Assembly (NCBI GenBank): GCA_014860625.1
Contig: JACZJJ010000149.1
Coordinates: 1-44,017, forward strand
Direction: 5' to 3'
Origin: Bacteroidales bacterium
Lineage (GTDB): Bacteria; Bacteroidota; Bacteroidia; Bacteroidales; FEN-979
DNA: 44,017 nt
Shown: one piece after another, positions 1 through 44,017 of the stretch
How positions within the stretch are numbered: the stretch's first letter is position 1
Layout of the letters: the number at the start of each line of letters is the position of its first letter
Notes under the pieces: model-generated
Database searches by the model: none
The model's input: the letters and a program-made list of their open reading frames with translations, nothing else
What the model was told of the DNA's origin: nothing
Position numbers and translations under genes: made by a program

Positions 1-528
1 CCTCCTCCTCCTCCTCCTCCTCCTCCTCCCGAAGCACTTCAGGAAAAAGTAAAGTTTACTGCTCCGGTAGTTGTTGAAGATACAGCCGTGGAGTCGGACT
101 TCGGGAAACAGGATATGCTTGCAGAAAAAGGAAACACTGAAGTTCCTTCCGAGGAGCCCGAAATCGCATTCGCTGAGGAGAAACCACAGGTTATCGAACA
201 ACCCAAAGAAGCTGAGATTTTCACCGTTGTAGAAGAAAATCCCCAGTTCCCCGGAGGAGATGTAGAACTTTATAAATTCCTCGGAGAGACAATTAAATAC
301 CCGGAAGAGGCAAAGGAACTTGGTATCCAGGGAAGGGTATTTGTAAATTTTGTGGTTGAAACCAATGGCACCGTGAGTAATGTAAAAGTTCTCCGTGGAA
401 TTGGAGGCGGATGCGACGAAGAGGCCGTAAGGGTTGTTAAGAGCATGCCCAAATGGACTCCCGGAAAACAACGCGGGATCCCTGTACGGGTATCGTACAA
501 CCTTCCGATAAAATTTACATTGCAATAA
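1..528 (+). CDS. TonB C-terminal domain protein (energy transducer TonB family), 5' end outside window
   Basis: The frame of ORF 88..528 is open back to position 1 and starts with ten proline codons. C-terminal FPGGDVELYKFLGETIKYPEEAKELGIQGRVFVNFVVETNGTVSNVKVLRGIGGGCDEEAVRVVKSMPKWTPGKQ is a typical TonB C-terminal domain. Confidence 0.88.
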   Translation, partial: PPPPPPPPPPEALQEKVKFTAPVVVEDTAVESDFGKQDMLAEKGNTEVPSEEPEIAFAEEKPQVIEQPKEAEIFTVVEENPQFPGGDVELYKFLGETIKYPEEAKELGIQGRVFVNFVVETNGTVSNVKVLRGIGGGCDEEAVRVVKSMPKWTPGKQRGIPVRVSYNLPIKFTLQ

Positions 529-552
529 AACGGAAATAAACGAACCATTTGT

Positions 553-576
553 AGAGACGGGGCATGCCCCGTCTCT
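553..576. repeat. Perfect 24-bp palindrome AGAGACGGGGCATGCCCCGTCTCT
   Basis: The sequence equals its own reverse complement; a near copy (AAGACGGGGCTTGCCCCGTCTCT) lies at about 666-688 in the same intergenic gap. Confidence 0.9.
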
Positions 577-588
577 GCAATGAAAACA

Positions 589-620
589 AAAAATGGCATC
601 CATACCGGGTGCCATTTTTT
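589..620. terminator. Rho-independent terminator hairpin (possibly bidirectional)
   Basis: AAAAATGGCA ... TGCCATTTTTTTT stem followed by a T-run, just after the first TonB-like gene. Confidence 0.65.
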
Positions 621-665
621 TTATGGATTATTCCGGCACAAGGTGTCAAAAGGGAAATAATCGTA

Positions 666-688
666 AAGACGGGGCTTGCCCCGTCTCT
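666..688. repeat. Second copy of the GACGGGGCwTGCCCCGTC inverted repeat
   Basis: Near-identical to the palindrome at 553-576; located 17 bp upstream of the second TonB-like ATG. Confidence 0.8.
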
Positions 689-705
689 GCCAAAACCCTC
701 CAGCC

Positions 706-1482
706 ATGAAAAAGGAAGAACAAAAGACGGAATCTCTCGAGGAGATCGTATTCCGTCACAGGAACAAAACCTACGGCGCTTACCAGCTACGTCGGGATTA
801 CCGGAAATTTATCACCATTTCGATGATCTTTGCCCTTTTTGTCACCAGCGCTGCAATCAGCTACCCACTGGTAACAGCCATATATTATAAACCTCCTCCT
901 CCGATAAAAGATAAAACAATTACCGGTGTCGAATTGAAAAACCCTAAAGACGAACAAAAGCCCAAACCTGAAATCCCTGAAGCGCCAGAGCCAGAGATTG
1001 AAAAGGTGAGGTTTGTGGTCCCTGTTGTTGTTGATTCTGCAGGAGATGAGAGTTTCGGTGTTCAGTCAGAACTGGAAGGAAAGATAAATACAGAGGTTCC
1101 TGAAGAGAATCCGGTAATTACTATAGTAGAGGATAGACCGGCGGTTATTGAACAACCCATTGTTGAGACTCCTGAACTTTTTGTTGAGATCATGCCAGAA
1201 TTCCCGGGCGGAGTGGCTGCCATGAGAAGGTATCTGTCAGAATCAATAAAATACCCTGAGAATGCAAAGGAGTTAGGGATTCAAGGGATGGTCTACATCA
1301 ACTTCGTTGTGGAGAAAGATGGTTCAATTACTAAAGTGAAACTACTGAGAGGAATAGGAGAAGGATGTGATGAAGAGGCCCTCAGGGTTGTTAGGGCAAT
1401 GCCGAAATGGCATCCCGGAAGCCAGCAGGGAAAGACGTTCAGGGTCTCATACAATCTTCCTGTTCGCTTCACCCTCCGGTAA
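706..1482 (+). CDS. Energy transducer TonB family protein (paralog of the upstream gene)
   Basis: ATG at 706 gives MKKEEQKTESLEEIVFRHRNKTYGAYQLRRDYRK, one N-terminal TM, a PPPP stretch, and a TonB C-terminal domain FPGGVAAMRRYLSESIKYPENAKELGIQGMVYINFVVEKDG. The track start at 676 is upstream of the likely start. Confidence 0.9.
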   Translation: MKKEEQKTESLEEIVFRHRNKTYGAYQLRRDYRKFITISMIFALFVTSAAISYPLVTAIYYKPPPPIKDKTITGVELKNPKDEQKPKPEIPEAPEPEIEKVRFVVPVVVDSAGDESFGVQSELEGKINTEVPEENPVITIVEDRPAVIEQPIVETPELFVEIMPEFPGGVAAMRRYLSESIKYPENAKELGIQGMVYINFVVEKDGSITKVKLLRGIGEGCDEEALRVVRAMPKWHPGSQQGKTFRVSYNLPVRFTLR

Positions 1483-1499
1483 TACCCAATACAATTGTC

Positions 1500-1534
1500 A
1501 TTGCAGGGGCGAAATGGCAGGTCGCCCCTGCAAT
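1500..1534. repeat. Inverted repeat with a perfect 13-bp stem, ATTGCAGGGGCGA / TCGCCCCTGCAAT
   Basis: Direct reading: the two arms are exact reverse complements separated by 9 nt, just downstream of the second TonB-like gene. Confidence 0.85.
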
Positions 1535-1631
1535 TTTACCACGTTCACCCCTGGTATCCCTACCTCATTTCTCTGTATTTGTTCATGTGCCCCAGCTCTT
1601 TATTTGGAAATATTCCAAAGGTAATTTTCAT

Positions 1632-1639
1632 TAACTTTG
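1632..1639 (+). promoter_or_regulatory. Candidate Bacteroidota -7 element (TAACTTTG) upstream of the hdr-flx cluster
   Basis: Matches TAnnTTTG about 38 nt before the hdrC ATG; the -33 TTTG partner is poorly spaced, so this is tentative. Confidence 0.3.
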
Positions 1640-1676
1640 CTCTGTTATTTTATTAACAATAGAAGAAAGCCAATTT

Positions 1677-2246
1677 ATGATAGCTCTCGGACAACAAATT
1701 GAAAATAAATTTCTTACCGCTGTCAATAAAAAGAGTGGTAACAATATACTGGATTGTTACCAGTGTGGAAAATGCGTCTCCACTTGCCCGGTAAGCAGTT
1801 TCATGGACTTTCCTCCCAGGGAGATCATGCAGATGATCAAGCTGGGATTGAAAGATGAGACCTACATGGCCAACTCCATGTGGTTTTGCCTGACCTGTGC
1901 TGCCTGTTCCGGAAGATGTCCACGTGAAATAGACATTCCCCGGGTGATGGAATCGATCCGGCACCTGGCTATCGAGGAGAATGTGAACCCCGATGACCCA
2001 CATGTGAAAAATATCCGGAAATTCCACGAGATCTTCCTGGATATGGTTAGACGGTATGGCCGCAACTATGAACTTCGCATGATGGCAGAATTCAACATCC
2101 GGACCCGGAACCTTTTCAAGGACATGCATCTGGCTCCAAAAGCCCTGCTAAAAGGAAAGATTCCTATCGGGCATGAAAAGGTAAAAAGTGCAAAAGCTAT
2201 CCAGCGCATGTTTAAACTGGCCGAAAAACTGGAAAATACCAAATAA
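1677..2246 (+). CDS. hdrC: HdrC-like 4Fe-4S heterodisulfide reductase subunit C
   Basis: 189 aa with CYQCGKCVSTCPVS and CLTCAACSGRCPREIDIPRVM; directly followed by HdrB and HdrA homologs. Confidence 0.88.
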   Translation: MIALGQQIENKFLTAVNKKSGNNILDCYQCGKCVSTCPVSSFMDFPPREIMQMIKLGLKDETYMANSMWFCLTCAACSGRCPREIDIPRVMESIRHLAIEENVNPDDPHVKNIRKFHEIFLDMVRRYGRNYELRMMAEFNIRTRNLFKDMHLAPKALLKGKIPIGHEKVKSAKAIQRMFKLAEKLENTK

Positions 2247-2254
2247 TCCAAATC

Positions 2255-3199
2255 ATGACAAAACTGACCTATTTCCCGGGTTGTTCCGCACATGGGACCA
2301 GCGAAGAGTTCGACAGCACCCTGAAGCTTGTGATGAAGTCGCTGGATGTGGAGATGGAGGAGTTGCCCGACTGGAACTGCTGCGGAGCCACATCGGCCCA
2401 TGTTATGACTGAGAACCTGGCCCTGGCTCTCCCGCTCAGGAACCTGGTGCTGGCAGAGAAGCTCGATAATAAAACCATGGGCATCGCATGTGCATCCTGC
2501 TACTCCCGGATGAAAAGCACCAAGGTGGAGATGGATAATCATCCCGAGCTGGCTAAAAAGATTAATTCCACCATCGTGGAAGAGGGCGAATACAAAGGAG
2601 ATGTCGATGTAAAATCGATGCTTCAGTTTTTCTATGAAGATATCGGAACGGAGACCATTGCCGGTAAAGTCACTTATCCATTAAAAGGGCTGAAGATAGC
2701 CTGTTATTACGGGTGCCTTCTCACCCGGCCAAAAAACATTACGCAATTTGATTCACCCGAGTATCCCATGTCGATGGACAACATCGTTGAAGCGCTGGGA
2801 GCCACCGCGACTCCGTTTGATTTTAAAACCGAATGTTGCGGGGCCTCTTTCTCCATCAGCGATACGGAAATTGTTCTAAGCCTGAGTGGTACGATCCTCG
2901 AGATGGCCAAAGAGAGTGGCGCACATTTAATTGCCGTCGCCTGTCCGCTGTGTCAGTCGAATCTTGACATGCGCCAGCCGGATATTGCAAAGAAAAGGGG
3001 GAAGAAATTTGATCTCCCGGTGCTTTACATTACGCAACTGATGGCACTTGCATTCGGATACCCCCTCAAGGACCTGAAGCCCTCCAAACACATCATTCCT
3101 ATTGAACAGGCACTCTCTCATATCGGGGAGGAGATTGCTACTCCGGAAGTAAAGAAAAAACCCAAAAAAGCTGTTGAAGCAGAAAGTGAGGTAGAATAA
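2255..3199 (+). CDS. hdrB: HdrB-like heterodisulfide reductase subunit B, both CCG motifs intact
   Basis: YFPGCSAHG...WNCCGATSAH...CASCYSRMK and CYYGCLLTRP...TECCGASFS...ACPLCQSNLD: two complete CCG-domain cysteine sets. Confidence 0.9.
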   Translation: MTKLTYFPGCSAHGTSEEFDSTLKLVMKSLDVEMEELPDWNCCGATSAHVMTENLALALPLRNLVLAEKLDNKTMGIACASCYSRMKSTKVEMDNHPELAKKINSTIVEEGEYKGDVDVKSMLQFFYEDIGTETIAGKVTYPLKGLKIACYYGCLLTRPKNITQFDSPEYPMSMDNIVEALGATATPFDFKTECCGASFSISDTEIVLSLSGTILEMAKESGAHLIAVACPLCQSNLDMRQPDIAKKRGKKFDLPVLYITQLMALAFGYPLKDLKPSKHIIPIEQALSHIGEEIATPEVKKKPKKAVEAESEVE

Positions 3200-5172
3200 T
3201 GGCTCGCGTAGGTGTTTTTGTTTGTTTTTGTGGCGCGAACATCGCCGATTTTGTGGATGTTCCGGCTGTAGTTGAAGAGGCAAAAAAGATCAAAGAGGTC
3301 AAGTATGCCATCGACTACAAATACATGTGTTCCGACCCCGGACAGGGGATGATCCGTGATGCCATTGTGGCACACAGGCTCACCTCTATTGTTGTAGCAG
3401 CATGCTCACCCCGGATGCACGAGAAGACGTTTAGAAAGGCACTCTCCGATGCCGGGATGAATCCCTACCTGCTTGAGGTGGCAAATATCCGGGAGCACTC
3501 CTCCTGGGTACACCAGAAGGATAAAAAAGCTGCAACAGAGAAGTCCAGCGATCTCATCCGGATGGCGGTGGCCAAATCGATAGCCAATGAACAGCTGCAT
3601 GAGATCTCGGTACCTGTCACCAAACGGGCTCTTGTGATCGGAGGAGGGATTGCCGGCATCCAGGCAGCATTGGATATCGCTGATGCCAGAATCCCTGTGG
3701 TACTGGTGGAAAAAAGTCCCTCCATCGGGGGTAAGATGGCACAGCTGGATGAGACCTTCCCAACCCTCGACTGCTCCCAATGTATTCTGACACCAAAGAT
3801 GGTGGATGTCGCCAGTCATCCTTATATTGAGCTTCTACCATACTCCGAAGTACTGGAACTGGATGGCTATGTGGGTAACTATAAGGTAAAGATCAAGCGC
3901 AAGGCTTCCTACGTCAATTTCGATACATGTACCGGCTGTGGCGCATGCTGGCAAAAGTGCCCCGTAAAGGTTCCCAACGAATTCAACATGGGCATCGACA
4001 AACGGAAAGCGATCTACAGCCCTTTCCCGCAGGCTGTTCCCAATAAACCTGTCATTGATGCTGAGCATTGCACGATGCTGTTGAAAGGAAAATGCGGCAT
4101 CTGTGCCAAAGTGTGTGAAAAGGGATCGATCGACTACGCCATGCAGGATGAGATCATTGAACGAGAAATCGGTGCTGTGGTGGTCGCGACAGGGTATGAC
4201 CTCTGGGATCCCAAACCTTATGAAGAGTACGGTGTTGGCAGGTATAAAGATATCATCACTTCCCTGGAATTTGAGCGGATGGTTTCGGCCAGTGGACCTA
4301 CAGGTGGCGTTCCGCTGAGACCATCCGACGGGAAAATCCCCAAATCGGTCGTCTTTATCAAATGTGTCGGTTCAAGGGATGAAGCAAAAGGGATTGAATA
4401 CTGCTCCAAGATCTGCTGCATGTACACTGCTAAACATGCCATCCTGCTGCACCACAAGGTTCACGATTCACATGCTTATATCTTCTACATGGATATCCGG
4501 GCTGCCGGAAAGGGATATGAAGAGTTTGTCAAACGTGCCCAGGTGGAAACCGGAGCTACATACCTTCGAGGTAGGGTATCAAAGATTTACCAGAAGGGCG
4601 AAAAACTGATGGTAAGGGGAGAGGATGCACAGATCGGCCAGGTGGTGGAGGTAGAAGCCGACCTTGTTGTACTTGCCACTGCCGTCTATCCCTACAAGGA
4701 TAACCCGGAACTGGCCAGGTTGTTGGGGATCTCTTACGACAAATACGGGTTCCTCTCGGAAGCCCATCCGAAACTACGTCCTGTTGAGACAGCCAAAGCA
4801 GGAATTTTCCTGGCTGGATGCACACAGGCTCCGAAAGATATCCCCGAAACCGTTGCACAGGCCTCGGCTACTGCCGCTAAGGTGTGCGGACTCTTTTCCG
4901 GAGATACCATCTTAAAGGATCCGATGATCTCCAAAGTCAACACCGATTATTGTTCCGGATGCCAGAACTGTGTGACCGTTTGTCCGTACCAGGCAATCGT
5001 TACAGAGGAGATACCGCTGGGTCATGGATCAAAAGAGATCCGTACTGTTGCAAAGATCAACGAAGGCGTTTGCCAGGGTTGCGGCTCCTGTGTGGCAATC
5101 TGCCGCAGCATGGCCATCGACCTGGCCGGATTTACCGATATGCAAATCATTAACGAGATCGTATCTATCTGA
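3199..5172 (+). CDS. hdrA: HdrA-like FAD/4Fe-4S subunit (electron-bifurcating family)
   Basis: 657 aa: N-terminal CFCGANIADFVD and ACSPRMHEKTFR, FAD site VIGGGIAGIQAALDIAD, LDCSQCILTPKMV, and a C-terminal two-cluster ferredoxin CSGCQNCVTVCP...CQGCGSCVAIC. Confidence 0.92.
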   Translation: MARVGVFVCFCGANIADFVDVPAVVEEAKKIKEVKYAIDYKYMCSDPGQGMIRDAIVAHRLTSIVVAACSPRMHEKTFRKALSDAGMNPYLLEVANIREHSSWVHQKDKKAATEKSSDLIRMAVAKSIANEQLHEISVPVTKRALVIGGGIAGIQAALDIADARIPVVLVEKSPSIGGKMAQLDETFPTLDCSQCILTPKMVDVASHPYIELLPYSEVLELDGYVGNYKVKIKRKASYVNFDTCTGCGACWQKCPVKVPNEFNMGIDKRKAIYSPFPQAVPNKPVIDAEHCTMLLKGKCGICAKVCEKGSIDYAMQDEIIEREIGAVVVATGYDLWDPKPYEEYGVGRYKDIITSLEFERMVSASGPTGGVPLRPSDGKIPKSVVFIKCVGSRDEAKGIEYCSKICCMYTAKHAILLHHKVHDSHAYIFYMDIRAAGKGYEEFVKRAQVETGATYLRGRVSKIYQKGEKLMVRGEDAQIGQVVEVEADLVVLATAVYPYKDNPELARLLGISYDKYGFLSEAHPKLRPVETAKAGIFLAGCTQAPKDIPETVAQASATAAKVCGLFSGDTILKDPMISKVNTDYCSGCQNCVTVCPYQAIVTEEIPLGHGSKEIRTVAKINEGVCQGCGSCVAICRSMAIDLAGFTDMQIINEIVSI

Positions 5173-5651
5173 TGGAAACAGAAGTAAAAGAGAAAATTGT
5201 GAGCATCGAGAAACCCCACCTGGAGGCGCCTGCCGACTGGCAGCCTGTGATCATGGGGATTCTCTGCAACTGGTGTTCTTATGCCGGCTCAGACCTTACG
5301 GGCACCAGCCGGCTTCAGTATCCGCCAAACATCCGGATCATCCGCGTGCCCTGTTCCAGCCGCGTAGATCCCTGGTTTATCATCAAGTCGCTGCAAGCCT
5401 CGGCCGATGGCGTGCTGATTTCGGGATGCCATCCGGGTGACTGCCACTATATCTCCGGGAATTACTACGCCCGAAGGAGATTTCTGGTGACCAAAAAACT
5501 GTTGAACTTCGTGGGATTTCATGAAAATCGCGTCCAGTTTTCGTGGGTGTCTGCAGCAGAAGGACCAAAGTTCGCCAAGGTGGTTTCAAAAGTTACGGAG
5601 GATATCAAAAAGCTGGGACCTCTGCATCTGTATAAAAAGGAAAATATTTAG
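5172..5651 (+). CDS. flxD: MvhD/FlxD-like hydrogenase iron-sulfur subunit family protein
   Basis: 159 aa, GILCNWCSYAGSDLTGTSR...IRVPCSSRVDPWFIIKSLQ...DGVLISGCHPGDCHYISGNYYARRR is typical of MvhD; overlaps the hdrA stop. Confidence 0.85.
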   Translation: METEVKEKIVSIEKPHLEAPADWQPVIMGILCNWCSYAGSDLTGTSRLQYPPNIRIIRVPCSSRVDPWFIIKSLQASADGVLISGCHPGDCHYISGNYYARRRFLVTKKLLNFVGFHENRVQFSWVSAAEGPKFAKVVSKVTEDIKKLGPLHLYKKENI

Positions 5652-5656
5652 GATCT

Positions 5657-6508
5657 ATGGATTATACAAAGCAAATCCAGGACATTGCGGGAAGGTTATT
5701 CTCTGAAAATAAGATCGATGTATTCATCGGTTACCGCAATACAGGCTTTGATGAAAATCAAGTGCCGGTACTGATCAACCAATACAAAGATGTGGATCAG
5801 CTACTGTTCACCGATAAATCGGTCTTCAACCTCGCCAATTACCTGAAGTATGAACATACCAGAAATAAACGGGTAGGATTGGTGGTCAAAGGCTGTGATA
5901 GCCGGGCCCTGAACCTGATGCTCACGGAAAAACAGGTGAAACGCGAAAACCTTTATGTAGTAGGCATTGCCTGTAAAGGTGTGGTTGATGAGACGGGAGA
6001 GATGGCACAGAACTGTATTGAATGTGTGATGCCGGATGCCGTGATCTTTGACGAGATGCTTGGCACACCGTCAGGGCGACGCGAATACCAGGAGAATGCC
6101 GATGTTCGCGAACTTGACGGTAAGACCCTGACTGAAAGGCAGGAATATTTCGAAGAGGTGTTTGAGAGCTGCATCCGCTGCAATGCTTGCCGGCATTCTT
6201 GCCCGTTGTGCTACTGCGCCAAGTGCTGCATCGACCAGGAGACGGCCACCCTCTTTCAGGGAGCCAACACAACCTCAAGCGCCTTTCACGCATTGATGAC
6301 ATGGTCGTTGCATCTGGCCGGGCGCTGTGTGGATTGCCGCAACTGCGAAAAAGCTTGTCCGAGCCACCTTCCATTGCATCTCTTGCACAAACAGAATGAA
6401 AAAGTGATCTATGGGAACTTCCAGGAGCACCTGGCCGGAATGATCGAAGAGGACCGGGGAGCTTTTTATAAATACAGCCTGAGTGACCCCGACGATTTTA
6501 TCATGTAA
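5657..6508 (+). CDS. flxC: FlxC-like 4Fe-4S protein (coenzyme F420 hydrogenase/dehydrogenase beta-like)
   Basis: 283 aa with CIRCNACRHSCPLCYCAKCCID and CVDCRNCEKACPSHLP; operon position. Confidence 0.65.
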   Translation: MDYTKQIQDIAGRLFSENKIDVFIGYRNTGFDENQVPVLINQYKDVDQLLFTDKSVFNLANYLKYEHTRNKRVGLVVKGCDSRALNLMLTEKQVKRENLYVVGIACKGVVDETGEMAQNCIECVMPDAVIFDEMLGTPSGRREYQENADVRELDGKTLTERQEYFEEVFESCIRCNACRHSCPLCYCAKCCIDQETATLFQGANTTSSAFHALMTWSLHLAGRCVDCRNCEKACPSHLPLHLLHKQNEKVIYGNFQEHLAGMIEEDRGAFYKYSLSDPDDFIM

Positions 6509-6520
6509 CCTTTCTGAACG

Positions 6521-7570
6521 ATGAACCTGACAACATACAGTACAGATCCTGCCGGACTTCAGTCCTTTTATGAAGCGATCATCAGCGCTCATGACACCTA
6601 TGCCCCGGTAGAGAAATTTGGCAAATACGACTTCATCAAGGTTGACGCCCTCTCCTCCTGCAACCCTGATTCTCCGATTCCCAAAACGATGAGTGTGAAG
6701 CCGCTCTTCTTCCCCAAATCGGCCAGGGTGATGAAATACAAGGCTACCAGTGAAGGGACAGAGCTGTCCGATACGGAAGGTGATCCCCTGGCCGGAAAGA
6801 GGGTTGTGCTGGGAGTAAAACACTGCGATGCCCGTGGCCTCCAGGTCCTGGATGCCGTTTACAAATGGGACTATGTGGATACCGACTACGAGAAACGAAG
6901 GGAGAACACCATTCTGATCTCAACGCGCTGCAATGAAGCTTCTACCCATTGTTTCTGCACTTCTCTCGATTATGATGTGGAAAAGCTGGATGCTTTTGAC
7001 GTGGCTGTAATCAATGGATTGGACGGGAAGATATACCTTCAGGCCAGAACTGAAAAGGGGGAATTCTTCCTGAAAGAGAATGCAAATGGGTTAACCGTCG
7101 CCAATGGGTCGGCCCAGGAGGAGATGAAGCAGCAATTTGAAAAATTTGCCGGCTCCTTCCGTCTGAAAATGGACTATTCGGAGATCAACGAAAAGATGAA
7201 GGGCCGGTTTGACTCTGCAGTTTTTGAAGATATTCCTGCCAACTGTGTCAGCTGCAACACCTGTGCGTTTGTTTGTCCGACCTGTCACTGTTTTAAGATT
7301 TCAGACGAGAAACTCAAGGATGAAGGGGTGAGGTATAAGAGTTACGACTCGTGTAACAATGTCTATTTCACTCTGATGGCAGGAGGCCATAACCCCAGAC
7401 CCGTTAAATACCGTCGCTGGCGCCAGCGGGCCATGCACAAGTTTGTCTATTACAAGGAACGGTTCGACATGAACCTCTGCGTCGGATGTGGAAAGTGCAC
7501 CATCTCCTGCCCGGTAAACATTAGCATTTTTGAGGTAGTCAACCGCGTGGCTTCTTCAATGCAGGAATGA
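6521..7570 (+). CDS. flxB: FlxB-like 4Fe-4S dicluster protein (sulfhydrogenase beta-subunit family)
   Basis: 349 aa with CVSCNTCAFVCPTCHCF and CVGCGKCTISCPVNISIFEVVNRV; operon position. Confidence 0.7.
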   Translation: MNLTTYSTDPAGLQSFYEAIISAHDTYAPVEKFGKYDFIKVDALSSCNPDSPIPKTMSVKPLFFPKSARVMKYKATSEGTELSDTEGDPLAGKRVVLGVKHCDARGLQVLDAVYKWDYVDTDYEKRRENTILISTRCNEASTHCFCTSLDYDVEKLDAFDVAVINGLDGKIYLQARTEKGEFFLKENANGLTVANGSAQEEMKQQFEKFAGSFRLKMDYSEINEKMKGRFDSAVFEDIPANCVSCNTCAFVCPTCHCFKISDEKLKDEGVRYKSYDSCNNVYFTLMAGGHNPRPVKYRRWRQRAMHKFVYYKERFDMNLCVGCGKCTISCPVNISIFEVVNRVASSMQE

Positions 7571-7607
7571 AAACAATGCAGGAATGCAGAATTCTATGAA
7601 TAATAAT

Positions 7608-7665
7608 ATTCACGATATTCACGATACTCACGATACTCACGATATTCACGATTTCACGATACTCT
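7608..7665. repeat. Short tandem 'word' repeat (TTCACGATA / CTCACGATA)
   Basis: attcacgatattcacgatactcacgatactcacgatattcacgatttcacgatactc lies inside the operon between flxB and flxA. Confidence 0.9.
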
Positions 7666-7666
7666 T

Positions 7667-8500
7667 ATGGAACAACTTTTAGTCCCCATGATCTGTAAGG
7701 TCGAGAAAATCATCCAGGAGACCCCGGATGTAAGGACCTACCGGCTAAAATTTAAAGATGATTCCCTCACCGATAAATTTGACTGGATGCCCGGGCAATT
7801 TGTTGAGTTTTCCCTTCTTGGCAGCGGGGAATGCACCTTCTGCATCGCTTCATCAGCCACGCGCAAGGGAACATTCGATTGCTCTATCAAGCGGGCTGGG
7901 ATTGTAACTGCCGATATTCACCGTGACCTGGAGGAAGGGGATGAAGTAGGAATCCGTGGACCCTATGGCAATTGGTTTCCTGTGGAAGAGCTGAAAGGGA
8001 AGAATCTTCTTTTTGTCGGAGGCGGTATCGGACTGGCTCCATTAAGATCGCTTATCCAGTATGCCATAGATAACCGAGCCGATTTTGCTGATTTTACCAT
8101 TCTCTATGGCGCACGTACATCAGCCGATATCTGTTACAAGGAGGAGGTTGAAGAGTGGAAAAACAACAAATCACTCAAGGTTGTTCTTACAATTGACAAA
8201 CCGGAAGATACGTGGAAGGAACATGTGGGCGTTGTACCGAAAATTCTGGAAGAGGTGGTGAAACCGGTTATTGAGAATACGAAAGTCATCACTTGTGGTC
8301 CGCCAATCATGATCAAATATACGCTGATGTCGCTCGACAAACTCGGATTTAATCCTACCGATGTGATCACCACGTTGGAAATGAAGATGCAATGCGGATT
8401 GGGAAAATGCGGACGATGCAATATTGGAAGCACCTATGTATGCAAAGACGGTCCGGTATTCACTTATGAGGAGTTGAGTAAATTACCGGACGAATTTTAG
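7667..8500 (+). CDS. flxA: FlxA-like FAD/NAD(P)-binding oxidoreductase with C-terminal 2Fe-2S motif
   Basis: 277 aa: GQFVEFSLLG (FAD), GRGPYGNWFP-type segment, LLFVGGGIGLAPLRSLIQYA (NAD), and MQCGLGKCGRCNIGSTYVCKDGPVF (2Fe-2S). Confidence 0.82.
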   Translation: MEQLLVPMICKVEKIIQETPDVRTYRLKFKDDSLTDKFDWMPGQFVEFSLLGSGECTFCIASSATRKGTFDCSIKRAGIVTADIHRDLEEGDEVGIRGPYGNWFPVEELKGKNLLFVGGGIGLAPLRSLIQYAIDNRADFADFTILYGARTSADICYKEEVEEWKNNKSLKVVLTIDKPEDTWKEHVGVVPKILEEVVKPVIENTKVITCGPPIMIKYTLMSLDKLGFNPTDVITTLEMKMQCGLGKCGRCNIGSTYVCKDGPVFTYEELSKLPDEF

Positions 8501-8529
8501 TATATTTGTCTGAGAAATACCTTTTCACC

Positions 8530-8628
8530 ATGGATAAGGAAACAAAAGGCAACTGGATTGCTATGATACCTGTGATAGCCATTGTAGTCTTTTTTTGTCT
8601 CTATGTGCTTTCAATGGTCATAGGTTAG
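8530..8628 (+). CDS. Putative 32-aa single-TM peptide
   Basis: ATG...TAG encodes MDKETKGNWIAMIPVIAIVVFFCLYVLSMVIG: short charged N-terminus plus one hydrophobic helix. A TATATTTG -7-like motif lies at 8501-8508. Absent from the supplied ORF track. Confidence 0.45.
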   Translation: MDKETKGNWIAMIPVIAIVVFFCLYVLSMVIG

Positions 8629-8635
8629 TTCCTCT

Positions 8636-9178
8636 ATGATAAAATATTCCCTGAAACACCGCGAACTCCTAAGTTCAACACCCAGGTTCGATGTTATTCA
8701 CGATAATGTGGAGATGGGTCAGATTGGCCCCCGGGACTTTTATTATCTTAAGAAACCCAGTTCGGTATGCGTAATCCCCTATACCAGGAATTCCATCTGG
8801 TTGATTTCGCTCAACAGATATCTTACAGGTGCTTTGGCATACGAGCTCCCAGGAGGAAGGATCGATACAGCGGAAGAGCCTCTTGCAGCTGCCATGCGGG
8901 AACTGCTGGAGGAAACAGGATTGGTATCAGACAGGTGGCACCTTTTGAAAGAGGTGTTTCCGGCTCCAAGTCTCACAGATGAGAAGGTCTATATATTCGC
9001 TGCTGAAATTTCAAATGAGACTCCGGTTCATGAAGTTGACAGGAATGAGGGAATTCTGGATTTTCATTTTGTAGGGATGGAAAAAGTTGTCCCGATGATA
9101 ACCTCCAGCCAGATTAACTGTTCGATCGATGGCTTTGCGCTCTTCTTTTTCCTGGAGTGGATTAAATCTCTTCCCTGA
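8636..9178 (+). CDS. NUDIX hydrolase (ADP-ribose pyrophosphatase-like)
   Basis: NUDIX box GGRIDTAEEPLAAAMRELLEETGLVSD. Confidence 0.9.
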   Translation: MIKYSLKHRELLSSTPRFDVIHDNVEMGQIGPRDFYYLKKPSSVCVIPYTRNSIWLISLNRYLTGALAYELPGGRIDTAEEPLAAAMRELLEETGLVSDRWHLLKEVFPAPSLTDEKVYIFAAEISNETPVHEVDRNEGILDFHFVGMEKVVPMITSSQINCSIDGFALFFFLEWIKSLP

Positions 9179-9884
9179 CGAGGTGTTCAATTTTCCCTGC
9201 AAAACTTTTATCAATCGGAAACACGGTGATCTCAAAAGAGTAAATCTCTTCCGTCTGTGCCAGCAGGTTGATGACCGGCATCCGGTTTACCGATACCCAG
9301 GGTGTAGAGAGGATGATTGATTTAATCTGTTGTACGACAGCATTGAGTTCATCAATTATTGGGCAATCCAGCGTAAATGTGTGCCCTTTGCTTTGGCCTG
9401 TTCTCTCGCTTTTGATATTAACTGCATCCACAACTTTTGCATACGGGATAAAAACAGTCTGGTTGTCTTGTGTCTCAAGTTCGAGCGACATGTTTCCGAA
9501 ATTTTTAATGGTTCCTTTGATCTCATTGAAATGGAGATAATCACCGGTTTTCAGCCTGGTAGAACTCCTGAAAATGACTCCTGCAATGATATCTTTCACC
9601 CAAAAACGCGAGATCCAGAAGAGCAGCATCAGTAAAACGGCCAGTACAACGAATACAAATATCTCATCGGCTTCATAGAAGAGAAATACATACCATGAGA
9701 GGTAGATCATCCAGAAAATCAGTTCAGCCAATGGAAATATTTTCATGAAATAATTCCTGGGTTTCTCTTTAAAGAGGAGAACAGCTAACAGGTGTCTGAG
9801 CAGGCGTATCACAATGAAACTAACCATCCCCCATCCAACAAAATGCAGGAAGATATGAGCAGGATCAGGACCGGTAATTTCCAT
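9162..9884 (-). CDS. MscS-like membrane protein, copy A
   Basis: 240 aa, several TMs, then DIIAGVIFRSSTRLKTGDYLHFNEIKGTIKNFGNMSLELETQDNQTVFIPYAKV, which resembles the MscS post-pore beta domain; starts 24 nt after the stop of the fusion gene. Confidence 0.72.
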   Translation of the reverse strand: MEITGPDPAHIFLHFVGWGMVSFIVIRLLRHLLAVLLFKEKPRNYFMKIFPLAELIFWMIYLSWYVFLFYEADEIFVFVVLAVLLMLLFWISRFWVKDIIAGVIFRSSTRLKTGDYLHFNEIKGTIKNFGNMSLELETQDNQTVFIPYAKVVDAVNIKSERTGQSKGHTFTLDCPIIDELNAVVQQIKSIILSTPWVSVNRMPVINLLAQTEEIYSFEITVFPIDKSFAGKIEHLVREEI

Positions 9885-9908
9885 AGAAGTCTCTCTTTAT
9901 ATGAATAA

Positions 9909-12900
9909 CTACTGAATAATATTCTTCAGGTTGATATAGAGGTATCTGCCAAGTTCATAAATATGGCCAGCCCGCTCGTTGATCAATCCTGTCCGTTTCA
10001 GGAAGAGGAGTTGCTTCTCCACAGTCTCAATCGGATCCAGGGTTAACCGCTGAAGTTTGGACAGATCGAGTCGTTTATGCAAAAGAAACTGAACAAGATA
10101 AAGTCTGACGTTCGGGCTTAACCGATCAAGAATAGCACTGCCCGGTGTTTGTGGTTGTCTGATATACAAGGTGTCATCCTTGAAATCGGTGATGTTTGAT
10201 ACCCACGCCAGCAGGGCAGCACCAATGTTTCCACGGGTGTAGCTGAAATATTTGGCGAATAGTTTGGCCTGGGCAGTCCTTGTCAGTCGTATATTCCCTT
10301 TATCCGATCTTCGTATCTCGAGACCACTCGACAGATGTCGGAACATGATCACCTCCTGGATGGCCAACGTGTTGAAAGGCTTCAGGTCGACCACCGAAAG
10401 CATGCAGGATTCTATGTCGGAGACCTGGTTAATTACGCGGTAACTGGCTTCAGAAACCGTCAGGATAAACATGCATTTATGCCCGTGATTTCTGATCAGT
10501 TCTGCAATTGTTTCCACTACTGCATTCCCTGCCCGTGATTTCTCCCACCAAAGTTCAAGATCATCAATTACAATCAGAGAATCTTCTTCCAGTGCGTTAA
10601 AAATCTGGTCGGCATTGCCGTCAATTCCTGTACTCTCCCGAAGTGCTTTCAGAAAATCGGCCGGGTTACAGGAACCAGCTGGAGGAGTTGAGATTGCATA
10701 GACTTGATGTCCTGAAAGAAGGTTTGAGGAGATATAGTTGATGAAAAAGGTCTTCCCTGAATTCCTGTCGCCACGAATCAGGATGCCGCCAGGAAATCCA
10801 TTCATATACCTGGATATGGATTGCCTTACCTGAGTGATCTCTTTCTGGCGGTTTACCCAGAACTCAAATTTAAAGTTGTATTTCTGGAGAAAAAGTTGCC
10901 GGTAATAAAAGGGCAGCTTGTTCAATAATTCCTCCTGAGGGGTAACCCGTTCGTGCAATGTTAGCAATGAATCCACTACTGACCTCTGGTTCCCGTCTCC
11001 TGAACTGATCTTTTTAGCCAGAAGGAGGGCATCGCTTTGCCTGTACCAGATCGCTGCACTTAACCGGTATAGTCTCTGTCGGGCTGATCTCAGCGTGTTT
11101 TTCAGGAGATTGAATCTGTGCCGGGCATCACGCTTTTTAATGTACTGTTTGTATGTGTCAGGGGTATTGAGAAGACGTGTAACTGTGAGTTCGCCTACGG
11201 TAGAGATAATGTTCTGCTCCATTTCATCATGAAGATGGAGGAGTATATGCCGGATATTTTCCAACTCCTCTTCAACCACAGTCAGTTGTTCATTGACAAA
11301 GTCAGGGAATCTCTCCCCACCTCCCGGAAATCTTCCTGCAGCATCATCTTCCCGGAGAACCATCTCAAGCGTACTTTTTACCTCAGCGTTCATGTTGCCG
11401 ATGCTAACCAACCGGAGCGAGTTTTTTATCTTTCCGGCAGCTGTATACATTGACTTGGGAAATGTTCCTCTCATTTTATGCAACGCTTCAAAGAGGTGGC
11501 GCTGAACATGATAATCCACCAGCTGGTAGGTTGGAATTGTCAGAGGTTTCAGATTTTCACCAATGAGTTCAGCGGGTTCTAGTATACTTGCCGGGACAAG
11601 CAGCTCTGTTGATTCAGGCAGTTTATTTATCATGGCTTTTACGCCAATCAATGATTTTTCAATGATCTTGTCGAGAGCCAATTGAAACACTGTCCTGTCA
11701 TCCCACTGAAGCTCTGATTCGTCCAGGTTAAACTGTTTTGTTGCATCATGTTGGAGATCCTCCCTGAATTGTTTTAACCTTGTTTTCAAACTTTCGGCGT
11801 GAAGAAGAACCTCTGAATTGGTCAACTGTCTGATCTCATCCTGGAAGCGATCCACGATTTTCTGGAGGCGGAATGCCAACAGTCTGAGCCTGATGTCAAG
11901 CTTAATTCCGTTGTAAAGAAGGACCCGGTTTCCTGCCCAAAAAACCGGTCCCATACTAAGCTTCCGAAGAAGTTGTTTGAGTGCGGCCTGATTCTCTTTC
12001 GGTACATTTTGGTTGGGTGCTCCCGAATCAATGAGGTTACTGATGTCTACGAAGATCAACGATACCTGCTCAACCAATCTCTCAGATAACACATAGTTGG
12101 ATCCCTCACTTAGTGCTTTCAGCGTTTGGATGGCCCCTAAAACCTCTTTTTTAGCATCATCCAATCGGGCAGCAGGTGATGTGTCGTGTTGCAGGAGGTC
12201 AAAATAGGATTGGATTGCCTGAAGAAGGCTTCGAAACTGAGAGATGGTATCCAGATTAGTTTGACTGAGTCGAATCAACGAGTCGTTGAGATGCATGGTA
12301 AATCCTTCCGGTAGCACCTTCCTGATCATCCGCTGAAGCCTGACGGTATATGTAATTCCCTGGTTGATTCTCTTCTCAGAATGAATGAAACGAATAGATC
12401 TCTTGAAATTTCGGGCGGAAAGGGTCTCAGAATTGCGAATTTCAAAATGTCGGGAGAATAGCTTTATTCTGAAGGTAGCGGGGCTGTCATCTACGATCTT
12501 TTGGATGCCTGATACCAGAAACTGAATTCCTTTGCTCAGCCCTTCCTGCTGCTTTTTTAGGATTGTTTGCTGGAGCTCTTCGATAATTTTTTCAGAAAGA
12601 ACCAGCTGATTCGTTTTGATGTAGGCCAGTTGTCGGGCTTGCTTGCCAACCGGTAAATTGCGGAAGGAGGTGGATTCGATCTGTTTGATGGATTCCAGAA
12701 TATTTTTTTCCAGGGCAAGAACCTTATTTGTGTTGTACCTGAAAGCTGGCTGAACGAAATCCTTGTAGAATGTTGAGATAAGATTCACACAGGCTGTATG
12801 GAGTTTTTTCAGCTCTTCCGGGACTCCTTCAGGCAGGAGGTTTTCCGGTGATCCTTTTAACTTCTCAGGAGATGTTTGTTGAACGGGGTAGTCGGGAATA

Positions 12901-15110
12901 TAGGTATGCAGATGTTTGTCAGTTTCCAGGCTAAGTTGTTTAAATGTGGAGGATGCCTTGATTAATAATACCGTTCCAATCTCTTGCAGCAGGATGCTGG
13001 TTGTCTCAACATATTCTGATTCCCTCCCTTTTTCCAATTCAGGGATGCCGGTAATGACAAGATCTGTCAAGCGTGATTCGACCTGTACAATTTCATAAAA
13101 AGGCAACTGTTTGATATGGTTGTCGATCACCTTGACGGTTGCATTTATCCGAAGGGTTTCCAGCAACTGTTTTGCTTCGAGATGGATATGATCCTGCTGT
13201 TCTTTCAGGGAATTTACGATCATCAGGCGGATGGTAGCCTCAGACCATTGATCTGACAACAGAAGGAGTTTGGAAAGCGCCAATGCAAGGTTCCCCTGGT
13301 TGCTTATATCTTTCCACCAGATGTCGATGGTCTTGTATGTCCCAAAGCCGGTCCGTTTGTCCCAATCCAGCAGCAGTACATTCAAGTCAAGTTCGTAAAG
13401 GGTCTTCAGCATCTCCGCAAAACGCTCCGGTTGCCTCGTCTCCCGGGCCCAGCCCATCATCACAGTGTTTGGCTCAAACCCTGAAAATCCGTATACCCCC
13501 GCAATGGATTCGATACCGTCGTAGAGGTCCTTAACAGTTTTCCGTTGGGTGAACATGCCCGGGACCTGTGCATCGGCTAATAGGTCTTCATCAGTTCGGG
13601 TGACAAGTATCCGGGCATCTTTATTCTCTTTCAAGTCGAAATTTGACAATACACCATGCCTTCCAACCAGAGACTTGCCAAACTCAATCAGATGGGGTCG
13701 TTTCTCGGTACCCCCGCTGAAAAGAATGATATTGGGCTGCCAGTTCCGCTGCTCCATCGGACCCTTTTGCATTCTGTGCAGTGCAGTCCGTATCAAAGAG
13801 GAGTAAACGCTTTGCCATACATCATCCGTATTGGTGTTGCGCTGCTTCCGTTTCAGGTAGTAGTAGAGAAGCCCCATGATGATGAAAGCGGCGAACATAG
13901 ACACCATATCCAGCTTAAACATCACACCGAATGCCGCAATGAAGCCAACCAGCCCCACATACCGGCTTACCCGAAAAGAGGGACGAAAATCAGTGCTGGC
14001 CCAATTTTCCAGAAAGAAAGCTATGTTGATGAAGCCATAGGAGGCAAGGTAGAACATGGTAACGATTCCGGCGATTACATCCAGTTCCCCGATCAGGATA
14101 CCGGCTTCAGCAATCAGGAAGATGAGCAGAAGGGCGTTACGTGGTTCATTGGAGGCCCCATAGCCACGGGCAAAGATTTTTGGCGTGACCTTGTCGGCCG
14201 AAGTCGCCTGAAGGATCCGGGGCCCGCCCAGGATACCTCCCAGGGCAGAGGAGAGTGTGGCACCCCAGATGCCGGCGATTACAAAAGGAGCAAACCAGGC
14301 AATCTTCATCAGGAAGTTGTAGTCGGTCAGCAGCACGTCACGGTCCACATACAGGGCAAACCCGACGGCCAGCACAACATAGATGATGAAACCGGTAGCG
14401 ATGGCTGCCAATGTTCCCCGGGGAATCGTTTTTTGGGGATCTTTCAGGTCGCCCGACATAGCAACTCCGGCCGTAAATCCGGTTACGGCAGGGAAAAATA
14501 TGGCAAAGACAAGCTCCGGAGATACTCCGTCCCGGAAATATGAGATAGACACTGTCGTTGCTGTAAACCCGTCATTGACAAAAAAACCGACGAAAATGGA
14601 GATCAGCGACAACCCGATAGCTACCATGATATAGAACTGGGTTTTAATTGCCACGGAGGTGCTTATGAAGGCGAGAACAACCAGAAAAATGATGGCGGCT
14701 GTACCTACAATCCTGATTCCCATCACATTCTGCTCAAGACCCGTGAAATTCCGAATGGCATCAATGGAAAGAAAACTTTCAGCAAAACCGACAAGGTAGA
14801 GCGAAATGCTGAGGGCAGTACCAATAAAAAGCGTGATCCCGATGGCTCCGCCGATCGGCAATCCCAGGCTGCGGGAGAGGATGTAGTAGATTCCTCCGGC
14901 CTTGATCTTTTTATCGGTAGCAATTGAAGAGATACTAAGACCGGTGGAGATGGAGATCACATGGGCAAGCACAATGATCACCAGGGCACTGATCAGGCCG
15001 GCCTGTCCCACAACCCAACCCAGACGCATATACATGATTACACCCAGGATCGTTAGTAACGAAGGGGTGAATACACCAGCAAAGGCGCCGAATTTTTTGG
15101 CTTTTTCCAT
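9909..15110 (-). CDS. Giant fusion, copy A: SLC12/CCC-type transporter + long helical region + P-loop ATPase with winged-helix-like C-terminus
   Basis: Uninterrupted 1733-aa ORF. N-terminus GVFTPSLLTILGVIMYMRLGWVVGQAG and FFPAVTGFTAGVAMSGDLKDPQKTIPRGT are CCC signatures; NWQPNIILFSG and TIDIWW match the CCC C-terminal domain. Walker A GDRNSGKT at 10749-10772; Walker B-like LIVIDDLELWW at about 10545-10580; GNIGAALLAW sensor-2-like motif and a helix-turn-helix-like tail. Confidence 0.85.
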   Translation of the reverse strand: MEKAKKFGAFAGVFTPSLLTILGVIMYMRLGWVVGQAGLISALVIIVLAHVISISTGLSISSIATDKKIKAGGIYYILSRSLGLPIGGAIGITLFIGTALSISLYLVGFAESFLSIDAIRNFTGLEQNVMGIRIVGTAAIIFLVVLAFISTSVAIKTQFYIMVAIGLSLISIFVGFFVNDGFTATTVSISYFRDGVSPELVFAIFFPAVTGFTAGVAMSGDLKDPQKTIPRGTLAAIATGFIIYVVLAVGFALYVDRDVLLTDYNFLMKIAWFAPFVIAGIWGATLSSALGGILGGPRILQATSADKVTPKIFARGYGASNEPRNALLLIFLIAEAGILIGELDVIAGIVTMFYLASYGFINIAFFLENWASTDFRPSFRVSRYVGLVGFIAAFGVMFKLDMVSMFAAFIIMGLLYYYLKRKQRNTNTDDVWQSVYSSLIRTALHRMQKGPMEQRNWQPNIILFSGGTEKRPHLIEFGKSLVGRHGVLSNFDLKENKDARILVTRTDEDLLADAQVPGMFTQRKTVKDLYDGIESIAGVYGFSGFEPNTVMMGWARETRQPERFAEMLKTLYELDLNVLLLDWDKRTGFGTYKTIDIWWKDISNQGNLALALSKLLLLSDQWSEATIRLMIVNSLKEQQDHIHLEAKQLLETLRINATVKVIDNHIKQLPFYEIVQVESRLTDLVITGIPELEKGRESEYVETTSILLQEIGTVLLIKASSTFKQLSLETDKHLHTYIPDYPVQQTSPEKLKGSPENLLPEGVPEELKKLHTACVNLISTFYKDFVQPAFRYNTNKVLALEKNILESIKQIESTSFRNLPVGKQARQLAYIKTNQLVLSEKIIEELQQTILKKQQEGLSKGIQFLVSGIQKIVDDSPATFRIKLFSRHFEIRNSETLSARNFKRSIRFIHSEKRINQGITYTVRLQRMIRKVLPEGFTMHLNDSLIRLSQTNLDTISQFRSLLQAIQSYFDLLQHDTSPAARLDDAKKEVLGAIQTLKALSEGSNYVLSERLVEQVSLIFVDISNLIDSGAPNQNVPKENQAALKQLLRKLSMGPVFWAGNRVLLYNGIKLDIRLRLLAFRLQKIVDRFQDEIRQLTNSEVLLHAESLKTRLKQFREDLQHDATKQFNLDESELQWDDRTVFQLALDKIIEKSLIGVKAMINKLPESTELLVPASILEPAELIGENLKPLTIPTYQLVDYHVQRHLFEALHKMRGTFPKSMYTAAGKIKNSLRLVSIGNMNAEVKSTLEMVLREDDAAGRFPGGGERFPDFVNEQLTVVEEELENIRHILLHLHDEMEQNIISTVGELTVTRLLNTPDTYKQYIKKRDARHRFNLLKNTLRSARQRLYRLSAAIWYRQSDALLLAKKISSGDGNQRSVVDSLLTLHERVTPQEELLNKLPFYYRQLFLQKYNFKFEFWVNRQKEITQVRQSISRYMNGFPGGILIRGDRNSGKTFFINYISSNLLSGHQVYAISTPPAGSCNPADFLKALRESTGIDGNADQIFNALEEDSLIVIDDLELWWEKSRAGNAVVETIAELIRNHGHKCMFILTVSEASYRVINQVSDIESCMLSVVDLKPFNTLAIQEVIMFRHLSSGLEIRRSDKGNIRLTRTAQAKLFAKYFSYTRGNIGAALLAWVSNITDFKDDTLYIRQPQTPGSAILDRLSPNVRLYLVQFLLHKRLDLSKLQRLTLDPIETVEKQLLFLKRTGLINERAGHIYELGRYLYINLKNIIQ

Positions 15111-15169
15111 GAAATAGAATCAGATTATATAAGAATCCGAGAGATAAAGGTACGGAAATATTATTAACC

Positions 15170-15222
15170 CCTAAGTCCCCTTTAGGGGATTTAGGGGTAA
15201 GAAAGGGGATTTAGGGGTAGAG
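15170..15222. repeat. Hairpin/word repeat (CCCCTAAGTCCCC / GGGGATTTAGGGG)
   Basis: taacccctaagtcccctttaggggatttaggggtaagaaaggggatttaggggtag between fusion A and aspD. Confidence 0.85.
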
Positions 15223-16860
15223 TCATTTATTCTTCCAGGCCTCCACATACTCCGATACAATCTCCTTAATCCCTTTGGCGATTTCGGTGTAGGAGTTCTC
15301 ATCAAGGTTGGCGAGTGAGACGCGGATCGACCATTCGGGACCGTCGAAACCGCCACCATTCAGCAGTACGATAGATTCGAGTTCGGCGAGGCGGAAAACG
15401 ACATCCACCGGTTCGAAATTCTTCTTCAGAAAAGCGGCAAACTCTTTGCCGTGATTCTTCTCTGCCCATAACATGATATCCAGTTCGGCATAGTATCCGG
15501 CCCGGTTGGGATTGGGGTTCAGTTTAAATCCCATCCCTTCGAAGAGCAAGGTCAGCCGGTTGTGGATGATGTCGCAAGTGAGCTGTTTGTATGCGTTTTC
15601 CTTGTCGAAAAGGGCAAAGGAGGCGAACAGCATCATCTGGATCTGCTGTGGCAGCGAGAGACCTGCCGTGTGGTTGAGCGCCACCATCCGGCTGTCGGCT
15701 ACCATCCGGTCAATGAACTTCAGCTTGTCAGGATGCAGGTGGATGGAGTGATACCGCTTGAAGAGAGCTTTCTTTTTAACTTCGGGGAGCTCTTTGATCA
15801 TCCTGTCATAGATATTATTTTCATGGAGGGCAATCACACCCAGCCGCCATCCGGTACATCCGAAATACTTGGAAAAGGAGTAGACCCCCAGCGTGTTGTG
15901 AGGGATTTCAGCCATCAGGGAGCGGAACCCTTTTACGAAGGTACCATATACGTCATCTGTGATGAACATCAGGTTGGGATGATCCTTTTTGATGATGTCG
16001 ATGATCTTTTTCCGTTCGCGGGGGCTGAGGGCAACAGAGGGAGGGTTGCTTGGGTTGACAAGGTATGCAATTTTAATCTCCGGATCTTTCAGCTTATCCA
16101 GCTCTTCATCAGGATACTCCCAGTTGTGCATCCCTTCGACATTTTTCCCGGTGGCGTTGATATGGATCACCTTGAAGTTGAACCGGTCGAGCTCGGGAAT
16201 CTCAATGTAGGGAGTGAATATTGGAACGAACAGAGCGACTTTATCACCCCGTTTGATCAGGAAGTTTTGCATCAGGGAGTCGAAGATGTAACACATAGCT
16301 GCCGTTCCCCCTTCCGTGGCAAAGAGGTCGTATTTCCCTTTTGGAGGACGGTTGTCGCACATCTCCTGCGTCAGGTAATCCTGAACAATGGCTTCAGGGA
16401 ACTTTAGCATACGGTCGGGAACAGGATACTGGTCCCCGATAACCCCTTCGGCGAGTTCATGAACGAAAGCATCGGGATTGAACTGGTGGGTTTTCAAACC
16501 ATAGCTGTAAAGCTCTTTAAGAAGGTTTATGCCGGGTTTTTCTTTATTTTTCCTGAGGAAAACATGAAACCGTTTAGCAATCCCCTCCTGCCTGGGAATA
16601 CCGGCAAGTCCCTGTTTGTAGTTCATCGCATGCCGGCACTCCTCCATCCCGAATTGCCCAAGTGTAAACAGAGCCTCCCTGGGTGTGGTTGCGATCCAGT
16701 TGGGGTTTCCTCTACCGGCATTCAATGTGGCATGTGTGGTTTTGTTGGTATGATGACTTGCCAGATTGATGAGGGTGTTTTTGATTTCGAACGGACTCAT
16801 CTGTTCGAGCTTCTTTTCAGCAGAACGGCTTGTTTTGATTGCTGGAATTTTTTTTGCCAT
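15223..16860 (-). CDS. aspD: Bifunctional aspartate aminotransferase / aspartate 4-decarboxylase
   Basis: 545-aa fold-type I PLP enzyme with YSFSKYFGCTGWRLG (PLP lysine); length and neighbouring AspT match AspD. Confidence 0.88.
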   Translation of the reverse strand: MAKKIPAIKTSRSAEKKLEQMSPFEIKNTLINLASHHTNKTTHATLNAGRGNPNWIATTPREALFTLGQFGMEECRHAMNYKQGLAGIPRQEGIAKRFHVFLRKNKEKPGINLLKELYSYGLKTHQFNPDAFVHELAEGVIGDQYPVPDRMLKFPEAIVQDYLTQEMCDNRPPKGKYDLFATEGGTAAMCYIFDSLMQNFLIKRGDKVALFVPIFTPYIEIPELDRFNFKVIHINATGKNVEGMHNWEYPDEELDKLKDPEIKIAYLVNPSNPPSVALSPRERKKIIDIIKKDHPNLMFITDDVYGTFVKGFRSLMAEIPHNTLGVYSFSKYFGCTGWRLGVIALHENNIYDRMIKELPEVKKKALFKRYHSIHLHPDKLKFIDRMVADSRMVALNHTAGLSLPQQIQMMLFASFALFDKENAYKQLTCDIIHNRLTLLFEGMGFKLNPNPNRAGYYAELDIMLWAEKNHGKEFAAFLKKNFEPVDVVFRLAELESIVLLNGGGFDGPEWSIRVSLANLDENSYTEIAKGIKEIVSEYVEAWKNK

Positions 16861-16872
16861 GATATAGGTCTT

Positions 16873-18618
16873 TTAATTCATTAGGAAAACAATGATGATC
16901 CCGCAGACAATCAGCAGGGTATTGCCAACGGCATAGGTGACAGTATATCCCAGCGTTGGAAGAGGACTCTCCAGGGAGTCCTGCACGGCGGGCAGGGCAG
17001 CCGTGGTGGTTCGTGCGCCGCAGCAGCAGCCGAGACCGATGGCCACATCAAATCTGAAGACATAGCGTGCCAGGATGATCCCGATAAGCAGTGGGATGAG
17101 AGAGGCTAACGCACCGATAACAAAAAGCATGGCTCCAACCTGTTTCAGACCCTCCACGAAGCTGGGTCCTGCCGTGATGCCAACCACGGCGATGAAAGCC
17201 GTTAATCCAAGGTTCGTCATGATCCAGAGTGCCGGCTGAGGAATCTGGGCAACGGTGGGATGCTTGGACCGGAGCCATCCGAAGAAAAGACCTGCGATCA
17301 GTGCTCCTCCGCTGGTACTGAGGCTAAGGCTCACCTTGCCGATATGAAATGCCATTACTCCGATCAACCCACCGAGAAGGATGCCAAGGCCAACGGAGAT
17401 GAGATCGGTTGTGTTGGTCATGACATCGGGAATTCCAAGGAGCTTTACGGCAGCCTGCACATCTTTCTGAGGACCAATGATGGTGAGCATATCCCCTTTA
17501 TGCAATACGGTTTCCGGCATCAAAGGGATTTCGGTTCCAACCCGTGTTATCTTTTGAAGTGAAACACGGAGGTCATAACGCTGGTGGCTTAATTCACGAA
17601 CCGTGAGACCATTGATATCTTTGGTTGTAAGCAGGACTTTTACCGATTCTACGTCATACTTCAGCAAAAGAGGATCAAAGATCTCTTGCCCTATGACTTT
17701 CTCTTCCGTGATAATATTGGCTCCTTTTCCCTGAAGGACTACGTCGTCGTGGGCTTGAAACGTATAGTCGGGGGTGGGATCCAGGATTACCTTTGTCCCT
17801 TTGCTTCTGACCTTTTCGATATATATCCGATATCCGTCATCAACAAATTTCTGTTGCATCTCCTGAACTGTCTTCCCAACAAAAACAGAGTTGGTACTGA
17901 TGTTAAAAGCTCTGAAAACCACCCCTGTAAAGGTGGAGATCAGGCTGGGATCGTCCGATCCCACTCCCATTTTGGCTGCCAGGTCAATACACTGCTGCCG
18001 TGCTTTCTTCAGACCACCCCAGAAGAGGGGACCAACCTGGGCAAGGAAAAAGGCAGAACCGATAGTCCCGAAGAGGTAGGTAACGGCATAGCAGACCGGG
18101 ATCGCGTTGATCATGCTCTGTTTGAGTGCCGGATCAACATTCAGCGAGTTGATGGTATCCCCTCCCACACCAATAACAGCTGATATGGTTTGGGCGCCGG
18201 CAAACAGACCGGCAGTTTGCCCGGCATTGTATCCCATCATTTTTGCAAGTAACCAGGTAGATATCAGGGCAACACCGGAGATGATGACAGTAAATAGCAG
18301 CTGTGGCAGACCTGTTTTCTTCATGCTGTTGAAGAACTGGGGACCAACGCTGTACCCCACCGAAAAAAGAAAAATGAGGAAGAAGATCTGCTTCACGTCG
18401 TTGGAGATATCAATCTTCATCTGACCCACAAGGACCCCTACCAGAAGAACACTGGTAACACTACCAAGGGAGAAGGTTTTGTATTTGAAACGACCGATAA
18501 AAAATCCGGCTGCAATGGTCAGAAATAACGCGAGTTCGGGATGTTCTCTGAATGTAGTAAGGAACCAGTTCATAGTGATGATATTAATTTGACATCCGAA
18601 TGTAAAGAAAATATTCAA
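16873..18618 (-). CDS. aspT: Aspartate:alanine antiporter (AspT family, two central TrkA-C-like domains)
   Basis: 581 aa, two TM halves (FFIGRFKYKTFSLGSVTSVLLVGVLVGQ...; LISVGLGILLGGLIG...) around RCK/TrkA-C-like segments; directly precedes aspD on the same strand. Probable start is the internal ATG of MNWFLTTFREHPELALF near 18570. Confidence 0.87.
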   Translation of the reverse strand: MNIFFTFGCQINIITMNWFLTTFREHPELALFLTIAAGFFIGRFKYKTFSLGSVTSVLLVGVLVGQMKIDISNDVKQIFFLIFLFSVGYSVGPQFFNSMKKTGLPQLLFTVIISGVALISTWLLAKMMGYNAGQTAGLFAGAQTISAVIGVGGDTINSLNVDPALKQSMINAIPVCYAVTYLFGTIGSAFFLAQVGPLFWGGLKKARQQCIDLAAKMGVGSDDPSLISTFTGVVFRAFNISTNSVFVGKTVQEMQQKFVDDGYRIYIEKVRSKGTKVILDPTPDYTFQAHDDVVLQGKGANIITEEKVIGQEIFDPLLLKYDVESVKVLLTTKDINGLTVRELSHQRYDLRVSLQKITRVGTEIPLMPETVLHKGDMLTIIGPQKDVQAAVKLLGIPDVMTNTTDLISVGLGILLGGLIGVMAFHIGKVSLSLSTSGGALIAGLFFGWLRSKHPTVAQIPQPALWIMTNLGLTAFIAVVGITAGPSFVEGLKQVGAMLFVIGALASLIPLLIGIILARYVFRFDVAIGLGCCCGARTTTAALPAVQDSLESPLPTLGYTVTYAVGNTLLIVCGIIIVFLMN

Positions 18619-18663
18619 TTTACATGAAACCCTAATCCCTGACCCCTAATCGCTAATCACTGG

Positions 18664-19125
18664 TTACATGAAGGTCTGGATCTCAGCGGCGTGTTCCTTC
18701 TCCTCCTCAATGATCTGACGGATGAGTTGTTTGGCATTGGTTCCGGTACGTTTCTCCATTTCTGTATAGAACTCAACGCTGTCGTTTTCAAATTTGAATG
18801 CGATCGCAAGTGCCTCTTGCGGTGTGTGAACAGTTTTGGCAAGCTCTGCTCCGGCTCCGGCTTTTCCAAAAACATGCTGGTCGGCAAGGTTGCTGATATA
18901 GTCAGAGGCTTCATCTGCATTGAACTCAAACGTTTCGGCCTCAAACTGCTCTTCGAGTTTCTGGAAGACGGCAATATGCAGCAACTCTTTTTCAGCCAGG
19001 TCGAGCAATAACCCTTTGATGTCGTTATCGCCTTTAATGGCTTCAGCGGCTGCAGTGTAAAACTCATTGCCGTTCTCTTCAATTCTGACGGCGATTTCAA
19101 TGATCTCTTTTCCTGAATAGTACAT
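18664..19125 (-). CDS. Ferritin-like/rubrerythrin-family diiron protein without a rubredoxin domain
   Basis: 153 aa with EENGNEFYTAAAEAIKGDNDIKGLLLDLAEKELLHIAVFQKLEEQ and IIEEEKEHAAEIQTFM. Confidence 0.82.
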   Translation of the reverse strand: MYYSGKEIIEIAVRIEENGNEFYTAAAEAIKGDNDIKGLLLDLAEKELLHIAVFQKLEEQFEAETFEFNADEASDYISNLADQHVFGKAGAGAELAKTVHTPQEALAIAFKFENDSVEFYTEMEKRTGTNAKQLIRQIIEEEKEHAAEIQTFM

Positions 19126-19274
19126 AACTGGTTTCTTTCTTACAAAGATATGAATCCTGAGCTTTTTACCAGCGGGTTGTTCAAAATTTCACATCGAAGC
19201 CAAACTGAAAATGAAAAACCACTACATTTGTAACTCTTTGAAAAGAAACCAACCGTTTAACCAAAACTTTTTTC

Positions 19275-21629
19275 ATGAAAAAACTCTTCTTAACCTTTGC
19301 ACTTTCTCTGAGCGTCATCTTCCTGATGGCCCAGGCAGTACAGCGCTCCTATGTTGTTCTTGAGATTGGAACCGGTACCTGGTGTACCTATTGCCCCGGC
19401 GCTGCCAATGGCGCTCATGACTTACTTGCCAGTGGAGCACAGGTGGCTGTAATTGAGAACCACAACGGCGACCCTTTTGCCAATACACCGTCCAATGCCC
19501 GCAATTCTTACTATGGCATCACGGGATACCCAACAGCATTTTTTGACGGTACGGGAAGTCTTGTTGGAGGTGCTGCCTGCCCCAACGGCAACAATTTCAG
19601 CAGTTATCAATCTCTGTACAACACAGCCTATGCGGTTCAGTCTCCGCTAACAATAAACATTTCCGGTACAAATACAGGAAATACCTACAACATCACAATA
19701 GCGATTCAGAAGTTAGCTACCATTACAGCCAGCGACCTGAAGGTTCACCTGGTCCTAACCGAGAGCAACATCGCCACAGCGCCATGGCCTGGCAGTGGTG
19801 GTTGCATGAACGATGTAAATCATGTTACAAGGCTCATGGCACCCAACGAAAATGGAACCCCTCTCAGCTTTACATCAGGCGACTTCCAGGTAGTAAACCT
19901 CTCCTTCACCAAGGATCCCTCCTGGGTTGACGCCGAATGTGAAGTGGTTGCCTTTGTCCAGTCGAACGGAGCCAAAACGATCTACAATGCGATGAAGAAA
20001 CCCTTGTTGGGCCTTGCACCTCCTCTCACTGTTGACTTTACCGGAACGCCAACCTCAGGTTGCTCTCCTTTAAATACTAACTTCACGGGAACGGCTCCCG
20101 GCGCCAACACCTGGCAGTGGAGTTTTCCGGGAGGGAATCCTTCAACCTCAAACTTGCAGAACCCCACAGTTACTTACTCAACTGCAGGAACCTACGATGT
20201 TTCCCTCACAGCATGGAATACGTCAACAGGAAGTACGGGTTCGAAGGTAAAGAGTGCTTACATCAGCGTAACCTCTTCACCTGGTACTCCCGGGATGCCA
20301 CAGGGCTCTGCCGGGATGTGTGCCAATCCACCCAACGAGAATTATACTACCTCCGGCGCTACAGGAGCTTCCAGCTATACGTGGGAGCTCACTCCCGCTG
20401 CGGCAGGCGTGATCACACCCTCCGGAACCTCCTGCACAGTGAACTTTGACGATCTGTGGACAGGAACAGCCCAGCTGAGGGTAAAAGCTGCCAACAGCTG
20501 CGGAGACGGTCCCTGGTCGCCGGCACTTTCCATCACGGTAAGTGAACAGCCATCCACTCCGGGCACACCATCCGGACCGGATTTTCTTTGCATGAATGCT
20601 CCCAACACCGACTATACGGCATCCGGAGGAATACCCTCCACCTCCTATAACTGGGAGTTGCTCCCTTATGATGCCGGAGCTCTCTACCCCAGCGGCTCAA
20701 CCTGCACAGTAGACTGGGTTGACACGTTCATGGGCAATGCCACCCTGCGTGTGAAAGCGATGAACGGCAGTTGTGAAAGCGGTTGGTCAGGCTACCTTGA
20801 CATCACCATCAGCGGAGGCCCGACAGCTTACACCGTAACCGGAGGCGGCGCTTACTGCGGACAGGGAGGAACGGGAAGCCCGGTTGGTCTTGAAGATTCG
20901 GAAACAGGCGTAAACTATACACTTTATCTTGACGGAAGTGCCACAACCAATGTCGTTGCTGGCACAGGATCAGCCATTTCATTCGGCGACCAGCTGGGTG
21001 CCGGAGATTACACGGTGGTTGGCGCCAATGCTTCTGCCGGCTGTGACAATACCATGAATGGAATTGCCACGGTGTCCATCGATCCCGAACCGCCATATGA
21101 GCCAGGTGAACCACAAGGACCTGCACAGGTGTACACCGGCTCAACCCCAACTTCGGACTATATTACTTCCGGCGGGCAATATGCTACCTCCTATTCATGG
21201 GAACTGACACCAGCTGCTGCCGGAACCGTTGACGGGAACACAACTACCGGTACTGTAACCTGGGATCAGAGCTACAGCGGTCCGGCCGAGATCAAAGTTC
21301 AAGGCGTGAACGCCTGCGGCGGCGGGTCCTATTCGATCTCATTTGAAGTAACCGTGGATATTGGAGTAGGAATCCCGGTACTCTCCGGAAGCTCCATGAT
21401 TCGACTCTATCCGAACCCGGCTAAAAATTCGGTGACACTGATCTCTGAGCAAAGCGGAAAAGCGGAAATTTCTTTCTTCAACACTTTTGGAAAGAGTGTT
21501 TTGTACATCAGCAATATTGAGCTCTCAGAGACCTCACAAATAGACATTTCAACCCTTCCGGCAGGGATCTACCTGGTACGCGTGAAAAGCGACGGAAAGA
21601 CAGAAAGTCTGAAAATGATAGTGGAATAA
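19275..21629 (+). CDS. T9SS-sorted secreted protein: Omp28/thioredoxin-like N-terminal domain with CXXC, PKD domain, ~88-aa repeats, T9SS type A sorting domain
   Basis: Signal peptide; VVLEIGTGTWCTYCPGA...GITGYPTAFFDG; PKD segment; three repeats of [GxPxGxx...YxxSGxxxxxSYxWELxPxxAGxxxxxG]; C-terminal RLYPNPAKNSVTL...LPAGIYLVRVKSDGKTESLKMIVE. Confidence 0.85.
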   Translation: MKKLFLTFALSLSVIFLMAQAVQRSYVVLEIGTGTWCTYCPGAANGAHDLLASGAQVAVIENHNGDPFANTPSNARNSYYGITGYPTAFFDGTGSLVGGAACPNGNNFSSYQSLYNTAYAVQSPLTINISGTNTGNTYNITIAIQKLATITASDLKVHLVLTESNIATAPWPGSGGCMNDVNHVTRLMAPNENGTPLSFTSGDFQVVNLSFTKDPSWVDAECEVVAFVQSNGAKTIYNAMKKPLLGLAPPLTVDFTGTPTSGCSPLNTNFTGTAPGANTWQWSFPGGNPSTSNLQNPTVTYSTAGTYDVSLTAWNTSTGSTGSKVKSAYISVTSSPGTPGMPQGSAGMCANPPNENYTTSGATGASSYTWELTPAAAGVITPSGTSCTVNFDDLWTGTAQLRVKAANSCGDGPWSPALSITVSEQPSTPGTPSGPDFLCMNAPNTDYTASGGIPSTSYNWELLPYDAGALYPSGSTCTVDWVDTFMGNATLRVKAMNGSCESGWSGYLDITISGGPTAYTVTGGGAYCGQGGTGSPVGLEDSETGVNYTLYLDGSATTNVVAGTGSAISFGDQLGAGDYTVVGANASAGCDNTMNGIATVSIDPEPPYEPGEPQGPAQVYTGSTPTSDYITSGGQYATSYSWELTPAAAGTVDGNTTTGTVTWDQSYSGPAEIKVQGVNACGGGSYSISFEVTVDIGVGIPVLSGSSMIRLYPNPAKNSVTLISEQSGKAEISFFNTFGKSVLYISNIELSETSQIDISTLPAGIYLVRVKSDGKTESLKMIVE

Positions 21630-21645
21630 TATACCTCACCCCTGG

Positions 21646-21674
21646 CCCCTCCCCAACTCGGGGAGGGGTTTTTT
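21646..21674 (+). terminator. Rho-independent terminator
   Basis: CCCCTCCCC-aactc-GGGGAGGGG-TTTTTT immediately after the T9SS gene. Confidence 0.9.
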
Positions 21675-21693
21675 ATATCCTTAAGAATTCTCC

Positions 21694-23121
21694 ATGACCA
21701 ACCGCGATCTCGAAAAATACTCCTCCGCTTTCACCCTCTCCGATATGGAGATCTTTATCTTTCCTGAGCTTCTCTATTCTCTTGTGATCGCCAATATTCT
21801 CTCTCCCGAGATCTGGAAGTGGCGAGAGGACAAATGGTTTCATAAGATTGAAAGCATGCTGCCGATCAAGCGGATTCAGCGGGTGAAGCAGTACATCATG
21901 GATCATTACGACTTCAACCTCGACCTGGAGACATGGGGTTTGACGGATAAAGAGACAGAGATCAGCCGGTTCAGGGAGTTCATTGACCCGGAAGTGCTGA
22001 GGCGCTCCAATGCTCTCTTCGGTTATGAGGGCGACAAATACTATTTCGATATCAATATCCGGCGTCATTTTGGCCTTGATAAATTTGATACGGATGTCAT
22101 CCCATACTGGAAAACAGAGACTGTAGAGGCGATGAATGCCTTCCGGTTCAAACCCGATCATCCGGCTGGGGCAGGGGAGTGCGTATCGCTGGCAACGCTG
22201 TATGCTGCGGCACTGTTTATTGTGGCCCGGATCCCGCTGGAACAGATCTTCCTGATGGGAACCCCTTTACATTCCCAGAATTTCGTGATGTTAGAGGAGG
22301 GCGTGCTGACGAATAACCGCAGGATTGTGACCAAAACGATGTGGTACAACGGCAGTGAGCTTTCAGCCCTTGCCCGGAGAGCCCTGGAGCATGAGCAGGT
22401 AACGATTGTTGCCCATAAGTCGGGTTATATCCATTCTGCCTTTTCTAAAGCTACGATCAACGAGTCGGACTATCACCAGTTCCGGAAAGGATTAACCGCT
22501 TTCCTGAATATCAGGATCGATTTCGAGATCTTTATCAATTTTCTGCGCTACTACAGCCGTCATCAGAAAAGATTCCAACTCGCAGTCCCCTGCCGCGGAA
22601 CCATTAAATACCTGGCGCTGGAAAAGGCGTTTGGATATGAACACGGGAGTAAAAACCGACTGGGCGACAAAACCGCCCGGAGGCTTCTTTGTGAGATTGG
22701 GGATGAGGATTTTTCTCCCACACCTTATGAAGGACGGGCAACCATAACCAGTAAAGATACTCTGTTTGAAAATGGCGACTATTCTGATTTTATCGGAGCC
22801 CTTCTTGAATCTTTTCCACAGCTGGACTCTGATGAAACATTGAGCAAAGACCTGAAAAAGTTTGTTCATACCGTTCCCCGGTTGCCGGAAGGGGAGAAGG
22901 AGTGGGTGGGGGCGCAGAGCACAGGGCACAGGGCACAGAGCACAGGGCGCAGGGTTGAGGAAGAGGGAAGGTTGAAAATAGTTCCTGAGATGACGAGGGA
23001 GGAGATACTGGAAGTGATATTGAGGGACGAGGGAAGAGAATCGAGGGAAGAGGGAAGAGGGAAGAGGGAAGCTCAGCGGTTCATCGATTGCCAGTCACCA
23101 GTCACCAGTCACCAGCCCTAA
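21694..23121 (+). CDS. Hypothetical protein with possible transglutaminase-like Cys/His core; 3' end probably altered by repeat insertion
   Basis: 475 aa, GAGECVSLATLYAAALFIVARIPLEQIFLMGTPLHSQNFV. Its last ~75 residues are low-complexity word-repeat translation. Confidence 0.55.
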   Translation: MTNRDLEKYSSAFTLSDMEIFIFPELLYSLVIANILSPEIWKWREDKWFHKIESMLPIKRIQRVKQYIMDHYDFNLDLETWGLTDKETEISRFREFIDPEVLRRSNALFGYEGDKYYFDINIRRHFGLDKFDTDVIPYWKTETVEAMNAFRFKPDHPAGAGECVSLATLYAAALFIVARIPLEQIFLMGTPLHSQNFVMLEEGVLTNNRRIVTKTMWYNGSELSALARRALEHEQVTIVAHKSGYIHSAFSKATINESDYHQFRKGLTAFLNIRIDFEIFINFLRYYSRHQKRFQLAVPCRGTIKYLALEKAFGYEHGSKNRLGDKTARRLLCEIGDEDFSPTPYEGRATITSKDTLFENGDYSDFIGALLESFPQLDSDETLSKDLKKFVHTVPRLPEGEKEWVGAQSTGHRAQSTGRRVEEEGRLKIVPEMTREEILEVILRDEGRESREEGRGKREAQRFIDCQSPVTSHQP

Positions 23122-23153
23122 ACCCTGAGCCCTGCGCTCTGAACTCTGAGCTG
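22911..23153. repeat. Low-complexity word-repeat insertion (GCACAGGGCACAGAG..., GAGGGAAGAGG..., CAGTCACCAGTCACC..., CCCTGAGCCCTG...)
   Basis: Tandem short words inside otherwise coding-like sequence; reading frame differs on either side. Confidence 0.8.
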
Positions 23154-23525
23154 GCCTTGTACACCGGCCGCTTCATGGATTACTGTGATTGGGCCCCCTT
23201 TGTAAAGGCGGTGCTGGAGAGAAATCCGGTTTCGGTGGCTATGTTTCGTGACATGGAATTACCTGAGGTCTACAGCCGGTTACTTGAGTGGCCGGATGAA
23301 TCAATTTACGAAGGGAATCGCCTGGCCCTTCCCGACGAGGTGGTTAACTTTGGTCTGGGCGACGGCATCGAAAAGGCACTTGTACTGGCCAATGTGATCC
23401 GCTCCAAGGATCGGGAATGTAAAATCGCTCTGGTGATCGACAACCAAAAGGTAGAGTTACAGGTTGAAAAAGAGCGTTATCTGTTCACCTCAGCAAAACA
23501 GTTCAGCCGGAAACTTTCGCTGTAA
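23088..23525 (+). CDS. Conserved-looking domain, probably the displaced C-terminal part of the upstream gene
   Basis: After repeat-derived residues: LYTGRFMDYCDWAPFVKAVLERNPVSVAMFRDMELPEVYSRLLEWPDESIYEGNRLALPDEV...; different frame from 21694..23121, same strand, no separate start before the repeat. Confidence 0.45.
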   Translation: MPVTSHQSPALNPEPCALNSELALYTGRFMDYCDWAPFVKAVLERNPVSVAMFRDMELPEVYSRLLEWPDESIYEGNRLALPDEVVNFGLGDGIEKALVLANVIRSKDRECKIALVIDNQKVELQVEKERYLFTSAKQFSRKLSL

Positions 23526-23591
23526 TTCATTTTCCTAACACGATAGAAAGGTTTAAATGTGGTATATTTGACAGAACTAATTCCGTTGAAT

Positions 23592-24485
23592 ATGAAACCC
23601 TTGTTTACTTCTCTTTTGTTAGCTCTCCTGATGCCGCTTTTGGCTCAAAATTACCATCCGCTCGTGGAGACAGGAAAACTTTGGAGCACCCGCCATTACG
23701 ACGGATGTAACTATTACGATCCATATTCGGAGTATGAGAAATTCTCTGGCGATACCAGTTTTTCAGGTTATTCCTGGATGAAACTATGGTCAACTAAAGA
23801 TTCCAATCTGCTTCCATGGTCTCTTGTAGGATTTATGCGTGAGGATGAGGAACACCGCGTATTTTTTGCATCGGCAGGAGGTGGAGACCCTTGGATGTAT
23901 TATGATTTTGGGTGTTCTGTCGGGGATACTATTTCCCCACTGTTACCGGAAATCAAATATGTTGTTGACTCTATAACTCCCTTTGAACTGATAAATGGAG
24001 AGTTTCGAAACCGGTATATGCTACGGTTCATCAATCCCTGGGGAGGGTCGGATACCTGCTATGATTACTGGATTGAAGGGATAGGTGGTAATCGAGGACT
24101 GAGATGTCCAATTTTCTGTGAAATGGTTGGCGATGATCCGATGCTGATTTGTTGGTGGGAAGGAGATACCCTGAAGTACCACAACACTTTCTTTGAAGAA
24201 TGCGCCATCATAACAGGAATAGGGAATCCGGCATCGGGGATTCGGGAAGTGAGGATCTTTCCAAATCCTGCATCCAAATTCTTTACTCTTGAGTTGATGG
24301 TTCAACCTCAGGGGATATCAACCTTTTCGTTGATGGATCTATCAGGCAAGACTCTTCTTGACATGCGTATTTCTCAGGAAAAGACATTAATCCATTTGCC
24401 ACATTGGGTTACTGCGGGAGTTTACCTGTTCCAGATATCCGATGATTCGGATTGGGTCTCATCAGGTAAACTTATCATTGAATAG
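23592..24485 (+). CDS. Secreted protein with T9SS type A sorting domain
   Basis: Signal peptide MKPLFTSLLLALLMPLLAQ; C-terminus VRIFPNPASKFFTLELMVQ...AGVYLFQISDDSDWVSSGKLIIE. Confidence 0.75.
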   Translation: MKPLFTSLLLALLMPLLAQNYHPLVETGKLWSTRHYDGCNYYDPYSEYEKFSGDTSFSGYSWMKLWSTKDSNLLPWSLVGFMREDEEHRVFFASAGGGDPWMYYDFGCSVGDTISPLLPEIKYVVDSITPFELINGEFRNRYMLRFINPWGGSDTCYDYWIEGIGGNRGLRCPIFCEMVGDDPMLICWWEGDTLKYHNTFFEECAIITGIGNPASGIREVRIFPNPASKFFTLELMVQPQGISTFSLMDLSGKTLLDMRISQEKTLIHLPHWVTAGVYLFQISDDSDWVSSGKLIIE

Positions 24486-24492
24486 ATATATC

Positions 24493-27400
24493 ATGAAATC
24501 ACCAATCGGCTTCCATGAGATCCTCCTGATACTGATGCTGGTCATTCCTTATTCGACCAGCCTAGCCCAGGAGCCAAGTGCGGATCCACTGACGGATCTG
24601 CTTCCGGCTACTCTGACAGGCGTTATTTCAAATGGACAGAATGGCAATCCTATCATCGGGGCTAGGATCAGCATCTGGCCTTTAAATACAAACAATGATA
24701 ATTTGTCAGTCATTGGAGGGCAATATACGGTTGCAGCCAGCGCGAATGGATTGTATACTGTGATGGTGACAAAAGCCGGCTATCAGGGAAAAAGTATACC
24801 AAATGTTTCTCTTTTGCCAGGGAACACTACGGTGCTTAATATTTCACTGTTACCTGAACCGTATCCGGTTTCGAATCTTAACGTTTGGGAAGTACCATCA
24901 CAAACTGCTGTAGATATCTATTGGGATTTACCAGTTGGAAATTATGAAATTATATACGACGACGGCATCCAGGAGGATTTTCTTCTGACACAATACCCAT
25001 ACACCCGGTATGCGGTGAAATTCAACCCACAGGCTTATCCTGTCACTGTGAAAGGTGGGAAGGTCAATGTAGGTGAATTATCCAATTATCCTAATGGAGT
25101 GGCCCCATCACATTATTTCCAGATTCAGGTAATGGATGCTACAGGCCCTGGAGGGATGCCGGGCAACTGTAAGGGAACCTATTGGATTGATCCTCTTCCC
25201 AGTCCGTTACCTCCCGACCTTGGATGGATCCCTTTTTCAGGTGTTGAAGCGACCTTTACGAGTGGCCCTTTTTATCTGGTTATGTATCAGGAAACCTCTC
25301 CCACGAATGCTTACGGGATTGCAATTGACAATACAGTAAACCAACTCAGAAGCTTCACATGTATTGGGTCTTCAGGTAATTTGTGGCTCCCCGTAGGTGG
25401 GAACCTGATGCTGCGCGCAGATGTTTGGGGCCGGGGAGGGCCATTACCGCCCCTCGACGGCACGATAGTACCCGAAATGACTTCAGGCTTCTCAACAACG
25501 GGATCAGAGCCGGATCTGATCTCAGGGTATCGGGTTTGGAGGCTACATCCTGGTGAGGAACTTGATCCTGCTGCATGGACGCTGGTTTGGACCACAACAA
25601 ACACGAATGTGGTTGATAATGCATGGGCCACATTACCCTGTGGATTGTATCGATGGGCAGTAGAAGCAATTTATCAGAGCCCTTCAGGAGCCTATTTTTC
25701 AGATGCCGTGTTTTCGCATGCCCTCGAAAAATGCTGGACTACGCCAGTCACCGTGAACCTCCACGCCTGTTGTCCGGGAGTATCTTCGGGGAAGCCGATC
25801 CAGTTGCATCATTTGTCATACGACACCACGTTTATAGAAATAACAGACACCAACGGGACAGCTCACTTCCAGGAGGTTTGGAAAGGGCCATATCATCTTG
25901 ATTTCGCGATGTTTACTTGTTCACAGTATTGTGAAACATTTACGATCACAGGAGATACAACAATTGATATTTATTTGTCATATGCTCCCGCCGACCCAAC
26001 AGAATTCTCTGTGGATGACCAAAGCTTGCTTTCAACATGGAAAGCCCCATACCATCAAATCATCGACTTTACTGAAAACTGGAATTCCGGAAATTTTACG
26101 GCAAACCAGTGGACCGTTTCAGGAGGAATCAATTGGGTGATCTCAGCAGTCACGGGAAATCCACAGCCATCGGCTATGTTCTATTCCTCTCCTCATACAA
26201 CAAATTATAACCAATCCCTGACCACCAAACCACTCTATCTGGGATACGCGCCAAAGACAGAGATTCAGTATGATATCTTTCTGGATAATTATGGGACCAC
26301 CACGGAGAACTCTATGGCTGTTGAAGTCTGGGATGGGGCGGCATGGACTACGTTGAGATCCTATTCCAATCAAGGAGGGAACATACCTTGGACAAGTGAG
26401 TTATTAGATATTTCCTCGCTTAGTGGTCGTACAATAAAGCTCCGTTTCAGAGCAACAGGAGCCGATAGTTATGATATCAACAGCTGGAATGTCGATAATA
26501 TCAAGATTACCGAGAGGGATCTTAGCACCTGTGTTTTGGGCTATAATTTGTATATCAACAATGTACTTTCTGGCATAACCCTGGATACGTTTTACCAGTT
26601 CCCTACTTCTCAGTTGCTTTACGGACAGAACTACACAGCCTGTGTGGAGGCTGTTTTCACAGGCTCCTCTTCACAACTTGTTTGCGATACATTCACCTGC
26701 AACTACCTTACGCCTCCAACGAACCTGATTGTGGAGGCACTTGAATGCAGCGCTTACCTGGTATGGGATAAGCCAAAACTAATGTCCGGAACAACTCCTC
26801 CAGGACTGATCGGATATGCCATCTATCGTGACAGCATCATCGTCCATTACAATGTTGGCCCGGATGCCCTGGAATATTATGATCTCCATCTGGATCCGGG
26901 CCTCTACCAATATGGAGTTAGTGCAATTTACGATCTTACCTTATACGGATTCCCCGGGCAGAATGGAGAATCTGCCATTTGTGATGCCCCTGAAGCCTTG
27001 AATGTGGTATGTGGGGATGCATTACCATTTGAAGAGAGCTGGACAAATGGCACATTCTGGTATAATGAATGGGAATTTGAACCCTCACCGGGAAACTGGA
27101 GTGTCAGTGTTTCGGATGACGGGGAGGCTCCGTATGCTGATTTTTCGTGGGATACCATCCGGACAAACTATAGCTATTCATTGATCAGCCGTACGCTGAA
27201 TGCTTCAGCCTGGACCTGTGCCGATCTCTGGTTTGATTTTGAATACCAGCTGATTGATAGATACTCTGGCGGAACTGAAAAGCTGGCCGTTGACATTTTT
27301 TATGATAAATCCTGGCATCCGCTGATAGAGTACGTGAATAATGCGTCTGTGGAGTGGAAGGCGATGCACATTTCAATTGATTCAATTGCCGGTAAAGCCT

Positions 27401-28065
27401 TTTTTGTCCGGTTTGTTGCAAGTGGAGAGAATTCATCCAACATTTTCCACTGGTCAATTGATAACATTCATCTATACGGATTGTGCAGGCCTCCGCTAAA
27501 TCCGGAGTTTACTACTTCTGGCCAGGCGATTACCCTTACATGGACAGCTCCGGGATGTGGAAATGTAGCAGGCTATAACATCTATCGCACCGATTCGTCC
27601 GGAAGCCCACCCTTCTTTATCCTGAATGAATTACCCATAACAGAAACTACCTATACGGATATAATCCCTGCAGGATGGTCGGCCCTGCCCTTAAAATATT
27701 ATTTCACGACTACATTTAATGAACCGGATACTGCATTTTTTCTTTGTGAATCAGTTTCTTCAGACACCCTGACAGTTGATTTGGTAACTACGCCTGAGCT
27801 TCAAAGGCCTTCAATTGTAATATATCCCAATCCCACAACAGGAATTACGAATTACGAATTACGAATTGCGAAATCAGGATTTGTGAATCTTTCACTAGTT
27901 ACTATTTCCGGAATTGAGGTTGCAGATGTTGTTTGCAAGGATCTTCCGTCCGGAAATCATACCTTCACGTTTGATGCAACCGATATTCCTGCAGGAGTCT
28001 ATTTGCATCAGCTCAGGATTGACGGAACACTTCAGTCATCGGGGAAACTGGTGATTATCCATTGA
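24493..28065 (+). CDS. Large T9SS-sorted cell-surface protein: carboxypeptidase-regulatory-like domain, FnIII-like and two MAM/choice-of-anchor-J-like domains
   Basis: TLTGVISNGQNGNPIIGARISIWPL (CarboxypepD_reg-like); IIDFTENWNSGNFTANQWTV...SWNVDNIKI and LPFEESWTNGTFWYNEWEF...HWSIDNIHLYG; C-terminus IVIYPNPTTG...IPAGVYLHQLRIDGTLQSSGKLVIIH. Confidence 0.82.
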   Translation: MKSPIGFHEILLILMLVIPYSTSLAQEPSADPLTDLLPATLTGVISNGQNGNPIIGARISIWPLNTNNDNLSVIGGQYTVAASANGLYTVMVTKAGYQGKSIPNVSLLPGNTTVLNISLLPEPYPVSNLNVWEVPSQTAVDIYWDLPVGNYEIIYDDGIQEDFLLTQYPYTRYAVKFNPQAYPVTVKGGKVNVGELSNYPNGVAPSHYFQIQVMDATGPGGMPGNCKGTYWIDPLPSPLPPDLGWIPFSGVEATFTSGPFYLVMYQETSPTNAYGIAIDNTVNQLRSFTCIGSSGNLWLPVGGNLMLRADVWGRGGPLPPLDGTIVPEMTSGFSTTGSEPDLISGYRVWRLHPGEELDPAAWTLVWTTTNTNVVDNAWATLPCGLYRWAVEAIYQSPSGAYFSDAVFSHALEKCWTTPVTVNLHACCPGVSSGKPIQLHHLSYDTTFIEITDTNGTAHFQEVWKGPYHLDFAMFTCSQYCETFTITGDTTIDIYLSYAPADPTEFSVDDQSLLSTWKAPYHQIIDFTENWNSGNFTANQWTVSGGINWVISAVTGNPQPSAMFYSSPHTTNYNQSLTTKPLYLGYAPKTEIQYDIFLDNYGTTTENSMAVEVWDGAAWTTLRSYSNQGGNIPWTSELLDISSLSGRTIKLRFRATGADSYDINSWNVDNIKITERDLSTCVLGYNLYINNVLSGITLDTFYQFPTSQLLYGQNYTACVEAVFTGSSSQLVCDTFTCNYLTPPTNLIVEALECSAYLVWDKPKLMSGTTPPGLIGYAIYRDSIIVHYNVGPDALEYYDLHLDPGLYQYGVSAIYDLTLYGFPGQNGESAICDAPEALNVVCGDALPFEESWTNGTFWYNEWEFEPSPGNWSVSVSDDGEAPYADFSWDTIRTNYSYSLISRTLNASAWTCADLWFDFEYQLIDRYSGGTEKLAVDIFYDKSWHPLIEYVNNASVEWKAMHISIDSIAGKAFFVRFVASGENSSNIFHWSIDNIHLYGLCRPPLNPEFTTSGQAITLTWTAPGCGNVAGYNIYRTDSSGSPPFFILNELPITETTYTDIIPAGWSALPLKYYFTTTFNEPDTAFFLCESVSSDTLTVDLVTTPELQRPSIVIYPNPTTGITNYELRIAKSGFVNLSLVTISGIEVADVVCKDLPSGNHTFTFDATDIPAGVYLHQLRIDGTLQSSGKLVIIH

Positions 28066-28088
28066 TAGTTATGTGGTGCCAGAAAGTT

Positions 28089-28808
28089 TCATGAAATCAC
28101 CTTCAGGGAGGGGATTTTTTCCAGAGCAATTTCGATAAATTTCATATGCTTCTGGCTCATAGAGAAGAGCATGATCTCAAATATATTCCCGATTTCGCTC
28201 TCTTTCAGGAATTTAATGGTGGGTTCTTCTTTCAGGTTACTCCAGGGAGTGTTCAGGATCGTATCACGGATTCGTGATTCAGCAACCGATTTACTTATTT
28301 CGTTGTTAACCTGAATATGGATCGTATGCGCCGCCAATGCTTCTGTGTGTGTCACTTCTGAAATCACTTCATGGTTTAGTCTGGAATACGGAACCCGGAG
28401 CAACTGACCGTCATCCGTACGGATCCTGATATAGGTCAGGTGCTGGGATTTGATATTTCCGGAAAGTCCTCCGAAACGGATATGTGTACCGGATTTTAAA
28501 TTGTGCTTCACCTTAAATATGACGCCTGCGAAGATGTCGCGGAAGAGGAACCAGGAAAAGAAACCGACAACAATGAAAATAAGGGCAATAACGAGATATT
28601 GGTAATAAAACTTTCCCCGGAATAGGTAATCCAGAGCCCAGAAAATATAGGATAGCCAGATAATGAATTCAATAGCCGAGAAAAGAGTAATACGGAAATT
28701 CCAATCCGGATATCGCTTTGCCAATCGTTTTAACCCTATTCTGACGGCCTTCAGCATCAAAAAGGCCATTAATGCAACAAAAAAGGCGATGATAAATTTC
28801 ATGATCAT
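28089..28808 (-). CDS. MscS-like membrane protein, copy B
   Basis: 239 aa; FRDIFAGVIFKVKHNLKSGTHIRFGGLSGNIKSQHLTYIRIRTDDGQLLRVPYSRL is collinear with copy A. ATGA overlap with the fusion stop at 28805-28808. Confidence 0.72.
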   Translation of the reverse strand: MIMKFIIAFFVALMAFLMLKAVRIGLKRLAKRYPDWNFRITLFSAIEFIIWLSYIFWALDYLFRGKFYYQYLVIALIFIVVGFFSWFLFRDIFAGVIFKVKHNLKSGTHIRFGGLSGNIKSQHLTYIRIRTDDGQLLRVPYSRLNHEVISEVTHTEALAAHTIHIQVNNEISKSVAESRIRDTILNTPWSNLKEEPTIKFLKESEIGNIFEIMLFSMSQKHMKFIEIALEKIPSLKVIS

Positions 28809-31800
28809 AACAATCCCTCCCTTTTAAATGTACGCATGAGATGAGGCTCAACGAAACCATTCACCATATACAAGTCTTCTTTCATTTTTTCTATCAGCCC
28901 GGCTCTTGACAGGGAGCCGATGATGGCTCTTGTCCATGCTTCATCCGACTGAAATATTTTCTGAATTCGTTCATAGGTCAACCATTTATGGACGATCATT
29001 TGGACCAGAACGACTTTCCAGTCATCATCCATCTCTGACAGGATTCTTGTATCCGGGATGTAAGGAGGCCGGATATGGATCTTATGGTCTGATATTCTGA
29101 CGATGTTTCCTATCCAGGCTTTGAGGGCTGTTCCGGGATTTCCTTCCGAATAGTCGAAGTACCTGTTGAATAGTCTCGCCATCTCTATTTCCGAGAGTTC
29201 TCCCTCTTCCTTTTTGTGCAGGATAAACTTCATGCTGCTCGAACGTTGCCTGCGAATAATCATCTCTTTGAGCTCCATGGAATCTAAGGGTCTCAAAGGG
29301 ATAACGCTGATGAATTCATTCTGCAGGTCTATCAATTTATTTATAAATTCAAAAGCGAACGTGTTCATGTTTAAAACAAACAGGAATTTATTCCCATAGT
29401 TGTTGATCAGGTCGATGAGAAGTCTGACTACACCCCATCCTTCGGTCGAACGCTCCCACCAGCATTCAACATCATGAATAATAAAAACACTGTCTTGGGA
29501 AAGCGATTCCAGGATCTCATTCAGATTCCCCTGTGTTTTGGTAACTCTCCGGAACTCATCCACGAATTCTGACGGATTGGCAGACCCTTCTGGTAGAGGG
29601 AAAAGATGGTAAACTTTCTCCTTTGGAAAGAGCTTACCGGTGATATTCTTGCAGAAAGTGGTCTTCCCCGAATTTCTTCCTCCGATAATCATGATCCCTC
29701 CGGGGATGCCCGACTGATACCGTCTGACAGCTGTCCTGAAAACCTCTTCATCTTTTTTCCGACTGATCCAGAAATCTTCACTGATGGTGGACTGGCCACT
29801 GAACAGGTTTTTATAAAACTGGGGAAGCAAATCTGTCACCTTTTCTTTTGGGCTGACTGATTCGACCAGGTCAAGGAATTTTTGGTTTCCCGAACTTACC
29901 TGTTCCGACTCCATAATCTTTTTCGCCAATAGAATTCCTTCACTTCTGGAATAGAGTACTCTGGCGGATAAACGGTTGAAAGAACTCCCAATGCGTTCAA
30001 AATAAGCATCAAATGTTCTCATGACTTTTTTGCCCTGGTGCTCCCGGATGAACTGTGAATATTCCGCCACGGTAGAAGGCATTTTATATGCTGATAACTG
30101 AAGGAATACCTCCTGCAGCGAAGTTTCAAAAAAATGAACTATCTGCTCTTTAACCTGCTGGATTTTTTCTTCTTCTTGCAGGATCTTGTGGTAAGCATCT
30201 GCAATAACAGGAGAGGCTACCTCTGTTTTATCGGGCATGTCATCCGGAATATTCTCAAGGGTAAATCGGGTAAGACTGAGAAGGTCCAGAATCTCGAGAA
30301 TAGAATTTTTTAACGTTTGTGATATCGTTTCCAGATGGTCATGAGTAGTGCCCAGGAACCGGGAGTCTATATAAAATCTGGTGATTCTCCTTAATGGAAC
30401 CGTTAAAGCCTCGGTAGCTTCACCGGATGCTTCGTCATTCTTTCGGTAGGAAGTAATGACAAGGCTTTCTGGCAGTGTTTCTGAATATTTCAGGATTTCG
30501 TCTTCAAACCGGCTGAAATCTTTCAACAAGGTGATATGTTCATCAAATGAAGAGAGGTTTATTTTTAATCCGGGGATGTCGGGGAGGGTATCACCGAAAA
30601 TTTGGAGTTTTGACCTGATTGCCTGGAATTCAGCTTTGTAATAGGCATCCAGTTGCATGGCAAAATTCAGGTTCAACTCATTGATCTTATCTTTGATCCG
30701 GCTCTTGTACGACTGCAACAGCACATCCAGATAAATCCGGTTAACCTGCTGCAACGTCATTTCATACCATGATTCAGCAAACAATGAGTTTTGCTGGACC
30801 AACTCCCCGTAATATTTTTTATTCCTTCGTTTTTGCCTGATGCGATAGTTGATATCGACCTTCCCCAGGTCGTTGCTCATTAACTGAAGGTTTTTCCTGA
30901 ACTCCAGTAATAGACGGTGGCAGGCCTGTTCATGCCGGATACTGATCCCAGACTCCAGTTCCCTGATCTTAAACTCAATCTCCTTCTGCCCGGCACTCAC
31001 AACTGTTGAAAAATCTCCCTTTTTTGCGGGTTTATCCAGTAACGTTTCCAACATAGTATCAACGGAAGTAATCAGAGTTCTGCTATCTGACAAATCGGCG
31101 AAAAGGTCATCCTGCAGCTTGTCCAGAAAAGCGGAAAGAAAGAAATGACGATTATTTCGCAGGTAATATTCTGCGATTTCGTGATATCGGATCTTTCCCT
31201 GGATTGTTTTCCGGGAGAAGGGATGAGCCAGGCGTCTTCTGAGTTTGAACCATTTCAACCTGACAGCATCGTTTTTTTTCGGTACAAGATCCTCCTTTTC
31301 GTAAAGGATTTTGAGTCTCAGGGGGAATTTCATTAGGTCCTCGTCGAGTCGATCGATATACCATGTTATCCCGTTTTCAAGTGCATCCCTGAGAATTTTA
31401 AGCTTGATGCTTGTCAGGTCGGTGAAGATCCGGTTTGTATGGAAATAGAAGTCGTTCTTGATTTTAATCAGGGCTTTTGTCCTTCGGTACTTATCAGAGA
31501 GGGCTTTCATTTTTGCTAATCGTGCAAATACCGAATTTACAGCTGTTTTCAGATCACCAGCAACATATTGCATCTCTGCAAACAGAGGAGAGATGGTTTT
31601 TTCGCTGAAAAGGGTAAGTACTTTCTGTCCGTTGATATCTATTTTGCTGATATCCTCATTAATCAGATGGTATTTAGAAGGGTGCAATTCGGGCAGGTCA
31701 AGATGCAATAACGGCTGAGGCTTTTTCCTCTCTTCCTCTCTGATCTCTAACCCGAGATCGAACGTTTCAAACCCCGAAGAACTGTTAACCAGGAAGAAGG

Positions 31801-33904
31801 TTCCAAGAGTTTTTGAATAGATCATGACCTCTTCGTAGGTTTGATCGATATGGTAATACTGCTTATCGGGGATGCCGATAAAAGTCAGATCAGCCTGATC
31901 GGATTCCCGGGAAATGATCTCGTGTTTGGCTAAGCCATCAATGCTGTTGTTGATGATTTTAATCTCAAGGTTTATCCGGTAGTGGTTAATAATTTGTTTC
32001 AGCGTTTTATGCAGGCTTTCCGTCCTTTCCTGTAAATTATTAATCACCAGCAACCTGATATGTGCATCTTTCCATTCTCCGGCTGCAGTGAAATGTCGGA
32101 GCAGGAAGATCGAAAAGGTAAGGTTGCTCCCCCATCCGCTCCACCACACATCTATCTTTTCCTTATTTCCAAATTTTTTCAGGGGGTTATAATAGAGGAA
32201 AGTTGTGTTGAAATCACTCTCTTCAAAGTTTCGGATCAGTCGTAAAAACTTCTCTTTGTTTTTTTCATTTTTACTCCAACCCATAAGGATGGTATTGGGT
32301 TCAACTCCGGAAAAGCCATACACCCGCGCAATCTCATCCATCCCTGAATAGATGTCACGGCATTTATGCTGATGAATCAGTAACTCATCTTTCTTTCCTG
32401 AAGAGGAGAAATAGCGTTTATCTTTTAAAAGTTGCGGATCATCAGACTCCACCAGTTCGAATGCGGAAAGAAGGCCTAGCCTGCCACTAAAGGCTCTTGC
32501 AAATTCGACCAGATGTGGTCGTGCCTTATCCTGGCCGCTGAAAAGAATGATATTGGGCCGCCAGTTTCGGGTGTGGATTACCGATTTGTTCAATCGGGAC
32601 AGGCCGGTTCTGACCAGGGTGGCCCAAACACTGCTCCAGGCATCCCCGGTTTCAAGTACCAGTTGCCTTCTCTTGAGAAAGAAAAACAGGGAGCCAAGGA
32701 TAACAACTGCTCCTATCATGGCCAGGAGGTCCAGTTGTATCATAACAAGGATACAGGCTAAAGAGCCAATGATACTGACCCATGGCGGCGTTTTAAAAGA
32801 AGGCCTGAAATCGGCGCTGGTCAACGATTCAAAAGCAGCGCTCAGGTTTAAAAACCCGTAAGTGGTTATAAAAAAAACAGAAACAATCCGGGCAATTACA
32901 TCCAGATCGCCAATCAGAATACCTGCCTCTGCAATAAAAAAAGTAAGCAGGAGGGCATTTCTGGGTTCCTTTGCGGCGCCTGTACCTAGTGCAAAGATCC
33001 GGGGAGTTATTTTATCCATTGCAGTGGATTGCAGGATCCTGGGAGCAGCGAGAATGCTGCCAAGGGCTGAACTCAATGTAGCGCCCCAAATTCCGGCTAT
33101 CACAAGCTGCGGGACCAGCGCTATCTTGAAGAGCGCCCGTGGATCAGTGGCCAGGAAGTTCCCGTCTACCGTATAAGCAAAGAAAAAAGCAAGACCAATA
33201 TATACGGCCAAACCGATGGCAATAGCCGAAATAGTGCCACCCGGAATAGATTTTTTCGGATCCCTGAGATCGCCCGACATGGAGACCCCGGCTTCAAATC
33301 CGGTCACAGAAGGGAAAAAAATGGCGAATAACACCATCAGGGAAACACCTGTGCCAGAGCCGAAAAAGTTTGGAGCAGCGGGCATATGACTATGATTGCC
33401 AAATAAAATTGACAGGAGCGATAGAAAGATGGCTGCCATGATCAGGTATTGAGCTTTGATGGCCAATGATGTACTGATCAATGTGATGATGGTCACTAAT
33501 ATCAAGATAATGCTGCCCGCAATACGGATATGGTTTATATCCATAGGGAGGTCCCAGTACCCAAGAAAGCTTTCTGCAAAACCGATGAGATAGAGACTGA
33601 CACTAAATGACAACCCAACAAACAATGCCAATCCCAATGTCCCCCCGATGGGAAGGCCCAGGCTTCGGGAAATGATGTAATAGGTCCCTCCCTCTTTCAC
33701 CTTCTTGTCGGTTGCTATCGAAGAAACGCTCAAACCTGTGGTTATCGAGATAAGATGTGCAATCAGGATGATGCCAAGCGTGCCAAATAACCCGGCTTCA
33801 CCGGCAATCATGGGAAGGCGCATATACATGATAACGCCCAGGATGGTAAGAATGGAGGGAGTGAACACCCCGCCAAAAGTTCCAAACTTCTTAATTTTTA
33901 TCAT
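28805..33904 (-). CDS. Giant fusion, copy B: SLC12/CCC-type transporter + long helical region + P-loop ATPase with winged-helix-like C-terminus
   Basis: Uninterrupted 1699-aa ORF, collinear with copy A: GVFTPSILTILGVIMYMRLPMIAGEAG, FFPSVTGFEAGVSMSGDLRDPKKSIPGGT, NWRPNIILFSG, KIDVWW; Walker A GGRNSGKT at 29660-29683; Walker B-like VFIIHDVECWW; GNPGTALKAWIGNI sensor-2-like motif. Confidence 0.85.
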   Translation of the reverse strand: MIKIKKFGTFGGVFTPSILTILGVIMYMRLPMIAGEAGLFGTLGIILIAHLISITTGLSVSSIATDKKVKEGGTYYIISRSLGLPIGGTLGLALFVGLSFSVSLYLIGFAESFLGYWDLPMDINHIRIAGSIILILVTIITLISTSLAIKAQYLIMAAIFLSLLSILFGNHSHMPAAPNFFGSGTGVSLMVLFAIFFPSVTGFEAGVSMSGDLRDPKKSIPGGTISAIAIGLAVYIGLAFFFAYTVDGNFLATDPRALFKIALVPQLVIAGIWGATLSSALGSILAAPRILQSTAMDKITPRIFALGTGAAKEPRNALLLTFFIAEAGILIGDLDVIARIVSVFFITTYGFLNLSAAFESLTSADFRPSFKTPPWVSIIGSLACILVMIQLDLLAMIGAVVILGSLFFFLKRRQLVLETGDAWSSVWATLVRTGLSRLNKSVIHTRNWRPNIILFSGQDKARPHLVEFARAFSGRLGLLSAFELVESDDPQLLKDKRYFSSSGKKDELLIHQHKCRDIYSGMDEIARVYGFSGVEPNTILMGWSKNEKNKEKFLRLIRNFEESDFNTTFLYYNPLKKFGNKEKIDVWWSGWGSNLTFSIFLLRHFTAAGEWKDAHIRLLVINNLQERTESLHKTLKQIINHYRINLEIKIINNSIDGLAKHEIISRESDQADLTFIGIPDKQYYHIDQTYEEVMIYSKTLGTFFLVNSSSGFETFDLGLEIREEERKKPQPLLHLDLPELHPSKYHLINEDISKIDINGQKVLTLFSEKTISPLFAEMQYVAGDLKTAVNSVFARLAKMKALSDKYRRTKALIKIKNDFYFHTNRIFTDLTSIKLKILRDALENGITWYIDRLDEDLMKFPLRLKILYEKEDLVPKKNDAVRLKWFKLRRRLAHPFSRKTIQGKIRYHEIAEYYLRNNRHFFLSAFLDKLQDDLFADLSDSRTLITSVDTMLETLLDKPAKKGDFSTVVSAGQKEIEFKIRELESGISIRHEQACHRLLLEFRKNLQLMSNDLGKVDINYRIRQKRRNKKYYGELVQQNSLFAESWYEMTLQQVNRIYLDVLLQSYKSRIKDKINELNLNFAMQLDAYYKAEFQAIRSKLQIFGDTLPDIPGLKINLSSFDEHITLLKDFSRFEDEILKYSETLPESLVITSYRKNDEASGEATEALTVPLRRITRFYIDSRFLGTTHDHLETISQTLKNSILEILDLLSLTRFTLENIPDDMPDKTEVASPVIADAYHKILQEEEKIQQVKEQIVHFFETSLQEVFLQLSAYKMPSTVAEYSQFIREHQGKKVMRTFDAYFERIGSSFNRLSARVLYSRSEGILLAKKIMESEQVSSGNQKFLDLVESVSPKEKVTDLLPQFYKNLFSGQSTISEDFWISRKKDEEVFRTAVRRYQSGIPGGIMIIGGRNSGKTTFCKNITGKLFPKEKVYHLFPLPEGSANPSEFVDEFRRVTKTQGNLNEILESLSQDSVFIIHDVECWWERSTEGWGVVRLLIDLINNYGNKFLFVLNMNTFAFEFINKLIDLQNEFISVIPLRPLDSMELKEMIIRRQRSSSMKFILHKKEEGELSEIEMARLFNRYFDYSEGNPGTALKAWIGNIVRISDHKIHIRPPYIPDTRILSEMDDDWKVVLVQMIVHKWLTYERIQKIFQSDEAWTRAIIGSLSRAGLIEKMKEDLYMVNGFVEPHLMRTFKREGLL

Positions 33905-33995
33905 ATTATCTATATTCCGGTATATTCCACTTATTTATCAAAGTTATCAGGATATCAAAAATAATAATACTTTTACTGTAAGTAATTTTATTTAG

Positions 33996-35258
33996 ATGGA
34001 TTTTCAAAATCCGTATATTGTAGTCATTGCAGTTTGCCTGATCCTTATTTTGTCCTACCAGTTCAACTGGATTTCGAAGGTATCCAGAATTCCCAGCGTT
34101 CTCTTACTGATTCTGCTGGGAATCGGCATCAGGGTTGGCCTCGATTACCTTGATGTAAGGACAGGCAGCTTAATGAGTTTACTGCAGGTCATCGGCATCG
34201 TGGGGTTGATCATGATCGTTCTGGAAGCCTCCCTGGAGCTGGAACTCACACGAGGGAATCGCACATTGATCCTGAAATCCTTCTTCCTGGCCCTCTTCTC
34301 GCTTGGAGCATGCATCCTGTTTATCACCTGGTTGCTGAACAGGTTTGTGATCGACGATCTCTTTTCTGCCATTCTTTATTCCGTCCCGCTGTCGGTCGTC
34401 AGCAGCGCGATTGTTATCCCAAGCGTGGGAAGCCTGCTGAAACAAAAGAGAGAATTTCTGATCTACGAGAGCACCTTTTCCGATATCCTGGCGATCATGG
34501 TCTTTTTTTATCTCCTCAGCAACATCAATATGGCTTCTGTTGGAAGCATCGTTCTGAATGTTTCAGTAAATCTTGGCATCACCATAATCCTCTCCGTTAT
34601 CATCGGTTATGTAATGGTGATCTTGCTCGACAAACTTAAATCACAGGTCAAGCTTTTCCTGCTCATCGCCGTACTGATGCTTCTCTACTCCATCGGCAAG
34701 CTTTTCCATTTCTCCTCCCTGGTAATGATCCTGGTTTTCGGGATCATCCTCAACAACAGCCCTATTTTCTTTTCCGGAAAGATGAAACGGTGGATCGATA
34801 TGCCTGCACTGAAAGTGGTTCAAAATGATTTTCAAATCCTCACAATGGAGTCGACATTCTTTATCCGGACCTTCTTTTTCGTGATATTTGGGATCACCCT
34901 GGAACTAAACAATTTGTTGGATAAGAGAGCAGCTTTGATTAGCCTGGCCATCATTTCAGGTATCTATCTCATACGGATTGTCAGCCTCAAGATCTTTTTG
35001 GTTAAACGGATATTCCCCGAAATTTTTGTGTCACCAAGAGGGCTTATCACCATTCTTTTGTTTTTCAGCATCCCAGCCACTTACCAGAGTGTGAGTTTTA
35101 ACCCCGGCATCCTGCTCTATGTCATCCTTGTCACCAGCATCATTATGGCACTTTCTCTGATGGTCAAAGGGAGGGACAGGAAGTACGCCGAAAAGCTGAA
35201 TTTCAGTGATTGGGATGAACTCGACAAGGAAATCGAGCAACTCTCAAAAAAGAAGTAA
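33996..35258 (+). CDS. Cation:proton antiporter (CPA family)
   Basis: 420 aa, about 12 TMs; VPLSVVSSAIVIPSVGSLLKQKREFLIYESTFSDILAIMVFF and SPRGLITILLFFSIP; divergent from fusion B with a 91-bp gap. Confidence 0.8.
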   Translation: MDFQNPYIVVIAVCLILILSYQFNWISKVSRIPSVLLLILLGIGIRVGLDYLDVRTGSLMSLLQVIGIVGLIMIVLEASLELELTRGNRTLILKSFFLALFSLGACILFITWLLNRFVIDDLFSAILYSVPLSVVSSAIVIPSVGSLLKQKREFLIYESTFSDILAIMVFFYLLSNINMASVGSIVLNVSVNLGITIILSVIIGYVMVILLDKLKSQVKLFLLIAVLMLLYSIGKLFHFSSLVMILVFGIILNNSPIFFSGKMKRWIDMPALKVVQNDFQILTMESTFFIRTFFFVIFGITLELNNLLDKRAALISLAIISGIYLIRIVSLKIFLVKRIFPEIFVSPRGLITILLFFSIPATYQSVSFNPGILLYVILVTSIIMALSLMVKGRDRKYAEKLNFSDWDELDKEIEQLSKKK

Positions 35259-35278
35259 CGCCCCTGTTTACACCAGCC

Positions 35279-35447
35279 CAGTTTTCAGTTTTCAGTTTTC
35301 AGTTCCCAGTTTTCAGTTTTCAGTTTTCAGTTTTCAGTTTTCAGTTTCCAGTTTTCAGTTTTCAGTTTTCAGTTTCCAGTTTTCAGTTTTCAGTTTCTTG
35401 TTCCTTGTTCCTTGTTCCCTGTTTCTTGTTCACTGTGCCCTGTGCCA
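35279..35447. repeat. TTTTCAG heptamer tandem repeat array plus CTTGTTC / GTGCCCTGTGCC words
   Basis: About 17 imperfect copies of (c)agtttt(c), then ttgttccttgttccttgttccctg; sits between two convergent genes. Confidence 0.95.
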
Positions 35448-35448
35448 A

Positions 35449-36837
35449 TTAACCCACCGTCACAATCCCCCACGGCTTGGCTGTTTCCCATGCACTACGG
35501 GTGAAGTCGGGTACTGAGACGGAATTGCTTCGGTTACCTACCGATATTTCGCTCAATGGCACAATGGAAGACCAGGTGGCGGCGTCATAGACATCCTGGT
35601 CGAGGGGCAAGCCATTTCTGAGGCTATAGATCAGCCGGTAATCCATGATGAAGTCCATGCCGCCGTGTCCGCCCACCTCCCGCGCTTTTTCACCAATCTG
35701 TCGCGATAACGGATGCTCGTACTCCTTCATCAACGCATCATAGGCATCCTGCTTTAACCATTGGTGGGCAGTGGGCTCCAGGGCAATTTTCTGGGAAGGC
35801 CATTTCCGGGCCACACCTTTGGTTCCGCTTAACAGGTGAATCCGGCTGTAGGGACGGGGAGAGGTGGTGTCGTGCTGGATCATGATGGTTTTCCCTCCGA
35901 ACGTACGGATCAGCGTTGTATTCATATCCCCAAGGGTATACCGCTGTCGGGCTTCCGGCGAGTCGGGACCAAATTTTTCGATGGCATAAAGGCTCATCCC
36001 AACCTGGTTGGTCGACATGGAGGTGAGGTACTCCATCCTGTCGCCCCGGTTGATGTCCATGATCTGAGCGACAGGCCCGAGGCCATGCGTGGGATAGAGG
36101 TTGCCGTTTTTCCATTTACTGTACTGAAGCCGCCACATATCCCAGTATCCGTTTGTCTTGTCGAACTTCAGCCAGCGCAGATCGTGGATGTATGCGCCTT
36201 CGGCATGCATGATGTCGCCGAATACCCCCTGGCGTGCCATGTTGAGGGTAGCGAGTTCAAAGAAGTCGTAGCAGCAGTTTTCCAGCATCATGCAATGTCG
36301 CTGTGTTTTTTCGGCCGTGTTCACCAGCTCCCAGCACTCCTCCAGCGTGGTAGCTCCCGGCACTTCAATAGCGGCGTGCTTCCCGTGGTTCATGGCATAG
36401 ACGGCACTGGGCGTATGCAACGACCATGGGGTGCAGCTGTAGACCAGGTCCACATCATCACGCTCACACAACTTCATCCAGTCGTCCTCTCCTGCAGAAT
36501 ATCCGGCAGGTTCCTTCCTCCCTTTCTCCGTGACAATCTTTTTCGCTTGTGCGACACGATCCGGGACGATATCGCAAACGGCAACGATCTCAACCCCTTC
36601 AACATTCAGCAGACGCTCAACCCCTTCCATGCCCCGCATACCCAGTCCGATCAGGCCGATCCTCACGGTTTTTAACGGCTCACATGCCAGTCCCATTACG
36701 CTCTGACCTTCGCGGGCGGGCTCCGGGAGTTTTATCGTGGATGAGAGATTTGAAGCGATAGAAGAGATATCACTCAAACCAATAGCAGCCACTCCTGCTG
36801 CAGCGGTTTTCAGGAAATTTCGGCGGGAGGTTTTCAT
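35449..36837 (-). CDS. Gfo/Idh/MocA family oxidoreductase, GH109-like, Tat signal
   Basis: ATG at 36837 gives MKTSRRNFLKTAAAGVAAIG (Tat RR); VRIGLIGLGMRGMEGVERLL NAD motif; HCMMLENCCYDFFELATLNMARQGVFGDIMHAEGAYIHDL. Confidence 0.85.
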   Translation of the reverse strand: MKTSRRNFLKTAAAGVAAIGLSDISSIASNLSSTIKLPEPAREGQSVMGLACEPLKTVRIGLIGLGMRGMEGVERLLNVEGVEIVAVCDIVPDRVAQAKKIVTEKGRKEPAGYSAGEDDWMKLCERDDVDLVYSCTPWSLHTPSAVYAMNHGKHAAIEVPGATTLEECWELVNTAEKTQRHCMMLENCCYDFFELATLNMARQGVFGDIMHAEGAYIHDLRWLKFDKTNGYWDMWRLQYSKWKNGNLYPTHGLGPVAQIMDINRGDRMEYLTSMSTNQVGMSLYAIEKFGPDSPEARQRYTLGDMNTTLIRTFGGKTIMIQHDTTSPRPYSRIHLLSGTKGVARKWPSQKIALEPTAHQWLKQDAYDALMKEYEHPLSRQIGEKAREVGGHGGMDFIMDYRLIYSLRNGLPLDQDVYDAATWSSIVPLSEISVGNRSNSVSVPDFTRSAWETAKPWGIVTVG

Positions 36838-36884
36838 AAGACGAAAATTTGGAAATTTGAAATTCGAAATTAGGAAAAATAAGG

Positions 36885-36892
36885 TAATTTTG
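36885..36892 (+). promoter_or_regulatory. Candidate -7 element TAATTTTG just upstream of glyS
   Basis: Matches TAnnTTTG, ending 4 nt before the glyS ATG; several TTTG words lie upstream. Confidence 0.3.
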
Positions 36893-36896
36893 ATGC

Positions 36897-38417
36897 ATGG
36901 CAAGCAACGAAGAACTTTTCAAGAAGATAATAGCCCATGCCAAAGAGTATGGCTTCGTCTTCCCCTCCAGCGAAATTTACGATGGTTTAAGTGCAGTTTA
37001 CGACTACGGTCCCTTTGGCGTGGAGCTGAAGAATAATATCAAAGCCTATTGGTGGAAGTCGATGGTGCAGTACCACGAAAACATCGTTGGGCTCGATTCG
37101 GCGATCTTCATGCACCCCACGGTATGGAAGGCCTCCGGACATGTAGACGCATTCAACGATCCGATGATCGACAACAAAGACTCCAAGAAACGCTACCGCG
37201 CTGACGTACTTGTTGAAGACTTCATCCTGAAAATCGAAGACAAGATCGAGAAAGAGGTTGACAAAGCGGCCAACCGCTTTGGTGATACCTTTGACGAAAA
37301 AATGTTCAGGGAGACCAATCCCCGGGTGCAGGAGAACCTGAAGAAAATCGAAGAGATCAAACAGCGGTTTTATCCTGCACTGGAGAGGAACGACCTCGCT
37401 GATGTCAAGCTGCTCATCGAGGAGTTGGGCATTGTTTGTCCGATCTCCGGAAGCCGCAACTGGACGGATGTGCGTCAGTTCAACCTGATGTTTTCCACTC
37501 AGATGGGGTCGGTTAATGAGGATGCCAATGCCATCTATCTGCGTCCCGAGACCGCACAGGGAATTTTCGTCAACTTCCTGAATGTACAGAAATCGGCCCG
37601 GATGAAGATCCCGTTTGGCATCGCTCAGATCGGAAAAGCCTTCCGCAATGAGATCGTGGCCCGGCAGTTTTTATTTCGGATGAGGGAGTTTGAACAGATG
37701 GAGATGCAATTCTTTGTTCGCCCGGGGGAAGAGATGAAGTGGTACAGTTACTGGAAGGAGGAGAGGATGAAATGGCATCTCTCGCTTGGCATGTCAGAAG
37801 ATAAATACCGGTTCCACGACCACGATAAGCTGGCTCATTATGCCAATGCAGCAGCGGATATTGAATTTGAATTTCCCATTGGCTTCAAGGAGATTGAAGG
37901 CATCCACAGCAGAACCGACTTTGACCTGGGCGCTCATCAGGAGTATTCGGGAAAGAAGATGCAGTATTTCGACCCCGAACTCAACGAAAGCTATGTGCCT
38001 TACGTTGTGGAGACATCGATTGGGCTCGACCGCACTTTTCTGGCTGTCCTGAGCAATTCGTACCATGAAGAGAAACTGGAAGACGGATCGGAACGGGTGG
38101 TTCTGGGCATTCCTGCTCACCTGGCACCGATCAAAGCAGCTATCCTGCCATTGATGAAAAAAGACGGGCTTCCTGAGAAAGCCAAAGAATTGCTTGATAC
38201 CCTAAAATACGATTACCGGTGTTTCTATGAAGAGAAGGATACGATCGGCAAACGTTACCGCCGGATGGATGCGCTGGGGACTCCATTCTGCATCACCATC
38301 GACCACCAGAGTCTTCAGGATAACACCGTTACGATTCGTGACAGAGATTCGATGAAGCAGGAGCGGATCGGGATGGATGACGTTTCAGGAATCCTTCGCG
38401 AGAAAATAGGCAGATAG
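36897..38417 (+). CDS. glyS: Glycyl-tRNA synthetase (single-chain, class II)
   Basis: 506 aa; EYGFVFPSSEIYDGLSAVYDYGPFGVELKNNIKAYWW, YLRPETAQGIFVNF, FRNEIVARQFLFRMREFEQMEMQFF. Confidence 0.97.
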   Translation: MASNEELFKKIIAHAKEYGFVFPSSEIYDGLSAVYDYGPFGVELKNNIKAYWWKSMVQYHENIVGLDSAIFMHPTVWKASGHVDAFNDPMIDNKDSKKRYRADVLVEDFILKIEDKIEKEVDKAANRFGDTFDEKMFRETNPRVQENLKKIEEIKQRFYPALERNDLADVKLLIEELGIVCPISGSRNWTDVRQFNLMFSTQMGSVNEDANAIYLRPETAQGIFVNFLNVQKSARMKIPFGIAQIGKAFRNEIVARQFLFRMREFEQMEMQFFVRPGEEMKWYSYWKEERMKWHLSLGMSEDKYRFHDHDKLAHYANAAADIEFEFPIGFKEIEGIHSRTDFDLGAHQEYSGKKMQYFDPELNESYVPYVVETSIGLDRTFLAVLSNSYHEEKLEDGSERVVLGIPAHLAPIKAAILPLMKKDGLPEKAKELLDTLKYDYRCFYEEKDTIGKRYRRMDALGTPFCITIDHQSLQDNTVTIRDRDSMKQERIGMDDVSGILREKIGR

Positions 38418-38531
38418 CGAGAAGCCAAATAACAGAATACGAAATACGAAATACGACATACGGAAGGCAGATTTTTTAAATGGTTTCTGCGAATTTGCAA
38501 GACTCTTCTGCTTGTTATTGGTTCTTTTGCC

Positions 38532-39230
38532 TTGATCGGAATTGTGCTGGCATTTACCTCCGCACCGTTCTGGATCTGGTATGGCCTGGGCACTTCAAAA
38601 GCGGAAATTTCTGGAAACCCTGACTATATTGTTGTTTTGGGAGGAAGTGGCATCCCCAGTGAATCCGGATTGATGCGTACCTATTATGCAGGGATTGCTT
38701 CAGAGAACTTCCCGGATGCCATGGTGATCGTTGCTCTTCCCGGCAACACCGCAGACAGTTTGAGCTCTGTATGGAAAATGCGCGATGAACTGATCTTCCG
38801 GGGCATTGCCAGGGAACGCATTCTTGTTGAAGATTCCGGAACGAACACCCGGGCGCAGGCCTTGCTGATCATGAAACTGATCACGAAGGACGAAAGGCGA
38901 AAGACGAAAGACGAAATCTCAAATCTTACGTCCCTCGTCCCTCATTCTTCTTCCCTCTTACTGATTACCTCTCCCGAGCATCTTTACCGTGCTGTATTAA
39001 CCTTCGAAAAAGCCGGGTTTAGCCAGGTTGACGGAATCCCGGCATTTGGGAGTGATATCGAGTGCGATATCTCTTTTTCTTCAAAAAAACTTGGCGGAAG
39101 GAGATGGATGCCCGATGTAGGGGAAAGCATTACGTTACGATACCAGTTCTGGACCCAACTTCAGTATGAGATCCTGATCATTCGGGAATATCTGGCAATC
39201 GGATATTACTGGCTAATGGGATGGATATAG
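38532..39230 (+). CDS. YdcF/DUF218 (ElyC/SanA-like) family membrane protein; start uncertain
   Basis: IVVLGGSGIPSESGLMRTYYAG...FPDAMVIVALPG...ILVEDSGTNTRAQALL. The TTG at 38532 lies inside a hydrophobic helix that continues upstream in frame to 38433. Confidence 0.75.
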   Translation: MIGIVLAFTSAPFWIWYGLGTSKAEISGNPDYIVVLGGSGIPSESGLMRTYYAGIASENFPDAMVIVALPGNTADSLSSVWKMRDELIFRGIARERILVEDSGTNTRAQALLIMKLITKDERRKTKDEISNLTSLVPHSSSLLLITSPEHLYRAVLTFEKAGFSQVDGIPAFGSDIECDISFSSKKLGGRRWMPDVGESITLRYQFWTQLQYEILIIREYLAIGYYWLMGWI

Positions 39231-39310
39231 ATTCGCTGCGCTCGTGATGGGCAACATATGGTTGCGATAGACTCACTTTGTTCGTGATGGATTCGCTACG
39301 CTCATGATCG
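39230..39310. repeat. Three ~21-bp imperfect repeats (GATTCGCTGCGCTCGTGATGG type)
   Basis: Copies at 39230-39250, 39270-39290 and 39290-39310. Confidence 0.85.
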
Positions 39311-39368
39311 AAACCCTCCGGCCCTTCATCAAGCCAGCAGGGCTTCCATCAGGATCGAAGATCCTCCA

Positions 39369-39929
39369 TCAAGAATTATACTGGTTCATCGCCTTATCTA
39401 CTCCCTGCAGGATGAAGCACTGGATCATTTCAACGGCTGTGTTGATGCGGGGAATCAGGATCTTCTCCTCCTCTTTTGACCATCTGCCGAGTACATAGTC
39501 TACCTGGGACCCTTTGGCGAAGTCGTTTCCAATTCCAACGCGAAGTCTTGAGAACTCTGTTGTTTCAATCGTTTCGATGATACTGATGAGGCCGTTGTGT
39601 CCTCCATCGCTACCCCGTTTTCTCAATCGTAACGCACCGAGAGGCAATGCGAGGTCGTCGACAATCACAAGGATGTTTTCAGGAGGAATTTTCTCCTGAT
39701 TCATCCAGTATCTGAGCGCTTTTCCACTCAGGTTCATGTAGGTACTTGGCTTGATGACCGTGACGGACTTGCCTTTGAGTTTTCCTTTGGCAACAGAGGC
39801 ATGACGCCCCGGTTCGAAGGACGACTTTAACGAAAGGGCAACGGCATCGGCAACAACAAAACCAATATTATGGCGTGTATCAGAATACTCGTCACCGATA
39901 TTGCCAAGGCCAACGATCAGATATTTCAT
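39369..39929 (-). CDS. pth: Peptidyl-tRNA hydrolase
   Basis: MKYLIVGLGNIGDEYSDTRHNIGFVVAD, KPSTYMNLSGKAL, DDLALPLGALRLRKRGSDGGHNGL. Confidence 0.97.
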   Translation of the reverse strand: MKYLIVGLGNIGDEYSDTRHNIGFVVADAVALSLKSSFEPGRHASVAKGKLKGKSVTVIKPSTYMNLSGKALRYWMNQEKIPPENILVIVDDLALPLGALRLRKRGSDGGHNGLISIIETIETTEFSRLRVGIGNDFAKGSQVDYVLGRWSKEEEKILIPRINTAVEMIQCFILQGVDKAMNQYNS

Positions 39930-40015
39930 GATATGGGATACGGGATATGGGATACGCGATTTGTTGAATTCTCATTCTGATCCCTAATCGCGTATCCCGT
40001 ATCGTTAGTCCGGTG

Positions 40016-40654
40016 TTATTCGTCAGACGGTTTTTCAGAGTCTGTCCCTTCAGCTCCTTCGGCTGCTTCTTCAGCGGCGGCGGCAGCTATCTCTTCAGGA
40101 GTCTCAATTACAGTTCTCGCTGAACGAACGCCAACAACTACATTTCTCGCTGCATCAAGGAAATTGATCCCATCGCGGAAGAGGTCCGAGATCTTGATAG
40201 AATCTCCGATTTCGAGATTGGTAAGATTGATTTCAATCTCATCCGGGAGGTCTTTCAAAAGTGCGCTGATCTTCAGTTTCCGGGCTTTCGTGATCAACCG
40301 GCCACCTTTCAGCACACCTTTTGCAGTTCCTGTAAGTTTCACCGGAACAGCAATGGTGATTGGTTTGTCATCTGTCACTTGCAGAAAATCCACGTGCAGA
40401 ATTCGGTCGGTTACCGGGTGATACTGCATGTCCTGGATAATGGTGTTGTACTCTTTGCCATCGATATTCAGATTGACAATGTACACGTTTGGGGTAAAGA
40501 CGATTTTCAAAAAGAGTTTTTCATCCGTAAGAAAATGAACTTGCTCTTTTCCGCCATACATGACACATGGCACTTTAAACTCCTTGCGGAGTTTCTTGGC
40601 ATCTTTTTTCCCTACGTTCTCTCTCAGAGAACCGCTCAATGATACCTGTTTCAT
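40016..40654 (-). CDS. rplY: 50S ribosomal protein L25/general stress protein Ctc
   Basis: 212 aa; LRKEFKVPCVMYGGKEQVHF, VDFLQVTDDKPITIAVPVKLTGTAKGVLKGGRL; C-terminal acidic tail. Confidence 0.95.
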   Translation of the reverse strand: MKQVSLSGSLRENVGKKDAKKLRKEFKVPCVMYGGKEQVHFLTDEKLFLKIVFTPNVYIVNLNIDGKEYNTIIQDMQYHPVTDRILHVDFLQVTDDKPITIAVPVKLTGTAKGVLKGGRLITKARKLKISALLKDLPDEIEINLTNLEIGDSIKISDLFRDGINFLDAARNVVVGVRSARTVIETPEEIAAAAAEEAAEGAEGTDSEKPSDE

Positions 40655-40822
40655 AATCTGTTTTAGTTTAAGTTAATTGTTTCTTTTTCAGATAACTGGA
40701 TAACTGGATGCTTGATGCTGGATCCTGGAAGACTGCTGATGCCTCATGGCTCATGCCTTTTCCCTGATCGCTAATCCCTATTCACTAATCGCTGAATTGG
40801 GGCCGCAAAGGTACAAAAAATA

Positions 40823-41755
40823 TCAGAATTTAAAGAGCGAGGAGATGGATTCCTTCTTTTTCAGTCGGTTGATTACCTCGGCGAAGAGGTCGGCAGTGGT
40901 GAGAACCTTCACTTTGGGACTCTCCCGTTGCAGAGGGATCGTGTCGGTTACTACCAGCTCATCCAGCGCTGATTCTTCGATATGCTCGTATGCTTGACCG
41001 GAGAGAAGCGGATGGGTAATCATTGCACGTACTGATTTAGCGCCATTTCCCATCAGCACTTCTGCCGCTTTACAGAGGGTCCCTCCGGTGTCGACGATGT
41101 CGTCGAGAAGGATCACATTTTTTCCTTTTACATCACCCACCAGGGCCATTTTGCCAACTTCATTGGGTTTGGAGCGGTGCTTGTAACAGATGACGAAGTT
41201 GGTGTGGAAGAATTTTGCATAGGATCCGGCACGTCGTGTACCCCCGGTATCAGGGGAGGCAAAGGTCAGGTCTTCGAGGTGAAGTGTTTTGAGGTAGGGG
41301 ATGAAGATGGAAGATGCGTAAAGGTGGTCGACAGGTACGTCAAAGAAGCCCTGAATCTGGTCTGCGTGAAGATCGAGAGTGATGATACGGTTCACTCCTG
41401 CAGCCATCAGCAGGTTCGCTACCAGTTTGGATGCGATGGATACGCGTGGTTTGTCTTTTCGATCCTGACGGGCAAATCCGAAATATGGGATAACCGCAAC
41501 GATCGTTCGTGCTGAAGCCCGGCGTGCGGCATCAATCATCATCAGGAGCTCCATCAGGTTATCGGCGGGAGTGAAGGTAGATTGTACCAGAAATACATCG
41601 GTGCCTCGGATATTTTCATCAAAAGAGGGTTGGAATTCTCCGTCAGCAAAGTTGATGACCGACATCTTTCCCAGCTCAGCACCATAGTCCCGGGCGATTT
41701 TTTCGCCGAGGTATTTGGATGTTCTTCCTGCGAAAATTTTGATCTTTGCTGCCAT
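40823..41755 (-). CDS. prs: Ribose-phosphate pyrophosphokinase
   Basis: 310 aa; FADGEFQPSFDENIRGTDVFLVQS, YFGFARQDRKDKPRVSI, DLHADQIQGFFD, VILLDDIVDTGGTLCKAAE. Confidence 0.97.
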   Translation of the reverse strand: MAAKIKIFAGRTSKYLGEKIARDYGAELGKMSVINFADGEFQPSFDENIRGTDVFLVQSTFTPADNLMELLMMIDAARRASARTIVAVIPYFGFARQDRKDKPRVSIASKLVANLLMAAGVNRIITLDLHADQIQGFFDVPVDHLYASSIFIPYLKTLHLEDLTFASPDTGGTRRAGSYAKFFHTNFVICYKHRSKPNEVGKMALVGDVKGKNVILLDDIVDTGGTLCKAAEVLMGNGAKSVRAMITHPLLSGQAYEHIEESALDELVVTDTIPLQRESPKVKVLTTADLFAEVINRLKKKESISSLFKF

Positions 41756-41850
41756 TAATTGGAATCTTTGAGTTTACAAGTCAAAAGTACTCTTTTCACG
41801 CAAGGGATGCAAGGGTTTTTTGTGAACAGGGAATTCACGCAGGGAAATTC

Positions 41851-42714
41851 TTATCCGAGATAGGTTTGCAGGACGGATGAACGTGAGATGTGCTTTAGCT
41901 TCCGGATAGCCTTCTCTTTGATCTGACGAACCCTCTCCCGGGTAAGGTCGAACTGTTCGGCAATCTCTTCGGAGGTCCTTATGGGTGTCCCGTTCAACCC
42001 GTAAAAGGAGCGAATAATTTCGGCTTCCCGGATGGAGAGGGAGGAGACAGCCCTCTCGATTTCGATTCTAAGGGATTCGACGAGCAGCCCCCGGTCGGGA
42101 CGGGTGTTTTCATCCCCCTGGATCGTATCGCCCATGGTGATTGTTTCGTTTTGGATCAATGGCGCATCAATGGAGAGATGACGCCCCGAATTTTTCATGC
42201 ACTCCCGTACTTCATTCTCCGAGATATCCAGGATCCCGGCCATCTCTGATATTTCAGGATCCCTTTCAAACTCCTGCTCAAAGCGAACGTTGGCATGATG
42301 GATCTTGCTGATAGAACCTATCTTATTCAGTGGAAGTCTTACAATACGCGACTGTTCAGCAAGAGCCTGGAGGATGGATTGTCGGATCCACCATACGGCA
42401 TAGGAAATAAACTTAAATCCGCGGGTTTCATCAAAGCGCTTGGCTGCCTTCATGAGGCCCAGGTTCCCCTCATTGATCAGGTCGGAAAGGCTTAGCCCAC
42501 GGTTTTGATACTGCTTGGAAACAGAGACCACAAACCTCAGGTTTGCCCGGGTAAGTTTCTGCAACGCCTCCTGGTCCCCCAGCCGGATCTGTTGGGCAAG
42601 GAGCACCTCTTCCTCCACAGAGATCATGTCAACCTTCCCAATCTCCTGCAAATATTTATCCATGGAAGCAGTTTCCCGGTTGGTAAGCTGCTTGGTGATG
42701 ACCAGTTGCCTCAT
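41851..42714 (-). CDS. rpoD: Primary-type RNA polymerase sigma factor (RpoD/SigA, short Bacteroidota form)
   Basis: 287 aa; NLRFVVSVSKQYQNRGLSLSDLINEGNLGLMKAAKRFDETRGFKFISYAVWWIRQSI and RTSEEIAEQFDLTRERVRQIKEKAIRKLK. Confidence 0.95.
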   Translation of the reverse strand: MRQLVITKQLTNRETASMDKYLQEIGKVDMISVEEEVLLAQQIRLGDQEALQKLTRANLRFVVSVSKQYQNRGLSLSDLINEGNLGLMKAAKRFDETRGFKFISYAVWWIRQSILQALAEQSRIVRLPLNKIGSISKIHHANVRFEQEFERDPEISEMAGILDISENEVRECMKNSGRHLSIDAPLIQNETITMGDTIQGDENTRPDRGLLVESLRIEIERAVSSLSIREAEIIRSFYGLNGTPIRTSEEIAEQFDLTRERVRQIKEKAIRKLKHISRSSVLQTYLG

Positions 42715-42908
42715 TAGAACTCCTTTGTTTTAGGGTATCTGATTACCCGGTTTCATTCCGGGCCATCTGGGGAGTTCGGAATTATCAATTCAGCTCAAGG
42801 GAGAGAGGAGTCGAGTTATTCCCAGGGGGGGTCAGAATTCCTCAAAGGTACTACAATTCCGGGAAGTGAGGTGGAATAATTTACTTATCGGGATGAATAA
42901 GCGGATAG

Positions 42909-43355
42909 TCAGTCAATTAGTAACTTTTGTGAGTGGGAATAATGCCCGGCAACGAACCGCAGGACATAGATGCCGGTAGGGTATGTGGCTGTAGTTATCG
43001 GGATCGAATGAAATCCGGAAGAAAATTTCTGATCTATCGTTCTCCCCATTTCCTTCCCCGAAAGTCAAGGAGTGCCAGCCGAACCTGCATCGACTCAGGA
43101 AGGGTGCAGGATGGTTTCATCAATACAAAGGGAGTCGCCGGAAGTAAGAAATTCTGAAGCGACAACGATGTCCCTGCCTTCAAAAGTGAGCAGTTCCTTA
43201 TAGGTTCCTTTGGCAACGAGAACTGTATCCCCGTCTGTGGCTGCTAAAATGGCTGCCAGGATGGTAGAATAATCGGTTGGTACATGTATAATGAGAGAGT
43301 ATCCAGGCATCGTTGTACCGAAAAGGACCTGGGTGAGTAAAGATAACTTCTTCAT
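42909..43355 (-). pseudogene. Decayed T9SS-sorted parallel beta-helix protein (N-terminal remnant joined to frameshifted sorting-domain remnant)
   Basis: N-terminus MKKLSLLTQVLFGTTMPGYSLIIHVPTDYSTILAAILAATDGDTVLVAKGTY...SGDSLCIDETILHPS* (43355-43095); then, in other minus-strand frames, ESMQVRLALLDFRGRKWGER* and GFHSIPITTATYPTGIYVLRFVAGHYSHSQKLLID* (stop at 42909), a typical T9SS C-terminal end. Confidence 0.75.
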
Positions 43356-43420
43356 GATTTTTTTGGTTTAATGAGACGAAAGTCCGTTTGCTTATACTTG
43401 ACGGACTGAAAACAGGAAGT

Positions 43421-43451
43421 TTTGAAAATATCTTGTAAATGTGTACTTTTG
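43421..43451 (+). promoter_or_regulatory. Bacteroidota sigma-A type promoter for tRNA-Leu
   Basis: TTTG at 43421-43424, 19-nt spacer, TACTTTTG (TAnnTTTG) at 43444-43451, 53 nt before the tRNA. Confidence 0.7.
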
Positions 43452-43504
43452 ACGCGGGAAACCCTACCCTTTAACTCCCTTCCGGCTTGCTGGAGGGACA
43501 AGTT

Positions 43505-43588
43505 GCCCTGATGGCGGAACTGGTAGACGCGCTGGTCTCAAAAACCAGTGGGGTAATTCCCGTGCCGGTTCGATTCCGGCTCAGGGTA
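43505..43588 (+). tRNA. tRNA-Leu(CAA)
   Basis: Acceptor GCCCTGA/TCAGGGT, anticodon stem CTGGT-CTCAAAA-ACCAG with anticodon CAA, variable arm, T-arm CCGGTTCGATTCCGG; CCA not encoded. Confidence 0.95.
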
Positions 43589-43596
43589 CAGGAACG

Positions 43597-43631
43597 GATT
43601 CCTTGCTGTTTTCTGCGGGGAATCTTTTTTT
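43597..43631 (+). terminator. Rho-independent terminator after tRNA-Leu
   Basis: GATTCCTTGC-tgttttct-GCGGGGAATC (two G.U pairs) followed by TTTTTTT. Confidence 0.75.
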
Positions 43632-43885
43632 ATGCCCACCGGAACGCCGCGATATTCCTTTAGATGGCTTAAATAAACAAGTCACCTCCGGGGTTAGATA
43701 TTCCCGTTTAACCTGATCAATCAAAAATCTATTGGGAAACACCAGTTTTTGGACACTTCTTTTCTCCTCAGTATCACCATTTGCCCAGTATTTACTGACA
43801 TTTTAAAGCAAAGATACAACCCTTTTCTGGTGGTCGATTTACAGGCGGCGTGTCCATCGCAGGGCCTGATCGCAATTAAAAACAA

Positions 43886-43912
43886 AGAAGGCGGCCTTTT
43901 GAGCCGCCCTCT
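43886..43912 (-). terminator. Terminator hairpin downstream of the minus-strand T9SS gene end
   Basis: Minus strand: AGGGCGGCtcaaaaGGCCGCCTTCTTTGTTTTT. Confidence 0.65.
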
Positions 43913-43933
43913 TTCATTATAAATAATTCCGGC

Positions 43934-44017
43934 CTATTTGCTCACGATGATCTTCCGGACCGTCTGTGACCGGGAATTCAGGATCACGAGGGTATAAACG
44001 CCGTCGGGGACCGGCCG
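43934..44017 (-). CDS. 3' end of a T9SS type A sorting-domain protein (partial)
   Basis: Minus-strand translation RPVPDGVYTLVILNSRSQTVRKIIVSK*. Confidence 0.75.
   Translation of the reverse strand, partial: RPVPDGVYTLVILNSRSQTVRKIIVSK

Follow-up and report, generated by a model that had tools for sequence, protein, structure and literature searches.

Bacteria survive osmotic change with MscS-type valves and ion pumps, and in animals cell volume is controlled by SLC12 transporters that are regulated by kinases; salt transporters of the human kidney and of human nerves belong to this family too. To our knowledge, the known CCC members stop after the CCC C-terminal domain. Nucleotide-binding regulators are found on other ion transporters: the K+ uptake systems TrkH-TrkA and KtrAB contain ATP/ADP-sensing RCK subunits, and KefC-type CPA2 antiporters carry KTN domains.

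The window analysed here, 44,017 nucleotides of a Bacteroidales contig, encodes in two copies a protein that would work like these systems, with a nucleotide-binding domain in the cytosol that regulates the attached ion transporter. It differs from the TrkA and KTN systems in that the regulator is a predicted P-loop ATPase of AAA+/STAND type rather than an RCK or KTN domain, the transporter belongs to SLC12 and an MscS-like protein is the putative second subunit. The permease, the C-terminal domain, the Cl−-site tyrosine and the NKCC/NCC-like Na+-site serines are common to this protein and the SLC12/CCC proteins (TCDB 2.A.30; KCC3, NKCC1, NCC, archaeal MaCCC), but about 1000 extra residues, comprising a helical module and the ATPase, follow the C-terminal domain, and the K+-site Tyr is replaced by Phe. 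A P-loop core, a lid and a winged-helix tail are shared with the AAA+ proteins Orc/Cdc6 and RuvB, archaeal ATPase_2 (PAB2304) and STAND NTPases; in contrast to these, the fusion has no DNA-related context and is joined to membrane transporters. The individual domains belong to known families, and it is the system-level combination that is new. No description of the fusion or of the MscS-paired system was found in the open-access literature, in line with a first-pass annotation that knew of none; a salinity paper considered as a possible description (PMC10219603) was unrelated.

Domain layout of the fusion proteins

The first-pass annotation had proposed a single 1733-aa ORF at 9909-15110 in which a CCC core, a helical linker and a P-loop ATPase are joined. 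Exactly these coordinates were recovered, and the parts of this protein (copy A) were delimited as follows.

9909..15110, minus strand: SLC12-helical-ATPase fusion, copy A, 1733 aa; intact ORF with 0 internal stops
13821..15110, minus strand: SLC12/CCC transmembrane permease, residues 1-430; Pfam AA_permease 1e-48; PDB chains of KCC3, NKCC1 and NCC, E down to 6e-81
12921..13820, minus strand: CCC cytoplasmic C-terminal domain, residues 431-730; Pfam SLC12 7.5e-9; KCC3 alignment reaches residue 708
10956..12893, minus strand: helical module, residues 740-1385; long helices in AF2; hhalign matches to transporter-less and CPA-fused relatives
10146..10955, minus strand: P-loop ATPase core and lid, residues 1386-1655; AF2 and Foldseek (RuvB, ORC, PAB2304); motif conservation
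9912..10145, minus strand: winged-helix-like tail, residues 1656-1733; AF2 secondary structure; weak profile matches to winged-helix regulators
10749..10772, minus strand: Walker A GDRNSGKT; K in 65/66 SLC12-fused homologues
10545..10571, minus strand: Walker B VIDDLELWW; catalytic E in 66/66 SLC12-fused homologues
10203..10232, minus strand: GNIGAALLAW motif, copy A

Both parts of the CCC core were matched above the Pfam gathering thresholds, AA_permease at residues 12-437 (1e-48) and the SLC12 C-terminal domain at residues 592-667 (7.5e-9), as had been claimed. The helical linker is present, although its length is ~650 aa (about 10956-12893) and not ~700 aa. Walker A lies precisely where it had been placed, IDDLELWW and GNIGAALLAW were both located, and a winged helix is predicted by AF2 where a helix-turn-helix-like tail had been read.

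By sequence, the strong PDB relatives of the permease are KCC, NKCC and NCC structures only. The K-Cl cotransporter family TIGR00930 was matched with 417 bits (E 1.3e-124) against a cut-off of 953, that is, the permease is related to but outside that curated subfamily. Residues of the ion sites were defined from PMC7889885, according to which KCC and NKCC share the K+-site tyrosine but NCC does not, and mutation of the Na+-site serines abolishes most transport. Among the fused permeases, the Na+ site (Ala, Ser and Ser in TM8, as in NKCC/NCC) and the Cl−-site tyrosine are each kept in 57/57, and the K+-site tyrosine in TM3 is Phe in 55/57. Since the Na+-site serines are kept and the K+-site tyrosine is replaced, a Na+/Cl−-coupled mode is probably a better guess for the fused permease than a KCC-like one.

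The AF2 model of residues 731-1733 (mean pLDDT 82) comprises a helical arm, a P-loop domain and a winged-helix tail, and the closest solved folds to its ATPase part found by Foldseek were RuvB, Orc/Cdc6 and the archaeal Walker ATPase PAB2304. Because the ATPase profile, searched against PDB sequences, returned weak, mixed matches only, the fold is settled by prediction; it agrees with the proposed P-loop fold and supports an ATPase of the AAA+/STAND/Orc kind. Weak Pfam matches of residues 1417-1551 to AAA_16 (6e-5; 24.0 vs 32.6 bits) and ATPase_2 (0.01) stayed below the curated cut-offs, and no AAA/STAND Pfam family exceeded its cut-off in any member tested. There was no Pfam match to a TrkA_N Rossmann domain in the fusion and no LSGGQ-type ABC signature between Walker A and B of copy A; neither the ATPase module nor the fusion corresponds to a family in Pfam, NCBIfam or PADLOC.

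In the SLC12 class the catalytic glutamate is present in all 66 sequences, and the Walker A lysine and the Walker B aspartate in 65 each. The CPA class described below keeps the Walker lysine but not the acids, the lysine is lost in the class with MscS upstream, and one arginine after the ATPase core is invariant in all sequences of all classes. Hydrolysis is not universal to the module, since the Walker motifs are degenerate in many relatives outside the SLC12 class; the conservation pattern suggests that ATP binding is important in the SLC12 class, hydrolysis probably too, and both less so elsewhere. The helical module is homologous across the classes, with hhalign probabilities of 97-99 between SLC12 and the others and of at most 5.5 for reversed controls.

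A second fusion is located in the same window.

28805..33904, minus strand: copy B of the SLC12-helical-ATPase fusion, 1699 aa; shares 34% identity with copy A

The copies are most alike in the permease, where stretches of 100 residues reach 69% identity, and least alike in the helical region. Because of the low overall identity and their placement in different subclades, the copies are regarded as old paralogues, and a tandem duplication within the window was rejected on these grounds. A third, permease-less ATPase homologue on another contig of the same genome (L033:7850-11847, minus strand) has a degenerate Walker A (GELGSGVT), and its next gene encodes a canonical MscS.

Distribution and the MscS-fold partner

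Orthologues of copy A with the full architecture occur in three congeneric genomes, at 77, 68 and 67% identity, and in another family at 44%, and the architecture also occurs in dozens of further genomes; given this recurrence and the near-invariant Walker A lysine, it is far from chance. A survey of named genomes yielded 113 ATPase relatives, of which 80 were kept. These belong mostly to Bacteroidales and other Bacteroidota, with some in Ignavibacteria, Calditrichota and Myxococcota, and the family is widespread; Enhygromyxa salina, Plesiocystis pacifica and Plebeiobacterium sediminum are among the cultured carriers. Nearly all complete relatives in this survey are SLC12-helical-ATPase fusions of ~1700 aa. 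In 396 sampled genomes of the phylum the ATPase was detected in 75, mostly as a transporter-less type of ~1000 aa beside MscS. Within one family, 42 of the 62 good genomes carry it, as a rule in a single copy, and those that lack it are chiefly small, which is a housekeeping pattern. Clean transporter-less members within the SLC12 clade are only L147 and L127. Split genes were discarded as evidence of modularity, since the single in-frame stop in L115 and the overlapping frames in L106 and L152 may be errors, and ORFs of 1300-1540 aa in L081 and L082 were attributed to over-extension from high GC.

The gene next to the transporter fusion had been missed; with the partner next door at nearly all loci, the functional unit is taken to comprise at least two genes.

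9162..9884, minus strand: MscS-fold partner of copy A, 240 aa; 24 nt after copy A; Pfam MS_channel_2nd 5e-9
28089..28808, minus strand: MscS-fold partner of copy B, 239 aa; 4-nt overlap with the copy B stop; Pfam MS_channel_2nd 9e-10

As in the MscS family, the partner has three TM helices, a beta-domain and an alpha/beta domain in AF2 (Foldseek MscS 9e-11), and its Foldseek and profile matches are nearly full length. It differs from that family in being shorter, with the C-terminal barrel absent from the 240-aa protein, in a TM3 without Gly/Ala packing and in its pairing with a helical-ATPase gene. An MscS gene lies directly downstream in 72 of the 78 homologous loci with room for it, at a gene spacing of at most 80 nt in 57/58 and overlapping in 27. 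The source genome has only nine MscS domains in total, and three of them adjoin the three ATPases. The pairing persists where the transporter is absent or swapped for a CPA exchanger. Six loci with SLC12-type ATPases (L112, L114, L117, L095, L165 and L092) have no MscS gene nearby; in L092 the next gene instead encodes a P-loop protein (GLRGTGKTT). In high-GC Myxococcota, missing MscS genes were an ORF-calling artefact, the gene being present in another frame.

MscS partners from the transporter-less systems have a canonical pore helix, TM3 (GFAAQDILKNIFGG...DRPFQVGD), with G/A/S fractions of 0.37 and 0.50, compared with 0.55 in E. coli MscS. The fraction is 0.19 in the SLC12 class and 0.18 in the CPA class, and the Gly/Ala packing is gone in both transporter-fused classes. 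The p-value of the difference in composition (4e-16) is inflated by shared descent, the independent cases being the two fusions and the L083/L085 branch. Four outliers with low values occurred in the set classed as transporter-less: two share their operon with a CPA gene, L106 is a frameshifted SLC12 fusion and L133 is clipped at a contig end.

In six genomes (L076, L077, L078 and L166-L168) the helical-ATPase is fused to a CPA Na+/H+ exchanger, which was identified by Pfam in L076 (7e-19) and by profile in the remaining ones. The operons are ordered CPA, CPA-ATPase, MscS, TrkH, TrkA with several 4-nt gene overlaps, and TrkA is a separate gene. At other loci MscS is found upstream, or TrkH directly upstream, and a permease-less ATPase in L147 is accompanied by MscS, TrkH, a CPA2 antiporter and a TrkA-like protein. 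The module is thus not tied to SLC12 alone, being found standalone and fused to a CPA exchanger as well. In the ATPase tree the members of the CPA class group together (100/99) and separately from the SLC12 clade; transporter fusion therefore most likely arose at least twice. A CPA gene is also present in the window.

33996..35258, plus strand: CPA Na+/H+ exchanger, divergent from copy B; Pfam Na_H_Exchanger 2e-13

Members of this CPA subfamily are likewise divergently placed beside fusions in L102, L103, L109, L113, L138 and L153, and are found downstream of MscS in L083 and L085. The genomic company of MscS, Na+/H+ exchangers and TrkH/TrkA supports the setting in ion or osmotic control that had been suggested.

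A candidate unit for ion and volume control

With a probability of roughly 0.5, the two genes form an ion- or volume-control unit in which the helical-ATPase is an ATP-operated switch that couples the MscS-like subunit to ion transport. The cytoplasmic module would act as a switch of the AAA+/STAND (Orc-like) kind, and its helical arm would connect the SLC12 transporter with the MscS-like membrane protein, which may sense membrane tension or conduct itself. Binding and hydrolysis of ATP would decide the on or off state of the cotransporter, probably Na+/Cl−-coupled, and the output would be an ion flux for osmotic or volume control. The covalent fusion, the tight gene linkage, the fold classes and the conserved motifs are observations; contact between the ATPase and the MscS partner is suggested by gene order, and control of ion flux by the ATPase is a proposal. 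Known structures place the C-terminal domain of CCC proteins in the cytoplasm, where the alpha/beta domain of MscS is found too, so the helical-ATPase is on the right side to bridge both. Differing stoichiometries (CCC dimer, MscS heptamer, AAA+ ring), the degenerate Walker motifs of many relatives outside the SLC12 class and the six loci without a nearby MscS gene count against the two-gene switch.

In relatives, the module may be a portable regulator of osmotic ion traffic whose target is either just an MscS channel or, next to TrkH/TrkA, a CPA Na+/H+ exchanger. Plausibly the ancestral form was an ATPase-controlled MscS channel, which a transporter joined later, and the channel partner may then have turned into a sensor. 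A stricter version is put forward tentatively: in the transporter-fused systems the MscS-like protein would be a tension sensor and no longer a valve, switching the secondary transporter via the helical-ATPase, and such a tension-to-transporter relay would have evolved at least twice (SLC12, CPA) from the ATPase-controlled channel. If the ATPase does tie the MscS-fold protein to the transporter, bacteria would have a volume regulator with an energy switch of its own, built on the animal cell-volume transporter family, and the systems would offer a natural experiment in which one regulatory module was attached to two unrelated transporters and the channel degenerated upon attachment.

That the partner is instead an ordinary conducting valve, gated by the ATPase according to energy state while the cotransporter refills salt, is unlikely; its full MscS topology and the canonical MscS of transporter-less relatives speak for it, and the odd TM3 would then be divergence, but the Gly/Ala knobs are gone in both independently transporter-fused classes and the 240-aa partner has no C-terminal barrel. 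It is quite unlikely that the ATPase is an AAA+ assembly or quality-control factor for the MscS-fold protein and the transporter rather than a switch of their activity. A chaperone covalently fused to one transporter copy would be unusual, and the Walker A/B residues needed by a remodelling motor are lost in many relatives, even though the AAA+-type fold and an MscS pairing more constant than the transporter pairing would suit such a role.

A phage-defence or cell-suicide system, with a STAND-like sensor opening a membrane pore, is very improbable: weak STAND-like Pfam matches (nSTAND1/3/5) occur in some members, but PADLOC gave no convincing match, the single copies in 42/62 genomes of one family with absences mainly from small genomes argue otherwise, and the neighbours are ion transporters and housekeeping genes, not defence genes. 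Hardly credible is a primary pump in which the ATPase directly drives uphill transport via the SLC12 domain. The near-invariance of Walker A/B in the SLC12 class and the covalent fusion would be expected of a pump; against it, the ABC signature is missing before Walker B, the fold is nearest RuvB/Orc, the Na+ symport site is intact and the module also exists without any transporter. The missing signature and the RuvB/Orc-like fold also support the original preference for a nucleotide switch over a pump motor.

Other genes of the window

Upstream of copy A, at 15223-18618 on the minus strand, a 545-aa aminotransferase-fold protein and an Asp-Al_Ex permease with TrkA_C domains are encoded, a pair that resembles an aspartate decarboxylase and aspartate-alanine exchanger ('virtual proton pump'). 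This gene order is kept in related genomes (L023, L026), and the pair is possibly co-operonic with the fusion. A heterodisulfide-reductase-like electron-transfer cluster at 1677-8500 on the plus strand (Fer4, CCG, HdrA-like, FlpD, FrhB-like, NAD/FAD reductase) points to an anaerobe. A 475-aa ORF with no Pfam match (21694-23121, plus strand) is situated between two large putative secreted proteins, both of which have C-terminal sorting-like tails.
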